DNA from: Massilia sp. Root133
Lineage (GTDB): Bacteria > Pseudomonadota > Gammaproteobacteria > Burkholderiales > Burkholderiaceae_D
Direction: 5' to 3'
NCBI RefSeq assembly: GCF_001426525.1
Contig: NZ_LMEW01000036.1
Location: 257,947-321,946 of the forward strand
DNA length: 64,000 nucleotides
Position numbers and translations under genes: made by a program. This document shows positions 1-64,000 of this stretch, in pieces (position 1 is the stretch's first letter; each line of letters starts with the position of its first letter). Under the pieces are notes generated by a model. The model worked only from the letters and a program-made list of their open reading frames with translations, was not told the DNA's origin and searched no databases.

Positions 1-3
1 CAA

Positions 4-1044
4 ATGACAATCAAAATTTCCATCGACTGCATGGGCGGCGACCACGGCCCCGCCGTGACCATCCCGGCAGCCCTCGCATTCCTCAAGCGCGAACCCGACG
101 CCGAGCTGATCCTCGTAGGTCAGGAAGAGCTGGTCCGTGCTGAACTCAAGAAACATCACGCGGGCGACAACCCGCGCCTGACCGTCCGCCACGCCTCCGA
201 CGTGGTCGCGATGGACGATCCCATCGAAGTCGCCCTGCGCCGCAAGAAGGATTCGTCGATGCGCGTGGCGATCGAGCTCGTCAAGGACGGCAGCGCCGAC
301 GTCTGCGTCTCCGCCGGCAATACGGGCGCGCTGATGGCCATCTCGCGTTATGTCCTGAAGACCATGGCCGACGTCGACCGTCCGGCCATCTGCTCGATCC
401 TGCCGAACCAGAAGGGCGGTCCGACGTACATGCTCGACCTGGGCGCCAACGTCGACTGCGAGCCCCATCACTTGCACCAGTTCGCCATCATGGGCGCCGT
501 GCTGTTCGAGGCGATGGAACACCGCCGCCCGAGCATCGGCCTGCTGAATGTCGGCACGGAAGAGATCAAGGGCAACGAAGTGGTCAAGGCCACCGCGCCC
601 CTGTTGCGGGCCGACCATGAACGCGGCGTGCTGAATTTCCATGGCAATGTGGAAGGTAACGATATCTTCAAGGGCACCGTCGACGTCGTCGTATGCGACG
701 GGTTCGTCGGCAACGTGACCCTGAAGGCGATCGAGGGCCTGTCGCGCTTCGTTAAATCGGTGTTCCTCGAAACGACGATGTCGAAGATCGGCGCCCTGTT
801 CGCGCGCAAATCGCTCAAGAAGCTGAACCCCGAAAGTTATAACGGCGCCGGCCTGCTGGGCCTCAAAGGCCTGGTCTTCAAGAGCCATGGCGGTGCCAAT
901 GCCTACGCCTACGAGTGGGCACTTCGACGCGCTTTTGACGCGGCGAAATATAATGTGCAAGCGCAACTCTCGACCTTGATCGCCGAAATGTTGCCGCAAG
1001 CTCCCAATCCGGAAGCGCCTGGCTCAACTATTCAGCAGGGTTAG
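4..1044 (+). CDS. plsX: Phosphate acyltransferase PlsX
   Basis: The 346-aa protein matches PlsX, which makes acyl-phosphate from acyl-ACP for the first step of phospholipid synthesis (PlsX/PlsY route) at the inner face of the membrane. The N-terminus has the family start [10 protein letters not shown], and [12 protein letters not shown] and [13 protein letters not shown] are also typical of the family. The length is normal. It is the first gene of the plsX-fabH-fabD-fabG run and ends 2 bp before fabH, so it is probably co-transcribed. Only three bases precede the ATG in this window, so the ribosome binding site is outside; rpmF usually lies upstream, but this cannot be seen here. Confidence 0.97.
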
Positions 1045-1046
1045 CA

Positions 1047-2027
1047 ATGACATACAGCAAAATTATCGGTACCGGCAGCTATCTGCCCGCGAAGCGTGTC
1101 ACCAACGACGACCTCGCGGCGCAGCTCGCCGCCAAGGGCATCGAAACGTCGGACGAATGGATCGTCACCCGCAGCGGCATTTCCGCCCGCCACTACGCCG
1201 CGCCCGACGAAAACGCGTCGGACCTGGCCGTGAACGCGGCGCGCAAGGCGCTCGAAGCGTCCGGCCTCGAAGCGGAGCAGATCGACCTGATCATCGTCGC
1301 CACGTCGACGCCGGATTATTTCGGCAGCTTCCCGAGCACGGCCTGCATCGTCCAGAACAAGCTGGGCATGCGCAACAACAGCGCCGCGTTCGACATGGGC
1401 GCCGTGTGCTCGGGCTTCGTCTACGCGATGGCGACGGCCGATGCCTTCATCAAGGCCGGCAACGCGAAGAACGTGCTCGTGATCGGCACGGAAGTGTTCT
1501 CGCGCATCCTCGACTTCGATGACCGCAGCACTTGCGTGCTGTTCGGCGACGGCGCCGGCGCCGTCGTGCTGGCCGCGTCCGAGGAGCCGGGTGTGCTGGC
1601 CGTCAAGCTGCATGCCGACGGCAGCCACGGCGGCATCCTGTGCGGCCCCGCGAACCCGTCGAACCAGGCCTCGAACCAGAAATTCCTGTACATGGATGGC
1701 CCGGCCGTCTTCAAGCTGGCCGTCTCCGTGCTGGAAAAGGTCGCCAACGAAGCGCTGGCGCATGCGCAGATGCCGGCTGGCGACATCGACTGGCTGATCC
1801 CGCACCAGGCCAACCTGCGCATCATGACGGGCACCGCGAAGAAACTCGGGCTCCCGGCCGACAAGATGGTCGTGACCGTCCACGAACACGGCAACACGTC
1901 GGCCGCGTCGATCCCGCTGGCACTCGATGTCGCGATGCGCGACGGCCGCATCAAGCCGGGCCACAACGTCATGATGGAAGGCGTCGGCGGCGGCTTTACC
2001 TGGGGTGCCGTGCTGGCGCGCATGTAA
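1047..2027 (+). CDS. fabH: Beta-ketoacyl-ACP synthase III FabH
   Basis: FabH condenses acetyl-CoA with malonyl-ACP and starts type II fatty-acid synthesis in the cytosol. The 326-aa protein shows the expected catalytic triad: Cys121 in [10 protein letters not shown], His253 in IPHQANLRI and Asn283 in [11 protein letters not shown]. The glycine-rich [10 protein letters not shown] near the C-terminus is also typical. The ATG follows the plsX stop by 2 bp, which indicates translational coupling. Nothing unusual is seen. Confidence 0.97.
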
Positions 2028-2058
2028 TAACAAGACAAAAACACCCAAAGAGGAATCG

Positions 2059-2994
2059 ATGAGCAAATTCGCATTTCTGTTTACCGGCCAGGGCGCGCAA
2101 GCCGTCGGCATGCTGAACGGCTTCGCCGGCAACCCGGTCGTCGCACAGACCGTCGCCGAAGCGTCCGCAGCGCTGGGCCAGGACCTCAGCAAACTGATCG
2201 CCGAAGGTCCGAAGGAAGACCTGGACCTGACCACGAACACGCAGCCCGTGATGCTGACGGCCGCCGTCGCCGTCTACCGCGCGTGGATCGCCGCGGGCGG
2301 CCCGAAGCCTGCCGTCGTCGCCGGCCACAGCCTCGGCGAGTACTCGGCGCTGGTGGCTGCTGGCGTGATCGACTTCAAGGATGCCGTGCCGCTCGTGCGC
2401 TTCCGTGCACAGTCGATGCAGGATGCGGTCCCGGTCGGGCAGGGCGGCATGGCCGTCATCCTCGGCCTTGCGGCCGACGACGTCCGCGCGGTCTGCGCAG
2501 AAGCGGCGCAGGGCGAGGTCGTGGAAGCCGTGAATTTCAACGAGCCGACGCAGATCGTGATCGCCGGCCACACGGCCGCCGTCGAGCGCGCGTGCGACAT
2601 CGCCAAGGCCAAGGGCGCCAAGCGCGCCATGAAACTGGCCGTGTCGGCGCCGTTCCACTCGTCGCTGCTGAAGCCGGCGTCGGACCGCCTGCGCGACTAC
2701 ATGGCGAACCTGAACTTTGCCGCGCCGCAGATCGACTTGATCAACAACGTCGACGTGGCTATCCTGAACGATCCCGCCGCGATCAAGGACGCGCTGGTGC
2801 GCCAGGCGGCCGGTCCCGTGCGCTGGGTCGAGACCATGCAGAAGATGGCCGCGGACGGCGTGACGCAAGTCATCGAATGCGCGCCGAGCAAGACCCTGAT
2901 CGGCATGGCCAAGCGGATCGATCCGGTGCTGGTGGGCGAGGCCCTCGTCGACCAGGCATCGCTGGAGCGTGTGCTCGCCGCCGTCCAGGGCTGA
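2059..2994 (+). CDS. fabD: Malonyl-CoA:ACP transacylase FabD
   Basis: FabD moves malonyl groups from CoA to acyl carrier protein. The start at 2059 (MSKFAFLFTGQGAQ) is chosen over an in-frame ATG 54 bp upstream because it has the AAAGAGG ribosome binding site and the family N-terminus. The 311-aa length fits. The nucleophile Ser91 lies in GHSLGEYSAL and the catalytic His200 in APFHSSLL. It lies 31 bp after fabH and 39 bp before fabG, in the same operon. Confidence 0.97.
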   Translation: MSKFAFLFTGQGAQAVGMLNGFAGNPVVAQTVAEASAALGQDLSKLIAEGPKEDLDLTTNTQPVMLTAAVAVYRAWIAAGGPKPAVVAGHSLGEYSALVAAGVIDFKDAVPLVRFRAQSMQDAVPVGQGGMAVILGLAADDVRAVCAEAAQGEVVEAVNFNEPTQIVIAGHTAAVERACDIAKAKGAKRAMKLAVSAPFHSSLLKPASDRLRDYMANLNFAAPQIDLINNVDVAILNDPAAIKDALVRQAAGPVRWVETMQKMAADGVTQVIECAPSKTLIGMAKRIDPVLVGEALVDQASLERVLAAVQG

Positions 2995-3033
2995 GCGCCG
3001 CCGCATCCCCCCGTTAGAGAAAAAGAGGACTCA

Positions 3034-3771
3034 ATGAACCTGCAAAACCAAGTCGCCCTCGTCACCGGCGCCTCGCGCGGCATCGGCAAGGCCATCGCAC
3101 TCGAACTGGCCCGCCAGGGCGCCAAGGTCGTCGGCACCGCCACGACGGCAGCCGGCGCGGAAGCCATCGGCGCCTACCTCGCCGAGTTCGGCGGCAAGGG
3201 CGTCGTGCTGAACGTCACCGACGCCGCCCAGTGCGCGGCCGTCATCGACGACGTCACCAAGAACGTCGGCACGATCGGCATCCTCGTCAACAATGCCGGC
3301 ATCACCCAGGACCAACTGGCGATGCGCATGAAGGACGAAGAGTGGGACAACGTGATCGCCACCAACCTGACGGCCGTCGGCCGCCTGTCGCGCGCCGTGC
3401 TGCGCGGGATGATGAAGGCGAAGCAGGGGCGTATCATCAACATCACGTCCGTCGTGGGCGCGGCCGGCAATCCGGGCCAGATGAATTACGCGGCGGCGAA
3501 GGCCGGCGTGGCCGGCATGACCCGTGCGCTGGCACGCGAGATCGGCAGCCGCAACATCACCGTCAACTGCGTGGCGCCGGGCTTCATCGACACCGACATG
3601 ACGAAGGCCCTGGGCGAAGGCCAGCACGAAGCGCTGCTGACGCAGATTCCGCTGGGCCGCCTGGGCGCGCCGGAAGACATCGCGTACGCGGTCGCCTTCC
3701 TGGCGGGGCCGCAGGCTGCCTACATCACGGGCACGGAACTGCACGTGAACGGCGGCATGTACATGAACTGA
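3034..3771 (+). CDS. fabG: 3-oxoacyl-ACP reductase FabG
   Basis: This NADPH-dependent short-chain reductase carries out the first reduction of each fatty-acid elongation cycle. The 245-aa protein has the cofactor motif TGASRGIGKA at residues 11-20, NNAGIT at 86-91, and the catalytic residues Ser139, Tyr152 and Lys156. A good ribosome binding site (AAAGAGGA) precedes the ATG. It follows fabD directly and precedes acpP after a 142-bp gap. Confidence 0.97.
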   Translation: MNLQNQVALVTGASRGIGKAIALELARQGAKVVGTATTAAGAEAIGAYLAEFGGKGVVLNVTDAAQCAAVIDDVTKNVGTIGILVNNAGITQDQLAMRMKDEEWDNVIATNLTAVGRLSRAVLRGMMKAKQGRIINITSVVGAAGNPGQMNYAAAKAGVAGMTRALAREIGSRNITVNCVAPGFIDTDMTKALGEGQHEALLTQIPLGRLGAPEDIAYAVAFLAGPQAAYITGTELHVNGGMYMN

Positions 3772-3865
3772 TGGGCATCCTTTAATTAGAGATCTCGGCA
3801 GTTCGCAGTAGTTTCGACCGTTTTAGCGTCAGACGCTGAAAATAGTTTTTCAACGCGCAAACCCT

Positions 3866-3873
3866 GATAAAAT
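3866..3873 (+). promoter_or_regulatory. Candidate extended -10 element for acpP
   Basis: GATAAAAT lies 41 bp upstream of the acpP start, in an AT-rich patch of the 142-bp fabG-acpP gap. No good -35 hexamer is seen at 16-18 bp upstream; the sequence there is a run of T. acpP is usually expressed far above its neighbours, so a private promoter is expected, but the assignment is by eye. Confidence 0.35.
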
Positions 3874-3913
3874 GCGCGCACTTTCCGCAACACATACCTA
3901 ATGGAGCCATAAC

Positions 3914-4153
3914 ATGTCGGATATCGAACAACGCGTTAAAAAAATCGTCGCTGAGCAACTGGGCGTTGCCGAAGCAGACATCAAAATCGATTCCTCGTTC
4001 GTTGACGACCTCGGCGCTGACTCGCTGGACACCGTGGAACTGGTGATGGCCCTGGAAGACGAATTCGAAATGGAAATCCCGGACGAGCAGGCCGAGAAGA
4101 TCACGACCGTTCGCCAGGCTATCGAGTACGCACAGGCTCACGTCAAGGCCTAA
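3914..4153 (+). CDS. acpP: Acyl carrier protein
   Basis: This small acidic 79-aa protein carries growing acyl chains on a 4'-phosphopantetheine arm. The attachment serine is Ser37 in the motif [10 protein letters not shown]. The length and acidic composition are typical. Codon use is less GC-extreme than in its neighbours, as expected of a very highly expressed gene. acpS, the enzyme that adds the arm, lies at 19603 in this window. Confidence 0.98.
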
Positions 4154-4178
4154 GCTTTCAGGATTTCAGGAGAAGCGC

Positions 4179-5423
4179 TTGAGTTCACGCAACCGTCGTG
4201 TCGTAGTGACCGGCCTGGGTTGCATCTCTCCGATCGGCAACACCATTGCCGACGCGTGGGAGGCAGCACTGGCGGGCAAGTCGGGTATTGCCAACATCAC
4301 CAAGTTCGACGCAACGCCATTCTCGACCCGCTTTGCGGGCGAGGTGAAGAACTTTAACGTCGAGGATTACCTGCCGGGCAAGGAAGGCCGTCATATGGAT
4401 ACGTTCATCCATTTCGGCATGGCCGCCGGCATCCAGGCGTTACAGGATTCGGGCATTGTCGTCACCGACGACAATCGCGATCGTATCGGCGTGCTCGTGG
4501 GTTCCGGCATCGGCGGCCTGCCGATGATCGAAGACACGAAGGCGGAGTACGACAGCCGCGGCCCGCGCCGCATTTCGCCGTTCTTCGTCCCGGCGTCGAT
4601 CATCAACATGATCTCGGGCGACCTGTCGATCAAGTTCGGCCTGCGTGGTCCGAACCTGGCCATTGTGACCGCCTGCACGACCGGCCTGCATTGCATCGGC
4701 CAGGCAGCGCGCCTGATCGAGTACGGCGACGCCGACGTGATGATCGCCGGCGGTGCGGAATCGACCGTGTCGCCGCTGGGCCTGGGCGGTTTCGCCTCGG
4801 CACGCGCGCTGTCGTCGCGCAATGACGATCCGGCCACGGCCTCGCGTCCGTGGGACCGCGACCGCGACGGCTTCGTGCTGGGCGAGGGCGCGGGCGTGAT
4901 GGTGCTCGAAGAGTACGAACACGCCAAGGCGCGCGGCGCGAAGATCTATGCGGAAGTCGTCGGCTTCGGCATGAGCGCGGACGCGAACCACATCACGGCA
5001 CCGCTCGAGGACGGCAGCGGCGCATCGCGCTGCATGGTCGCCGCGATGCAGTACGCGGGCATCAACCCGGACCAGGTGCAGTACGTGAACGCGCACGGCA
5101 CGTCGACCCCCGTGGGCGACGTGGCGGAAGTGAAGGGCATCAAGCGCACCTTCGGCGACCATGCGAACAAGCTGGTCGTCAACTCCACCAAGTCGATGAC
5201 GGGCCACCTGCTGGGTGGCGCGGGCGGCCTGGAGTCGGTGTTCACCGTGCTCGCGATTCACAACCAGGTCTCGCCGCCGACGATCAACATCTTCAACCAG
5301 GATCCGGAATGCGACCTGGACTTCTGCGCCAACACGGCACGGGACATGAAGATCGATTACGCGGTGAAAAATTCCTTCGGTTTCGGCGGTACCAACGGTA
5401 CGCTGGTCTTCGCCAAGATCTAA
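4179..5423 (+). CDS. fabF: Beta-ketoacyl-ACP synthase II FabF
   Basis: FabF elongates acyl-ACP by condensation with malonyl-ACP. The 414-aa protein has the catalytic Cys166 (VTACTTGLHC), His306 (NAHGTSTPVGD), Lys338 and His343 (STKSMTGHLLGGAGG), and the closing motif NSFGFGGTNG. The start appears to be TTG at 4179, giving MSSRNRRVVVTG with a CAGGAGA site 5-12 bp upstream; no ATG or GTG fits better. It sits 25 bp after acpP and is closed by a strong hairpin. Confidence 0.96.
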   Translation: MSSRNRRVVVTGLGCISPIGNTIADAWEAALAGKSGIANITKFDATPFSTRFAGEVKNFNVEDYLPGKEGRHMDTFIHFGMAAGIQALQDSGIVVTDDNRDRIGVLVGSGIGGLPMIEDTKAEYDSRGPRRISPFFVPASIINMISGDLSIKFGLRGPNLAIVTACTTGLHCIGQAARLIEYGDADVMIAGGAESTVSPLGLGGFASARALSSRNDDPATASRPWDRDRDGFVLGEGAGVMVLEEYEHAKARGAKIYAEVVGFGMSADANHITAPLEDGSGASRCMVAAMQYAGINPDQVQYVNAHGTSTPVGDVAEVKGIKRTFGDHANKLVVNSTKSMTGHLLGGAGGLESVFTVLAIHNQVSPPTINIFNQDPECDLDFCANTARDMKIDYAVKNSFGFGGTNGTLVFAKI

Positions 5424-5449
5424 CGATCCCGCAATAGCCGAACTTTCGG

Positions 5450-5480
5450 ACGCCCATTCCTGTCCAAGGAATGGGCGTTT
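5450..5480 (+). terminator. Intrinsic terminator after fabF
   Basis: A perfect 11-bp stem (5450-5460 pairing with 5468-5478) with a 7-nt loop ends in a short T run. It lies 26 bp after the fabF stop and closes the fab operon. Confidence 0.8.
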
Positions 5481-5519
5481 GTCATTTCTGACCTCTTCGG
5501 ATTCTAACTGGAAACACCC

Positions 5520-6020
5520 ATGTCGATCGCGGTGTCCGCGCTCGTCAGGCCGTCGCGCATCCAGCGGTTCGTATGGGGTGGCTGGGGCCTGGCCCTTCTC
5601 GCGTCCGCGCTGGCCATTGGGCTGGCGGCGCCGGGGCATGTCCGGCTCGCGCCTCTCGTCGCGGCGGCGCTGGCGGCCGCGGGCAGCGCCGTGCTGGGCG
5701 CGGCGCTCCTTCCTTCAAAGACGCACCGGATTGATATTTCTGGAACCGGCGCCTTGCGCGTAACGGTACAACAGGACGTGGGCTCGCCGCCGGAGGGCAA
5801 TGCGGTCCTGCTGCCCGGATCGGTCGTCTGGCCGATGCTGATGGTGTTGCGGCACGCCGCGCCGGGCACGGGACCACGCGTCCTGTGCGTGTGGCGCGAC
5901 AGCGTCGACGCCGCGGTGTGGCGCGCGCTGGCCGTCGCGCTGGCAGTGGTCGGCCGGCGCGGACATGCAAACGAAGGATGCGAAGACACGACGAACTCAT
6001 TGCAGCGGACCAACTCTTAA
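5520..6020 (+). CDS. Small membrane protein, possibly YgfX-like
   Basis: This is a 166-aa protein with two hydrophobic segments near the N-terminus (about residues 18-36 and 42-63) and then a soluble domain. Two N-terminal membrane spans plus a cytosolic tail resemble the YgfX/CptA family, and a small gene of that kind fits between fabF and rpoE in related bacteria, but no diagnostic motif proves it. The C-terminal 25 residues are polar and may be less conserved. A candidate sigma-E promoter for rpoE overlaps its 3' end. Confidence 0.6.
   Translation: MSIAVSALVRPSRIQRFVWGGWGLALLASALAIGLAAPGHVRLAPLVAAALAAAGSAVLGAALLPSKTHRIDISGTGALRVTVQQDVGSPPEGNAVLLPGSVVWPMLMVLRHAAPGTGPRVLCVWRDSVDAAVWRALAVALAVVGRRGHANEGCEDTTNSLQRTNS
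5993..6020 (+). promoter_or_regulatory. Candidate sigma-E autoregulatory promoter
   Basis: GAACTC (5993-5998) and TCTTAA (6015-6020) are separated by 16 bp, close to the sigma-E consensus GAACTT-N16-TCTRA. A transcript from here would start about 55 nt before the rpoE GTG. It overlaps the end of the upstream gene. Found by eye; similar chance matches are possible. Confidence 0.35.
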
Positions 6021-6080
6021 GGAAACGTGCTCACCGTTTCCGTATAACAGGGACGCCGCCGCAGCCAACGGGGCATTGCA

Positions 6081-6683
6081 GTGACGACCGAACGCGAATG
6101 TGATCAACTGCTGGTTGAGCGCGTCCAGGCGGGCGATCGCCGGGCGTTCGACCTGCTGGTGGCGAAATACCAGCGTCGCCTGATGCGGCTCGTGTCGCGT
6201 CTCGTGCACGATCCGGCCGAGGCGGAAGACGTGGTGCAGGAAACCTTTATCAAGGCATTCCGTGCACTGCGCCATTTCCGCGGCGATTCCGCGTTTTATA
6301 CATGGCTATATCGAATAGGAATTAATACGGCAAAGAATTTCCTGGTCACGCAAGGCAGGCGGGCGCCGACCTCGACGGAAGCCGATGCCGAACGTGCGGA
6401 AGGATTTGACGACGCAGATAGCTTGCGAGACATTAATACACCGGAATCAATGTTGGCCAGCAAGCAGATCGCCTATACCGTGAATGCGGCCATGGAGGCC
6501 TTGCCGCTCGAATTGAGAACGGCGATCGTCCTGCGCGAAATAGAAGGTTTAAGCTACGAGGAAATCTCCGAAGTGATGGCGTGTCCAATCGGGACGGTGC
6601 GGAGCCGGATTTTCCGGGCGCGCGAAGTCATCGCCGAGAAATTGCGGCCCTTGCTCGATATCTCGGCGGACAAACGTCGGTAG
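6081..6683 (+). CDS. rpoE: RNA polymerase sigma-E factor (RpoE/AlgU)
   Basis: This 200-aa ECF sigma factor directs the envelope-stress response. Region 2 contains AEDVVQETFIKAFRALRHFRGDSAFYTWLYRI-type sequence (about residues 54-86), and region 4 carries LSYEEISEVMACPIGTVRSRI. The start is a GTG giving MTTERECDQLL. It is followed by a short anti-sigma gene and mucD, the usual regulon partners. Its GC content is slightly lower in the middle than in its neighbours. Confidence 0.95.
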   Translation: MTTERECDQLLVERVQAGDRRAFDLLVAKYQRRLMRLVSRLVHDPAEAEDVVQETFIKAFRALRHFRGDSAFYTWLYRIGINTAKNFLVTQGRRAPTSTEADAERAEGFDDADSLRDINTPESMLASKQIAYTVNAAMEALPLELRTAIVLREIEGLSYEEISEVMACPIGTVRSRIFRAREVIAEKLRPLLDISADKRR

Positions 6684-6720
6684 GTAGCGATATGAAGACA
6701 AAGTTTTACGTACCGGCGTA

Positions 6721-7020
6721 ATGGCTATGGACACGAACAAGAAAAATCGTGAACTCATCTCGGCGCTCTGCGACGGCGAGATTCCGGATGTCGACCAGGA
6801 ACTGGCGCTCGCCGCCCTCGACACCCCGGAGGGCCGGCAGGCCTGGGCGCTTTTCCACCAGATCGGCGACGTCCTGCGCGCCGATCCCGCGACTGACCTG
6901 TCGCCTGGTTTCACGGAACGCATGGCGGCCCGCCTCGCGGCCGAGCCGCTGCCGGGCAAGCGCGCGGCCGTCGCCGACGCCGCCGCCGGCCAGGCGACCG
7001 TCGCCGCCGACCCTACCTGA
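6721..7020 (+). CDS. rseA: Short anti-sigma-E protein, RseA N-terminal domain only
   Basis: The 99-aa protein has an RseA-like N-terminus (RELISALCDGEI, then WALFHQIGDVLR), the part that binds sigma-E. After about residue 75 it is Ala/Pro-rich and ends; no transmembrane segment or periplasmic domain is present, unlike the roughly 200-aa membrane-spanning RseA of enteric bacteria. No rseB/mucB follows; mucD comes next. It may therefore be a soluble anti-sigma factor controlled otherwise than by DegS/RseP cleavage. The start may be 6721 or the second ATG at 6727. Confidence 0.8.
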   Translation: MAMDTNKKNRELISALCDGEIPDVDQELALAALDTPEGRQAWALFHQIGDVLRADPATDLSPGFTERMAARLAAEPLPGKRAAVADAAAGQATVAADPT

Positions 7021-7157
7021 GCCGCCCGGCTCGTCACGCGGCACCGCCTGATGCCGGCGCGGGCCGCGCCGTCCGTTCGCCACGGCGGTGCCAACGCGAC
7101 AACAATGCTCTTTTGTCTTACCATACGAACCATCCAAGCACAGACCTTACCGAACCT

Positions 7158-8612
7158 ATGACAAGCAAAACTGGAAGCGCGATCCTGTCCGCCCTCGTCT
7201 TTGCGGGCGCGAGTCTGATGTCTCTCCCGGCGGCCCAAGCGGCCGCTCCCGTTGCCGCCCCGACCGTCACCGGCCTGCCCGATTTTGCCGACCTCGTCGA
7301 CAAGGTCGGCCCGGCCGTCGTCAACATCCGCACCACCGAACGCGTCCGCCTCGACCAGGGCGGTCCCGACGAAGAGATGCAGGAATTCCTGCGCCGCTTC
7401 TTCGGCGGCCAGATGGTGCCGCGCGGACGCCGCGGCGGGCCCGCGGAACAGCCGCAGGAAGAACGGGTGCAGCGGGGCGTCGGCTCCGGCTTCATCATCT
7501 CGGACGACGGGTATGTGCTGACCAATGCGCACGTCGTGGAAGGCGCGGACGAGGTCGTCGTGACCTTGACCGACCGCCGCGAATTCAAGGCCAAGGTGCT
7601 GGGTTCGGACGCCCGCAGCGACGTGGCCCTGCTGAAAGTGGACGCGCGCAACCTGCCGAACGTGCGCATCGGCGATTCCAGCAAGATCCGCGTGGGCGAG
7701 TGGGTGATCGCCATCGGTTCGCCGTTCAACCTGGAGAACACGGTGACCGCCGGCATCATCTCGGCCAAGGCGCGCGACACGGGCGAATACCTGCCGCTGA
7801 TCCAGAGCGACGTGGCCGTCAACCCCGGCAACTCGGGCGGCCCGCTGATCAACATGCGCGGCGAGGTCATCGGCATCAACTCGCAGATCGCCACGCTGTC
7901 CGGCGCCTATAACGGCATCTCGTTCGCCGTGCCGATCGACGAGGTGATGCGCGTCTCCGAGCAGATCCGCAAGACGGGCAAGGTGACGCGCGGGCGCCTC
8001 GGCGTGCAGATCAGCGAGGTCACGACGGACGTCGCGGAATCGCTGGGCCTGGGCCGCGCGCGCGGCGCCGAGGTCGCGATGGTCGAGCCGGGCGGGCCGG
8101 CGGACAAGGCCGGCCTGAAGGTCGGCGACATCATCCTGAAATTCAACGGCAAGGACATCGAACGCAGCTCCGACCTCCCGCGCCTCGTGGGCGGCAGCGC
8201 CGTCGGCAGCCGCGCCACCGTCACCGTGTGGCGCCGCGGCAGCCAGATCGACCTGCCGGTGACAATCGTCGAACTGCAGGAAGAAAAATCGCCGACGGCC
8301 AAGGCGACGCCCAAGAAACCGGCGCCGGACCAGGCGCCGAACGCGCTGGGCCTGCACGTCTCGGACCTCACCGCCGCCCAGAAGCGCGAGCTCAAGACGG
8401 AGACCGGTGTGCTGGTCGAGTTCTCCGAAGGGCGCGCCGCGTCGGCCGGCATCCGCCAGGGCGACGTGATCCTGCAGATGAACAATGTCGAGATCACGGG
8501 CGCGGCCCAGTTCAACGGGCTCGTCGCCAAGGTCGACGCGAAGAAACCGGTCGCGCTGCTCGTGCGTAGGGACAATGTCTCGCGCTACCTCGTCATCCGC
8601 CCGCGCCAATGA
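7158..8612 (+). CDS. mucD: Periplasmic serine endoprotease DegP/MucD
   Basis: This HtrA-type protease degrades misfolded envelope proteins. The start at 7158 is chosen over an ATG 45 bp upstream because it begins a signal peptide (MTSKTGSAILSALVF, cleavage near AQA-AA). The mature part has the trypsin-like domain with His125 (TNAHVV), Asp155 (SDVALL) and Ser226 (GNSGGP), then two PDZ domains (about residues 275-370 and 395-480). The protein is 484 aa. Its stop overlaps the next gene by 4 bp (ATGA). Confidence 0.95.
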   Translation: MTSKTGSAILSALVFAGASLMSLPAAQAAAPVAAPTVTGLPDFADLVDKVGPAVVNIRTTERVRLDQGGPDEEMQEFLRRFFGGQMVPRGRRGGPAEQPQEERVQRGVGSGFIISDDGYVLTNAHVVEGADEVVVTLTDRREFKAKVLGSDARSDVALLKVDARNLPNVRIGDSSKIRVGEWVIAIGSPFNLENTVTAGIISAKARDTGEYLPLIQSDVAVNPGNSGGPLINMRGEVIGINSQIATLSGAYNGISFAVPIDEVMRVSEQIRKTGKVTRGRLGVQISEVTTDVAESLGLGRARGAEVAMVEPGGPADKAGLKVGDIILKFNGKDIERSSDLPRLVGGSAVGSRATVTVWRRGSQIDLPVTIVELQEEKSPTAKATPKKPAPDQAPNALGLHVSDLTAAQKRELKTETGVLVEFSEGRAASAGIRQGDVILQMNNVEITGAAQFNGLVAKVDAKKPVALLVRRDNVSRYLVIRPRQ

Positions 8613-8887
8613 GTACACGCCTTACGCCGCATTTCACCCTGTACTCGCGCTCGTACTGCCACCTGTGCGAGGACATGCGGGCGGCGCTGCAGGCGTTCAT
8701 GGCCCGCCAGGGGCAGGCGTACACGGTGGACGTGGTCGACGTGGATGCCGACCCGGCCCTCGTCGCCCGCTACGACGAACTGGTGCCGGTGCTCGCCGCG
8801 GAGCCGGCCGGCACCGAGCTGTGCCATTACTTCCTCGACGAGGGGGCGCTGCGGCGTCACCTCGGCCTGGAGCAGGCGGAAGTTTAG
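8609..8887 (+). CDS. Glutaredoxin-family thiol protein
   Basis: This 92-aa thioredoxin-fold protein has a CxxC redox site at Cys17-Cys20 (SRSYCHLCEDM) and the following VVDVDADPALVARYDELVPVL typical of the glutaredoxin-like DUF836 group. It overlaps the mucD stop by ATGA, so it is translationally coupled to the envelope protease. A role in cytosolic thiol-disulfide exchange is likely, but the partner is unknown. Confidence 0.85.
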   Translation: MSTRLTPHFTLYSRSYCHLCEDMRAALQAFMARQGQAYTVDVVDVDADPALVARYDELVPVLAAEPAGTELCHYFLDEGALRRHLGLEQAEV

Positions 8888-8975
8888 TGATTCGGGCAAT
8901 AACCATGGCTTTTACATCTTGCTCGATGGATCGGATGCGAGCCGACCTGCGATAATCGGCTGCATCGATTCCTGG

Positions 8976-10418
8976 ATGATGCATATGGCTGACGGCCCCG
9001 ACGCTACGCTCGACCCCGCGGACTGGACGCAACTTCGCGCCCTCGGGCACCAGATCCTGGACGACATGTTCGACCACCTGGAGGGCATTCGCGCGCGACC
9101 CGTCTGGCAGCAGATGCCGGACGCCGCGCGAGACAGCCTGCGCACTCCGCTGCCGCGCGCGCCGGGCTCGCTGGCGGATGCGTACCGCAGCCTGCAGGAC
9201 AACGTCATCCCCTACACCGTCGGCAACCCGCATCCCGGCTTCATGGGCTGGGTGCATGGCGCCGGCACGCCGGTGGGCATCGTCGCCGAGATGATCGCGG
9301 GGGCGCTGAACGCGAACGTCGGCGGCCGCAACCAGGCGCCCGTCGAGGTGGAGCGCCAGGTGTCGCAGTGGATGGCGGCGCTGTTCGGCTTTCCCGCTAC
9401 GGCCCGCGGCGTGTTCGTCACGGGCACGTCGATCGCCAACTTCATGGGCGTCGTCGTCGCGCGCACGCAGGCGCTCGGGCGCGACGTGCGCGCGCACGGG
9501 CTCGCGGCGCATGCGGGCCTGCGCGCGTACGCGTCGGCCGAAGCGCACGGCTGCATCGCGAAGGCCATGGACATGGCGGGCTTCGGCTCCGCTGCGCTGC
9601 GCACCGTGCGCGTGGACGCCGCCGGCCGCATGGACATGCAGGATCTCGCCGCGCAGGTCGATGCGGATCGCCGCAACGGGTTGCGGCCATTCCTCGTCGT
9701 CGCCAGCGCCGGCACGGTGAACACGGGCGCCATCGATCCGCTCGCGACGCTGGCGGATTTCACGCGCGCACAGGGCATATGGCTGCACGTCGACGGCGCG
9801 TACGGGGCGCTGGGGATGCTGGCGCCGGACGTGGCGCCGCTGCTCGACGGCATCGCGCGTGCGGACTCGCTCGCCTTCGATTTTCACAAGTGGGGCCAGG
9901 TGCCGTACGACGCCGGCTATTTTCTCGCGCGCGACGGTGCGCACATGCTCGACGCTTTTGCCGCACCGGCCGCGTACCTGCAGCGCGCCAGCACGGGGCT
10001 CGCCGCCGGGACCGCGTGGCCGTGCGACGTGGGGCCCGACCTGTCACGGGGCTTCCGGGCGCTGAAGACGTGGCTCACGTTCCAGGTCTACGGCGCCGAC
10101 GCCATCGGCCGCTCGATCTCGGCCACGTGCGCGCTGGCCCGCTACCTCGCCGAGCGCGTCGCGGCCGAGCCGTCGCTGGAGCTGGTGGCGCCCGTCACGT
10201 TGAACATCGTCTGCTTCCGCTACGTCTGCGCGGATCCCGAACGTGTGAATCGCGAGATCGTGCTCGCGCTGTACGACGAAGGCCGCGTGGCGCCATCCGC
10301 GACGACGCTGTACGGCCGCTACGCGATCCGCGCCGCGATCGTCAACCACCGCACATGCCGCGCCGACATCGACGCGCTCGTCGAAGCCGTGCTGCGCGCC
10401 GGCCGCCGCCTGTCATGA
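8976..10418 (+). CDS. PLP-dependent amino-acid decarboxylase family protein
   Basis: This is a group II decarboxylase (aromatic-amino-acid/glutamate decarboxylase fold) of about 480 aa. Visible marks are PHPGFMGWVHGAG near residue 86, HVDGAYG for PLP binding, and the PLP lysine Lys305 in AFDFHKWGQVPYD. Three possible ATGs lie close together (8976, 8979, 8985); none has a strong ribosome binding site. The next gene starts inside its stop codon (ATGA), so the two products probably act together. The substrate cannot be read from the sequence; aromatic L-amino acids, 2,4-diaminobutyrate or cysteine-sulfinate-like acids are all possible for this fold. Confidence 0.85.
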   Translation: MMHMADGPDATLDPADWTQLRALGHQILDDMFDHLEGIRARPVWQQMPDAARDSLRTPLPRAPGSLADAYRSLQDNVIPYTVGNPHPGFMGWVHGAGTPVGIVAEMIAGALNANVGGRNQAPVEVERQVSQWMAALFGFPATARGVFVTGTSIANFMGVVVARTQALGRDVRAHGLAAHAGLRAYASAEAHGCIAKAMDMAGFGSAALRTVRVDAAGRMDMQDLAAQVDADRRNGLRPFLVVASAGTVNTGAIDPLATLADFTRAQGIWLHVDGAYGALGMLAPDVAPLLDGIARADSLAFDFHKWGQVPYDAGYFLARDGAHMLDAFAAPAAYLQRASTGLAAGTAWPCDVGPDLSRGFRALKTWLTFQVYGADAIGRSISATCALARYLAERVAAEPSLELVAPVTLNIVCFRYVCADPERVNREIVLALYDEGRVAPSATTLYGRYAIRAAIVNHRTCRADIDALVEAVLRAGRRLS

Positions 10419-11620
10419 TCACGACCGCACTCCTGGCCGCCGCCGCCACGCCGTATGCCCCGCTGATCGGCGCCGCGGCGCTGATGCGCTGCGCGTTTTA
10501 CCGGGCCGACCTGCGTCCGGTCGGCGTACGCCTGCTGGCACGTGCCCAGGCGCATCCCCACGATGCGAACGCGTGGCTGGATGCCAGCTTCGTCCTGCAA
10601 TTGCTGGGGCAGCGCGCGGCGGGCCTGGACGTGCAACACCACGCGCTGGCCATCCGGTCGCTGTACGCGCTGCCGGCGCCGGCGCGCACGCCCACCTTGA
10701 ACCTGCTCGTGCTGATGGGGCCCGGCGACTTCATGGCCAATACGCCCGTCGAATTCCTGTTGCAGACCTCAAGCATCGCCGCGACCGTGCAATACGTGAC
10801 GCCCGATTTGCCGCTGCCGGAGAAGGTGCCCGACCACGACGTGCTGTTCGTGGCGATTGCGCAATCGGACGCCAACGCGCTGCTGCTGCGCGACGTGGCG
10901 CGGATGCTCGACGGCTGGCCGCGTCCCGTCGTCAACCGCCCGGAGCAGATCGCGCACCTGTCGCGCGACGGCGTCTGCGCGGCGCTCGACGGCGCGGCCG
11001 GTACGCTGGTGCCGCGGACGATGCGCCTGGACCGCGCGGGCGCTATGCAACTAACCGACGATGCGTTCCCGCTGATCGTGCGGCCAGTGGATTCGCACGC
11101 GGGCACGGATCTGCAAAAGGTGGACGACGGCACCGCGCTGCACGCCTATCTCGCCACGCATCCTGCGAGCGAGTTCTATCTCGCGCCGTTCGTCGATTAT
11201 TCTGGTCCGGACGGCCAGTTCCGCAAATACCGCATCGTGCTCATCGACGGCACGCCATTCATCTGCCACCTGGCGATCTCGTCGCATTGGATGGTGCATT
11301 ACCTGAATGCAGGCATGGACGACAGCGCCGCCAAGCGGGCGGAGGAGGCGGCCGGGATGGCCGCGTTCGACGACGGGTTCGCGCGCCGGCACGCGGCGGC
11401 GCTGGCCGGGATCGACTCGCGCATGGGCTTGCCTTACCTGGGCATCGATTGCGCGGAAACGCGCGATGGCCGGCTGCTCATCTTCGAAGTGGACAACGCC
11501 ATGGTCGTGCACGCGATGGACGATCCGGGCAGGTATCCGTACAAGGGGCCGGTGATGGAGCGGGTGTTCGGGGCGTTCGAAAAGATGCTGCACCGGGTTG
11601 TAAGCGCGGCCTCGAATTAG
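10415..11620 (+). CDS. ATP-grasp-like protein with helical N-terminal region
   Basis: The 401-aa protein begins with a helical, TPR-like region (about residues 25-85) and continues with a RimK/glutathione-synthetase-type ATP-grasp domain. The signs are PLIVRPVDSHAGTDLQKV, then the late motif LPYLGIDCAETRDG and FEVDNAMVVHAMD, where Glu and Asn would bind Mg-ATP. Its ATG overlaps the decarboxylase stop, so it is translationally coupled to it. It could ligate an amino acid or peptide to the decarboxylase product, but this is inference. No close characterised relative is recognised. Confidence 0.75.
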   Translation: MITTALLAAAATPYAPLIGAAALMRCAFYRADLRPVGVRLLARAQAHPHDANAWLDASFVLQLLGQRAAGLDVQHHALAIRSLYALPAPARTPTLNLLVLMGPGDFMANTPVEFLLQTSSIAATVQYVTPDLPLPEKVPDHDVLFVAIAQSDANALLLRDVARMLDGWPRPVVNRPEQIAHLSRDGVCAALDGAAGTLVPRTMRLDRAGAMQLTDDAFPLIVRPVDSHAGTDLQKVDDGTALHAYLATHPASEFYLAPFVDYSGPDGQFRKYRIVLIDGTPFICHLAISSHWMVHYLNAGMDDSAAKRAEEAAGMAAFDDGFARRHAAALAGIDSRMGLPYLGIDCAETRDGRLLIFEVDNAMVVHAMDDPGRYPYKGPVMERVFGAFEKMLHRVVSAASN

Positions 11621-11621
11621 C

Positions 11622-11737
11622 CGTCATCCCCGCGCAGGCGGGGACCCAAGTCTTACGCGTTGCGGCAGATCCGGATTGGGCCCGCGCCTTCGCGGGGGCG
11701 ACGGCTTTGGGTCCCCTCCTTCGCGGGGGGGCGACGG
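11622..11737. repeat. REP-like palindromic repeat cluster (three units)
   Basis: Between two convergent genes lie three copies of a GC-rich unit of the type CGTC..CCCCGCGAAGGCGGGGACCCAA: one in + orientation at the left (from 11622) and two in the opposite orientation to the right (ending at 11737). Each can fold into a hairpin. The arrangement resembles a bacterial interspersed mosaic element. It may also stop transcription from both sides. Confidence 0.65.
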
Positions 11738-11741
11738 TTTT

Positions 11742-12707
11742 TCATGCAGCGACAAACTTTTTTTCATCGTTGGCGACGACCGCCGTCTCACCGAGTAATT
11801 CCCGCATGAACGCCCGTTTCGCCTCGCTGCGCGGACTCGCCCAGAAACGCTCGAGCGTCGCCTGCGGCACCCCGTCGTAATCGACGCGCAACGCGTACGG
11901 CCGCCCCAGCAGTTCGCTGTGCACATAGCTCGCAAAGCATTCCGCGAAATCGTCATACGGATTCGTCGCGCCGTACAGGCTGGGAAAATCGCTGCCCTCA
12001 AGACCGGCATACGCGGTCACGATGGCGTCGCTGTGCAGCTTATTGGTGCCGTAGAAATCGACGGCGCCGCGCAGGTCGAAATCGGAGCCGCTCCACGGCA
12101 CGAAGCGCCCGGCGGCGTTTATATGCCAGCTCAGGTCGAGGAAGGGGAAGAACGCGGCCGGCGCCGGTTCCCACCAGCGCGGCAGGAACGATCCGCCCGC
12201 CGTCACGACGTGGCCGAATTCGTGCAGCAGCAGGAATTGCAGCGCGTGCGCCCTGGTGTCGTTCTGCGGGGCGGCGATCGTCGCGGCGAGCGAGAAACCG
12301 GGGCCGCCGAATGGCAGGTTTTCCTTCCACGTGACCCAGGAATTGGCCGTATGCGTTTCCAGCAGATCCATGTCGAGCAGCACGACGCAGCCGAGGATGC
12401 GGCCGTCGACGGCATCCGCCACGATGTCCGTGATCCCCGACGACCCGAGGCCGCGGCCCGTGCACACGCCCAGCAGCAGCGGGCCCACGAGGTCGCGCAC
12501 GGCGGCCGGCATGCCCGCCAGCGCGGCGCGCAGGTCGGCCTGCAGGGCGGGATCCGGCACGCACGGGGCGGGCACGGCGTCCAGTCCGCTCGCCATGTTC
12601 ACCTGGTGCACGATGTTGCGCACTTCATCGGGCAGGGGCAGGATGCGTTGCTCGATGGGCAAGGAAAGCTGCGTGCGCCATTGCTGCGGTTCGGACGTGT
12701 AGATCAT
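11742..12707 (-). CDS. Putative zincin-like metallopeptidase (HEFGH)
   Basis: The 321-aa protein carries a zinc-protease signature HEFGH at residues 162-166, in a helix preceded by ALQFLLL, and a likely third ligand Glu256 in DDFAECFASYVH. No signal peptide is visible, so it may be cytosolic. It converges with the ATP-grasp gene across a repeat. No family assignment is possible beyond the gluzincin-like pattern; peptidase activity is inferred from the motif. Confidence 0.65.
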   Translation of the reverse strand: MIYTSEPQQWRTQLSLPIEQRILPLPDEVRNIVHQVNMASGLDAVPAPCVPDPALQADLRAALAGMPAAVRDLVGPLLLGVCTGRGLGSSGITDIVADAVDGRILGCVVLLDMDLLETHTANSWVTWKENLPFGGPGFSLAATIAAPQNDTRAHALQFLLLHEFGHVVTAGGSFLPRWWEPAPAAFFPFLDLSWHINAAGRFVPWSGSDFDLRGAVDFYGTNKLHSDAIVTAYAGLEGSDFPSLYGATNPYDDFAECFASYVHSELLGRPYALRVDYDGVPQATLERFWASPRSEAKRAFMRELLGETAVVANDEKKFVAA

Positions 12708-12816
12708 GGTGGCAAAAAAGAAGGGCCGTAAGGTGCCGATGTGCCATTAACGGCGCGCCGATGGCCAACTTGAATCGTGGTCCTCCCCGGAAACCGGGCT
12801 TTCTGCCTCGAAATCC

Positions 12817-12824
12817 GGTAAAAT
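12817..12824 (+). promoter_or_regulatory. Candidate -10 element in the lepA leader
   Basis: The 288-bp gap before lepA contains GGTAAAAT here, followed by a GC-rich stretch of about 170 bp with no convincing gene. No clear -35 box is visible. It would give a long untranslated leader. Confidence 0.3.
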
Positions 12825-12995
12825 GGGCAGCTTGCGGGTCAAGCCGCGGCCTTCATGAGCCGCGATTCGCCCGATAAGGCGCTCGCCCGGGGAACTTCCC
12901 GTCCCCCAGACGCGGCGCTTTTTTCGTATTGCGCCGGCAGGAACCAAGCCTGTCGGCCTGGCCGCGTGCCGCTCTTTTTGGTTTTGAGTTTGTTA

Positions 12996-14789
12996 ATGAA
13001 AAACATACGTAACTTTTCCATCATCGCCCACATCGATCACGGTAAATCGACCCTGGCGGACCGCATCATCCAGCTGTGCGGCGGCCTGTCGGAACGTGAA
13101 ATGGACGAGCAGGTGCTCGACTCGATGGACCTGGAGCGCGAGCGCGGCATCACCATCAAGGCCCAGACCGCGGCGCTGTCCTATAAAGCGCGCGATGGCC
13201 AGACCTATAACCTGAACCTGATCGACACCCCGGGCCACGTCGACTTCAGCTATGAAGTGTCGCGCTCGCTGTCCGCCTGTGAAGGCGCGCTGCTCGTCGT
13301 CGACGCGTCGCAGGGCGTGGAAGCGCAGACCGTCGCCAACTGCTACACGGCGCTGGACCTGGGCGTGGAAGTGGTGCCCATCCTGAACAAGATCGACCTG
13401 CCGCACGCCGATCCGGACCGCGCCAAGCAGGAAATCGAGGACGTCATCGGCCTCGACGCCACCGACGCCACCACCTGCTCCGCAAAGACGGGCCTGGGCG
13501 TGGAAGACGTGCTCGAAACGCTGATCGCGAAGGTGCCGCCGCCGGAAGGCGATCCGGACGCGCCGCTGCAGGCGCTGATCGTCGACTCGTGGTACGACAG
13601 CTACGTCGGCGTCGTGATGCTGGTGCGCGTGAAGAACGGCACGCTGCGTCCGAAAGACAAGATCCTCCTGATGGCGACGGACTCGCAACAGCTGGTCGAG
13701 CAGGTCGGCGTGTTCACGCCGCGCTCCGTGCAGCTGTCGGAACTGAAGGCCGGCCAAGTGGGCTTCATCATTGCCGGCATCAAGGAATTGAAGGCCGCGA
13801 AAGTGGGCGATACCGTCACGCTGGCGTCGCGTCCGGCCTTGGCGCCGCTGCCCGGCTTCAAGGAAGTGCAGCCGCAGGTGTTCGCCGGCCTGTTCCCGGT
13901 GGAAGCGAACCAGTACGACGCGCTGCGCGATTCGCTGGAAAAGCTGAAGCTGAACGACGCCGCGCTGCAGTACGAGCCGGAAGTATCGCAAGCGCTGGGC
14001 TTCGGCTTCCGCTGCGGCTTCCTGGGCCTGCTGCACATGGACGTCATCCAGGAACGCCTGGAGCGTGAATTCGACCAGGACCTGATCACGACGGCCCCGA
14101 CCGTCGTGTACGAAGTCGTGATGCGCGACGGTTCCATGATCAAGGTCGACAACCCGTCCAAGATGCCGGAAGTGTCGAAGATCGAGGAAGTGCGCGAGCC
14201 GATCGTCACCGTCAACCTGTACATGCCGCAGGAATATGTCGGCGCCGTCATCACGCTGTGCACCGGCAAGCGCGGCGTGCAGATGGACATGAGCTACCAC
14301 GGCCGCCAGGTGAAACTCGTGTACGAGATCCCGATGGCCGAGATCGTGCTGGACTTCTTCGATCGCCTGAAATCCACGTCGCGCGGCTATGCGTCGATGG
14401 ACTACGAGTTCAAGGAATACCGCGCATCGGACGTCGTGAAGGTCGACATGCTGATCAACGGCGACAAGGTCGACGCGCTCGCCATCATCGTGCACCGCGC
14501 CAACGCCGCCTACCGCGGCCGCCAGGTGGCCGCGAAGATGCGCGAACTGATCCCGCGCCAGATGTTCGACGTGGCGATCCAGGCCGCGATCGGCGCGACG
14601 ATCATCTCGCGTGAAAACGTCAAGGCGCTGCGCAAGAACGTGCTGGCGAAGTGCTATGGCGGCGACGTCAGCCGCAAGAAGAAGCTGCTTGAGAAACAAA
14701 AGGCCGGCAAGAAGCGCATGAAGCAGGTGGGCTCGGTGGAGATCCCGCAAGAGGCTTTCCTTGCCATCCTCCAAGTGGAAGAAAAATAA
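12996..14789 (+). CDS. lepA: Elongation factor 4 (LepA)
   Basis: This translational GTPase back-translocates stalled ribosomes. The start [19 protein letters not shown] at 12996 is the family N-terminus; the frame stays open 141 bp upstream but that extension is not conserved in type. It has the P-loop (AHIDHGKST), [14 protein letters not shown], and the LepA-specific C-terminus with [21 protein letters not shown]. The length of 597 aa is normal. lepB follows 17 bp later. Confidence 0.97.
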
Positions 14790-14806
14790 GGGAAGAATCA
14801 GAAACG

Positions 14807-15721
14807 ATGAATCTGCAACCGATCCTCGGCAATTTTGCCCTGATTTTGTTCGTGGCCATGGTGATCACGGGCGTCATCTGGTGCCTCGACGTGTTCGTCC
14901 TCGCGAAGCAGCGCCGCGCGAAGGCGGATGCGGCCCTGGCCGAGTACGACGCGCGCCACGCCAAGCTGACGGCCGACGGCATCAAGCTGGACAACGGCAA
15001 CCGCGCGGCGCTGGAGGCATCGATCCTGCGCCAGCCGACGTGGGTCGAGTATTCCGGCAGCTTCTTCCCCGTGATCGCGCTCGTGTTCGTGCTGCGTTCC
15101 TTCCTGTTCGAGCCGTTCAAGATCCCGTCGTCGTCGATGGTGCCGACCCTGCTCGTGGGCGACCTGATCCTCGTGAACAAGTTCGACTACGGCATCCGCC
15201 TCCCGGTGATCAACAAGAAGATCATCGAAGTCGGCAATCCGCAGCGGGGCGACGTCATGGTCTTCAAATACCCCAAGGATCCGAGCCAGGACTACATCAA
15301 GCGCGTGATCGGCGTGCCGGGTGATAAAATCCACTACGAGAACAAGCGCCTGACCGTCAACGGCCAGCCGGTCGAGTACGTGCCGATGGACGATTACCTG
15401 GACGACGAGCGCCCGGTCTACCACAAGCAATTCCTGGAAAAGCTGACGAACGCGCCGCACCGCATCCTGAACATGGACGGAGCCCGCACTTACAACCAGA
15501 GCGCCGTGGAGGAGTTCCCCCATCACGAAAATTGCAACTATTCGTACGATGAATTTACCTGTATCGTACCGGAGGGCAATTATTTCATGATGGGCGATAA
15601 CCGCGACAACAGCGCAGACAGCCGCTACTGGGGCTTCGTGCCGGACCAGAACATCGTCGGCAAGGCTGTGTTTGTTTGGATGAACTTCAGCAACCTGAAG
15701 CGCATCGGCGGTATCCACTAA
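14807..15721 (+). CDS. lepB: Signal peptidase I
   Basis: LepB removes signal peptides from exported proteins at the periplasmic face. The 304-aa protein has two N-terminal membrane spans (about residues 8-30 and 85-101), the nucleophile Ser110 in IPSSSMVPTL, the general-base Lys165 in DYIKRVIGVPGD, and the late motif GDNRDNSADSRYWG. It lies between lepA and a DUF4845 gene, a standard betaproteobacterial order. Confidence 0.97.
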   Translation: MNLQPILGNFALILFVAMVITGVIWCLDVFVLAKQRRAKADAALAEYDARHAKLTADGIKLDNGNRAALEASILRQPTWVEYSGSFFPVIALVFVLRSFLFEPFKIPSSSMVPTLLVGDLILVNKFDYGIRLPVINKKIIEVGNPQRGDVMVFKYPKDPSQDYIKRVIGVPGDKIHYENKRLTVNGQPVEYVPMDDYLDDERPVYHKQFLEKLTNAPHRILNMDGARTYNQSAVEEFPHHENCNYSYDEFTCIVPEGNYFMMGDNRDNSADSRYWGFVPDQNIVGKAVFVWMNFSNLKRIGGIH

Positions 15722-15739
15722 GCCGGCGCGGAGGGTGTG

Positions 15740-16153
15740 ATGAAAGGTGGCAAGCGGTATCGGATCGGTGCGGAAAGCGGTGTCTCGCTGTCGGGCCTGA
15801 TCGTCGTGTTGATCGTGCTGGGCGCGTTGGCGCTGGTGGCCATCAAGGTGACGCCGGCCTTCCTGGAATACCGCGCCGTCAAGGATTCGATCGGCAAGGC
15901 GAAGGCCGAGGCCGGCTCCGGCACCGTGCGCGAGATCCAGCAGGCGTTCGACAAGAATGCCGGCGTCAACGACGTGTCGGCCATCCAGGGCCGCGACCTC
16001 GTGATCACGCGCGATGGCGGCACGACCGAGATCAGCTTCGCCTACGAGAAGCAGGTGCCGCTGACGGACAGCATCAACCTGACGTTCAAGTTCGACGGTA
16101 CCACCGACCCCAGCGGCAACAATGCCGCCAAGGCCGACAAGGCCGACAAGTAA
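15740..16153 (+). CDS. DUF4845 membrane protein
   Basis: This is a 137-aa protein with one N-terminal transmembrane segment (about residues 16-38) and a periplasmic domain, matching the DUF4845 family that commonly sits between lepB and rnc. The ATG at 15740 has a GGAGGG ribosome binding site; a GTG lies one codon earlier. The C-terminus is a short Lys/Asp repeat (AAKADKADK). Its function is unknown; the context suggests a role linked to secretion or RNase III expression. Confidence 0.85.
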   Translation: MKGGKRYRIGAESGVSLSGLIVVLIVLGALALVAIKVTPAFLEYRAVKDSIGKAKAEAGSGTVREIQQAFDKNAGVNDVSAIQGRDLVITRDGGTTEISFAYEKQVPLTDSINLTFKFDGTTDPSGNNAAKADKADK

Positions 16154-16214
16154 TACGCCGGGAGGCGCGCGATGGGATCGGCGCGCGGCGCCGGCCCATT
16201 AGATTGGTACGACA

Positions 16215-17042
16215 ATGAATCTTCAGTTATTGCAAACTCGCCTAGGCTATACGTTCCGGGACGCCGGCCTGCTGCAACAGGCGTTGACCCACCGTAGCCA
16301 CAGCAGTCTGCATAACGAGCGCCTGGAATTCCTCGGCGACTCGATCCTGAACTGCGTCGTCGCCTCCATCCTGTACGAACGTTTCCATAACCTGGCCGAA
16401 GGCGACCTCTCTCGCCTGCGCGCCAACCTCGTCAAGCAGCAATCGCTGTTCGAGATCGCCCAGAAGCTGGAATTGTCGCAATTCCTGCGCCTGGGCGAGG
16501 GCGAGCTGAAATCCGGCGGGTTCCGCCGGCCGTCGATCCTGGCCGACACCCTGGAAGCGCTGCTCGGCGCCATCTTCCTCGACAGCGGCTTCGATGCGGC
16601 GCGCGCCGCGATCCGCTCGTTTTATATTCCGCTGCTCGATTCCGTCGACCCGCGTACGCTCGGCAAGGATGCCAAGACCCTGTTGCAGGAGTTCTTGCAG
16701 AGCAAAAAGATCTCGCTGCCCACGTACAACGTCGTCGCCACGCACGGCGCCGCGCACAGCCAGGAATTCGAGATCGAATGCCTCGTGCCCAAGCTGGGCA
16801 TCCAGGTGTTCGGCCGCGGCGGCAGCCGCCGCGCCGGCGAGCAGGCCGCGGCGCGCCTCGCGCTGGAGACGGCCGAGCAACTGCTGCAAAAAAGTCCGTC
16901 CACGACGCGCAAGTCGCGGCCCCGGTCGGCCCAGCTGAAGCTGGCTGGCATCGCCACCGACCAGACCGAGCTGGCGGTGCAGGCCGAAGAGCCGCAGTCG
17001 CAGCAGAAACAATCCCACAAGTCAGGAAACACCCCAGCATGA
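16215..17042 (+). CDS. rnc: Ribonuclease III
   Basis: RNase III cuts double-stranded RNA, including rRNA precursors. The catalytic signature [10 protein letters not shown] is at residues 34-43, with Glu38 and Asp42 binding metal. A double-stranded-RNA-binding domain follows (about residues 155-225). A polar tail of about 45 residues rich in Gln and Ser extends beyond the usual roughly 225-aa length. Its stop overlaps the era start (ATGA). Confidence 0.97.
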
Positions 17043-17962
17043 ACATCGAGACCACCACCGAGACCAACGACACTGCACCGGAAGGTTTCCGCTGCGGCTA
17101 CATCGCCATCGTCGGCCGTCCGAACGTGGGCAAGTCGACCTTGATGAACGTGCTGATCGGTGCCAAGGTGTCGATCACGTCGCGCAAGGCGCAGACGACG
17201 CGCCACCGCATCACGGGCATCCAGACCCGCGACGACGCCCAGTTCATCTACGTCGACACGCCCGGCTTCCAGACCCGCCACGCGAACGCGCTGAACAAGA
17301 CGCTGAACAAGACCGTGTCGAACACGCTGACGGCATCCGACGTGATCCTGTTCCTCGTCGAGGCCGGCACGTTCGGCCCGGCCGACCAGCTGGTAGCGGA
17401 CCTGCTGCCGAAGAACGTGCCCGTCATCCTCGTCATCAACAAGTCCGACCGCATGAAGGACAAGGCCGAGCTGATGCCGTTCGCCGCGAAGGTCGCCAGC
17501 CTGCGCGATTTCACCGCGGTCGTGCCCGTGTCCGCGAAGCTGCGCTTCCAGGTCGATGCGCTCGAAGGCGAGATCAAGCGGCACCTGCCGGAAAATCCGC
17601 CGATCTTCGGCCCGGACGACATCACGGACCGCAGCGAGAAGTTCCTCGCGGCCGAGATCGTGCGCGAAAAAGTGTTCCGCCTGCTGGGCGACGAGCTGCC
17701 GTACACGAGCACCGTCCTCATCGAACAATTCCAGCAAGAGGGCAATCTGCGCCGCGTCTTCGCCGCGATCCTCGTCGAGCGCGACACGCACAAGTCCATG
17801 ATCATCGGGAACAAGGGCGCGCGCCTGAAAGAGATTTCCACGCAATCCCGCCTCGACATGGAAAAACTGTTCGGCGGACCGGTCTACCTGGAAATCTGGG
17901 TCAAGGTGAAATCGGGCTGGGCCGACAACGAAGCGGGCCTGCGCGCTTACGGTTACGAGTAA
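17039..17962 (+). CDS. era: GTPase Era
   Basis: Era is an essential GTPase that binds the 3' end of 16S rRNA during 30S assembly. The start at 17039 overlaps the rnc stop. The 307-aa protein has the P-loop GRPNVGKS at residues 26-33, DTPGFQ, NKSD, and a C-terminal KH domain around [12 protein letters not shown]. rnc-era-recO is a conserved operon. Confidence 0.97.
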
Positions 17963-17984
17963 CGAGCCGGGGTATCATCTCCGC

Positions 17985-18803
17985 ATGCCCACTCGCGACG
18001 ACGAACTCATCGACAAGGACAATGACGCGCATTCAGCCGCGTCGCATGCCCCGCACGCGACGCCGGTGAACAAGCGCCGCACGCCCGCGCGCGAAGGCCG
18101 CGTGGTCGGCCAACCGGGCTTCGTGCTGCACAGCTATCCGTACAAGGAAACGAGCCTCATCGTCGACCTCTTTACGCGCGATCACGGCCGCATCGGTGTT
18201 GTCGCGAAGGGCGCGAAGCGGCCGCATTCGAAACTGCGCGGCGTGCTGCAGACGTTTCAACCGCTGTCCGTGTCGTTCTCGGGCAAGTCCGAACTGCGCA
18301 CGCTGATCGATGCCGAGTGGGTCGGCGGCATGCTCCCGATCGAGAAGAATGCGCTGCTGTGCGGCTTCTATCTCAATGAATTGCTGGTGAAACTGCTGGC
18401 GCGCGACGACGCGCATCCGGCCTTGTTCAACCACTACGTCGCCACGCTGAACGAACTGGCGCACGGCGAACCGGCGCCGATCGCCTTGCGAAAATTCGAA
18501 CGGGCCTTACTTAAGGAAACCGGGGTCGCCGCCGACCTGACGCGCTGCACGACGACGCGCGCCCCCGTCGAGCCGGACGGCCTGTACGTCGTCGACCCGG
18601 AACGCGGCGCGCGCACGGCGCAGGCCGTGGAGTCGTGGCCGGTGGTGTCCGGCAAGACGCTGGTCGACATGGAACGCGAGGATTACGCCGACCCGCAGAC
18701 GAAGGCGCAGAGCAAGCAGCTGATGCGCTTCCTGCTGGCCTATCACCTGGGAGGCGCGCCGCTGAACACGCGCCAGATTTTGATCGACCTGATGCAGCTT
18801 TGA
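17985..18803 (+). CDS. recO: DNA repair protein RecO
   Basis: RecO loads RecA at single-strand gaps in the RecFOR pathway. The N-terminal OB fold is visible from [21 protein letters not shown] onward, followed by VAKGAKRP. The protein is 272 aa, with a polar N-terminal extension of about 40 residues that is longer than in enteric relatives. It sits 22 bp after era and 17 bp before pdxJ. Confidence 0.95.
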
Positions 18804-18820
18804 GAACCAAGACTACGACC

Positions 18821-19606
18821 ATGAGCTTCCTGCAACCCGCCGGCCAGGTGATCGACCTGGGCGTGAACATCGACCACATCGCCACCGTCCGCAACGCGCG
18901 CGGCACCGTCTATCCCGATCCGCTGCGCGCCGCGCTGATCGCCGAGCAGGCGGGCGCCGACCTGATCACGCTGCACCTGCGCGAAGACCGCCGCCACATC
19001 AAGGACGCCGACGTCCTCGCCATCCGCCCGCAACTCGCGACGCGCATGAACCTGGAGGCGGCCGTCACGCAGGAGATGATCGATTTCGCCTGCAAGGTGA
19101 AACCGCAGGACGTCTGCCTCGTGCCCGAACGCCGCGAAGAGGTGACGACCGAGGGCGGCCTGGACATCATCCGCTACCAGAAGGAAGTCGAGGCCGCGAT
19201 CCGGCAACTGAAAAGCGAGGGCATCCGCGTGTCGCTGTTCATCGATGCGGACGAACAGCAGATCGCGGCCGCGGCCGCCGTCGGCGCGCCCGTCATCGAG
19301 CTGCACACGGGGCGCTACGCCGAGGCTTCAAGCCCCGAGGAGCACGCGCGCGAGCTGGAACGCGTCAAGGCCGGCGTGCGCGCCGGCGTGAAGCACGGTC
19401 TGCGCGTGAACGCGGGCCACGGCCTGCATTACACGAACGTGCAGCCGATCGCCGCGATCCCCGACATCCACGAGCTGAACATCGGCCACGCGATCGTCGC
19501 GCACGCGCTGTTCGCGGGTTTCGAAAATGCGGTGCGCGAGATGAAGGCGATCATGGTCGCGGCGCGCCTGGGCGTCTCTTACGCCTCGTCCAAAGCGGGC
19601 CAGTGA
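18821..19606 (+). CDS. pdxJ: Pyridoxine 5'-phosphate synthase PdxJ
   Basis: PdxJ condenses 1-deoxyxylulose 5-phosphate with aminoacetone 3-phosphate to make vitamin B6. The start at 18821 gives [28 protein letters not shown]-type N-terminal sequence; the open frame upstream belongs to the recO region and is rejected. Catalytic-site signatures [22 protein letters not shown] and ELHTGRYA are present. The length is 261 aa. The stop overlaps acpS by ATGA. Confidence 0.96.
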
Positions 19607-20019
19607 TGATCTACGGGATCGGCACGGACATCGTCCAGATCTCGCGCGTCGAGGCTGCCCTGAAGCGCAGCGGCGAACGCTTCGCCGAAAAGATCCTCGG
19701 TCCCGAGGAACTCGTCAAATACCACGCCCGCCGCGCCAAGAACGACGTGCGGGGGCTGCGCTTCCTGGCCACGCGGTTCTCGGCCAAGGAGGCGTTCTCG
19801 AAAGCGATCGGCCTGGGCATGCGCATGCCCATGACCTGGCGCTCGGCCCAGATGCTCAACGCCCCGAGCGGCAAGCCGATGATCGTATGCAGCGGGGCGC
19901 TCGATGAATTCATGCGGACGCACCGGCTCACGGCCCAGGTGACGATCAGCGACGAAGCCGATTACGGCGTCGCGTTCGTCATCGTCACCCAGGCCCCCGA
20001 GGGAGTGTCCGCTGCCTAG
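19603..20019 (+). CDS. acpS: Holo-ACP synthase AcpS
   Basis: AcpS transfers the 4'-phosphopantetheine arm to acyl carrier protein. The 138-aa protein shows [15 protein letters not shown] at the N-terminus and the metal-binding [12 protein letters not shown]. It overlaps pdxJ by 4 bp, a pairing seen across proteobacteria. uvrC follows 11 bp later. Confidence 0.95.
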
Positions 20020-20030
20020 GTGTAGCGGAA

Positions 20031-22028
20031 GTGACAGACGAAGTCGTAGTAAGCACGGGACTGAAGGCGCGCCGGCGCAAGCCGCTGCAGCCCCCGGCGA
20101 AAGCGCCGCGCGCCCGTCCGGATGCGTGGCAAGCCATGAAAGAGGAATTGATCGCGACGATGACGAAGGATGCGGAATCCCCCGTGCGCCCCACCGAGGC
20201 GGCGCGCGAACAAGTCCTGGCGACGGTGGCCAGGCTGCCCGACCTGCCCGGCGTGTATCGCTATTTCGACGCGGAAGACAGGGTTCTCTACGTCGGCAAG
20301 GCGCGCAATCTCAAGAAGCGCGTGTCGAGCTATTTCCAGAAGACGCTGTCGAGCCCCCGCATCGCGATGATGGTGTCGCAGATCGCGCGCCTGGAAACGA
20401 CGGTGACGCACAGCGAGGCCGAAGCGCTGATCCTGGAAAACAACCTGATCAAGACGCTCAAGCCGCGCTACAACATCCTGTTCCGCGACGACAAGTCTTA
20501 CCCGTATTTGAAACTGACGGCGGGCGACTATCCGCGCATGGCCTACTACCGCGGCGCGCTGGATAAAAAGAACCAGTACTTCGGACCGTTCCCGAGCGCG
20601 TGGGCCGTGAAGGAATCCATGCAGCTGCTGCAGAAGGTATTCATGCTGCGCACGTGCGAGGACAGCGTCTTCGCCAACCGCACGCGGCCCTGTCTGCTGC
20701 ACCAGATCGGCCGCTGCAGCGGTCCCTGCGTGGACCTGATCGCGCCGGAAGACTACAGGCGCGACGTCGACAACGCCGCGAAATTCCTGCGCGGCCGCCA
20801 GACGGAAGTGCTGGAAGAGCTCGAGAAGAAGATGCTCGCGTATGCCGAGGACCTGAAATTCGAGCAGGCGGCGAGCGTGCGCAACCAGATCCAGGCGCTG
20901 TCGCGCGTGTTGCACCAGCAAAGCATGGAGACGACGGGCGATGCGGACGTCGACGTCATCGCCGTGGTCGTGCAGGGCGGCCGCGCATGCGTCAACCTGG
21001 CGATGGTGCGCGGCGGCCGCCACCTGGGCGACCGCGCGTACTTCCCGACGCAGGTGGGCGAGGCGATGGATGAATGCCCGATCGAAGTGGAGGTGCTCGC
21101 GGCGTTCATGGCGCAGCATTACGGCGACAAGTTCGTCCCGGGCATCATCATCCTGAACATCGAATTCGACCAGCCCGAGCTGATGATGGCATTGCAGGAG
21201 CAGTGCGGCCACCGCATCAACCTGGTGTTCCAGCCCCAGGGCCAGCGCCGCCAATGGCTCGAACTGGCGCAGAAGGGCGCGGAAATCTCGCTGGCCCGAT
21301 TGCTGTCGGAGCAGGGCTCGCAGCAGTCGCGCACGCGCGCGCTGGCGGAGGTGCTGGGGCTCGACAGCGAGGATCTCGAATCCCTGCGCGTCGAATGCTT
21401 CGACATCAGCCATACCGCGGGCGAGGCGACGCAGGCGTCGTGCGTCGTGTTCCATCACCACCAGATGCAGAACGGCGAATATCGTCGCTATAACATCACC
21501 GGCATCACGCCCGGCGACGATTACGCGGCGATGCGCCAGGTGCTGACGCGGCGCTACGAAAAGGTGGCGAACGGCGAAGGCGTGATGCCGGACATCGCAC
21601 TGATCGACGGCGGCAAGGGCCAGGTCGAGATGGCGCGCCAGGTCTTCACGGAGCTGGGGCTCGACATCGGCAACATCGTCGGCGTGGCGAAAGGGGAGGG
21701 CCGCAGGGTCGGCCTCGAGACGCTGATCTTCGCCGACGGCCGCCCGCCTCAGGAACTGGGCAAGGAATCGGCCGCGCTGATGCTCGTGGCGATGATCCGC
21801 GACGAGGCGCACCGCTTCGCCATCACGGGCATGCGCGCCAAGCGCGCCAAGACGCGCCAGGCGTCGCGCCTGGAAGAGATCGAGGGCATCGGCGCCAAAC
21901 GCCGCCAGAAGCTGCTGGCGCGCTTTGGCGGCCTGAAGGGCGTGATCGATGCGAGCGTGGAGGACCTGATGTCGGTGGAGGGTATTTCCAGCACCCTGGC
22001 GGAAGAGATTTATCGGCAGCTTCACTGA
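20031..22028 (+). CDS. uvrC: UvrABC system protein C
   Basis: UvrC makes both incisions in nucleotide excision repair. The protein has an N-terminal GIY-YIG domain ([26 protein letters not shown]), a UvrB-binding segment with [14 protein letters not shown] then [15 protein letters not shown], an RNase-H-like C-terminal nuclease ([14 protein letters not shown]), and tandem helix-hairpin-helix motifs at the end. The frame opens with a GTG at 20031 (665 aa); this may be too long, and ATGs at 20136 or 20160 would give the more usual length of about 620-630 aa. Confidence 0.95.
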
Positions 22029-22133
22029 GAGGGGCGCGCGCGCATGTCGATGGCTCAACTGGTTTAAACGGCAAGAGCCATGTAGACTAGCGCGCACGCA
22101 ACTCAACAAGCAGAGCACGATCAGCCTCACCCC

Positions 22134-22718
22134 ATGCCTTTCAATATCCCGATTCTCCTGACCTGGCTACGCGTCGCCCTCATTCCGCTGGTCGTTGGGG
22201 TCTACTATCTCCCCGAACACTGGCTGCACGTGGCCGACCGCAACCTGGCCTCCACGCTCGTGTTCATCGTCGCCGCGATCACGGACTGGTTCGATGGCTA
22301 CCTCGCCCGGCGCTGGAACCAGACGTCGGCCTTCGGCGCCTTCCTCGACCCCGTCGCGGACAAGCTGATGGTGGCGGGCGCACTGCTCGTGCTCGTGCAG
22401 CTGGACCGCGTGAACGCCATCATCGCCTTCATTATCATCGGCCGCGAGATCACGATTTCCGCGCTGCGCGAATGGATGGCCGAGATCGGCGCACGCAAGT
22501 CCGTTGCCGTCAGCTCGCTGGGCAAGATCAAGACGGCCGCGCAGATGGTCGCCATCCCGATGCTGCTGTTCCACGATCCCATGTTCGACGGCGTGCTCGA
22601 CATCCACAAGTGCGGCGAGATCCTGCTGTGGATCGCGGGCGTGCTGACGGTCTGGTCGATGTTCTACTACCTGCGCCGCGCGTGGCCGCTGATCAAGGAA
22701 AAGTCGGGCACTGTATAA
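22134..22718 (+). CDS. pgsA: CDP-diacylglycerol-glycerol-3-phosphate 3-phosphatidyltransferase
   Basis: PgsA makes phosphatidylglycerol phosphate in the inner membrane. The 194-aa multi-span protein carries the CDP-alcohol phosphotransferase motif from DWFDGYLARRW to GAFLDPVADK. It stands 105 bp after uvrC, probably with its own promoter, and just ahead of the tRNA array; uvrC-pgsA-tRNA-Gly is a common proteobacterial order. Confidence 0.95.
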   Translation: MPFNIPILLTWLRVALIPLVVGVYYLPEHWLHVADRNLASTLVFIVAAITDWFDGYLARRWNQTSAFGAFLDPVADKLMVAGALLVLVQLDRVNAIIAFIIIGREITISALREWMAEIGARKSVAVSSLGKIKTAAQMVAIPMLLFHDPMFDGVLDIHKCGEILLWIAGVLTVWSMFYYLRRAWPLIKEKSGTV

Positions 22719-22803
22719 GTTTCTGCTGGGTCATCCTTGACACATAGCTCAGCATCTCTATAATGCCTGCCTGTTGCAACGACAACGCAGCAAACGAAAC
22801 GAA

Positions 22804-22879
22804 GCGGGAGTAGCTCAGTTGGTAGAGCGCAACCTTGCCAAGGTTGAGGTCGAGAGTTCGAGACTCTTCTCCCGCTCCA
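22804..22879 (+). tRNA. tRNA-Gly(GCC), copy 1
   Basis: A 76-nt cloverleaf with acceptor stem GCGGGAG/CTCCCGC, the D-arm AGCTCAGTTGGTAGAGC, anticodon GCC at 22837-22839, T-arm GTTCGAGAC and encoded CCA. First of five identical copies. Confidence 0.97.
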
Positions 22880-22957
22880 CAGTTTGCCTGTCGACGTAAT
22901 AAAAAGGTTGTCTTGGAAAGCAGTCGAAAATCTGAGATAATCGCAAGTTCCAGCGAC

Positions 22958-23033
22958 GCGGGAGTAGCTCAGTTGGTAGAGCGCAACCTTGCCAAGGTTG
23001 AGGTCGAGAGTTCGAGACTCTTCTCCCGCTCCA
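22958..23033 (+). tRNA. tRNA-Gly(GCC), copy 2
   Basis: Identical by eye to copy 1 over all 76 nt, including the encoded CCA. The spacer from copy 1 is 78 bp and unrelated to the other spacers. Confidence 0.97.
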
Positions 23034-23075
23034 GTCATCGCAAGATGATGCTGGGGCAAACAAGTAAGACTCCAT

Positions 23076-23151
23076 GCGGGAGTAGCTCAGTTGGTAGAGC
23101 GCAACCTTGCCAAGGTTGAGGTCGAGAGTTCGAGACTCTTCTCCCGCTCCA
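23076..23151 (+). tRNA. tRNA-Gly(GCC), copy 3
   Basis: Identical by eye to copy 1 over all 76 nt. The spacer from copy 2 is 42 bp. Confidence 0.97.
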
Positions 23152-23186
23152 GTGTTTTACGAGCGTAGTACGTGATGAACTCCTAA

Positions 23187-23262
23187 GCGGGAGTAGCTCA
23201 GTTGGTAGAGCGCAACCTTGCCAAGGTTGAGGTCGAGAGTTCGAGACTCTTCTCCCGCTCCA
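23187..23262 (+). tRNA. tRNA-Gly(GCC), copy 4
   Basis: Identical by eye to copy 1 over all 76 nt. The spacer from copy 3 is 35 bp. Confidence 0.97.
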
Positions 23263-23288
23263 AGTGATTCGCGATGGTAGTACCCGAT

Positions 23289-23364
23289 GCGGGAGTAGCT
23301 CAGTTGGTAGAGCGCAACCTTGCCAAGGTTGAGGTCGAGAGTTCGAGACTCTTCTCCCGCTCCA
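23289..23364 (+). tRNA. tRNA-Gly(GCC), copy 5
   Basis: Identical by eye to copy 1 over all 76 nt. The spacer from copy 4 is 26 bp. tRNA-Cys follows 73 bp later, so all six tRNAs may share one transcript. Confidence 0.97.
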
Positions 23365-23437
23365 GTTACAGAGAAGCCAGCCTTCTCGTGTCGCTGCGAC
23401 AGATAACCGGTCGCTGTGGCATAGTCAAGTCTCCTCC

Positions 23438-23511
23438 GGCGAGGTAGCAAAGCGGTTATGCAGCGGCCTGCAAAGCCGTCTAGACGGGTTCGACTCCCGT
23501 CCTCGCCTCCA
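23438..23511 (+). tRNA. tRNA-Cys(GCA)
   Basis: A 74-nt tRNA with acceptor stem GGCGAGG/CCTCGCC, anticodon GCA at 23470-23472, T-arm GGTTCGACTCC and encoded CCA. It ends the tRNA array. Its 3' part from the anticodon stem onward is repeated at 35414, which marks it as the insertion target of the downstream island; the gene itself is intact. Confidence 0.97.
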
Positions 23512-23515
23512 GCAT
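23464..23515 (+). repeat. Left attachment-site repeat (inside tRNA-Cys)
   Basis: These 52 bp, from the tRNA-Cys anticodon stem to 4 bp past the CCA, recur as a direct repeat at 35414-35465 with one mismatch (A at 23482, G at 35432). Tyrosine recombinases often use exactly this part of a tRNA gene as an attachment site. Confidence 0.75.
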
Positions 23516-23520
23516 ATCTG

Positions 23521-23546
23521 TAGATCAGCGCTTCTGCGCTGATCTA
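23521..23546 (+). terminator. Hairpin after tRNA-Cys
   Basis: A perfect 11-bp stem (23521-23531 with 23536-23546) and a 4-nt loop lie 9 bp after the tRNA-Cys CCA. No T run follows, so it may act as a processing or factor-assisted terminator. A weaker version of the hairpin also follows the tRNA fragment at 35414. Confidence 0.55.
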
Positions 23547-23714
23547 CGTCAGCGATGTAGCTTGTCCTTTCAAATCGACGCATTACGTTTGCGACACTAC
23601 ATACGGCTCGATCACACCGGTGCATTGGCGGACCTTCAACATTAATGCCATAATTTGGATCTCGACAATTCCAGTCCTCGGATTCGCTGGCGAGGGCGTA
23701 ACCTGGGCAGGTCC

Positions 23715-24344
23715 ATGAGTAACATGAAAGCGTCCATGCAGGTGTTGGAGTTATTTCCGACGCCGGTTTTCGTTGTGCAGACCCAAGGGGTAGACAACGA
23801 GGAACTGGCGCGCCAGATCTATGCCATTCGCGACGAGGAAGTCGCAGCCGGCATCGCCGACAAGACCGGCCTGTCGAACTATGGCGGCTTCCGTAGCTAT
23901 GACCTGTTGCCGCTCCCGGGGTTTGCACAGCTCAAGCAACTCGTGCTGCGGGTGCTCAACGAATGCATGGTCAAAGGCGCATGGTTTGCGGAACCGGAGG
24001 TCACGGAAGCGCAGTTCGGCGCGATGTGGGGGGTTATCAATGGCAAAGGGCACGCCAACAGCCCCCACAATCACCCGGGCAGTTGGATCAGCGGCGTGTA
24101 TTACCCGCAGGTGCCAGCCGCGAAAGAACGTGCGGGTTCGCTCTGCTTCCGTGATCCGATCCTGGCGCGCACCTTTACCCGCAGCTTTTACCGCAATGTG
24201 CCGGCCGAGGCGGCATCCGTGGTGCCCGAAGTGGGCAAGCTGATCATGTTCCCAAGCTGGGTCGAACACCACGTCGGCCCCAACCTGACCGATGAGGATC
24301 GCATCGCCATCGCGTTTAACATCGACCACGCGAAAGCGCGCTAG
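23715..24344 (+). CDS. TIGR02466-type putative 2OG-Fe(II) oxygenase
   Basis: This 209-aa protein matches the TIGR02466 group of putative 2-oxoglutarate-Fe(II) oxygenases. His118/His120 in ANSPHNHPGSWISGVYY and His185/186 in FPSWVEHHVGPN would bind iron, with Arg196 placed to bind 2-oxoglutarate. The start at 23715 is chosen for the GGGCAGGT stretch ahead of it. It is the only rightward gene of the island's enzyme set and converges on the DUF6445 gene with a 17-bp gap. The substrate is unknown; it may act on the same molecule or peptide as the halogenases. Confidence 0.75.
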   Translation: MSNMKASMQVLELFPTPVFVVQTQGVDNEELARQIYAIRDEEVAAGIADKTGLSNYGGFRSYDLLPLPGFAQLKQLVLRVLNECMVKGAWFAEPEVTEAQFGAMWGVINGKGHANSPHNHPGSWISGVYYPQVPAAKERAGSLCFRDPILARTFTRSFYRNVPAEAASVVPEVGKLIMFPSWVEHHVGPNLTDEDRIAIAFNIDHAKAR

Positions 24345-24361
24345 CTTTTCGAAGCCGCGCT

Positions 24362-25069
24362 TCAGCAGGCGTTCAGGCGCACCCCGAAGAACGCGTTGAC
24401 GGTCAGCCGTCCTTGTTCCGGATCGGCGCTGAGCAGCTCCGGATGGCGGATGTCGCCGCTGTGGTAGATCGTGCCATCATAGAACAACGCGCGGTTGAAC
24501 GCCGCCGGGACGGTCGCCATCTTTTCAAAATATGCGTTGGTCTTGGTCGGATACGCGGGGGCGCTGTCGATCAAGGCCGAAAACGCGTCACGGTCCATGT
24601 GCTGCCCGCGGGCCATCATGGCCGACAATGTCGCGGTGTCGACCCGCGGTCGAAAAAAACTCGTGCCACCCAGCCGTTCATCCTTGAACAAATACAGGAC
24701 CATGGCGAAATTGCCTTCGCCCGGCTGGAAGGGACCGCCATCGACATGCGGGATTCTCTGGAATGGCTCGAGATTTTCCGGCTTGCGCGTGACCATCGAC
24801 ATCCTGCACAAGGCGCTGCGGGTGCGCCGGGCGCCAAGCTGGCCCCGGATATATTGTGAAAAAAACGCTTCGAATGCCTGGTGCGCGGCTGGGGGCAACC
24901 GCAGTTCCGGCCCGGGATAGTAGTGAGAATCTTCCGGCGAAAAATCCGCGCGCCGCGCGACGGCATGGGCGATGAATTGCATGGGATCGCGCAGGATATT
25001 GTCAACGACTACATAAGAACGGCCATCGCTCAGCGCGACTTTACTCATCGAGGGATTTGGGTTGAACAT
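24362..25069 (-). CDS. DUF6445-like putative non-haem iron oxygenase
   Basis: The 235-aa protein contains HVDGG (His108, Asp110), then His203 (GTIYHSGD) and Arg221 (QGRLTVNAFF). This HxD...H...R order is the pattern of the 2-oxoglutarate oxygenase fold. It resembles the DUF6445 family, which I associate with tryptophan-halogenase gene clusters. The start at 25069 was chosen because it continues the protein; a second ATG lies at 25048. It is the last gene of the leftward halogenase operon, 22 bp after halogenase 1. Function unknown. Confidence 0.65.
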   Translation of the reverse strand: MFNPNPSMSKVALSDGRSYVVVDNILRDPMQFIAHAVARRADFSPEDSHYYPGPELRLPPAAHQAFEAFFSQYIRGQLGARRTRSALCRMSMVTRKPENLEPFQRIPHVDGGPFQPGEGNFAMVLYLFKDERLGGTSFFRPRVDTATLSAMMARGQHMDRDAFSALIDSAPAYPTKTNAYFEKMATVPAAFNRALFYDGTIYHSGDIRHPELLSADPEQGRLTVNAFFGVRLNAC

Positions 25070-25091
25070 GGGCGGCTCTGAATTAAAAGGA

Positions 25092-26609
25092 TCAGCTCGG
25101 CCGCTCTGCGCGGCAGAACCGCTGGACGTAAGCCTGATGCGATGGCAACTGCTGGACCGTCCTTTCGATCTTCTGGCGAATCGAGCCCAGGAACTGCGAC
25201 AGCTCGGCATCGCCCATCAGGTCGGCCGACTGGTGATGCTGCTCGGGCATGATGCCCTGGCCCAGCATGACTTGCAGCCACGACGACTCGGTAAACAACT
25301 CACCCTCGGTGCGGAACACCCGTCCGGTTTCGCGGAACAGGTCGATGCGGTGTTGCAGCGATGCCGGCACTTCCATGTTCCTGGCAGCTTCCCAGTATGG
25401 GGTATCGGCGCGACTGGTCACCTTGTAATGCAGGATGATGAAATCGCGGATGTGGGCGATCTCCCTTTGCACTTGGGTGTTGAACTCGTCGATGTCGGAG
25501 CGGCAGATGCCGTCGGCCGGGAACATCTGCATCAAACGGATCAGATTACGCTGGATCAGGTGGATGCTGGTCGACTCGATCGGTTCCAGAAAGCCGCTCG
25601 ACAGGCCGATGGCGACGACGTTGCCTTTCCACGATTGCTTGCGCTGGCCTGGCTTGAACTTGATCATGCGCGGCTGCGTCAGCGGCTCGCCATGCAGATT
25701 GTCGAGCAAGATCTGCATGGCTTCCTCGCCGTCCATATACTTGCTGGAGAATACGTGGCCATTGCCAACCCGGTGCTGCAGCGGGATCCGCCACTGCCAG
25801 CCGGCGCCGCGCGCAATCGCGCGTGTCATCGGCACCGGTTCGCCCATCAATTCAGTCTGTACCGCGATGGCGGTGTCGTTAAACAGCCATTGCGACCAGT
25901 CGTCGTATTCCACCCCCATGGTCTGGCCCAGCAACAGCGAGCGAAAGCCGGTGCAGTCGATGAACAAATCGCCTTCGATCAAGGCGCCGTTTCCGAGCTT
26001 GAGCCCGGTCACGTGGCCGCTGGCGGCGTCAAGCATCACCTGGTCGATCTTGCCTTCCACCCGCTTGGCGCCGAAACCCTCGCTGTACTTGCGCAGGAAC
26101 CTGGCGTACAAGGTCGCGTCGAGATGGTAAGCGTAATTCATGACGTCGTTCGGCAGATGCGCGAAGCGGCCAAGCTGGGCCGACCTCAATTCCAGGCAAT
26201 AGTCGCCGAAGTCACTGGCCAGGCCGCGCTGGCGGCCCTTGTGCCAGAAATGCTGGAAGCCCGCAGACCAGTGGTCGACGCCGGTCAAGCCGAACGAGTG
26301 GATATAGTCCTCGCCGGGCGCGCGCCAGTTCTCGAAGCTGATGCCCAGCTTGAAGGTCGCCTGGGTTGCCCGCATAACGTCGGCTTCGTTCAGTTCCAGC
26401 AACTGGTGAAACTGAATCAAGCTGGGTATGGTCGCCTCGCCCACCCCGACGGTACCGATCTCGTCGGATTCGACCAGCGTGATGTCCAGTGTCTTGCCCA
26501 AGATCCTGGAGATGATGGCAGCGGCCATCCAGCCGGCTGTGCCGCCGCCGGCGATGACGACGCGCCGCACGGGCTTCCTGCCGATATTTTCCGGATTGTT
26601 CTGTTGCAT
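25092..26609 (-). CDS. Flavin-dependent tryptophan-halogenase-like protein 1
   Basis: This 505-aa flavoprotein resembles PrnA/RebH-type halogenases, which use FADH2, oxygen and halide to halogenate an indole or phenol. It has the FAD motif GGGTAGWMAA at residues 21-30, the halogenase Lys87 in TQATFKLGISFENWR, the diagnostic WxWxIP (W271, W273, I275, P276), and FLEPIESTSIHLI, which holds the catalytic glutamate. An AGGAGA ribosome binding site precedes the ATG. A separate flavin reductase would be needed; none is in the window. Substrate unknown; free tryptophan is only one option. Confidence 0.85.
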   Translation of the reverse strand: MQQNNPENIGRKPVRRVVIAGGGTAGWMAAAIISRILGKTLDITLVESDEIGTVGVGEATIPSLIQFHQLLELNEADVMRATQATFKLGISFENWRAPGEDYIHSFGLTGVDHWSAGFQHFWHKGRQRGLASDFGDYCLELRSAQLGRFAHLPNDVMNYAYHLDATLYARFLRKYSEGFGAKRVEGKIDQVMLDAASGHVTGLKLGNGALIEGDLFIDCTGFRSLLLGQTMGVEYDDWSQWLFNDTAIAVQTELMGEPVPMTRAIARGAGWQWRIPLQHRVGNGHVFSSKYMDGEEAMQILLDNLHGEPLTQPRMIKFKPGQRKQSWKGNVVAIGLSSGFLEPIESTSIHLIQRNLIRLMQMFPADGICRSDIDEFNTQVQREIAHIRDFIILHYKVTSRADTPYWEAARNMEVPASLQHRIDLFRETGRVFRTEGELFTESSWLQVMLGQGIMPEQHHQSADLMGDAELSQFLGSIRQKIERTVQQLPSHQAYVQRFCRAERPS

Positions 26610-26622
26610 GGGGTGTCTCCTG

Positions 26623-27627
26623 CTACCGTTTTAGTTTCTGCATGATTGCGGCGCGCATGGATCGCGCCTTGTCGAGATCGAGCGGACCGAGGACGCCGCG
26701 CGCCGGTTCCGGGATATGCGCCGCTTCACTGCCGTCCGCTTCAAATATGTAGTGGCGGAACACCTCTTGCCATGCCAGTCGCTGGGGCGGCGGCAGTTCG
26801 CGCAGCGTCAGGATGGCGTGCATCAGCGTATTGACCGGGGCATCCATATAGCCTGGCGACTGGCGCCACCAGTAGTTGATCAGGACGTTAAAACTGTCGA
26901 GCCCCTCGATATGGTGCCACCACATGCTGGGTATGAAGATGGCGTCGCCCGGCAGCAATTCGGCCACCTGCGCATGCGCCATGGCCTCGGCAAACCTGGG
27001 GAATTTCACCAGGTCCGGCCGATGAAAATCGACCAGGCTGATGGGCTGATTGGCCGGCGCAAAATCGAGCGGCCCGATGTACAGGTTGCTCAACTGCTCG
27101 GGCGGGAACAAGGTGAAGCGGCGACGCCCGGCGGCCACGCAGGCCAGGTTATCGGGTAGATCCTGGTGCGCGGGAATGCGCGAACGGTTGCCAGTCCACA
27201 CGCTGACGAGCGGATCGCGATCGCCCAGGTCGAGATCGTTTTCGTCCCGGAAGCCTGGCAGGCAGGTGTCCACTGTCGTCGAGCCGACATAAAAAGTCGG
27301 CGCACACGGGTCATCGAGGTGTTCGAGCACTTGATCGAGGATCGCGTCGAGCCTGGCGTTGACGGCGTCGAAGTTGAACCCGCTGATGTCGTCGTTATAA
27401 AAATAGCGCCCCGCGATCTCGGGCGGACCGATCAGTGCACGGACCACCTCGCCCCGGTAGAAGCGGCGCAGATAGGCGATACCCTCGCGCTGCGAGCGCA
27501 GGCTGGCCTTGACCAGCGGCCAGCTTGCGACCAGGCCGCGCAGCACCAGCGGCTCGGTCGCAGTGAGAATGGCGTCAGTCAGCGCGGAAGGTAGCGCGCC
27601 GCTGATCTCGCGCATCGGTTTAGCCAT
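26623..27627 (-). CDS. Cupin-like (JmjC-type) protein
   Basis: The 334-aa protein resembles cupin_8/JmjC hydroxylases. Iron ligands would be His154 and Asp156 in IPAHQDLPDN and His238/239 in FIPSMWWHHIEGLDSFNVLINYWW. Related enzymes hydroxylate protein side chains or small molecules. The start at 27627 overlaps the sapC stop by 8 bp (ATGGCTAA), which indicates strong translational coupling. A longer open frame upstream overlaps sapC coding and is rejected. Confidence 0.75.
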   Translation of the reverse strand: MAKPMREISGALPSALTDAILTATEPLVLRGLVASWPLVKASLRSQREGIAYLRRFYRGEVVRALIGPPEIAGRYFYNDDISGFNFDAVNARLDAILDQVLEHLDDPCAPTFYVGSTTVDTCLPGFRDENDLDLGDRDPLVSVWTGNRSRIPAHQDLPDNLACVAAGRRRFTLFPPEQLSNLYIGPLDFAPANQPISLVDFHRPDLVKFPRFAEAMAHAQVAELLPGDAIFIPSMWWHHIEGLDSFNVLINYWWRQSPGYMDAPVNTLMHAILTLRELPPPQRLAWQEVFRHYIFEADGSEAAHIPEPARGVLGPLDLDKARSMRAAIMQKLKR

Positions 27628-28330
27628 CGACCGCAACGCGCTGGTTTTTGCGCTCGATGAGCTCGCGCAGCTGGACGAGCGATGCACCCATCTGATGGGC
27701 AGCCATCAGGTAGCCGTGCCGATGCAGGTGCGCAAGCGCCGCACCGTCGAGCGCGGCGAGCTTTTCCTCGTTGATCGTCGAAAAACCAAGCAGCTGGTTG
27801 TGCGAGCCGTTGTTCAATTCGATGTCGAGCGTGAACGGCTCGATCAGGTCATAGTCGAGCAGCGCAGCGACAAAGCCGGCGTTACTCTGCAGGCCCTGGT
27901 GCAAGGCCAGCAGCAGGCTGTTGACTTGTTCCAGCAGCTCGCTCTGGCCGCCGTATTCGAGAAACAGCGGATAGCCGGTGGCCGTGCTCACTTTTGGATG
28001 ATCGAGGTCGACATGCACCAGCAGGCCGTCGCCGGACAGTCCCATCGAGAAGGGCTGGCGCGCCACGGCCATCGGCACGTACAGCGCATCCCAGGCATCG
28101 GCGCCGGCAAACAAGTTTTCGCCCTCGACAAAACCGAACAGCGCCACCGGTTCGTAGCGCTGTTCGTTACCGGTCTCGCGGAACACGATCGGATAGTGGG
28201 CCAGCACATTGCGAAACTCGGCCGGGAAGGTCGGGCAGATCGTGTCGCCGTCACCGAACCGGGTGCCGCGGCCAAGAATGATTTTCAGGTCTTTGTGTTC
28301 GACGTTGTTCAACAAAACACGGTGGGTCAT
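27620..28330 (-). CDS. SapC family protein
   Basis: This 236-aa protein belongs to the SapC family, first named for a surface-layer-associated gene; family markers are PTFPAEFRNVLAHYPIVF and YEPVALFGFVEGENLF. The start at 28330 (MTHRVLLNN) is preferred to 28345 because AAGAGG lies 7 nt ahead of it. No signal peptide or membrane span is seen. SapC genes often accompany TonB receptors and tryptophan halogenases, as here. The biochemical role is unknown. Confidence 0.8.
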   Translation of the reverse strand: MTHRVLLNNVEHKDLKIILGRGTRFGDGDTICPTFPAEFRNVLAHYPIVFRETGNEQRYEPVALFGFVEGENLFAGADAWDALYVPMAVARQPFSMGLSGDGLLVHVDLDHPKVSTATGYPLFLEYGGQSELLEQVNSLLLALHQGLQSNAGFVAALLDYDLIEPFTLDIELNNGSHNQLLGFSTINEEKLAALDGAALAHLHRHGYLMAAHQMGASLVQLRELIERKNQRVAVDG

Positions 28331-28359
28331 TGCTTGCCTCTTCATTCAAATGTCATTGA

Positions 28360-29919
28360 CTACCTGGTCGGCATGCCGTGATGCACGATATGCCCGATCA
28401 GTTCGCGGTTGCCTGGCAGCCCCGCCAGCATCTTGCGGGTCATTGCGGCCGCCTGGCGGAAGTAGCCGTCGGCCAGATCGGCGTGCTCGCAGTGGCGGAT
28501 CCGCCGGTCCACCTCCGGCACCAGCCCCATGCCGTACATCACGTATTGATAACTGGCGGCGGGAAACAGCTCTTCGATCCGGTGCAGGTCGTAGCGCGAC
28601 GGCGGCTGCGTGCGCCAGAGCGCGAGCAACTCGTTCAGGCGCGTGGGAATCGATTCCGGCGCCCGGTGATCGCGCCAGTACTGGCTGGCGTTGCGCCGGC
28701 TGAGCACATAATGCAGCTTGAGAAAATCGATCACCCGTTCCCAGCGGTAGGTGAAGGCATCGTTGAAGCGTTTGGCGATGATGTCCATCACGGCGCGGTT
28801 GGCCGGCATGCCGTCGCTGAGCATGGTGGCGGACAACTCCACCATCGCCAGTGCCGACGCCTCGAGCGGCTCGATGAATCCGGCCGACTGGCCGATGGCC
28901 ACGCAGTTGCGATGCCAGAAATGGTCGCGGTAGCCGGGCTCGAAGCCGAGCTTGCGCGGCGTAGTGAGCATCGGTGCGCCACCGCCGCTGCGTTCGACGT
29001 AGGCCAGCAAGGCCTGCTCGGCCTGCGCGTCGCTGGTGTGGGCGCTCGAATACACGTGGCCGATGCCGCGCCTGGTCGGCAAGCCGATATCCCAGATCCA
29101 GCCGGCTTCCTGCGCCGTCGACCTGGTCTGCGATGCGATCGGACTGGCCGGCTCCGGATAGCCCAGCTGGACCACGCAAGCGCGGTCATTGAACAGGATA
29201 TGCTGTTGCGGCAGCAGGGGTACGCCATAATGCTTGCCCAGCAATAGCGCTTGTGAGCCGCTGCAATCGATGAACAGATCGCCCTCGATGGCGCCGCCCA
29301 GCTTGGTCTGCACCGAGGCGATGTCCCCGTCATCGTGCGCATGGACCGCCACCACATGGTCCGGCACGTGGATCACGCCGAGTTTCTCGGTGCAGTGGCG
29401 CCGCAAGAACAGACCGAACCTGGCGGCGTCGAGGTGGTAGCCATAGTTGGCCACGGCGGCGAACTCCGGCGTCGTCGCCTGCTTGGGCGCCCTGCCGGCG
29501 CGGCACAGGTGCGGCTGGACGCTGACCAGATCGGCAAACGGCACGGCGCCGTGCTGGCGCTGCCAGCTCGCGGCCAGATGGGTCTCGCCATAGCCGTAGG
29601 GGAGTTCGAACGGGTGGTAATAAGCGTCGTCATCGCTGCCGTCGACCCAGCCGACGAACAGCGAACCCTGTTTGAACGAGGCGTCGCAGGCGCGGAAGAA
29701 ATCGTTCTCGGAAACGCCAATGCGGTGCAAGGTCTCACGCATGCCGGGCCAGGTTCCCTCGCCGACACCCACCGGCGCCACCTCGGGCGATTCGATCAGG
29801 GTCACCTTCAAGGCCGGGCCGGCAGGGGTCTGATGCGCTGCCGCGACCAGCGCGGCGGTCAGCCAGCCGGCCGAGCCGCCACCGACGATCACGACCTTTT
29901 CCAGGGGTTGACTACGCAC
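28360..29919 (-). CDS. Flavin-dependent tryptophan-halogenase-like protein 2
   Basis: The second halogenase-like flavoprotein, 519 aa, is clearly diverged from the first. It has the FAD motif GGGSAGWLTA at residues 13-22, Lys83 in DASFKQGSLFVGW, WxWxIG (W274, W276, I278, G279) in place of WxWxIP, and FIEPLEASALAMVE near the active-site glutamate. The start is a GTG; no in-frame ATG lies nearby. It is the first gene of the leftward operon, 118 bp downstream of the TonB receptor stop with a terminator between. A different substrate from halogenase 1 is likely. Confidence 0.82.
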   Translation of the reverse strand: MRSQPLEKVVIVGGGSAGWLTAALVAAAHQTPAGPALKVTLIESPEVAPVGVGEGTWPGMRETLHRIGVSENDFFRACDASFKQGSLFVGWVDGSDDDAYYHPFELPYGYGETHLAASWQRQHGAVPFADLVSVQPHLCRAGRAPKQATTPEFAAVANYGYHLDAARFGLFLRRHCTEKLGVIHVPDHVVAVHAHDDGDIASVQTKLGGAIEGDLFIDCSGSQALLLGKHYGVPLLPQQHILFNDRACVVQLGYPEPASPIASQTRSTAQEAGWIWDIGLPTRRGIGHVYSSAHTSDAQAEQALLAYVERSGGGAPMLTTPRKLGFEPGYRDHFWHRNCVAIGQSAGFIEPLEASALAMVELSATMLSDGMPANRAVMDIIAKRFNDAFTYRWERVIDFLKLHYVLSRRNASQYWRDHRAPESIPTRLNELLALWRTQPPSRYDLHRIEELFPAASYQYVMYGMGLVPEVDRRIRHCEHADLADGYFRQAAAMTRKMLAGLPGNRELIGHIVHHGMPTR

Positions 29920-29962
29920 GCGAGTTCCATCCAGTAAGTAGTGTAGCGATTCAGTGTAGCAA

Positions 29963-29999
29963 GAAAAAAGCAGGCCATGGTCGTCACCACGGCCTGCTT
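29963..29999 (-). terminator. Intrinsic terminator after TonB receptor
   Basis: AAGCAGGCC pairs with GGCCTGCTT, with inner TGGT/ACCA pairing. Read leftward the stem ends in a run of T. It lies 38 bp after the receptor stop and separates it from the halogenase operon, allowing much higher receptor than enzyme expression. Confidence 0.7.
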
Positions 30000-30036
30000 C
30001 AGGACCTGCTCACTTATCAAGTGCCGACTTCAGCAA

Positions 30037-33000
30037 TCAGAACGTGTAACGTGCGCCGACCATGTAACGCGGGCCGGTTTGGGTTGCGTTCAGGAAGTGG
30101 GCCTGGGTGCGGCCATACTGGCGTTGCGTCGAATTGGTCAGATTGATCCCTTCGAACAGCACGTTCAGGTTCTTGGTCACGGCATAGCCCACGCTCAGGT
30201 CGGTCTGACCATAGGCCTTGGTGTACACCGGATCCAGGTGGCCGCCGCCATCGGTCTTCGAGGCCAGGAAGGAGTCGCGCCAGTTGTAGGCAAGCCGTAC
30301 CGTCCAACCAAAGTTTTCATAAATACCCACCAGGTTGGCCGAATTGCTCAGCCCCAGGATTGCGAACTGATCGGTGGTTTGGTCGTTCTTGTATTTCAAC
30401 GGCGAGGTCACGTAGGTGTAGTTCGCCTGAACGCCAAAGCCGGTCTCGCCGAACATATGCTGAACGGCCAATTCGGCGCCATGCAAGCTGGCCGGATTCG
30501 CGTTCACGAAGCTGGAGGTCCTGAACTGCATCAGCGGGTCGCTCGGGATGCCCGTGATCACACCGGTGGCATTGCCAACGGAGTTCACACCGGTCTTCGT
30601 GACGCCAGGCTGGCCGTTGTAGGTGTTGAGAATGTAGTTACGGATGCAGTTGGTGTCCGCAACGGTGCAACCACCAGTCGCCAGGGCAGCTTTATAGTAC
30701 CCGCCGCCGATCGGGGTATGGATGCCGTACTGGTTTTCCAGGACCTGGCTCTGGGCAGTGTAGTCAGTCAACTTCTTGTTGAACAGACCCAGCGAGGCGA
30801 CGCTGTGCTTGGTGAAGTACCATTCGAAAGACAAGTCCAGGTTCTTCGACTTCACCGGTTTGAGGCTCGGATTACCCGTCGCAGCAGTGCCACCCAGATA
30901 GTAGTCGGAACCGGTGCCGATGTTCAGGCCGCCCTGCAGCTCGTTGTAACGGGCGCGGCTGATGGTGACGCCGGCGCCGGCGCGCACCTTGAAGTTCGAG
31001 GTCACGTCGAAGTCGGCATTCACGTTTGGCAACACGTTGCTATAGGAGCCATGCGTGGTCGAGTAGGCGGTACCGGCAAAGGTCAGCGGCAGCTCATTCT
31101 GCGAAATCCAGGTCACGCCCGTCGCCGGGAGCACCTGGGCCACCGAAGTGACCTTGGTTTTTTCGAAGTGCAGGCCGACCGAGGTGTGGACCGGAATGGC
31201 CAGCTCCCAGTCCTGGCTCAAGGCCACGTAGGCCGTCGTCGTTTTTTCCTCCAGACGCTGGTCGCTGTCGGTCGTGGCGAAATTCGGCAGGAAGCTTGCT
31301 TGCGTTTTCAGACCGTCGTTACTGACATAGCCAGGCTTGGTGGCGGCGGCGGCGGTTGCCGCGCGCAGTGCGCCGAAATCGGCCGTGTAGAAGTCCCTGA
31401 ACATGCCGGCCGCGCCGGCGCCACCGAACTGGTCGAAGTAGCTGGCGGTGTCGCTCTTCTGGAACAGGCTGGCGGGATAGTCGTTCTTGCTCGTCAAGCC
31501 CGACCATCCGTTGTTCTGCACGAGCGATGAGGTCGAGCGGTTTTTCACGTCGGTATAGCCGACACCGAAGTTCAGGTTCGACGCGTCGGCCACCTTCCAC
31601 TCGCCGCTCAACTGCAACTGCTTGACGGTCGACTTGACGTAGGTGTTGGAGAACTGCGAACCGGTTGCCTGGATCGGCTCGGCGGCCACGTTCGTGCCGT
31701 CAATGCCCAGGATCGGCAGCTCGTGGGTGAAGTCGATCGAGGTTCTGCCGCGGCTGAAGCTGGCGTTGCTCAGCTGATTGCTGCTGCCCCATGGGCTGTC
31801 GGCTTTCGATTCGGCGCTCGACGAGTGGGCGTCGAGTGTGAACCTCAGGCCGGACTGCGGTTTCCAGACCGTGTTGAAGCCGACCGAATTGAGGGTGTTC
31901 TTGGTGGCATAGTCGGCTGAGATGACCGACATATCCTGCGGCGTGTTGTACACCTCGGAGTAAGTCAACGGTGCCTGGTTGCTGCCGCCCGGCCAGGTGC
32001 TGGTCGAGGTCGGGGTTTGGGCAAACCAGACGCTCATCTCGGCGCGGCGGGTGTGCAGCTTGTTCTGCGCGAAGGTGTAGTCGAGGGTTGCGGTCAGTTC
32101 TTTGACCGGACGGAATTGCAGCACGGCCTGGCCATTGACACGCTCGCGCTCGAGACCGTTGACCTGGTAACCAAAGTTTTGTGGGCGCTCATACAGATCG
32201 TTCGGACCTGGACGGTTCGTTACGCTGCCGACGGGCGCACCGGGCTGCGGCAAGGTCGAGCCGTCAATCACATCCGAACCTTTGTAGGGGCCGATCCAGC
32301 CATTGGCGATCTGGGCACGATTCAAGCCCGAGTCGCGCTTCGAGTAGCTGGCGTTGCCGCTAAAGCCCCACATGCCATCTTTGGTGACGGTGCTGAAGAT
32401 GCCGGAAACTTCAGGCGTAACGCGCTTACCCTTCAGCAAGTCGGGCAGGTTCTGGCTCGACTGGTCCACCACGCCCTTGACGCCAACGCTCGCCACGGTG
32501 CCCTTTTGGTCGAAAGGACGCGCGGTCATGATGTTGACCGTGGCGCCGATGCCGCCGGACGGATCCTGGGCGCGGCTGGTCTTGTAGACCTGCAGCTGCG
32601 AAATGGCATCCGACGCCAGGTTGTCGAAGGAGAACGAGCGGCCGTTCGCGTCGTTCAGGTCAGCCGTCGGCATTTGACGGCCATTCAACAGCACCAGGTT
32701 GAAGTCGGGGCCCATGCCGCGCACCGTGATCTTCTGGCCTTCGCCATTTTGACGGTCGATAGACACGCCGGTGATGCGCTGCAGCGACTCGGCCAGGTTC
32801 GTGTCCGGGAATTTACCGATGTCTTCAGCGACGATACCGTCGACGATACCATCGGAGTTCTTCTTCAGGTTCAGCGTCGACTGCATACTGGCCCGGATAC
32901 CGGTCACCACGACGGTATTCGTCGCGACGCCCTGCGCGGGCGTGGACCCCGTCTGGTCGGTCGGCGCGGCGATGCCGTTGGCGGCGCCCATATCCTGCGC

Positions 33001-33105
33001 ATGGGCCGGCGCAACCAGGCCGGCACAGGCGCTCGCAACGGCGAGGCTGATCAGGCGATGCCTGGTGTTCAGGTGATGGGAAAAAACCCTCTTGGTGTGT
33101 TGCAC
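30037..33105 (-). CDS. TonB-dependent outer-membrane receptor
   Basis: This 1022-aa receptor has a signal peptide (cleavage near AHA-QD, residue 36), a TonB-box/plug start NTVVVTGIRASMQST, the plug signature GKFPDTNLAESLQRITGVSIDR, and a beta-barrel ending in ...YMVGARYTF with the C-terminal aromatic residue needed for BAM insertion. This long receptor type with the GIRASMQ...KKNSDGIVD plug is common in carbohydrate-uptake loci. The adjacent ROK regulator supports a sugar or glycan ligand. The gene heads the leftward part of the island. Confidence 0.93.
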   Translation of the reverse strand: MQHTKRVFSHHLNTRHRLISLAVASACAGLVAPAHAQDMGAANGIAAPTDQTGSTPAQGVATNTVVVTGIRASMQSTLNLKKNSDGIVDGIVAEDIGKFPDTNLAESLQRITGVSIDRQNGEGQKITVRGMGPDFNLVLLNGRQMPTADLNDANGRSFSFDNLASDAISQLQVYKTSRAQDPSGGIGATVNIMTARPFDQKGTVASVGVKGVVDQSSQNLPDLLKGKRVTPEVSGIFSTVTKDGMWGFSGNASYSKRDSGLNRAQIANGWIGPYKGSDVIDGSTLPQPGAPVGSVTNRPGPNDLYERPQNFGYQVNGLERERVNGQAVLQFRPVKELTATLDYTFAQNKLHTRRAEMSVWFAQTPTSTSTWPGGSNQAPLTYSEVYNTPQDMSVISADYATKNTLNSVGFNTVWKPQSGLRFTLDAHSSSAESKADSPWGSSNQLSNASFSRGRTSIDFTHELPILGIDGTNVAAEPIQATGSQFSNTYVKSTVKQLQLSGEWKVADASNLNFGVGYTDVKNRSTSSLVQNNGWSGLTSKNDYPASLFQKSDTASYFDQFGGAGAAGMFRDFYTADFGALRAATAAAATKPGYVSNDGLKTQASFLPNFATTDSDQRLEEKTTTAYVALSQDWELAIPVHTSVGLHFEKTKVTSVAQVLPATGVTWISQNELPLTFAGTAYSTTHGSYSNVLPNVNADFDVTSNFKVRAGAGVTISRARYNELQGGLNIGTGSDYYLGGTAATGNPSLKPVKSKNLDLSFEWYFTKHSVASLGLFNKKLTDYTAQSQVLENQYGIHTPIGGGYYKAALATGGCTVADTNCIRNYILNTYNGQPGVTKTGVNSVGNATGVITGIPSDPLMQFRTSSFVNANPASLHGAELAVQHMFGETGFGVQANYTYVTSPLKYKNDQTTDQFAILGLSNSANLVGIYENFGWTVRLAYNWRDSFLASKTDGGGHLDPVYTKAYGQTDLSVGYAVTKNLNVLFEGINLTNSTQRQYGRTQAHFLNATQTGPRYMVGARYTF

Positions 33106-33608
33106 TATGTCTCCTCTCGTCTCTCGAAAAAACGCCGGACCCGACGGGCGGCGGCGTCCGTGCTGGTGGTGCTACAACCTGGCGGCCCGCATCGGGTCAT
33201 TGCCGGCGGGTCTGTTGTCCGCTGCAGCGGCTGCGGCAGCCGTCGCTTTGTTGCCTCATTTATCATTGATAGCGGACATCATTTCCCGTAGATTAATGAC
33301 ACTAAATATTTTGGTCAATCGATCAAACCAAACGTTTGCCCCAACAATGAGCGTCGGTGCACCGCGGCGGGACTCAGTTTGATTGTGAAAGCGGGGATTA
33401 CGTAACATACGTACGTTGATGTCGGTACGTACGCGAGAAATCGATTTCATAATTAAATCAATCACTTCATCCAATACGATGAGGATGACCAGGCCGTGAG
33501 ACTTCGCGTTGCGAGACAGGAAAGATGTTGCAAATATGCATTTTGCATGATCAACAAATTTTTCCAACCCGTTGCATAATCATCACAACCACTTGATTTT
33601 CTTACCCC
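33106..33608. promoter_or_regulatory. Divergent control region of TonB receptor and ROK genes
   Basis: This 503-bp gap is the most AT-rich part of the window and holds no convincing gene. It contains two TACGTACG palindromes at 33408-33415 and 33426-33433, spaced 18 bp, and an AT-rich dyad GATTTCATAATTAAATC just downstream. A TTGGT...ACCAA dyad surrounds position 33320. These are plausible operators for the ROK protein. No promoter could be fixed with certainty. Confidence 0.5.
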
Positions 33609-34853
33609 ATGCAAGTTACCGGTGACCAGCAACTCCTCAAACAACTGAACCGCATGGCCGTCGTACGCCAGGTGAGCACCCAGCCCGGGCTGTCGCGCGC
33701 GGCGCTGGCCGACGTGCTGGGCCTGACCAAGGCCGGCATCAGCCTGCTCGTGCGCGCACTGGTCGACGAAGGCTGGCTCATCGAAAGCGAGCTGCTCGTG
33801 ACGGGCGAAGTCGGCCGGCGTGCCACGCCGTTGCATCTCGATCCGTCGCGCCTGGCCCTGCTCGGTGCCGAACTGGGCGTGGACGAAGCCCGCGTCGTCG
33901 CGACGAACCTGCTGGGCGAAGTCCTCGACACGCGCATCCTCACGTACGAGGATCCGGGCGACCCCACGTCGTGCATCCGGCTGGCCGCGCTCGCGCTCGC
34001 GAAGCTGGCGAAACGGCTCGGGCGCCCCGTTCTCGGCGTGGGCATCGGCCTGCACGGCGCCGTCGACGAGGCGCTGGGCCTGCTGCACCACGCGCCCCAC
34101 CTCGGCTGGCGTAACGTGGACGTGGCCGGGATCGTCCAGGCCCACGCCAAGGGCTCGCCGCTGGACGGCCTGCCGCTGTACGTGCAGAACGAGGCGAACG
34201 TCGCCGCGCTGGGCGAGTTCGAATTCGCCGACCAGGCCAGCACCGATCCCTTGATTTATCTGTCAATCGGCTATGGCGTGGGCGCCGGCGTGATCGTCAA
34301 CGACCGCTTGCTGACCGGCCTGCACGGCTTTGCCGGCGAAGCGGGCCACGCGATCCTGCAGGCCGGCGGGCCGCTGTGCTCGTGTGGCAGGCGCGGCTGC
34401 GCCGATGCCCTGATCGGCCTCGGCGCGCTGCTAGGCACCGAACTGCCCAGCCATCCCGCGCTGGACCGGCTGTTCCGCCGCGTGGTCGACGGCGACCCCG
34501 CCACCTGCGCCGCAGTGGACGCAGCCGGCCGCCAGCTCGGCGTCCTGCTCAACAACCTCTGGGCCAGCTTCGACCCGATGGCGATCGTCATCGGCGGACC
34601 GGCAGTGCGGCTGGGCGACACGCTGATCGAGCCGGCGCGGCGGGTGCTGGGCGAGTACGCGGATGCCGCGATGCTGACCGCGCCGGAAATCCGCACTTCG
34701 CGCTTCGGTGCGGACGTGGTCGCGGTAGGCGGCGCGGCGCTGGCGCGCCACCGGCTCACGCGCCCGCTCGACCTGCAGAGCATGGCGCGGCGGGCCGACA
34801 AAACGGGGCGCCAGGCGCGGGCGACCAATGGCGAACTGGGCCTGGCGCGCTAG
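33609..34853 (+). CDS. ROK-family transcriptional regulator
   Basis: The 414-aa protein has an N-terminal winged-helix domain (about residues 8-65, LSRAALADVLGLTKAGISLLVRALVDEGW-type) and a ROK sugar-binding domain with YLSIGYGVGAGVIVN, GFAGEAGHAIL and the zinc motif CSCGRRGC. It resembles XylR/NagC/Mlc regulators, which respond to sugars or sugar phosphates. It is divergent from the TonB receptor, which it probably controls. It is inside the putative island, so the module appears to carry its own regulation. Confidence 0.88.
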   Translation: MQVTGDQQLLKQLNRMAVVRQVSTQPGLSRAALADVLGLTKAGISLLVRALVDEGWLIESELLVTGEVGRRATPLHLDPSRLALLGAELGVDEARVVATNLLGEVLDTRILTYEDPGDPTSCIRLAALALAKLAKRLGRPVLGVGIGLHGAVDEALGLLHHAPHLGWRNVDVAGIVQAHAKGSPLDGLPLYVQNEANVAALGEFEFADQASTDPLIYLSIGYGVGAGVIVNDRLLTGLHGFAGEAGHAILQAGGPLCSCGRRGCADALIGLGALLGTELPSHPALDRLFRRVVDGDPATCAAVDAAGRQLGVLLNNLWASFDPMAIVIGGPAVRLGDTLIEPARRVLGEYADAAMLTAPEIRTSRFGADVVAVGGAALARHRLTRPLDLQSMARRADKTGRQARATNGELGLAR

Positions 34854-35413
34854 ATTAGGAAGGCCGATGCCTCCGCAATTACATACGGCTGTGCTGCGGG
34901 TACGCGGAACGATGATCAAGATGCTCGACCGGGCGGCAGCTTGCCCATCGCTGAGCCGTTTGGCCCCTAACTCCGTTCGCCGGCCGAACTCATGATGTGA
35001 CAGACTGGACCAGTCGCGGTGGAGCTTGGAATCGTGCTGAACGAGATGGCAGAGGTCGGCTCTCTAAGACTACAGACACTGATCGAGGTAGGGATTAGGT
35101 ATGTATGCCTTGCCGGGACCTTACGTTTACCGGCGCGATCCGATCGACCCTGCTCCGGTCTAGAGTAATAGTCGAGCCGTAATTGCTGCGTGAATATCGC
35201 GTTGGCGGTGTCGAAGCAGGGATCGTAGACGCTTGCAGTTAAAGCCGCCATGCAGCTTGCCAAGCAAGTCGCGAACGAAGCGCAGGCCGAAGCCACGCCT
35301 GGGGATGTCAAGTAAAAGTCGATGGTAGACGGCGCTCTGCACCTCGAATGCGACGAACTCATGTGGTGCAAAGTGTGGTGCTGAGCTAACTCTTTGATTT
35401 GTAAGAGCCAAAA
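34854..35413. other. Non-coding or decayed stretch at island end
   Basis: About 560 bp without a convincing gene. Short open frames read across the tRNA-Cys fragment and resemble the spurious peptides that tRNA genes give when translated. A short frame ending in AKQVANEAQAEATPGDVK (near 35250-35305) may be a remnant of a lost gene. An integrase would be expected near here but none is recognisable. Confidence 0.5.
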
Positions 35414-35465
35414 CGGCCTGCAAAGCCGTCTGGACGGGTTCGACTCCCGTCCTCGCCTCCAGCAT
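35414..35465 (+). repeat. Right attachment-site repeat (tRNA-Cys 3' fragment)
   Basis: A 52-bp copy of the 3' part of tRNA-Cys, including the anticodon, T-arm, acceptor 3' strand and CCA, 51/52 identical to 23464-23515. The 5' half of the tRNA is absent, so it is not functional. Downstream, an imperfect AGATCAG...CTGATCT hairpin echoes the one after the intact gene. Confidence 0.75.
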
Positions 35466-35589
35466 TCTTTCAGATCAGCGCATTGGCACTGATCTACGTC
35501 ACCAGTGAACTTCGCTCGTTTACGCATCGCAGCCTTCAGGCATGCGTACGTCGGTCATCGATGTGCCACTTCAGCTCCGATAGCCCATA

Positions 35590-36657
35590 TCAGAACGTGT
35601 GACGTACTCCAGTCTCTACCTCACGTCCGCTGAAGCCGTTTCTTGCCGAGTTCAGGCGCACACCGCCACCGTTCTTCGTATAGCCGGACGCCGCATAGAG
35701 AAATGTCCGTTTGCTGAGCGGGTAGGTGTAGTCCAGAGCGTACTGGTCGGAGACCCCGTTGCGGAACTCCCGGATGTCGTTGCGATTCCACGATGCGCAC
35801 ATCGTGCCGCGCCCGGCGCCGACGGTCACCCCGGTCATGTAGCTGCGCATCGCCAGCGCGCCGCCATTGCCGATGCGCGTATCGCCATAAATGCCGTGGA
35901 ACTTGACCGGCCCGAGATCGTAGACGGCGCCGACGACCGCGCTTTTCACGTTGACGTTCGCGGATCCCAGATGTGCTGGGCCGACCAGGGCACCCAGCGG
36001 CGTCGATGCCGCGCCGAGGTCGACGCCGTCGGCATGCTGGTACGCCGCGCGTACATTCCACGCGCCCGCCACGTACGATACCGAAGCGAAGTCGCTGCTG
36101 TTGCTGGCGAAGCTCCCAGCCTTTTCGCCGAACGCGTGGCCGGCGTAGAACCCGATGCCGTTGTGCAGTCGGATGCTGTACGTGACCGCATTGTCTGCCC
36201 GGGACAGTGGATCGGCTTTTCCGAGGCCGTAGGCGAACACCCGTTGCGCGTTGCCGGTGCCGTTGATGACGAACGGATCGACCGTGAACAGCACGTCGTA
36301 GACCGCGGTCGTCTGCCTGCCGAAGCGGATCGAACCGAATCCGCCGTTCAGCCCGACCCACGATTGCCTGCCGAAGAGACGGTTGCCGTAGCCCAGTGTG
36401 CCGTCGTCGGCGTTGAAGCCGCTTTCCAGTTGGAAGCTGGCCGAAAGTCCGCCGCCCAGCTCCTCGGTGCCGCGAAAGCCGAAGCGCGACGCCCGTTGCT
36501 GCCCCGATCCAACTGAAGGCGTGTTGGCGTTCGACGTAGTGGCGTTTCCGTAACGTAGACCGACGTCGACGATCCCGTACAGCGTGACATTGCTTTGCGC
36601 GGACGACGTGCCGCCCACCAGGACGAGCAGTCCCGATGCGATGATCTGCTTTTTCAT
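35590..36657 (-). CDS. Gram-negative porin
   Basis: This 355-aa porin of the betaproteobacterial 16-strand trimeric type has a signal peptide (MKKQIIASGLLVLVGG, cleavage near SSA-QS) and the mature start SNVTLYGIVDVGLRY. The signatures ASRFGFRGTEELGGGLSASFQLE and LFGRQSWVGL are present, and it ends in GVRHTF. The start at 36657 follows the signal peptide; the longer open frame is rejected. It is the last gene of the leftward DctA operon, 85 bp after the hydrolase, and likely admits the operon's substrate. Confidence 0.92.
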   Translation of the reverse strand: MKKQIIASGLLVLVGGTSSAQSNVTLYGIVDVGLRYGNATTSNANTPSVGSGQQRASRFGFRGTEELGGGLSASFQLESGFNADDGTLGYGNRLFGRQSWVGLNGGFGSIRFGRQTTAVYDVLFTVDPFVINGTGNAQRVFAYGLGKADPLSRADNAVTYSIRLHNGIGFYAGHAFGEKAGSFASNSSDFASVSYVAGAWNVRAAYQHADGVDLGAASTPLGALVGPAHLGSANVNVKSAVVGAVYDLGPVKFHGIYGDTRIGNGGALAMRSYMTGVTVGAGRGTMCASWNRNDIREFRNGVSDQYALDYTYPLSKRTFLYAASGYTKNGGGVRLNSARNGFSGREVETGVRHTF

Positions 36658-36742
36658 TTGGTATTGACCGAACAGGTAAAGGAGTGGCGTTCGCCCGGCT
36701 TGCACGCCGGGCGATCCGATGCCGCATGCGAGCGGGTAGCGT

Positions 36743-37630
36743 TTATTTGTTTGCGAAGACCCGGTGCGCGAACGCGGCGATCGCGTCGGCCATGGCTTGC
36801 GGCTGTTCGGGCGCCAGCGCATGGCCGGCATTCGGAATGACGACGACGGTGACCCGGTCGCCCAGCATGTTCTTCAGGACCTGGGAAAAGCGCCGCGGCG
36901 CCACGGCGTCGTTTTCGGCCTGGAGGTCGAGGATGGGGGCCGTGCCGGCCGCGAAGTAATCGTCGACCGGCGTCGTGTTGCGCGCGTGCGATTCGGCCTC
37001 GTGCGTTTCCGAGTGCCAGCCGGTCAGCCACACGCGCGGGTCGTGACCGGGCGCGAAGAAGGCCTTGCGCAAGTATTCGATGCGCTGGGCTTCCGGCAGC
37101 TTCATGTCGGAGGGGCCGTCGATGGCCTTGCGCATCTCCGGGCCGATCGGTTTTTCGTTGGACCCGGGCGGCACCTTGCCGGCCGACGCGGCCGCGACGA
37201 CGACGCCGCGCACGAGGTCGGGCCGGTCGGCCGCCAGCTGGCGCGCCGCGAAGTTGCCCCAGGCATGGCCGACCACCACGACCGGTCCCTTGTTCTCGTG
37301 CTCGATCACGGCGGCGACGTCCTTCGCGAAATTGTGCACGCTGAGATTCTCCATCGGACCTTTGCTGAGTCCGATCCCGCGCGGTTCGGGACGCAGCACG
37401 CGGAACCCGTCCGCCACCAGTCGCTCGGCGACCTGGTCGTAGTCCCGCACCGAGCGACCGAGCGACGGCAGCATCACGATGACGGGGCCTTGTCCCTGGC
37501 GCATCACGTCGATCTGCACGTTGCCGTACTTGACGAGTTGATGATCCGCCGTGCCGGCGGTGCCGGCGAACGCGCATGCCGACAAGGTTGCGGCGAGGAC
37601 GAATGCGTAGCTGAGCTTGCGAAGTTTCAT
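36743..37630 (-). CDS. Alpha/beta-hydrolase-fold protein with altered nucleophile
   Basis: This is an exported 295-aa alpha/beta-hydrolase. The N-terminus is a signal peptide; LSAC at residues 16-19 fits a lipobox, so it may be a lipoprotein. The nucleophile elbow reads GHAWGN with Ala123 where Ser, Cys or Asp is expected; the oxyanion region (MLPSLGRSVRDYD) and the late His (PNAGHALAPEQP) are present. It may thus be a non-hydrolytic relative or binding protein. It sits between the ModA-like protein and the porin in a leftward operon. Confidence 0.8.
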   Translation of the reverse strand: MKLRKLSYAFVLAATLSACAFAGTAGTADHQLVKYGNVQIDVMRQGQGPVIVMLPSLGRSVRDYDQVAERLVADGFRVLRPEPRGIGLSKGPMENLSVHNFAKDVAAVIEHENKGPVVVVGHAWGNFAARQLAADRPDLVRGVVVAAASAGKVPPGSNEKPIGPEMRKAIDGPSDMKLPEAQRIEYLRKAFFAPGHDPRVWLTGWHSETHEAESHARNTTPVDDYFAAGTAPILDLQAENDAVAPRRFSQVLKNMLGDRVTVVVIPNAGHALAPEQPQAMADAIAAFAHRVFANK

Positions 37631-37661
37631 GTGAGTCTCCTGTCTGTCGTGGTTATTCGTT

Positions 37662-38456
37662 TTATTTCGCGCCGATCGGGTCGAGTCCCGTCTTCACGAA
37701 CGTCGCTGCGGCCTCCGGCGTCTTCAGGTAGGCGAGGAAGGCTTCGGCGGCCTTGCGCTCCCTGGCGTCCTTGCCGATCGCCGCGGCGATGACGCTGACC
37801 TTTTGCACGGCTTCCGGGAGCGGACCGACGTACTGGATGCCGGGAATGGCGCGCAGCTCGCTGATCTGCTGCAGGCCGAGGTCGGCGTCGCCGCGTTCGA
37901 TGGCCGTGCCGACCAGTTCGCGTCCGTGGATGGGTACGCTTTTCGCCTTCATCGCGTCGGCAATGCCGAGCTCGGGGAACAGGGTGCCGACGATGTACTT
38001 GCCGCTCGCGCCCTCGGAAAACGCGACCGACTTCGCCGCGAGCAGCGTGGCGCGCAGGCTGTCGACCGACGCAATGTCCGGCCGGGGCAGGCCCGCGCGT
38101 ACGGCGACGCCGACGCGCGACTCGGCCAGGTCGACGGCGGTCGCGGGCAGCAGCTTGCCTTGCTTGATTTGATCGGCCATCGCCGCCTTGATCATGAAGC
38201 ACGCGTCCATCGCTTCGCCGGCCTGGATGCGCATGGGCAGCGCATCGGGCGAGCTACCGTAGGACGGGCCCCACGACACCACCAGATGGTGGCCGGACTT
38301 CTTCTCGAAGTCGGGGCCGAGTTGCCTGAACGCCGCCGACAGCGCGCCCGTGGCGAGGACATGGATGTCGGCGGCCTGCGCCGTGGTCGACAACAATCCC
38401 GAACAGCCGAGGGCAAGCAGGGCTGTCGCACAAGCACGGTTACTTGATTTGTTCAT
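37662..38456 (-). CDS. ModA-like periplasmic substrate-binding protein
   Basis: This 264-aa exported protein (signal peptide with cleavage near AQA-AD) has the type-2 periplasmic binding fold of molybdate-type ModA proteins: IHVLATGALSAAFRQLGPDFEKKSG, then SEGASGKYIVGTLFPELG. No ABC permease or ATPase gene is near, so it is an orphan. Such solitary ModA-like proteins are often found in catabolic operons; a sensory or accessory uptake role is possible. Confidence 0.8.
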   Translation of the reverse strand: MNKSSNRACATALLALGCSGLLSTTAQAADIHVLATGALSAAFRQLGPDFEKKSGHHLVVSWGPSYGSSPDALPMRIQAGEAMDACFMIKAAMADQIKQGKLLPATAVDLAESRVGVAVRAGLPRPDIASVDSLRATLLAAKSVAFSEGASGKYIVGTLFPELGIADAMKAKSVPIHGRELVGTAIERGDADLGLQQISELRAIPGIQYVGPLPEAVQKVSVIAAAIGKDARERKAAEAFLAYLKTPEAAATFVKTGLDPIGAK

Positions 38457-38499
38457 TCCATCGTCTCCTTGTCGTTATTTGATTGATGCAATCGTGTGG

Positions 38500-39326
38500 T
38501 CAGAAATACAGCCGCTTCGGGTTATCCACCAGTACGGCCTGTGCGGTCGCCGCGTCGCCGCAGACCTCTACCAGGAAGTCGAGCAGCTGGCCGTCGTCGG
38601 GCACGGGGCCCTGGATGTTCGGGTGCGGCCAGTCCGTGCCCCAGATCGCGCGCTGCCGCGCGGCGGCGAGCAGGCGTCGGGCGAGCGGCAGCGCGGCGGG
38701 CCACGGCGCCGGCGCGCCCTGCATCGCGCGGTCGACGCCGGACAGCTTGAGCCACCGCTGCGGATGCGCAAGATGGCGTTCCAGCCGCTTCAGGGCGGGC
38801 TCGTCCCATTCGCGCGTCGCATCCTGGCGCGCCATGTGGTCGATCACGAGCGGCATGTCGAGGTCGCGCCAGGCGTCGAGGACCGGCAGGACTTGCGCCA
38901 GCTGTCCGTGCAGCAGCGCATGCCAGCCCAGGGGGCGCACCCGTTCGGCGACGCTGCGCAACCGGTCGAGGTCGCGTTCGCCGGGCAGGTGTCCCATGAA
39001 ATTGAAGCGCACGCCGCGGACCCCGCCGTCGTGCAGCGAGCGCAGGTCGGCGTCATCCATGGTCTCGTCGATGAGCGCCACGCCGCGGTAGCGTCCATCC
39101 GTCGCCGCGAGCGCCGCCAGCAGCGCGCTGTGGTCCGACTGGTAGCAGGCCGCCTGCACCAGCACGCCGTGGCCGATCCCGAGCCGTTCGTGCATCGCCA
39201 GCAGCTCGGTCATGGGCGCCGCTGCCGGCCGGTACGCGGCCGTGGCGGGCAGGGGAAACGCGTCCCACGGTCCATAGATATGGGTGTGGCAGTCCCACGG
39301 GCCGCCGGTGAGCGCGAGCCGGACCA

Positions 39327-39327
<1 letters not shown>
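38500..39327 (-). CDS. Amidohydrolase-2 family (lactonase-like) enzyme
   Basis: The 275-aa TIM-barrel protein has the HxH metal motif (WDCHTHIYG, His14 and His16) and the late GTDWPHPN. The family includes 2-pyrone-4,6-dicarboxylate lactonase, sulfomuconolactone hydrolase and galactarolactone isomerase. Its ATG overlaps the SDR stop by 1 nt (TGATG). With an SDR, a carboxymuconolactone-decarboxylase-like protein and a C4-dicarboxylate carrier in the same operon, a lactone or dicarboxylate substrate is likely. The exact substrate is unknown. Confidence 0.83.
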
Positions 39328-40157
<830 letters not shown>

Positions 40158-40167
40158 GCTGCTTTCC

Positions 40168-40728
40168 TTAATTCGTGGAGGTAGGGAGTTCCGGTGCGGC
40201 GCCGGCGGGCGGCGGCACCTCGAAGACCTTGATCGTCATCGAGATCAGCGTGTAGTAGCCGGCCACGCCGACCAGGTCCACCAGGGCGTCGCGGCCGATT
40301 TCGCGTTCGAGGTCGGCATACAGCGCGTCGTCGATGGCGCGGCGTTCATGGAGCTGCTGCATGAACGCGTGGATCAAGGCTTCGTCACGCTTCGTGAAGG
40401 CCGGCGCGCGGCCGTCGCGGATCGCATCGAGCACCTCCGGGGACACGCCGGCTTCCAGCGCGAACGGCTTGTGCGCGGCCCACTCGTATTCGGCGAGCCA
40501 GTGGCGGCCCATCAGCATGATGGCGAGTTCGGACAGGCGCGGCGGCAGGCTGCTGTCGTAGCGGCAGTAGCGGCCCAGCGCCTGGGCGCGGTCGGCAAGC
40601 TGCGGGCGGTGCAGCCACACCGCGAGCGGGCCGCGGACGCCCTTGCGCGGGCCGCTGGCGATGGCGTCGTGGACGGCGCGCTGCGCGGCGTCGAGACGCT
40701 CGGGATCGATAGGCGAAATGCGTGGCAT
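40168..40728 (-). CDS. Carboxymuconolactone-decarboxylase-family protein
   Basis: The 186-aa protein has the family helix LSELAIMLMGRHWLAEYEWAAHKP and a second helix AYYTLISM-type (GVAGYYTLISMTIKVFEVP). The CxxC of AhpD-type peroxidases is absent, which favours a decarboxylase-like or unknown role over antioxidant activity. It follows dctA by 15 bp in the leftward operon. Confidence 0.82.
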   Translation of the reverse strand: MPRISPIDPERLDAAQRAVHDAIASGPRKGVRGPLAVWLHRPQLADRAQALGRYCRYDSSLPPRLSELAIMLMGRHWLAEYEWAAHKPFALEAGVSPEVLDAIRDGRAPAFTKRDEALIHAFMQQLHERRAIDDALYADLEREIGRDALVDLVGVAGYYTLISMTIKVFEVPPPAGAAPELPTSTN

Positions 40729-40743
40729 GGTGGTTCCTTGGTG

Positions 40744-42057
40744 TCAGATGTTCGATTGGGCCGGCTGGGATTGCGCCGCGGCCTTGTCCGGCTGCAGGCG
40801 GGTGCGGCGCGCACGCGTTCCCGTCTCGCGGGCAAACGCATCCGCATCGAAGCCGTTCTCCCAGCGCGAGATGGCGAAGACCGCGATCGTGTTGCCGACG
40901 ACGTTGACGAGGGCGGTGGCGGTCGCCATCACGCGGTCGATGCCGAACAGCAGGCCGAGGCCGCCGAGCGGCAGCGTGCGTACCGATTGCAGGGTCGCCG
41001 CGAGTTTCACGAACGCGCCGCCGGCCACCGTGGTGCCGCCCTTCGAGGTCAGGCTCAGGATGGCGAGCAGGCCCAGCTGCTGCCAGAGCGAGAACGGCGT
41101 GTCCGTCGCCTGTGCGATGAAGCCGATCGCGATCGCCATGTAGATGGACGTGCCGTCCAGGTTGAAGCTGTAGCCGGCCGGCAGGACAAAGCCGACGACG
41201 ACCTCGTCGCAACCGGCGCGCTGCAGTTTTTCGAGCAGGCGCGGGAAGGCGACTTCGCTGGACGCGGTGCCGAAGATCAGCAGGATCTCGTCGCGGATCA
41301 GTTTCAGCACGCCGAAGAACGGCAGGCCGATCATCCAGCTGATCGAGCTCAGGACGCCGAACACGAACACCAGCGATGCACCGTAGTAGACGACGATGAC
41401 TTTCAACAGGTACACGAGCGTCATGCCGCCGTAGCTGCCGATCGCGGCCGCCATGGCGCCGAACGCCCCCAGCGGCGCCAGCTTCATGATGAACGCCAGC
41501 ATCTTGAACAGGACGGCCTGCGCTTCGTCGATGCCGCGCAAGAGGGTAGAGTCGGCGCCGACCGAGACGTTCAGGGCCAGTCCGGCGAGGATAGAAATGA
41601 TGAGGACCTGCACGATGTCGCCCTTGGCGAATGCGTCCACGAGCGTGTGCGGAATCAGGCCCAGCAGGTAGTTGACCGCGGAGATCTGGCCGGCGCCGGC
41701 CGTCGCCTTCAGGGCGTCGGCGCTTTCGACCATGTTCGTCGCATGCAGTCCCGCGCCGGGTTCGAAGACGTTCACGAACACGAAACCGATGATCATCGCG
41801 ACCGTGCTGACGACTTCGAAGTAGACCAGGGATTTCAATCCCAGCCGTCCCAGCTTGCGCATGTCCTTGACGTGGGCGAGGCCCTGGACCAGGGTGCAGA
41901 AGATGATCGGTGCCAGCATCATCTTCAGCAATGCGATGAAGCCCTGTCCCAGCGGTTTCATCGCGATGGCGGTGGCGGGCGCCAAGAGACCGAGCACGAC
42001 GGCGCACGCCAGCCCGATCAATACCTGCACATGCAGTTTCTTCAGTTGTTTCATCAC
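40744..42057 (-). CDS. dctA: C4-dicarboxylate:cation symporter DctA-like
   Basis: This 437-aa inner-membrane carrier of the DAACS family takes up succinate, malate, fumarate or similar acids with protons or sodium. Signatures are QGFIALLKMMLAPIIFCTLVQG near the N-terminus, YSFNLDGTSIYMAIA and SKGGTTVAGGAFVKLAATL. It is the first gene of a seven-gene leftward operon and is divergent from a LysR gene, so its transport substrate may be an aromatic-derived dicarboxylate rather than succinate. Confidence 0.9.
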   Translation of the reverse strand: MMKQLKKLHVQVLIGLACAVVLGLLAPATAIAMKPLGQGFIALLKMMLAPIIFCTLVQGLAHVKDMRKLGRLGLKSLVYFEVVSTVAMIIGFVFVNVFEPGAGLHATNMVESADALKATAGAGQISAVNYLLGLIPHTLVDAFAKGDIVQVLIISILAGLALNVSVGADSTLLRGIDEAQAVLFKMLAFIMKLAPLGAFGAMAAAIGSYGGMTLVYLLKVIVVYYGASLVFVFGVLSSISWMIGLPFFGVLKLIRDEILLIFGTASSEVAFPRLLEKLQRAGCDEVVVGFVLPAGYSFNLDGTSIYMAIAIGFIAQATDTPFSLWQQLGLLAILSLTSKGGTTVAGGAFVKLAATLQSVRTLPLGGLGLLFGIDRVMATATALVNVVGNTIAVFAISRWENGFDADAFARETGTRARRTRLQPDKAAAQSQPAQSNI

Positions 42058-42109
42058 GTCTCCTAAGGTCGCCGATGGCGGCTTGTTTTGAGTGGTTTGC
42101 TATTTGTAT

Positions 42110-42170
42110 GAAGCATAGGTTCATGTAAAAACTTTGACAAAGACCGTATGAATATATGATCCTATGCTTC
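42110..42170. promoter_or_regulatory. LysR operator/promoter region between dctA and lysR
   Basis: A perfect 10-bp inverted repeat, GAAGCATAGG (42110-42119) and CCTATGCTTC (42161-42170), brackets 41 bp of AT-rich DNA. Between the arms are TTGACA (42134-42139) and TATGAT (42155-42160), a 15-bp-spaced promoter pointing at the LysR gene. This is a plausible site for autorepression and activation of the divergent operon. Confidence 0.6.
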
Positions 42171-42192
42171 TTCGGCATGGCTGGCGTTGGAT

Positions 42193-43119
42193 ATGGATAT
42201 ACGAGAACTCAGGAGCTTCATTCACGTGGCGCGGTCGGGGAGCTTCAGCCGTGCGGCGTCCGAGCTCTACATTGCCCAGCCTGCGTTGAGCCGGCAGATC
42301 GCCAAGCTGGAAGGCGAAATCGGCGTACCGTTGCTGATCCGCCATGGCCGCGGCGTGCGCCTGACCGCCGCCGGTGCCAGGCTGCTGGAACGGGCCGAGA
42401 TGATCACGCACATGGTGAACGAGACCGGCGAGCAGGTCCGTGCCAGCGCGGACGAGGAGGGTGGGCATCTCGCAGTGGGGCTGCCGCCGACGATCGGGGC
42501 ACTGATCGGGGCCGACCTGATCAAGGACTTCCGCGCACGCTGGCCGCGCGTGACGTTGCACCTGCGCGAAGGGCTCAGCAGTTCATTGCAGGAGTGGGTG
42601 CTCGACAAGCGGGTCGACCTGGCGGTCGTGTACAACCAGCCGCTTCTCGATGCATTCAATGTCCGTCCATTGTTCAGCGAGCCCATGATATTGATCGGTC
42701 CGGCTGGCGACGCGGGACGAAAGCCCAGTTACCACATCCGGGATCTCGCGGACATACCTCTCATTCTCCCTGGGCTACCCCACAGCAATCGCCGCCTTGT
42801 GGAGCAGGCCGCGATCCAGCATGGCGTGCGGCTGCGGGTCGAGATCGAAGTCGACAGCGTGGCCCTGACCAAGCAGTTGGTGAAGGCGGGAGTGGGCTAT
42901 TCGATCCTGACGCAAGTCGCGATCAAGGACGAGGTGGCGCGGGGCGATGTCGTCGCCCACGCCATCGAACGCCCTTCGATCCGGTCGACCGTGGCCATTA
43001 CGACGCTGCGCGAGAACCGGCCATCCAGGCTGGTCGAGGCATGGTCGACGATGCTGCAGGAGAAACTGCAATCGCTCATTGCGAGCGAGGCCTGGAGAAA
43101 CGACGTTATCTGGGCGTAG
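42193..43119 (+). CDS. LysR-family transcriptional regulator
   Basis: The 308-aa protein begins MDIRELRSFIHVARSGSFSRAASELYIAQPALSRQIAKLE-type sequence, the LysR helix-turn-helix, followed by a type-2 periplasmic-binding effector domain. A TTG six bases earlier is in frame, but the ATG gives the usual start. It is divergent from the dctA operon, which it most likely controls through the inverted repeat at 42110-42170. It resembles NAC/CynR-type regulators only generally. Confidence 0.9.
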   Translation: MDIRELRSFIHVARSGSFSRAASELYIAQPALSRQIAKLEGEIGVPLLIRHGRGVRLTAAGARLLERAEMITHMVNETGEQVRASADEEGGHLAVGLPPTIGALIGADLIKDFRARWPRVTLHLREGLSSSLQEWVLDKRVDLAVVYNQPLLDAFNVRPLFSEPMILIGPAGDAGRKPSYHIRDLADIPLILPGLPHSNRRLVEQAAIQHGVRLRVEIEVDSVALTKQLVKAGVGYSILTQVAIKDEVARGDVVAHAIERPSIRSTVAITTLRENRPSRLVEAWSTMLQEKLQSLIASEAWRNDVIWA

Positions 43120-43373
43120 GCGGTAAGGCGTCCGACCGTTTCATTTCGCTGGTCTGCCATATCCTGCTCCGCGATTCTTGCATGTCTGCGCGTGGTCGAA
43201 TGCTTGCGAACAGTCTGGTATAGGCGCTCGAGCGTCCCCGCCCAATATGCGAAGAAGGCGGGCCAGGGCGGGCCTGCCTGAGAAAAACATGCAGCAAAGC
43301 GCTCGATTGGTCTTGCCAAGGTCTGCCGATGTGATCACGATATCGCATTGATAGAATGTTTCACGGGGCAATA

Positions 43374-45803
43374 ATGAAATCGAGTCAGCGGAAGTTGCGT
43401 CGGGGGATGAACCGGCATGCCGTCAAGCTTGCACTGACCACCGCCGTTGCGGCAGCGGGCGTGCCGGACGCCTGTCGCGCGCAGGATGTCATGCCGGTGG
43501 TCACGGTCACCGCGCAGAGCCGCAGCCAGGACATCCAGAACGTGCCGATCGCCGTGCAGACGCTGGCCGGCAGCGCGCTCAGGGATGTCGGCGTGGTCAA
43601 CCTGGCCGGCATGGATGCGTTCGTCCCCGGCCTGTCGGTCGAGCCGTTGCAATCCACCCGCCCGATCATTTTCCTGCGTGGCGTCGGCACCGAGGACTAC
43701 GGCATCGGCACGGACTCGCCGGTCGGCATCTTCACCGACTCCGTGTATGTCGGCAAGACCGGCGGATCGCTGCTGAACTTCAATGACGTCAAGCGGATCG
43801 AAGTGCTGAAAGGTCCGCAGGGTACGCTGTTCGGACGCAATGCGGCAGCAGGCGTCATCTCCATTGTCACCAACGATCCCGTCGAGCGGATCGAAGCGAG
43901 TGGACTGGTCCGGGTCGGCACCCGCGGGGCGGTCCATACCGAACTGCTCTACAACACCCCGCTGGCCGAGGGGCTGGCACTGCGCATCTCGGCGCTCGAC
44001 CAGCGTGACAACGGCTGGGTCCGCAACACCTTCAACGGGCAGCGCATGGGCGACGATGGCGAGCGCGGCCTGCGCGCCACCGTGCGCTGGCGGCGCGACG
44101 ACACCGACGCCATCCTCGGCTGGGAACACGGGGTGATGCGTGTGTCCGGCCCGCCGGTGTTTTCCCTCACGGGCGGAAAGATCGACTTCGGCGGGCCCGC
44201 GACGTGGGTCGATCCGCGCAAGCAGCCGCTGGCCAACGACGCCGAGCCCAATGCGCAGGCGCGCACCTTCGACGGCCTCACCCTGCGCGTGACGACGCCG
44301 CTGCGCCATGCGACACTGAGCAGCATCACCGCCTACCGCCATTTCAACACGCAGAACTGGCAGGACAACGACGGCTCGGTGAATCCGGCGGCGTATATCG
44401 GCATCGGCAACGTCGAATCGAACTCGACCTGGCAGCAGGAATTCAAACTGAGCGGACAGAACGGCGCGCTCGACTGGGTGGGCGGCGTCAGTGCCTATCG
44501 CGAGCGCGCCACCCAGACGCAACACGTGGACTTGACGACGCTGTCGCTGGACACCCTGATTCGCCATGCCGCCGGCAGCGCGCCCTATGCCACGCTGACC
44601 GGCCTGGCCCAGGGTATCGGCCGTGCCACCGGCAACGCGGCGCTGCAAGGGCTGAGCCTCGCCGGTTTGCCGTGGCGCGAGAGCATCCACGACAAGGGTG
44701 ACTACCGCGCGTACGCCGTGTATGGCGACCTGCTCTGGCATGTGAGCCCGGTCACCAACCTGACGGTCGGCGGCCGCTTGACGCACGACGACAAGCGCTT
44801 CAGCTGGTACAACCCGCCGCGTATCGCCAGCGAGCTCGACGCTCGGCTCGCCGTGATGCAGCAAGCACAGTTGTTCCCGACCGCTGTCGCCCTGAGATTG
44901 CTGACTCCGCAACAGGCTGCATCGCTGCAGGCCGTCGTGGCACGCAACGTCGAGTTCAACAACACCGTTTCGAGCACCAGCCCGTTCCCCGCATCGAGGA
45001 GCTGGAACAACTTCAGCCCGCGCATCGTGCTGGACCGCCACCTGACGCGGGACCACATGGTGTACGGCTCGTGGAGCAAGGGCTATCTGGCCGGCGGTTT
45101 CGATGCCCTCGGCGTGAATGGCTATTACGACGAGGAGCTGGTGACGAATACCGAGATCGGCATCAAGGGGCGGGTGCGTGCGCTGGGCTTGTCCTACGAA
45201 GCGTCGATCTTCCATTACGACTACACCAACCTGCAAAGCCTGACCCTGGTGCCGGCCAATGCCGGCGCCGGCGTGCCCAGCTACCAGGTCGTCAACAGCG
45301 ACCAGCGCGCGACGGGCGCCGAGCTGAGCGCGCAGTGGACGCTCAACCGGATCTGGCGCCTGAACGGCGCGCTGGCCTACCTCGACCAGACCTATGCGCA
45401 CTACGTGTCGCCGTCCGGTGTCCGGCTGGACGGCCAGCCGCCCGGCGCCCCGCGCCTGAGCGCCAGTGCCGGCGCCACCGCGCGCTGGCCGCTGTGGAAC
45501 GGGACGGCTGACTTCAACGTGATGCTGGGCTACATTGGTGAACGGCGCTGCAATGCCGACACGCGGGCGCAGGGAACGTGCAACCCCGACGGCAGTGTCG
45601 ATACCGGGGCGGCGCGCGAGAAAGTCGACGTGCGCCTCGGCTGGACGGCGCCGTCCGGCAACTGGGGCGTGGGTGCGGTCGTGACGAATCTCGCCAACCG
45701 GCAAACGATTGCGATCAGCACGCTCGGTTCTGTCGTCGGCTCCCCTTACAGCTATGTGAGCAAGCCGCGTGCGATCGCGCTCGAACTGCGTGGACGGCTG
45801 TAA
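43374..45803 (+). CDS. TonB-dependent receptor (orphan)
   Basis: This 809-aa receptor has a signal peptide (start MKSSQRKL at 43374; cleavage near CRA-QD), the TonB box PVVTVTAQSRSQDIQNVPIAV, the plug segment GPQGTLFGRNAAAGVISIVTNDP and a barrel that ends in ...ALELRGRL. The VTAQ(K/S)R..(D)IQ(D)VPIAV style is common in receptors for aromatic compounds or siderophores in sphingomonads and Burkholderiales. No transport partner is adjacent, so the ligand is unknown. About 250 bp of featureless DNA precede it. Confidence 0.9.
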   Translation: MKSSQRKLRRGMNRHAVKLALTTAVAAAGVPDACRAQDVMPVVTVTAQSRSQDIQNVPIAVQTLAGSALRDVGVVNLAGMDAFVPGLSVEPLQSTRPIIFLRGVGTEDYGIGTDSPVGIFTDSVYVGKTGGSLLNFNDVKRIEVLKGPQGTLFGRNAAAGVISIVTNDPVERIEASGLVRVGTRGAVHTELLYNTPLAEGLALRISALDQRDNGWVRNTFNGQRMGDDGERGLRATVRWRRDDTDAILGWEHGVMRVSGPPVFSLTGGKIDFGGPATWVDPRKQPLANDAEPNAQARTFDGLTLRVTTPLRHATLSSITAYRHFNTQNWQDNDGSVNPAAYIGIGNVESNSTWQQEFKLSGQNGALDWVGGVSAYRERATQTQHVDLTTLSLDTLIRHAAGSAPYATLTGLAQGIGRATGNAALQGLSLAGLPWRESIHDKGDYRAYAVYGDLLWHVSPVTNLTVGGRLTHDDKRFSWYNPPRIASELDARLAVMQQAQLFPTAVALRLLTPQQAASLQAVVARNVEFNNTVSSTSPFPASRSWNNFSPRIVLDRHLTRDHMVYGSWSKGYLAGGFDALGVNGYYDEELVTNTEIGIKGRVRALGLSYEASIFHYDYTNLQSLTLVPANAGAGVPSYQVVNSDQRATGAELSAQWTLNRIWRLNGALAYLDQTYAHYVSPSGVRLDGQPPGAPRLSASAGATARWPLWNGTADFNVMLGYIGERRCNADTRAQGTCNPDGSVDTGAAREKVDVRLGWTAPSGNWGVGAVVTNLANRQTIAISTLGSVVGSPYSYVSKPRAIALELRGRL

Positions 45804-45815
45804 GCAGGCTCAACG

Positions 45816-45956
45816 TCACCCCAGCTCGCGCCACAGTAGCAACAGAACCGGTCCGTAAAACAGTACGGCAGTCAGTGCAATCAGGCACATGCCCAACAGT
45901 ACGGACCGGTTGATTCTCCAAAGGGGAATCGGTGGGTTGTTCGCGGACGAGTTCAT
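45816..45956 (-). CDS. Small single-span membrane protein
   Basis: A 46-aa reading frame (MNSSANNPPIPLWRINRSV at the N-terminus) has one strong transmembrane segment (about residues 20-43) and a good AGGAG ribosome binding site 7 nt ahead of the ATG. It converges on the TonB receptor stop with 12 bp between. No family is recognised. The ribosome binding site and membrane segment support it as a real gene. Confidence 0.5.
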   Translation of the reverse strand: MNSSANNPPIPLWRINRSVLLGMCLIALTAVLFYGPVLLLLWRELG

Positions 45957-46092
45957 GATGGTCTCCTGGGCAACAGCTGGTCGCGCTTTGTTTTGCCGGG
46001 TAACCAGCAATGTCCATGCCAAGGAAAAAATATGCTTTGGTTTCAATGGCTTGGCATAGCGCCGCCGCCAGACTCATCCTAGACTGTAAAAA

Positions 46093-46599
46093 TTACCGAA
46101 GTGTTGCTGGCTTTCCATGCCGCTGGCGCAGGCGCAACATCTGGTAACCGGTGCCGAGCAAGAACAGCACGAACACGCAGGCCAGCGCCAGCTTGACGGG
46201 CGGCGAGTCCGGGCCATGCCCGATCGGATGGCCGACAGGGAGACGGCTCAGCGTCTCGTTCGTCCCCGGCACCAGCAGCAGCAGGAAGCTGAACGACATC
46301 AGCCCGACCTGCAGGTACCCGGCTGCACGGCCCAGGAAGGCGATGCGGGGCGCGGCCGTGGCGCACGCCATTACCAGCAAGGTCAGCAGGCCGAGCGCAT
46401 GCCCCGGATTGAACCCGCCCGTGCTCGACAGGCCGAAGGCGGTGACGACGGACAGGATCATTCCCACCCAGTAAATCCTGCCCAGGCCGCTGGCTGGATC
46501 GATGCGGCCTTGGCGAACGAAAGCGAGCAGGCCCGCGACGATGGGGATCAGGCTCAATACCGTGTGAATGGCGCCGACGTTCGAGAGGGGATGAGGCAT
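46093..46599 (-). CDS. Four-span membrane protein of unknown function
   Basis: The 168-aa protein has about four hydrophobic segments (near residues 12-28, 45-60, 66-84 and 96-112, with another near 136-153). The starting HPLSNVGAIHTVLSLIPIVAGLLAFVRQG resembles DUF2306-type proteins. The ribosome binding site is AAAGGAG. A TetR-type operator matching the one ahead of the tetR gene lies 26 bp upstream of its start, so it is the regulator's likely target. Confidence 0.7.
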   Translation of the reverse strand: MPHPLSNVGAIHTVLSLIPIVAGLLAFVRQGRIDPASGLGRIYWVGMILSVVTAFGLSSTGGFNPGHALGLLTLLVMACATAAPRIAFLGRAAGYLQVGLMSFSFLLLLVPGTNETLSRLPVGHPIGHGPDSPPVKLALACVFVLFLLGTGYQMLRLRQRHGKPATLR

Positions 46600-46624
46600 G
46601 CTAAAACTCCTTTAATGAAATCCG

Positions 46625-46640
46625 ACCTACTAGTTGGTAG
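46625..46640. promoter_or_regulatory. TetR-type operator ahead of membrane-protein gene
   Basis: ACCTACTAGTTGGTAG is a near-perfect dyad. The reverse complement of the sequence at 47289-47306 contains the matching ACCTACTAGAAGGTAA, so the two sites share ACCTACTAG..GGTA. Confidence 0.65.
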
Positions 46641-46693
46641 ATGACGATGGCAAAAAATGGGCCCGGCGCACCGGACCCGGACATACGGTACGA

Positions 46694-47278
46694 TCAGGCT
46701 CCGGCTGACAGGCGCGCCAGTTGCGGGTCCATGATGGTCCCGAAGATGGTGGTATCGCCATAGGCGCGCGCCGACAACATGGCGCCGTGCACGGTCGCCA
46801 TGAAGGCTTCCGCTTCCACGCGCGGCGTGTCGGTCAGGGCCACGACGCCGAGCGCGGCGCCGCGCTCGAGGACAGCCGTGAGCCAGCCCGACAGGAAGCG
46901 GAAATATGCACGGATCTCGAGCGCGATCTCTTCCGGCAATACCGGTAATTCGTTGGCCAGCAGGGCGCATACGCAAAACGGCGCGCTCGCGTCGCCGATA
47001 CAGGTTTTCCAGTAGCCGATGTAGGCGCGCAGTTGATCGAGCGGTCCCGGCACGGCGCGCTCGAGATTGGCGATGCCTTCTTCGGCGGCTTCCCGGTACC
47101 GGATGACGAGGGTTTTCACCAGGTCGAGTTTGCTCGGGAAGTGGTGGTGGATGCTCGGCTTGCGGATGCCCACGACCTCGGCAATGTCTGCATAGCTGAA
47201 TCCGTTGTAACCGCCGGCGACGATCAGGGAACGTGCGCAGGCCAGGATATCGTCGGCAGTGGAGAGCGATTTGTTCAT
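46694..47278 (-). CDS. TetR-family transcriptional regulator
   Basis: The 194-aa repressor has an N-terminal helix-turn-helix (ADIAEVVGIRKPSIHHHFPSKLDLV) and a C-terminal ligand domain with a Cys pair (FCVCALLANEL). The start at 47278 is the conserved N-terminus; an open frame continues upstream but is not protein-like. Its own promoter region (47289-47306) and that of the neighbouring membrane protein carry the same dyad, so autoregulation and control of that gene are likely. The style resembles NemR/AcuR-like sensors of reactive compounds. Confidence 0.9.
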   Translation of the reverse strand: MNKSLSTADDILACARSLIVAGGYNGFSYADIAEVVGIRKPSIHHHFPSKLDLVKTLVIRYREAAEEGIANLERAVPGPLDQLRAYIGYWKTCIGDASAPFCVCALLANELPVLPEEIALEIRAYFRFLSGWLTAVLERGAALGVVALTDTPRVEAEAFMATVHGAMLSARAYGDTTIFGTIMDPQLARLSAGA

Positions 47279-47288
47279 GACAGTGAGA

Positions 47289-47306
47289 TTACCTTCTAGT
47301 AGGTAG
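47289..47306. promoter_or_regulatory. TetR-type operator ahead of tetR
   Basis: TTACCTTCTAGTAGGTAG lies 11 bp upstream of the tetR start and is the inverted relative of the site at 46625-46640. Binding here would block tetR transcription. Confidence 0.65.
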
Positions 47307-47349
47307 GCTGTCAACCGCCGGCAAAGCCGGTCGTGCGATGCGGCGGCGG

Positions 47350-47634
47350 TTATTGGTCGAGGCTCGCCAGCGCCCAGCACTGCGTCCACGAAAAAATGGC
47401 GTGCCGCTGTTCGTTGTCGACGGCGCCCGTGAGGATCTCGGTCAGAAAATGGGCGACGTTCGTCCGCAGGTGATTCGGAAGACATGCGACCGTCGCGATG
47501 GATGACTCGATGTCCGGATGCACGCTCGACATCATGATCTGCACGACGACCTCCGCATGTTCGGTCCAGCCGGCACCGTCGACATAGTTCATGAGCGCCG
47601 TGGCGCTGTCTGGCATGTTCATCTGGTTTCGCAT
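47350..47634 (-). CDS. Hypothetical 94-aa protein
   Basis: The frame gives a balanced, soluble-looking small protein (DSATALMNYVDGAGWTEHAEVV...) without signal peptide or membrane segment. No domain is recognised. No strong ribosome binding site supports any of the nearby starts (47634, 47622). It lies between tetR and a gene remnant and could itself be a leftover of a larger lost gene. Confidence 0.4.
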   Translation of the reverse strand: MRNQMNMPDSATALMNYVDGAGWTEHAEVVVQIMMSSVHPDIESSIATVACLPNHLRTNVAHFLTEILTGAVDNEQRHAIFSWTQCWALASLDQ

Positions 47635-47806
47635 GATCAACGTATCCGGGCTCGAATGGTGAAGTCACCCAGAGTACAGCAGTCGGGTGACCGACAGGAT
47701 GAAATCTGGAACGCGCGGGCAGATTCGTGGCAGCCGTTGCAACGATACGTGGTGCAACTGGTACAGTCGGTGTCCGCTCGTGCATTTCCGATAGCAGCGC
47801 GGACGG

Positions 47807-48027
47807 TCAGAAGTCCTCGAACCAGCGTTCCCGGAAGCCGGGCGCGTCATGGTCGGCATTCGTCCCAATGCACCGCGTGCCGGTCGAGCCCGGCCGGCAC
47901 GGACCGGATCCCGTGTGTAGTCATGGCCTTTGCGTTCGCCCGGCGCTTGCGGATGGAACTCGAGGTAGAGGACGTCGCGCCCCTGTTTGCGTGCGATCGC
48001 GTCGATGCGTTCGATCAATCGGGGCAT
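47807..48027 (-). pseudogene. Frameshifted remnant of an unknown conserved protein
   Basis: The first frame reads MPRLIERIDAIARKQGRDVL then YLEFHPQAPGERKGHDYTRDPVR. Protein-like sequence continues in a second frame (AGLDRHAVHWDE) and ends in a third as NADHDAPGFRERWFEDF before a TGA at 47807-47809. The ends look like an intact family whose middle is missing, so an internal deletion plus frameshifts is inferred. It starts 5 bp after the 442-aa gene stop, as if once in operon with it. Confidence 0.5.
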
Positions 48028-48032
48028 GGCTG

Positions 48033-49361
48033 TCAATAACCGTCCATGAACAGCACCATCTCGACGCCGCGCGTGGTCCATGCCCCGGCGCCGCCGTCCG
48101 GCAGGGGCATCTTCGGATAAGCGCCGTTGTTCAGGATGTCACGGATGTCGCGCACCACCTGGCTGCCCGCGACCTGGCCGGCCCAGGTCTTGTAGCCCGA
48201 CGGCCAGCGCCGGGACAGCGTGCGCGGACGGGTGCCGCCGCGCCCCGGCACGGTGCCGACGCCGGGGAACAGCGTGGCTGGCTCAACGCCCGCGGGAAGC
48301 AGCCCGTCGAGGCGGTCGACGATGGACGTGGCCACGCGGCTGTCCCAGATCGCTTGCGGACGTCCCGTCCCGAGGCCGTCGACGTGGTCCGTCACGAAGG
48401 CGGCGACCTTGGTCCAGCCGCTGTTCATGTGTGCGCGCGCATCGGCGTCGTTGTCGAGCGCGGCCCGCACGACGTCCTGGACCGTGCTCGCGGTGACGGT
48501 CTTCGGGTCCTGCGGTACGCCGCCCCACGTGAAGACGGCGTGCGCCAGCGCGACCGCGCGCGCCTGCTCGTCCGCGTCCCACGCGCCACGTTCGGCCAGC
48601 GCTTCGGCCAGCGCACGCGCCGTCTGCGCGATGTCCCGCATGCCCGCGGCGGTCTCCCGGTAACCCTGCGCGGGCGCCGGCCAGAAGTAGGCGCGCAGGC
48701 GGTCGTCCCACCCTTTGACGGGCGCGCCGAACGGGCGCTTGCGGTAGACGCGCTGGAATGGCTGCTCGTGGATGTCCTTGACGAGCGCTTCGAGACAGCC
48801 TGTCCGGCTCTGCGCGGACGGGTTCGTCGACGCCGGCACGGACGGCGCGGCGCCGGGCGTGCCGGCGTGCGGCAGCAATTGCACCGGGATGCCTTGCGAC
48901 TCCAGGTCCGACTCCAGCAACCGGCGCGCCTCTCCCAGTGCCTGCCGGCGCTCGTCGTCGCTCGCGCCGGACCAGGTGGCGATGGCTTCCGGCGTCAGCT
49001 CGACCCCGCGAATCAGCTTTTTCCGCGTCGTGCTTGGCATGTCGACCGGCCGGAACCACTTGCCGTTGTCTGCGCGCGTGAAGAAGTCATCCGTGCTGTG
49101 ACTCGTATCGATCAACCCGGAAGCGAGCCGCAGGATGATGTCGAACCCGCAGGCCCGTTCGGCCTGCTCGCGCGTGATGTCCGGCCACGCCGCGCTGTTC
49201 AGGTAGGCCGAGAGGGTCGCGTTCGCGGACCGGCGCGGCATGCGGGCGCGCAGCGGCTCCGGCTCTTCCGGATGCCACTCCGCCATGAGTTCGTGCCACA
49301 AGGCGAGGACCAGCGCGAGATTCGCGCGACGTTTTTTCGAAGCAAACTGAACTTGTAGCAT
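48033..49361 (-). CDS. Unknown 442-aa protein divergent from WYL regulator
   Basis: No family is recognised with confidence. The protein is soluble, with no signal peptide. It has a variable Ala/Pro/Ser-rich linker near residues 160-185, and a conserved-looking C-terminal half with WDSRVATSIVDRLDGLL, RRWPSGYKTWAGQVAGSQVVRDIRDILN and the end AWTTRGVEMVLFMDGY. The latter pattern faintly recalls OGG-fold DNA glycosylase relatives, but this is only an impression. It is divergent from a WYL-domain regulator across a perfect inverted repeat, the arrangement of many WYL-controlled defence genes. Confidence 0.6.
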   Translation of the reverse strand: MLQVQFASKKRRANLALVLALWHELMAEWHPEEPEPLRARMPRRSANATLSAYLNSAAWPDITREQAERACGFDIILRLASGLIDTSHSTDDFFTRADNGKWFRPVDMPSTTRKKLIRGVELTPEAIATWSGASDDERRQALGEARRLLESDLESQGIPVQLLPHAGTPGAAPSVPASTNPSAQSRTGCLEALVKDIHEQPFQRVYRKRPFGAPVKGWDDRLRAYFWPAPAQGYRETAAGMRDIAQTARALAEALAERGAWDADEQARAVALAHAVFTWGGVPQDPKTVTASTVQDVVRAALDNDADARAHMNSGWTKVAAFVTDHVDGLGTGRPQAIWDSRVATSIVDRLDGLLPAGVEPATLFPGVGTVPGRGGTRPRTLSRRWPSGYKTWAGQVAGSQVVRDIRDILNNGAYPKMPLPDGGAGAWTTRGVEMVLFMDGY

Positions 49362-49451
49362 CCGTTGATTCCTTATCGATCACGTAACGCGCCGCCCACT
49401 GCCATCAGGCGTCCGGCGCACCGAAACCGCATGATGCGGCAGGGGTGCGAC

Positions 49452-49495
49452 AGCATAAGTCGCACGTTGACTAAATGCAACATTCGACTTATGCT
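49452..49495. promoter_or_regulatory. Perfect 11-bp inverted repeat, candidate WYL operator
   Basis: AGCATAAGTCG (49452-49462) and CGACTTATGCT (49485-49495) are perfect inverted copies 22 bp apart. They lie in the divergent gap between the 442-aa gene and the WYL regulator, 22 bp before the regulator's ATG. BrxR/CapW-type WYL repressors bind paired inverted repeats in such positions. Confidence 0.7.
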
Positions 49496-49517
49496 CCGTC
49501 GGATCGGGGAGGCGTAC

Positions 49518-50639
49518 ATGGATCGAGATGCCGATGAGAGCGGCGGCGGGAAAGCGCGCGTCGAACAGACGTTGCGGCGCCGGCTTGCGCTGGTCGCGCT
49601 GTTGCCCGACAGCGGCCGCCCGGGCATCGGTGCGTCCGCGTTGGCGCGGCGGCTGAACGAGGAAGGCTACCAGTGCGTGGTACGCACGGTCGAGCGGGAT
49701 CTGGCCGAGATCGCCGCGGAGGGCAACGCCTGGCGCGACGCCGGCATCGATATCGTGGGCAACCCGAACCCGGCGAATGCGTCAGGCAAGCTGTGGTCGC
49801 ACCGGACACCGGCGAGGCCCCTGATGCTGCGCCTGCCCTCGAGCGAAGATGCGTTGCTCGTGAACCTGCTCGCACAGGAACTGCACATGCTGGTCCCGGC
49901 CTCGGCGCAGCGGACCCTGGCGGCGTATGAACAATCCGCGGCGCGGGTGGGCCACTGGCCCGGCAGGGACGAGTACGCGCGCTATCGGCAAAAGATCCGC
50001 ATCCTCGCGGAAGGCCCGACGATGTCGCCGCCGCCGCTCGACGGCGCGCACCTGCGCGAGATCAACGAAGCCTTGTTGCGCGACGAACAGGTCGATGTGC
50101 GGTACGCCGCCGCCAGTCGCGCGGGCGAGGCGAGCTACCGCCTGCATCCGATCGGCATGGTCAAGAAGGGTCGGTTCTTCTGGCTGGTCGCGGCGAAGGA
50201 AGAGGACGGGCGGCTGGTCGACGGACCGCGCACGTTCCGGATGGACCGGGTCCGGCACGTCGCGCGCCGCGTCAACCAACCGGTGGCGCGCGGCCTGCCC
50301 GTGTTGCAGGACGTCCTCGCCGGCGGCGCGCTCGAGTTCTTCCCGGCAGGGACCGTGGCCCTGGTGCTGCGCTCCCGGCCCGGCAAGGCGGGCAACCAAC
50401 TCATCGCCAACTACATCGACACCCCGCTCGGCGCCGACCAGCGCATCGCCGCGCGGCCCGAAGGCGGCCACGAACTCCGTGCCACCGTGACCTATACGCG
50501 CGAACTGGTGTGGATGCTGCAGGCCCAGGCGCATCTGCTGCAAGTCGTGGCCCCGCCGGACCTGCGCGAGGAACTGCGGCAGTTCGCCACCTGGGCCGCG
50601 GCGCATTACGGTGACGCTGCCGGCGCCGCGGCGCCATAA
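49518..50639 (+). CDS. WYL-domain transcriptional regulator
   Basis: The 373-aa protein has an N-terminal winged helix (VEQTLRRRLALVALLPDSG, then SALARRLNEEGYQCVVRTVERDLAEI), a central WYL domain (VDVRYAAASRAGEASYRLHPIGMVKKGRFFWLVA) and a C-terminal WCX region. The start at 49518 has a GGGGAGG site 6 nt upstream; the longer open frame would run through the inverted repeat. Such proteins act as nucleic-acid- or nucleotide-sensing repressors. Its last 34 bp overlap the convergent SGNH gene. Confidence 0.88.
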   Translation: MDRDADESGGGKARVEQTLRRRLALVALLPDSGRPGIGASALARRLNEEGYQCVVRTVERDLAEIAAEGNAWRDAGIDIVGNPNPANASGKLWSHRTPARPLMLRLPSSEDALLVNLLAQELHMLVPASAQRTLAAYEQSAARVGHWPGRDEYARYRQKIRILAEGPTMSPPPLDGAHLREINEALLRDEQVDVRYAAASRAGEASYRLHPIGMVKKGRFFWLVAAKEEDGRLVDGPRTFRMDRVRHVARRVNQPVARGLPVLQDVLAGGALEFFPAGTVALVLRSRPGKAGNQLIANYIDTPLGADQRIAARPEGGHELRATVTYTRELVWMLQAQAHLLQVVAPPDLREELRQFATWAAAHYGDAAGAAAP

Positions 50640-51268
50640 ACGACCGTCCGGCGCGCGGCAGGGTCGTGGGCGCCGACCAGCGCGGCGATCGCGGCGGCGA
50701 TCTTGCGGCCGCCCTGCGCGGAGGGCTCGATCGGCGACGAGGACGCATAGTCGGCCGCTTCCGCGCAGGTCAGCCGGAGGTCGAGCACCGGGAGCGCGCG
50801 GGCCGCGGCCTCGCGCAGGATCACGTCGTTGAACGGCGCAAGCGCCGTGCGCAGTCCCGGCGCGAGGTTCGGGACGGCATCGTAGACCGTCGCCACGGCC
50901 ACCGGCACGCGTTGCGACAGCACGACGTCGAGCATGTGCCGGTAGGCGCGGCGGAACTCCGCCTGCCAGGACGCCAGCAGTTCGGCGGCATCGAGGACCG
51001 AGCGCACGGGCGTCTGCATCGCGCCCACGAGCGGCAGGACATCGTTGCCGCCGCAGCTCACGACGAGCCAGGTCGGTGGTGCCGGTAGTTCCGCCAGCCG
51101 TGCGACCTGCGCCTCGACGTCGCTCAATACGCTGCCGTCGCGGGCCAGCAGGGACACCTCGCCTTGCCGGCCCAGCGCCGCCCGCACATGGCACACGACC
51201 TCCATGCCTTCCGCGACGTACAACGCGTTATCGAAAATCGAGTCGCCCAACAAGACGATATGGCTCAT
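50606..51268 (-). CDS. SGNH/GDSL hydrolase-family protein
   Basis: The 220-aa protein has the block-I GDSIFDN motif with Ser10, and GGND (Gly74, Asn75). The expected block-V Asp-x-x-His is replaced by SPIEPSAQGG, putting Glu181 where the catalytic histidine normally lies. This may be a subfamily trait or indicate altered chemistry. The start at 51268 has a GGAGGC ribosome binding site. No signal peptide is seen, so it is likely cytosolic. Confidence 0.8.
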   Translation of the reverse strand: MSHIVLLGDSIFDNALYVAEGMEVVCHVRAALGRQGEVSLLARDGSVLSDVEAQVARLAELPAPPTWLVVSCGGNDVLPLVGAMQTPVRSVLDAAELLASWQAEFRRAYRHMLDVVLSQRVPVAVATVYDAVPNLAPGLRTALAPFNDVILREAAARALPVLDLRLTCAEAADYASSSPIEPSAQGGRKIAAAIAALVGAHDPAARRTVVYGAAAPAASP

Positions 51269-51316
51269 GATGCCTCCGGTAGCGATGCCAGGCATGATGA
51301 TCGCACGGCGGGACGA

Positions 51317-52816
51317 CTACGCGGCGGTCTTCCCGGCGACGCCGCGCTGCGCCACACCCACCACCACCTGCGCGACGAGCGCCACCGCGACGTTGACGGC
51401 CAGCGCCAGCAAGCCGGTGTACAGGGTCACGCCGGCGTCGCCCAGGTGCAGCGTATGCACCGGCTTGATGCCGTCGCCGAACGCGATCCACGTGCCGGCC
51501 ACGATGCCGACGGCCCAGCCGCACAGCAGGGCGGTGCTGCCGAAGCGGCGCGAGAACAGGCCGAACACGACGGCGGGGAAGGTCTGCAGGATCCACACGC
51601 CGCCCAGCAGCTGCAGGTCCAATGCGAACTTCGTCGGCAGGAACACGATGCAGACCAGCGCGCCGACCTTGACGACGAGCGACACCATCTTCGCCACCTT
51701 CGCCTCCCCGGCCGGGCTGACGTGCGGGTTGACGTACGGCTTCCAGAAATTGCGCGTGAAGAGATTGGCGGCGCCGATCGACATCACGGCCGCCGGCACC
51801 AGCGCGCCGATGGCGATGGCGGAGAAGGCGAAGCCGCTGAACCAGTCCGGGAACAGGGCGCCGAACAGGGCGGGGACGACGTCGTTGTTGCTCGCCACCT
51901 TGAGGTGCGCGGCGTGCGCCATGTAGCCGAGCAGCGCGATGAGGCCCAGCAGGATCGTGTAGGCCGGCAGGAAGATGGCGTTCTTGCGGATCGTGTCGGC
52001 GCTCTTCGCGGCGAAGATGCCGGTCAGCGTGTGCGGGTACATGAACGCGGCCAGCGCCGAGCCGAGCGCCAGGGTCGCATACGGCAGCATCTGGGCGGGC
52101 TGCAAGACCAGGCCGGTGGCGCCGCCCTTGGCCGCGAACGCGTCGCCGGCGGCCGAGAAGATGCCGGCATAGCCGCCCAGCTTCACCGGCACCAGCACCA
52201 CCGCGACCAGCACGACGATGTAGATCATGACGTCCTTGACGAAGGCGATCAGCGCCGGCGCGCGCAGGCCCGCGGCATACGTGTACAGGGCGAGCACGAT
52301 GAACGCCGCCGCCAGCGGCAGTTCGCCCGTCAGGCCCAGCGCCCTGATCACGACCTCCATGCCCACGAGCTGCAGCGCGATGTAGGGCATCGTGGCGACG
52401 ACGCCCGTCAGCGCGATCGCCAGTTCCAGCGGACGCGAGCCGTAGCGGCCGTAGACCACGTCGGCCGCGGTCACGTGGCCGGCGGCCTGCGCGGCGCCCC
52501 ACAGCTTCGGCATGATGACGAAGACGATCGGGTACACGAGGATGGTGTAGGGCAGGGCGAAGAAGCCGTAGGCGCCCACCGCGTAGACGAGGGCCGGCAC
52601 GGCGATCACGGTGTAGGCGGTATAGAAATCGCCGCCGACGAGGAACCACGTGATCCACGTGCCGAAGTTGCGGCCGCCCAGGCCCCATTCGTCGAGGTGC
52701 TCGCCCTTGCCCGCGCCGCCCGACTGCCAGCGCGAGGCCATGAAGCCCATCACCGTGACGAGGACGAAGAAGCCGATGAAGACCCACAGCGCGGTCCAGT
52801 TGATCGTGGATGTCAT
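51317..52816 (-). CDS. Sodium:solute symporter, MctP-like
   Basis: This 499-aa carrier has about 13 membrane spans and SSSF-family signs (FVLVTVMGFMASRW, LDEWGLGGRNFGTWITWFLVGGDFYTAYT, MYPHTLTGIFAAKSADTIRKN). It resembles the monocarboxylate permease MctP of rhizobia. It overlaps the DUF3311 gene by ATGA; such a small partner commonly accompanies these carriers. The start at 52816 has a strong AAGGAAGGGAG stretch ahead. The substrate is probably a short monocarboxylate, and benzoate-related acids are possible given the neighbours. Confidence 0.88.
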   Translation of the reverse strand: MTSTINWTALWVFIGFFVLVTVMGFMASRWQSGGAGKGEHLDEWGLGGRNFGTWITWFLVGGDFYTAYTVIAVPALVYAVGAYGFFALPYTILVYPIVFVIMPKLWGAAQAAGHVTAADVVYGRYGSRPLELAIALTGVVATMPYIALQLVGMEVVIRALGLTGELPLAAAFIVLALYTYAAGLRAPALIAFVKDVMIYIVVLVAVVLVPVKLGGYAGIFSAAGDAFAAKGGATGLVLQPAQMLPYATLALGSALAAFMYPHTLTGIFAAKSADTIRKNAIFLPAYTILLGLIALLGYMAHAAHLKVASNNDVVPALFGALFPDWFSGFAFSAIAIGALVPAAVMSIGAANLFTRNFWKPYVNPHVSPAGEAKVAKMVSLVVKVGALVCIVFLPTKFALDLQLLGGVWILQTFPAVVFGLFSRRFGSTALLCGWAVGIVAGTWIAFGDGIKPVHTLHLGDAGVTLYTGLLALAVNVAVALVAQVVVGVAQRGVAGKTAA

Positions 52817-52995
52817 CGCTGCTCTCCCTTCCTTTGCTCGTGGCGGTAGACGAGCCAGATCAGGAAGGACGTCAGCGGCACCCACAGAAACTGGTACCAG
52901 TAAAAGAACGGAAAGCCGAACAGGGCGGGCAGGGGCTGGTTGTAGAACGGCGTCCACAGCAGGCCCAGGAAGGGGATGAGCAGCAGGAGCTTCAT
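52813..52995 (-). CDS. DUF3311 small membrane protein
   Basis: This 60-aa protein has two hydrophobic segments (LLLLIPFLGLLWTPF and FFYWYQFLWVPLTSFLIWLVY) and the polar end RHEQRKGEQR, matching DUF3311 proteins that pair with MctP-type symporters. Its stop overlaps the symporter start by ATGA. It is the first gene of the leftward two-gene transport operon. Confidence 0.85.
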   Translation of the reverse strand: MKLLLLIPFLGLLWTPFYNQPLPALFGFPFFYWYQFLWVPLTSFLIWLVYRHEQRKGEQR

Positions 52996-53095
52996 GGAGA
53001 TTCCTTGGCGAGAAATCGTCGATTATTCGCCAGGGGTCTCCAGGAAAACAGTATCAGATTGTAGGGGACACGCGACACAAAACCGCGCACACGCC

Positions 53096-53121
53096 ATACC
53101 CATCAGGTATCGAATGGATAC
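53096..53121. promoter_or_regulatory. CatM/BenM-type triple half-site ahead of benE
   Basis: ATAC (53096-53099), GTAT (53107-53110) and ATAC (53118-53121) occur at exact 7-bp spacings, giving a perfect ATAC-N7-GTAT site plus an adjoining GTAT-N7-ATAC. This is the consensus bound by CatM/BenM LysR regulators. It lies 73 bp before benE and about 100 bp from the divergent DUF3311-symporter operon, so it may control both. Confidence 0.75.
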
Positions 53122-53193
53122 CAAATCGGTCTTGGACGCGCCTGTGCAATCTCTCTACCCTTGGTCCCGATAACGATAAGACAAGGAGACACC

Positions 53194-54405
53194 ATGGGCA
53201 CAGGACAGGTGGAGTGCGCCGCCGTGCGCGGCCGGCGCTGGTCCGACGGATCGCTGTCGGCCGTGGCCGCGGGCTTCCTGGCCGTGCTGGTCTCGTTTTC
53301 CGGACCGCTGGCGATCTTCTACCAGGCCGCGCAGGCGGGCCGCATGCCGGACGCCATGTTCGCATCGTGGGTGTGGGGCATCTCCGTCGGCGCGGGCATC
53401 GCCGGCATCGTCCTGAGCTGGCGCCTGCGCGCACCCGTCATCACGGCGTGGTCGGCACCGGGCAGCGCGCTCCTCATCACGCTGTTTCCGCAGCTGCCGC
53501 TGGGCGAGGCCGTCGGGGCCTATCTCGCCGCGGCCGCCATCCTGCTCGCCATCGGCCTGTCCGGCTCACTCGAACGCATCATGGCCCACGTGCCGACAGG
53601 GATCGCCAGCGGCATGATGGCCGGGATCCTCGTGCCGTTCGGGATGAACGCGTTCAGGACGGCAGGCACGCTGCCGCTGCTGGCGTTCGGCATGATCGCC
53701 GCGTACCTCGTGTTCCGCCGCGCGGTGCCGCGCTACGGCGTCGTGCTGCTGCTCGTCGCCGGCACCGGCATCGCGTGGCTGTCCGGCGCGACGCATCTTG
53801 CCGCCGTCCGCTTCGGGTTCGTCGTGCCTGCGGTGATCGCGCCCGCGTGGAGCTGGACCAGCACGTTCAGCCTCGCGCTGCCGCTCGTGCTGGTGACGCT
53901 CACCGGCCAGTACCTGCCCGGCATCGCGGTGCTGAAGACGTCCGGCTACGCCACGCCGGCGCGGCCGGTGATCGTCACGTGCAGCCTCGTGTCGCTGGCG
54001 ATCGCGTGCACAGGCGGCATCACGATCGCGCTCGCCGCCATCACGGCCGCGATGTGCACGAGCCGCGACGCGCACGAGGACCCGCGCCGCCGCTACGTGG
54101 CCGGCATCGCCAACGGCGTGTTCTACCTGCTCGCGGGCCTGTGCGGCGGTTCCATCGTCATGCTGTTCGCCGCGCTGCCGAAGGAACTGATCGTCTGCCT
54201 GGCGGGACTGGCGCTGCTGGGCGCCATCGGTTCGAACCTCGCCGGCGTGATGGCGGCCGAGGACCACCGCGAAGCCTCGGTGATCGCCTTCCTCGCCACC
54301 GCGTCCGGCATGACCTTCCTCGGCCTCGGCGCCGCGTTCTGGGGCGTCGTCATCGGCATGGCGGCGCACCGCATCCTGCATCACCCCACGACAACACATC
54401 CATAA
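53194..54405 (+). CDS. benE: Benzoate transporter BenE
   Basis: This 403-aa inner-membrane protein with about 12 spans belongs to the BenE benzoate:proton symporter family. Markers are ITAWSAPGSALLIT, PTGIASGMMAGILVPFG and LTGQYLPGIAVLKTSGY. The start at 53194 has an AAGGAG ribosome binding site; an earlier start in the frame lacks one. It precedes benK by 12 bp and lies on the opposite arm from the ben/cat enzymes, under a shared-looking operator. Confidence 0.92.
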   Translation: MGTGQVECAAVRGRRWSDGSLSAVAAGFLAVLVSFSGPLAIFYQAAQAGRMPDAMFASWVWGISVGAGIAGIVLSWRLRAPVITAWSAPGSALLITLFPQLPLGEAVGAYLAAAAILLAIGLSGSLERIMAHVPTGIASGMMAGILVPFGMNAFRTAGTLPLLAFGMIAAYLVFRRAVPRYGVVLLLVAGTGIAWLSGATHLAAVRFGFVVPAVIAPAWSWTSTFSLALPLVLVTLTGQYLPGIAVLKTSGYATPARPVIVTCSLVSLAIACTGGITIALAAITAAMCTSRDAHEDPRRRYVAGIANGVFYLLAGLCGGSIVMLFAALPKELIVCLAGLALLGAIGSNLAGVMAAEDHREASVIAFLATASGMTFLGLGAAFWGVVIGMAAHRILHHPTTTHP

Positions 54406-54417
54406 GGAGACAATCGC

Positions 54418-55761
54418 ATGCGGCACATCGACATCCACGCACTGGCCGACGGGGCCAGGTTCAACCGCTTCCACGCCGGCATCCTCGCGTGGTGCGCCCT
54501 CATCATCATCTGCGACGGCTACGATCTCGCCGTGGCCGGCATCGCGCTGCCCTCGATCATGAAGCAGATGGGCGTGACGGCGCAGAATGCTGGCTTCATG
54601 GTCAGTTCCGCGCTGTTCGGCATGATGTTCGGCGCGATCTTCCTCGGCACGATCGCCGACCGCATCGGCCGGCGCCACGCCATCGTCATCTGCCTCGCGC
54701 TGTTCAGCGTGTTCACGGCCGCCGCGGGCATGAGCAGCGATCCGTACGTGTTCAGCGCGATGCGCTTCCTCGCGGGCCTCGGCATCGGCGGCGTGATGCC
54801 GAACGTGGTCGCCCAGATGACGGAATATTCGCCCAGGCGCATCCGCGCGACCATGGTCACGCTGATGTTCAGCGGCTACGCGGTGGGCGGCATGCTGGCC
54901 GCGCTGCTGGGCAAGGGATTGATCGAGCAGCACGGCTGGCAGTCCGTGTTCCTCGCGGCCGGCGTGCCGGTCCTGCTGATTCCGTTCATCCTGAAAAGCC
55001 TGCCGGAATCGATGACTTTCCTCGTGCAGCGCAAGCGCCTGGCCGAATTGCAGCGCACGCTCGCGCGCATGGAGCCGTCGTACCGCGCGCAAGCCGGCGA
55101 CCGCTTCGACCTGCCCGTCGCGGACCGCGCCCAGGGCGCCCCGATCGGACAGCTGTTCCAGGACGGCCGCGGATTCTCCACCGCGATGTTCTGGATCGCC
55201 TTCTTCATGTGCCTGTTCATGGTGTACGCGCTGAGCTCCTGGCTCGCCAAGCTGATGGCCGGGGCGGGCTACAGCCTCGGGTCGGCGCTGACCTTCGTGC
55301 TCGTGCTGAATTTCGGCGCCGTCGTCGGCGCCGTCGGCGGCGGCTGGCTCGCCGACCGCTTCCACATCAAGTACGTGCTGGTGGCGATGTATGCGCTGGC
55401 CGCCGTCTCGATCACGCTGCTGGGTTATCCGGTATCCACGCCGGCGCTGTTCGTGCTCGTCGGCCTCGCCGGGGCGTCGACGATCGGCACGCAGATCGTC
55501 ACCTACGCCTATGCCGGCCAGTTCTATCCGACCGCGATCCGTTCGACCGGCATCGGCTGGGCCTCCGGCGTGGGCCGCGGCGGCGCCATCCTCGCACCGA
55601 TCGTCATCGGCACGCTCGTCGGCATGGCGCTGCCGCTGCAGCAGAACTTCCAGGCGATCGCCATCCCGGCCGTCATCGCCGCCGTATCGGTCGCACTGAT
55701 CCGCCACGGGCGCTCGGCGTCCGCCGTGCCGCAGCACACCGGCGCCGTCGCCGAAGCCTGA
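54418..55761 (+). CDS. benK: MFS aromatic-acid transporter BenK/PcaK type
   Basis: This 447-aa 12-span permease belongs to the aromatic acid:proton symporter group. The first loop carries IICDGYDLAVAGIALPSIMKQMG with the essential DGxD-type motif, and GTIADRIGRRHAIVIC is the MFS cytoplasmic-loop signature. Benzoate is the likely substrate given benE and the ben genes, but 4-hydroxybenzoate or protocatechuate cannot be excluded. The ribosome binding site is AAGGAGA. It lies 12 bp after benE. Confidence 0.88.
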   Translation: MRHIDIHALADGARFNRFHAGILAWCALIIICDGYDLAVAGIALPSIMKQMGVTAQNAGFMVSSALFGMMFGAIFLGTIADRIGRRHAIVICLALFSVFTAAAGMSSDPYVFSAMRFLAGLGIGGVMPNVVAQMTEYSPRRIRATMVTLMFSGYAVGGMLAALLGKGLIEQHGWQSVFLAAGVPVLLIPFILKSLPESMTFLVQRKRLAELQRTLARMEPSYRAQAGDRFDLPVADRAQGAPIGQLFQDGRGFSTAMFWIAFFMCLFMVYALSSWLAKLMAGAGYSLGSALTFVLVLNFGAVVGAVGGGWLADRFHIKYVLVAMYALAAVSITLLGYPVSTPALFVLVGLAGASTIGTQIVTYAYAGQFYPTAIRSTGIGWASGVGRGGAILAPIVIGTLVGMALPLQQNFQAIAIPAVIAAVSVALIRHGRSASAVPQHTGAVAEA

Positions 55762-55850
55762 CCGGATTCCCTCACACACGTTTTTCATGGGTGCGCAGCA
55801 TCCAGGGCGGAGCCTTGCCTCCGCCCGAACAACAACCAACAGGAGACATG

Positions 55851-56936
55851 ATGAAAAAGGCAGTAGCGATCGCCCTCGCGGCGGGTCTGGGAGCGGGCGG
55901 CGCGCAGGCGCAAAGCCAGGTGACGGTGTACGGCATCGTCGACGTGGCGCTGGCGCACATGAACAACGCGGACGCGGCGGGCCACGGCGTAACGCGCGAA
56001 CCGTCGCTGACGGGCAGCCTGCCGTCGCGCATCGGCTTGCGCGGCAGCGAGGACCTCGGCGGCGGTCTCTCCGCCGTGTTCAACCTGGAGAGCGGCTTCA
56101 ATCCGGACGTCGGCGCGCTCGGGCAGGGCAGCCGCCTGTTCGGACGCCAGGCGTGGGTGGGCCTGCGCGGCCGCTGGGGCATGTTGCAGCTGGGCCGCAT
56201 CCTCAACATGACGTATCTCGCCACGATGAAGAGCGACGTGCTGGGACCGAACCTCTTCTCGATCAACAGCATCGATTTATATCTACCGAACGCGCGCAGC
56301 GACAACGCGATCGGCTATCTCGGCACGTTCGACGGGGTGACGGTCGGCGCCACGTGGAGCTTCGGGCGCGACGCGTCGGCGGCCGGCGGCCCGTCCGCCA
56401 CCGGCTGCGCGGGCGAGGTGCCGGGCAATGCGCGCGCCTGCCGCCAATACACGGCCCTGCTGGGCTATGACACGACGGCCTACGGCATCAATGCCACGTA
56501 CGACAAGCTGTATGGGAACACGGGCGCGGCGGGTGGGCTGACGGACAGCGCGCACTACGACCGCCGCATCACGGCCAACGGCTGGATCATGGCGGGCAAG
56601 ACGAAGATCGGCGCCGGCGTCATCGACCGCAAGACGGATGCCGCGTCGGGCATCGCCGAATCCGACCTGTTCTACCTCGGCGCGAGCATCCCGGTCGCGC
56701 CGCGCCTGACGCTGGATGCCCAGGTGGCGCGCAAGAACGTCAAGGGCTCGCCCGATGACACGAACCTGGCGGTCGCGCGCCTGACGTATGCGCTGTCGGT
56801 GCGCAGCGCCGTGTATGCGGGCGTCGGCCGCATGGACAACCACGGCGCGGCCGCGATCGCGCTCGATGCCGGCGGCACGACGGCGCCGGGCAAGGCGCAG
56901 AGCGGGGTGATGGCGGGGTTGCGGCACGCGTTCTGA
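55851..56936 (+). CDS. Porin (BenP/OpcP-like)
   Basis: This 361-aa outer-membrane porin has a signal peptide (MKKAVAIALAAGLGAGG, cleavage near AQA-QS), the mature start SQVTVYGIVDVALAHM, the shared motif SRIGLRGSEDLGGGLSAVFNLE and the end GLRHAF. An ATG at 55848 is possible, but 55851 has better spacing (5 nt) from AGGAG. It follows benK and probably admits benzoate. A second, different porin ends the DctA operon at 35590. Confidence 0.9.
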   Translation: MKKAVAIALAAGLGAGGAQAQSQVTVYGIVDVALAHMNNADAAGHGVTREPSLTGSLPSRIGLRGSEDLGGGLSAVFNLESGFNPDVGALGQGSRLFGRQAWVGLRGRWGMLQLGRILNMTYLATMKSDVLGPNLFSINSIDLYLPNARSDNAIGYLGTFDGVTVGATWSFGRDASAAGGPSATGCAGEVPGNARACRQYTALLGYDTTAYGINATYDKLYGNTGAAGGLTDSAHYDRRITANGWIMAGKTKIGAGVIDRKTDAASGIAESDLFYLGASIPVAPRLTLDAQVARKNVKGSPDDTNLAVARLTYALSVRSAVYAGVGRMDNHGAAAIALDAGGTTAPGKAQSGVMAGLRHAF

Positions 56937-56940
56937 TGGC

Positions 56941-56971
56941 GGCAAGGCGGCAGGGTTGCTGCCGCCTTGCC
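56941..56971. terminator. Bidirectional terminator between porin and pcaD
   Basis: A perfect 12-bp stem (56941-56952 with 56960-56971) and a 7-nt loop sit between the convergent porin and pcaD stops, 4 bp from each. It would stop both transcripts. Confidence 0.75.
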
Positions 56972-56975
56972 CCGG

Positions 56976-57755
56976 TCAGCCGGCGAGGAAGGACACGAGG
57001 GCGCCGGCGAACTGCGGCGCCGCTTCGATGCTGGAGATGTGGGACGCCGCCAGCGCGACGAGGCACGCGCCGGGAATCCGGTCGCGCATCCAGCCGGCGT
57101 CGGCGACGGTGGTGACCGGGTCCGCGGCGCCGGCGATGATCAACGTGGGAACGGCGATGGTGCCGATCGCGCTGCGCAGGTCGGCGTCCGCCAGCGCATC
57201 GCAGCAGGCCGCGTAGCCTTCGGCATCCTGCTCGCGCAGGCGGGCGATCATGCGCGCGACCACGTGCGGCTCGCGCGCAAGGAAGGCGGGTGTGAACCAG
57301 CGCGCCGCGGCGCCGTCGGCCACGCCATCCATGCCGCCGGCCCGCACCTGGGCGGCGCGCGCGGTCCAGCCCTCGTGCGTGCCGATGCGCGCCGCGGTGT
57401 TGGCCAGCACGAGCCTGTCCAGCCGCCGCGGCGCGTGGATGCCGAGCCACTGGCCCGTCATGCCGCCCATCGAGATGCCGCAGAAATGCGCGCGCGGAAT
57501 CGCCAGCGCGTCGAGCAGGCCGACGACGTCGCGGCCGAGGCGTTCGAGCGTCACAGGCATCGTGCCGCGCCGGGACAGGCCGTGGCCGCGCGTGTCGTAG
57601 CGCAGCACGAAATAGTCGCGGGCCAGGACGGCGGCCTGCGGATCCCACATCGCCAGGTCCGTGCCGAGGGAGTTCGACAGCACGATGCACGGTCGCGCGG
57701 GATCGCCGTCGGTCCGCACGTGCAGGCGGACGTCGTCAATGTCAACGTACCTCAT
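56976..57755 (-). CDS. pcaD: 3-oxoadipate enol-lactonase
   Basis: PcaD hydrolyses 3-oxoadipate enol-lactone to 3-oxoadipate, the step after CatC. The 259-aa alpha/beta hydrolase has LSNSLGTDLAMWDPQ, the nucleophile Ser95 in CGISMGGMTGQWLG, and the late His in AASHISSIEAA. It is the last gene of the leftward cat-ben operon, 3 bp after benD. The next enzymes (pcaIJ, pcaF) are not in the window. Confidence 0.93.
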   Translation of the reverse strand: MRYVDIDDVRLHVRTDGDPARPCIVLSNSLGTDLAMWDPQAAVLARDYFVLRYDTRGHGLSRRGTMPVTLERLGRDVVGLLDALAIPRAHFCGISMGGMTGQWLGIHAPRRLDRLVLANTAARIGTHEGWTARAAQVRAGGMDGVADGAAARWFTPAFLAREPHVVARMIARLREQDAEGYAACCDALADADLRSAIGTIAVPTLIIAGAADPVTTVADAGWMRDRIPGACLVALAASHISSIEAAPQFAGALVSFLAG

Positions 57756-57758
57756 CGC

Positions 57759-60073
<2,315 letters not shown>

Positions 60074-60077
<4 letters not shown>

Positions 60078-61444
60078 TTCGCCTCTCCTTTTGCTTCGAA
60101 CGCCTTCTTCATCACGTCGAGCCAGTAACGGTGCTGGATCGTGTAAAGGCCTTCGTCCTCCGTGCGCACGCCGCTCATGACGGGCGCGAGGCCGATGTCC
60201 TGCGCCGCGTCGTCGGCGCCGTGGATCCAGTGCCTGGCGCCGCGGCACATGTCGTTCCACTGCATCGCGGCGCCGTTGTAGCCCTGCTGGCAGGCGCGGA
60301 ATTCTTCCAGGTCGTCCGGCGTCGCCATGCCGCTGACGTTGAAGAAGTCCTCGTACTGGCGGATGCGGTGCGCGCGCGCCTCGGCCGATTCGCCCTTCGG
60401 CGCGATGCAGTAGATCGTCACCTCGGTCTTGTCGACGGCGATCGGGCGCAGCACGCGGATCTGGGAACTGAACTGGTCCATCAGGTACACGTTCGGGTAC
60501 AGGCACAGGTTGCGCGAGCGTCCGACCATCCAGTCCGCGGTCGCCTTGCCGTATTTTTCCGTGTACTCGGCGTGGCGCGCGAAGTTCGGGCGGTCTTCCG
60601 GATTCGCCCACTGCGACCACAGGAGCATGTGGCCATGCTCGAAGGCGTAGAAGCCGCCGCCCTGGCGGCCCCAGTTGCCGGCGTCCATGGCGCGGATCTT
60701 GTCTTCGCCCGCGGCCTGTTCCTGTTTGCGGTGGTTCGTGGTGGCCGCGTAGTTCCAGTGCACGGCCGTCACGTGATAGCCGTCGGCGCCGTTCTCGGCC
60801 TGCAGTTTCCAGTTGCCCTCGAACGTGTAGGTCGACGAGCCGCGCAGCACTTCCAGCCCTTCCGGCGACTGGTTGACGATCATGTCGATGATCTTGCCGG
60901 CCTCGCCGAGGAAGGCTTCCAGCGGTTCGACGTCCGGATTCAGGCTGCCGAACAGGAAGCCCTTGTAGTTGGCGAAGCGCGCCAGTTTCTTGAGGTCGTG
61001 CGAGCCTTCCTTGTTGAAGCATTCCGGATAGCCGGCCGATTCCGGATCCTTCACCTTCAGCAGCTTGCCGCTATTGTTGAAGGTCCAGCCGTGGAACGGG
61101 CAGGTGTACGTCGCCTTGTTGCCCCGCTTGTGGCGGCACAGCTGGGCGCCGCGGTGGCTGCACGCGTTGATGAACGCATTCAGCTCGCCGCTCTTGTTGC
61201 GGGCGATGAACACCGGCTGGCGGCCGATGTGCGTCGTGTAGTAATCGTTGACGTTGGCGACCTGGCTCTCGTGCGCCAGGTAGATCCAGTTGCCCTCGAA
61301 GATGTGCTTCATCTCGAGCTCGAACAGGGCCTCGTCGGTGAAGGCGCTGCGGTGCAGGCGGTGGTCGCCCGTTTGCGCGTCTTCGATCATGTAGTCGTCC
61401 AGCCGTTTGGGCTTGAACGCGTCGACAGGAACGATCGGGATCAT
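60074..61444 (-). CDS. benA: Benzoate 1,2-dioxygenase large subunit BenA
   Basis: BenA holds the Rieske centre and the mononuclear iron that add O2 to benzoate. The 456-aa protein has Cys95-x-His97 and Cys115-x2-His118 (CSHRGAQLC and YTCPFHGW) for the Rieske cluster and [15 protein letters not shown] for the catalytic iron. The start at 61444 ([12 protein letters not shown]) is chosen as the family start; the open frame extends upstream without support. It follows catA by 10 bp. Confidence 0.96.
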
Positions 61445-61454
61445 GGCGGTGTCC

Positions 61455-62375
61455 TCAGGCGGCGGCGCGCGGACGGTCGACCTGCGTGGTCGGCGCGGCG
61501 GCGGTGTCGTGGTACAGGTGGAAGTCGAAGTCGATCGACGCGAACGGCTTGTCGACACGTTTGGCGTCCAGCTGCGCCGGGTCGTCGATCCGGTTCACGG
61601 GCGGCACGAGGCCCGGGCGGCTCGCGAACGCGAAGTCGTCCCACAGGTATTCGTCGCCGTCGATGTTGATCTGCGTGGTCAGCTTGCGATGATCCGGGGC
61701 GCTGACGAAGAAGTGGATGTGCGCGGGGCGCTGGCCGTGGCGGCCCAGCAGGTTCAGGAGCTGCTGCGTCGTGCCGTCCGGCGGGCAGCCGTAGCCGACC
61801 GGGATGATGCTGCGGAACTGGTAGCGGCCCTGATCGTCCGTGACGATCGTGCGGCGCAGGTTGAACGGCGCCTGCGTCTGGTCGAAGAACGAGTAGTTGC
61901 CCGTCAGGTTCGCGTGCCACACCTCGACCTTCGCGCCCGGCAGCGGCTTGCCCTGCTGGTCGAACACGGTGCCCTGCATGAACAGGACCTCGCCCTTTTC
62001 GCTTTCCGTACCGTCGTCCAGGCGGGCGAAGCCCACGCTTTCCGGCGCGCCGGCCACGTACAGCGGGCCTTCGATGGTGCGCGGCGTGCCGCCTTCCAGG
62101 CCGGCCTTCTGCTCCGCTTCGTCGGCGCGGATGTCGAGGAAGCGTTCCAGTCCCAGGCCCGCGGCCAGCAGGCCCAGTTCATTGGCGGCGCCCGCGGCCG
62201 ACATGTAGGCCACGCCGTGCCAGAATTCGGTCGGCGTGATGTCGAGGTCCTCGATCGCCTTGCACAGGTCGCCCAGCAGGCGCAGCACCACCTGCTGCAC
62301 GCGCGGGTCGGCGGGGCGGTCGGCGGCGTCCACGACCCAGCTGTGGGCCAGTCGTTCGATGTCTGCGTGGTTCAT
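61455..62375 (-). CDS. catA: Catechol 1,2-dioxygenase
   Basis: CatA cleaves catechol between the hydroxyls to cis,cis-muconate with non-haem Fe(III). The 306-aa protein has the four iron ligands Tyr161, Tyr195, His219 and His221 ([25 protein letters not shown]). The N-terminal helical dimerisation domain is normal. It lies between catC and benA, so ring activation and ring cleavage are co-transcribed. Confidence 0.96.
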
Positions 62376-62400
62376 TTCAGGTCTCCTTTTTTAGGTTGGG

Positions 62401-62691
62401 TCAAATGTCGCCGTCGCGGACGGACGAGGGATGGCGGCACAGCGGCATGACGTCGATGTGCATGTAGGGGAACAGGGGCAGGGACGTCAGCAGCGTGTGC
62501 AGCTCGTCGACGCTGTCGACGTCGAAGATGCTGACGTTGGCGTACTGCCCGGCGATGCGCCACAGGTGGCGCCATTTGCCCTCGCGCTGCAGGCGCTGGG
62601 CGAGGTCCTTTTCGGTCTGCTTGAGCGCCGCGGCTTCGGCGGGTGGCATCGTCGCGGGCAGGTCGACGTTCATTCGGACGTGGAACAGCAT
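62401..62691 (-). CDS. catC: Muconolactone delta-isomerase
   Basis: CatC converts muconolactone to 3-oxoadipate enol-lactone. The 96-aa protein begins MLFHVRMNVDLPATMP and has KWRHLWRIAGQYANVSIFDV, both family marks, and a normal length. It is 17 bp after catB and 25 bp before catA. Confidence 0.96.
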   Translation of the reverse strand: MLFHVRMNVDLPATMPPAEAAALKQTEKDLAQRLQREGKWRHLWRIAGQYANVSIFDVDSVDELHTLLTSLPLFPYMHIDVMPLCRHPSSVRDGDI

Positions 62692-62708
62692 GGTGGTCTC
62701 CAGTGTCT

Positions 62709-63818
62709 TTACTTGCGTTGCAGGCTGCGCAGCTTGTCGGTATCGATGTCGACACCGAGACCGGGCCCGGTCGGCACTTGCAGTTCGAAGTCGCGGTACA
62801 CGAGCGGTTCGCGCAGCACTTCCTCGGTCAGCAGCAGGGGGCCGAACAATTCCGTGTCCCACTCCAGGTCGGCGAACGTGGCGCAGACGTGCGCCGTGGC
62901 CGCGGTGCCGATGCCGCCTTCGAGCATCGTCCCGCCGTACAGGCCGATGCCGGCCAGCCGCGCGACTGCCGCCACTTCCAGCGCCGCGAACAGGCCGCCG
63001 GATTGCGCGATCTTGACGGCGTAGACGTCGGCGGCGTCGGCGCGGGCCAGCGCCAGCGCATCGACCGGGCCGTGCAGGGCCTCGTCGGCCATGATCGCGA
63101 CGTCGAAGCGGCGCGCGAGGCGGCCCAGCATCGCCGTGTGATGGGCTTTCACGGGCTGCTCGACCAGGTCGACGCCGCCGGCTTCCAGCTGCGCGATGCC
63201 GCGCACGGCTTGCGCTTCGCTCCAGGCCTGGTTGACGTCGACGCGCACGCTGGCGCGGTCGCCCAGCGCGCGCTTGATCGCCAGCACGTGGGCGACGTCG
63301 GCGTCCACGCTGCGCAGGCCGATCTTCAGCTTGAAGATGCGGTGGCGGCGGATCTCCAGCATGTGTTCCGCTTCCGCGATGTCCTTGGCCGTGTCGCCGC
63401 TGGCCAGCGTCCACGCGACCGGAAGCGTGTCGCGCACGCGGCCGCCCAGCAGGTCGGACAGCGGCACGCCCAGGCGGCGCGCATGCGCATCCAGCAGCGC
63501 CGTCTCCAGCGCGCACTTGGCGAAGCGGTTGCCCTGGATGGCCTTGCGCACCTTCGCCATCGCTTTTGCCGGCTGGGCGGCGTCCATGCCGATCAGCAGT
63601 GGGGCGATATGGGTGTCGATATTGGCCTTGATGCTGTCCGGGCTCTCTTCGCCGTAGGCCAGGCCGCCGATGGTGGTGGCCTCGCCCCAGCCGGTCACGC
63701 CGTCGGCACAGCGGACGCGCACGAGCACCAGGGTCTGCGTGTTCATCGTCGCGACGGACAGCTTGTGCGGCCGGATCGTCGGCACGTCGAGCAGGAAGGT
63801 TTCGATATATTGAATCAT
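62709..63818 (-). CDS. catB: Muconate cycloisomerase
   Basis: CatB turns cis,cis-muconate into muconolactone. The 369-aa enolase-superfamily enzyme has the KxK pair Lys163 and Lys165 (FKLKIG), RVDVNQAW for metal binding and MADEAL. The start MIQYIETFLLDVPTIRPHKLS-type at 63818 is the family start; the 84-bp upstream extension runs into the operator and is rejected. It is the first gene of the nine-step cat-ben-pcaD operon. Confidence 0.96.
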   Translation of the reverse strand: MIQYIETFLLDVPTIRPHKLSVATMNTQTLVLVRVRCADGVTGWGEATTIGGLAYGEESPDSIKANIDTHIAPLLIGMDAAQPAKAMAKVRKAIQGNRFAKCALETALLDAHARRLGVPLSDLLGGRVRDTLPVAWTLASGDTAKDIAEAEHMLEIRRHRIFKLKIGLRSVDADVAHVLAIKRALGDRASVRVDVNQAWSEAQAVRGIAQLEAGGVDLVEQPVKAHHTAMLGRLARRFDVAIMADEALHGPVDALALARADAADVYAVKIAQSGGLFAALEVAAVARLAGIGLYGGTMLEGGIGTAATAHVCATFADLEWDTELFGPLLLTEEVLREPLVYRDFELQVPTGPGLGVDIDTDKLRSLQRK

Positions 63819-63890
63819 ATTATTTGCGTATAATTCGCTGAGGTGAGGACACGATATTCCTGCAAATGACGGGCGTCCAACACCGTTTTG

Positions 63891-63916
63891 GTATGGTTTC
63901 AATACCCTATAGGTAT
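63891..63916. promoter_or_regulatory. CatM/BenM-type triple half-site between catB and lysR
   Basis: GTAT (63891-63894), ATAC (63902-63905) and GTAT (63913-63916) occur at exact 7-bp spacings. The ATAC-N7-GTAT pair at 63902-63916 is the perfect consensus and ends 5 bp before the LysR ATG. The array probably allows muconate-responsive activation of catB and autorepression of the regulator. Confidence 0.8.
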
Positions 63917-63921
63917 CGAGT

Positions 63922-64000
63922 ATGGAATTAAGACACCTGCGCTACTTCGTCGCGGTCGCGGAAGAACGCAACTTCACGCGCGCCGCCGAGCGCCTGCACA
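63922..64000 (+). CDS. LysR-family regulator CatR/BenM-like (partial)
   Basis: The window ends after 26 codons (MELRHLRYFVAVAEERNFTR continuing to AAERLH), the N-terminus of a LysR helix-turn-helix close in style to CatR, CatM and BenM. It is divergent from catB and overlooks a consensus operator for that family. The effector domain lies outside the window, so the effector (cis,cis-muconate, benzoate or both) cannot be judged. Confidence 0.88.
   Translation, partial: MELRHLRYFVAVAEERNFTRAAERLH

Follow-up and report, generated by a model that had tools for sequence, protein, structure and literature searches.

A single-armed, integrase-free module beside tRNA-Cys in Massilia that may be mobilised in trans

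Beside its tRNA-Cys gene, Massilia sp. Root133 carries a 12-kb block that, judged from its sequence, was inserted as a discrete module and has apparently spread from one related species to another. We analysed it within a window of 64,000 nucleotides (the whole stretch of DNA studied, to which all coordinates refer). In the reading we favour, with a probability of roughly 0.6, the block is a mobile, integrase-free module, mobilised in trans and belonging to a genus-wide set of tRNA-Cys modules. Its att site would consist of the 3' 48 nt of tRNA-Cys together with a right P'-like arm that combines an IHF site with a pair of arm-type sites. A tyrosine recombinase specific for tRNA-Cys, supplied by other elements of which at least one would be phage-like, would cut in the anticodon loop and insert modules beside tRNA-Cys. 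The incoming copy would restore the tRNA, and successive insertions would build tandem arrays in which the most recent arrival lies closest to the tRNA. Binding by Int and IHF, the site of crossover, circle excision, action in trans, insertion order and the passage of DNA between cells are our inferences.

The two ends of the block are defined by the following features.

23438..23511, + strand: intact tRNA-Cys (GCA), the integration target, called by ARAGORN
23464..23515, + strand: left copy of a 52-bp repeat, with tRNA core 23464-23511, running from inside the anticodon stem as far as the tRNA 3' end
23512..23551, + strand: conserved left end and tRNA trailer with the inverted repeat AGATCAGCGC...GCGCTGATCT
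35362..35369, + strand: candidate arm-type site 1, TGTGGTGC
35374..35381, + strand: candidate arm-type site 2, TGTGGTGC
35387..35399, - strand: perfect match to WATCAANNNNTTR, which we take to be the IHF consensus
35414..35465, + strand: right copy of the 52-bp repeat, with the displaced tRNA-Cys 3' fragment 35414-35461
35462..35501, + strand: trailer-like sequence of the left-end type after the right core, the start of the next block

A preliminary description had reported the 52-bp direct repeat, with an intact tRNA on the left and only a 3' fragment on the right, and a repeat finder and base comparison agree with it: copies 23464-23515 and 35414-35465 have the same orientation and differ by a single mismatch (A/G). 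The match extends to 23464-23551 paired with 35414-35501 on the same strand (89% over 88 nt). A chance repeat is ruled out by 51 of 52 identical positions in 64 kb and by this extension. Identity starts at tRNA nt 27, on the 5' side of the anticodon stem, and runs through the remaining tRNA, so that the right-end remnant is the 3' 48 nt. ARAGORN calls no tRNA at the right end, which rules out a full second tRNA-Cys there, an arrangement that would have spoken against insertion. Elsewhere in the genome the one further full copy detected is a divergent tRNA-Cys (90%), on contig C34. An intact tRNA with a displaced 3' fragment in direct orientation is the arrangement expected of a tRNA-targeted island.

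The insertion footprint is borne out by G047, a single-contig relative in which the whole block, with precisely these ends, sits at another place. Positions 23464-35501 align there as one 12,040-bp block (97.4%), which takes second place in a tandem array of modules, at a distance of 49 kb from tRNA-Cys, and has tRNA-Cys 3' fragments on both sides. To its left is the right arm and tRNA fragment of another module, and to its right is a third module; the neighbours of the block therefore differ on both sides between G047 and the window, with the joins exactly at the core. The array has no PF00589 match. An empty site joining tRNA-Cys directly to 35466, which had been suggested as a check, was not found in the stretches examined. 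The reciprocal site was found: in G047 a 49-kb module comes before the block, and the window's tRNA-Cys/module junction is the corresponding empty site. Of 62 genus genomes, three have the right end of the block (at least 95%) at the locus: the window genome (G000), G009 and G047, the only three in which the whole block was aligned. This distribution is sporadic, as for tRNA-targeted islands; it also departs from the presence of these genes in every strain, the other outcome that would have counted against insertion. When 25 genus genomes were searched for the TonB receptor, only relatives at 51-56% were found beyond G000 and G009. Tandem tRNA fragments also occur in G056 (three), G066 (three) and G004 (two on one contig). 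We found no paper on genomic islands at tRNA-Cys in Massilia.

The block and its right-hand neighbour encode the following.

23718..24344, + strand: 2OG-Fe(II) oxygenase (PF13759, TIGR02466; domain match), cargo
24362..25210, - strand: DUF6445 protein (Pfam), cargo
25092..26609, - strand: tryptophan-halogenase-like flavoprotein (Pfam), cargo
26623..27687, - strand: cupin_8 protein (Pfam), cargo
27620..28345, - strand: SapC family protein (Pfam), cargo
28360..29919, - strand: second halogenase-like flavoprotein (Pfam), cargo, mostly deleted in G009
30037..33105, - strand: TonB-dependent receptor (TIGR01782; domain match), cargo
33609..34853, + strand: ROK-family regulator (domain match), cargo
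34975..35316, + strand: reading-frame remnant, open in the G022 homologue, where it also abuts a right arm
35466..43340, unstranded: next block, with porin, hydrolase, solute-binding protein and LysR (Pfam and relatives)

By eye only, the remnant at 34975..35316 is LysR-like. No right att was found for the next block, which was also not found in the examined stretches of G009 and G047; in G050, pieces of it follow a partial att. We found no paper on the halogenase/TonB/SapC cluster.

A tRNA-targeted island commonly holds its integrase inside, and this block does not. The eight main genes belong to other Pfam families, with no integrase, excisionase or transfer gene among them (ORFs below ~200 aa were partly scanned), as the preliminary description had stated. 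Nor do these genes include, by Pfam, the relaxase or T4SS of an ICE or IME, or structural, packaging or replication genes of a prophage or phage satellite. PF00589 (Phage_integrase) has 10 matches in the genome and none on C36, the contig of the block, which together with the Pfam assignments rules out an integrase among the main genes of the block or elsewhere on C36. The 10 genes on other contigs raise the possibility that another host tyrosine recombinase mobilises the block. We regard this as highly improbable, since none of them matches the tRNA-Cys integrase described below at E<=1e-20, none is on the block's own contig, and the arm motif is that of integrase-bearing elements.

A cognate tyrosine recombinase lies directly after tRNA-Cys in G004 (intact), G013 (IS-interrupted), and G074 and G048 (two copies), and the tRNA-Cys end is 135-254 bp upstream of the integrase in 45 of 53 named family loci. 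Clear relatives occur in only 9 of 62 genus genomes, and remnants in G022, G071, G077 and G075. Because G000, G009 and G047 have no match to it at E<=1e-20, a helper for the block must have been elsewhere or have since been lost. A plasmid origin of the integrase was rejected: 2293 plasmid records match, all below 60% identity, and those covering at least 80% of it (five, among the matches listed) have 25-29% identity.

The right end of the block is, by its motifs, a lambda-P'-like arm, with two TGTGGTGC sites and an IHF consensus, and the block looks like it retains half of a putative integrase docking site. Similar right arms terminate other integrase-free modules of the genus. Both arm sites are present at 26 of 36 tRNA fragments examined (a set that excludes L066, a duplicate of a stretch in L067, and L093, a true tRNA). 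Among those 26 arms the IHF consensus is perfect in 21 and has at most one mismatch in 25, compared with expectations per shuffled arm of 0.0025 and 0.046, respectively. The modules were located via their right ends, so the intactness of right arms is partly a product of selection. At the left, integrase-associated ends carry TGTGGTGC within one mismatch at +62 to +69 in eight of ten cases. The left end of the block (23512..23551) comprises ~39-45 bp common to other modules and to tRNA-Cys loci of the clade, with no arm-type site after the trailer. An integrase-type left arm is missing in 15 of 16 integrase-free modules picked for an armed right end, a set that leaves out the 2.2-kb module of G047 (degraded arm) and a G023 module (another arm type); for G012, G001, G015 and G004:C43 (one short contig), absence of the integrase refers to cognate-family searches and to the matches listed. 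Cargo varies between modules, although modules of G045 and G072 have a stretch of ~650 bp in common (83%) close to their right ends. No ORF of at least 80 aa is common to all, and thus no shared recombinase gene is found among such ORFs.

The absence of an integrase-side left arm could mean immobility. An integrase-bearing island may have entered tRNA-Cys and lost its left arm and adjacent integrase in one deletion, the rest being fixed and immobile and the right arm a relic. A left arm that adjoins the integrase makes such a single deletion simple, and intermediates exist in the IS-interrupted integrase of G013 and the remnants in the four genomes named above; moreover, the outermost right arm of the G047 array is degraded, and one or both arm sites are missing at 10 of the 36 fragments. 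This ordinary decay is a serious rival, albeit one we think rather improbable. Against it, most integrase-free modules have a left end of the tRNA-trailer type, which also occurs at tRNA-Cys without a fragment and is unlike the sequence left of the integrase.

Sequence divergence also bears on decay. At four-fold sites the module differs by 0.051 (G000-G047), 0.054 (G000-G009) and 0.055 (G009-G047), versus 0.119, 0.128 and 0.131 for the left flank (17 genes); synonymous divergence of the block thus stays below half the flank value in all three species pairs. Nucleotide divergence is 2.3-2.7% for the module versus 5.0-5.2% for the flank. The calculation took in a single right-flank gene and 17 of 20 left-flank ORFs, the other three (10498-11133, 11051-11593 and 15676-16218) having been set aside because their frames are probably wrong. 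In the G009 pairs gene 28360-29919 was excluded on account of its deletion, for the most part, in G009. Before this cleaning the values, in the same order of pairs, were 0.118/0.128/0.130 for the left flank and 0.049/0.069/0.0485 for the module, where 0.069 includes a paralogue mismatch. Given this lower divergence, the block probably moved once the species had split, by then without an integrase, as if movement followed the loss that decay invokes. For the same reason, among the options of decay, action in trans or an unusual route offered by the preliminary description, we favour trans.

Homologous exchange of the block among relatives could also lower its divergence. Natural transformation or transduction, followed by recombination via the block's own homology or the repeated 48-88 bp, would need no integrase; the repeats offer ~90 bp of homology, and the left flanks of the three species are only ~5% diverged. 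We consider this unlikely, since the neighbours in G047 and the window differ on both sides with joins exactly at the core, and since arm and IHF sites, unneeded for such exchange, are conserved across differing cargo.

Right arms found away from tRNA-Cys are consistent with site-specific recombination in trans. Six of eight such matches keep the arm plus CGGCCTGCAAAG (one changed) and end abruptly after it, which is what strand exchange at secondary sites, within the anticodon loop, would produce. Displaced tRNA loci, not secondary sites, may be behind some of these strays: the one in G041:C1 is ~18 kb away from the 5' half of a broken tRNA-Cys, and another broken tRNA-Cys is on the same contig. 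No clear partner core was found at left ends for the strays, very short cores being below detection.

A bolder form of mobilisation in trans, which we put forward tentatively and think doubtful, is an integron-like tRNA platform. Integrase-free cassettes with single-armed attL-type sites (P'-like arm, core and native-type tRNA trailer) would be serially inserted at tRNA-Cys by a tyrosine recombinase supplied in trans by phages or other elements, and the single-armed site would be its usual substrate rather than an attP in decay. Should this be true, species could share ordinary cargo, such as genes for uptake or contact inhibition and defence-like genes, by way of a tRNA gene. Integrase-free genomic islands are numerous and their mode of movement is often obscure. 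This case brings together a candidate for the helper enzyme, arm and IHF sites, a likely crossover region and readable arrays, making trans mobilisation of a single-armed tRNA module directly testable.

Lambda Int recombines attL with attL. The order of core, IHF site and tandem arm sites on one side of the block resembles lambda attL (P'-O-B, with the IHF H' site) as described in the available part of PMC4880445. Arm sequences, enzyme and lifestyle differ from those of lambda. CIME were reportedly treated by Pavlovic in 2004, along with deletion and tandem accretion of ICESt1-related elements. Like them, the block is flanked by att sequences and has neither integrase nor transfer genes; of attL and attR arms it shows the right one (arm sites and IHF consensus) and no left one, and unlike a CIME it lacks an ICE backbone and an adjoining helper in the window. 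The tycheposons of Methylophilaceae are not closer relatives, for they carry a recombinase and use tRNA-Met, according to the accessible text of PMC10872708. CALIN, the integrase-less integron cassette arrays of PMC11389934 (as far as its available sections go), offer an analogy only: varied cassettes each end in a recombination site and the integrase comes from elsewhere. For the block, unlike CALIN, no attC or intI is claimed, modules span ~2-49 kb and the target is a tRNA gene. In the ssrA islands of Dehalococcoides, 16 with and 15 without integration genes, the latter were suggested to be cis-mobilizable (McMurdie 2011, PMC3146451, in the portion available). These islands likewise lie in tandem after one RNA gene, are bounded by its 3' fragments and have a conserved motif beside the repeat, and that same portion of PMC3146451 assigns them serine recombinases (DsiA/DsiB) and the tmRNA T-loop. 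The Massilia modules would instead rely on a tyrosine recombinase acting in the anticodon region of tRNA-Cys and on an arm with two sites plus IHF. On our best reading, the block is closest to cis-mobilisable elements and to these tandem Dehalococcoides ssrA islands.

ARAGORN placed five tRNA-Gly genes and one tRNA-Cys gene at 22804-23511 of the window, which comes from a 7.15-Mb genome in 36 contigs. The direct repeat reported in the preliminary description was recovered as described, with one mismatch between its copies; its identity begins inside the anticodon stem, and it can be prolonged to 88 nt at 89%, running through a hairpin-like trailer.

Features of the tRNA-Cys locus (window coordinates)
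22804-23364, five near-identical tRNA-Gly(GCC) genes in tandem
23464-23515, left copy of the repeat, at the intact tRNA-Cys
35414-35465, right copy of the repeat
35466-43340, next block: porin, hydrolase, solute-binding protein and LysR

The tRNA-Gly(GCC) tandem numbers 2 to 8 copies across the relatives' stretches, with two tRNA-Arg genes among the copies in G013; a second, divergent tRNA-Cys lies ~200 bp past the first in G003, G014 and G055 (L030, L031 and L098).

Among 62 same-genus genomes, the window genome (G000) included, two relatives also hold the 12-kb block bounded by the repeat. In G009 the block adjoins tRNA-Cys as in the window (96-97%), and its second halogenase gene lacks ~1.4 kb. 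The chromosome of G047 is one contig, on which window 23464-35501 gives one continuous alignment (12,040 bp, 97.4%), placed 49 kb from tRNA-Cys. The order there is tRNA-Cys, a 49-kb module, a tRNA fragment, the window block, a tRNA fragment, a 2.2-kb module and a third tRNA fragment, with the counterpart of window 43341 onward found further on. Thus, both block ends fall at a tRNA core (the 3' 48 nt of tRNA-Cys). The window left junction, where the core is followed directly by the block, is an empty site for the 49-kb module, and the 130 bp past that core show a 94% match to the second position of the G047 array. The block is a discrete integrase-free module, and its site-specific insertion is near certain. 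The next block opens with the same type of trailer (the sequence after the core); no right att was found for it, the G009 and G047 stretches fetched do not contain it, and in G050 pieces of it come after a partial att. A 78% homologue of the block right end occupies a non-tRNA place in G022 (L100:7303-7766), adjoining a stray right arm; the reading frame there is open in G022 and broken in the window.

The block is less diverged than its surroundings. Differences at four-fold degenerate sites were 0.051 (G000-G047, 8 genes), 0.054 (G000-G009, 7 genes) and 0.055 (G009-G047, 7 genes), versus 0.119, 0.128 and 0.131 for the same pairs in 17 left-flank genes (rank tests, 1e-5, 3e-5 and 3e-6); the nearest shared right-hand gene gave 0.156-0.187. 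Over all nucleotides, the block differed by 2.3-2.7% and the 5.5 kb on its left side by 5.0-5.2%. Stronger codon bias is unlikely to account for this, because most flank genes have a GC3 at least as high as that of the block genes (0.71-0.89 in 7/8, SapC left out). Since none of the three copies has an integrase and both complete copies are collinear, the simplest history would be transfer after integrase loss; homologous exchange is a possible alternative source of the lower divergence.

The preliminary description saw no integrase in the island, and indeed no PF00589 match of any kind was found in the block or in the arrays of G000, G009, G047, G056, G060, G066, G072 and G045; no integrase relative was detected at 1e-20 in the window genome, G009, G047 or G056. 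A PF00589 tyrosine recombinase begins directly after tRNA-Cys in G004 and G013, the latter interrupted by an IS3-type element. Clear relatives, several of them fragments, occur in 9/62 genomes (G004, G074, G048, G013, G041, G075, G067, G077 and G022), and four more have 35-36% matches to the C-terminal half only. Scanning 84,980 species genomes with a pattern-based method gave 53 integrase loci; at 45 of them a tRNA-Cys has its end 135-254 bp upstream of the integrase match. Identity reached 43% in phage records and stayed below 60% in plasmid records. An IMG/VR contig carries a 62% integrase beside a tRNA-Cys core lying outside any tRNA gene (L161:5817-5864). Matches to the DNA-ligase and guanylate-kinase families also lie on this contig, which makes at least one carrier look phage-like. 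An IHF-like site, judged by eye, stands at the usual position there.

Right ends carry two direct TGTGGTKC sites, ~-52 and ~-40 relative to the core, followed by the IHF consensus. By the criterion applied, both arm sites are present in 26/36 fragments and 10/36 fail; among the 26, the IHF consensus is perfect in 21 and within one mismatch in 25 (shuffle expectation, 0.0025 and 0.046). Of ten left ends next to an integrase or its remnants, eight have an arm site within one mismatch at +62 to +69. All ten have a 14-nt palindrome (two mismatches or fewer), including the two G075 ends, whose arm site has two mismatches (equalled by many shuffles). Sixteen integrase-free modules with both ends known, counting the window block three times (G000, G009 and G047), had been selected for armed right ends, so their intact right arms are partly a product of selection. 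Only G015 has TGAGGTGC on both sides, its two arms sharing an identical change. The left ends of the remaining 15 are at background, with best matches of two to four mismatches, bar G060 (one mismatch, but off position); shuffles reach one mismatch or better in 6%, and G056 has one near-palindrome without an arm site. Many integrase-free modules open instead with a ~40-45 bp tRNA-trailer type, also seen at tRNA-Cys of genomes with no detected fragment, such as G053.

Circularised, such a module would comprise right arm, core and trailer. This predicted circle resembles lambda attL in layout, having an IHF site and arm sites on the P' side, as shown in the cited part of PMC4880445. It is possible that integrase-free cassettes with one attL-type site were inserted serially at tRNA-Cys. 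According to the cited section of the IntS paper (PMC2951348), overlap with the att arm occurs in most tRNA-linked integrase genes, which may be autoregulated; this may be why the left arm accompanies the integrase. Another right-arm type, TGCAAGC..TGATTTTACTGATGAGATA, precedes tRNA-Cys fragments in G023 (L020:9261 and 13027), with a related arm in G075 (L078:8829); it may point to another integrase specificity acting on this tRNA.

With the window right end as query, 34 matches spanning arm region and core (counted manually from the match list; query start <=31, end >=92) were found in 23/62 genomes. Three tRNA fragments follow tRNA-Cys in each of G056, G066 and G047, and G004 has two on one contig. 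No gene is common to the fetched modules among ORFs of at least 80 aa; near the right end, G045 and G072 have ~650 bp in common (83%), an IS-type transposase occurs in both G056 and G013, and paralogous signalling domains recur in several modules. The cargo, read from one or a few large ORFs in each module, includes halogenases and a TonB receptor (window block); pyruvate-phosphate dikinase, an ABC exporter and GGDEF/EAL proteins (G047, 49-kb module); a BCCT transporter (G045); and KdpA (G015). Filamentous-haemagglutinin repeat proteins, one with an EndoU domain (G056; L069, L070), and a pPIWI_RE protein (G012; L018) indicate that the locus also gathers contact-inhibition and defence-like genes.

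Inspection of eight right-arm matches lying apart from tRNA-Cys found no tRNA in the 6-16 kb fetched around them. Six (one each in G000, G022 and G071, three in G041) retain CGGCCTGCAAAG, with one change in L168, followed by a few partly matching bases before diverging; L166 and L167 are broken in another way. We read the six, from their sequence, as probable secondary-site insertions in which strands were exchanged in the anticodon loop; none of them has a detected left-end partner. The one on G041 contig C1 may instead reflect a displaced tRNA locus, since it lies ~18 kb from a broken tRNA-Cys 5' half (L170:14039-14068), with a second broken tRNA-Cys, whole in extent and with the trailer hairpin (L171:4147-4212), ~40 kb off on its opposite side. 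Besides the right arm of the block, the window genome has a decayed one on contig C34 (L099:8460-8549), which retains part of the core; no tRNA lies within the surrounding 16 kb.

Trans-mobilisation of the block is likely. Our best explanation, to which we give a probability of roughly 60%, is an integrase-free module mobilised in trans by a tRNA-Cys-specific tyrosine recombinase; it is slightly weakened by the selection of armed right ends and by the broken tRNA-Cys near one stray arm. One direct search of open-licence PMC texts found no published Massilia tRNA-Cys island. In the cited portion of PMC11389934, CALIN arrays are mobilised in trans by complete integrons, a likeness of working and not of membership. 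Among described systems, the Dehalococcoides ssrA islands come nearest, being likewise tandem and bounded by RNA-gene fragments; as presented in the cited passages of PMC3146451, 15 lack integration genes and are suggested to be possible cis-mobilizable elements, but these islands differ in using serine recombinases.
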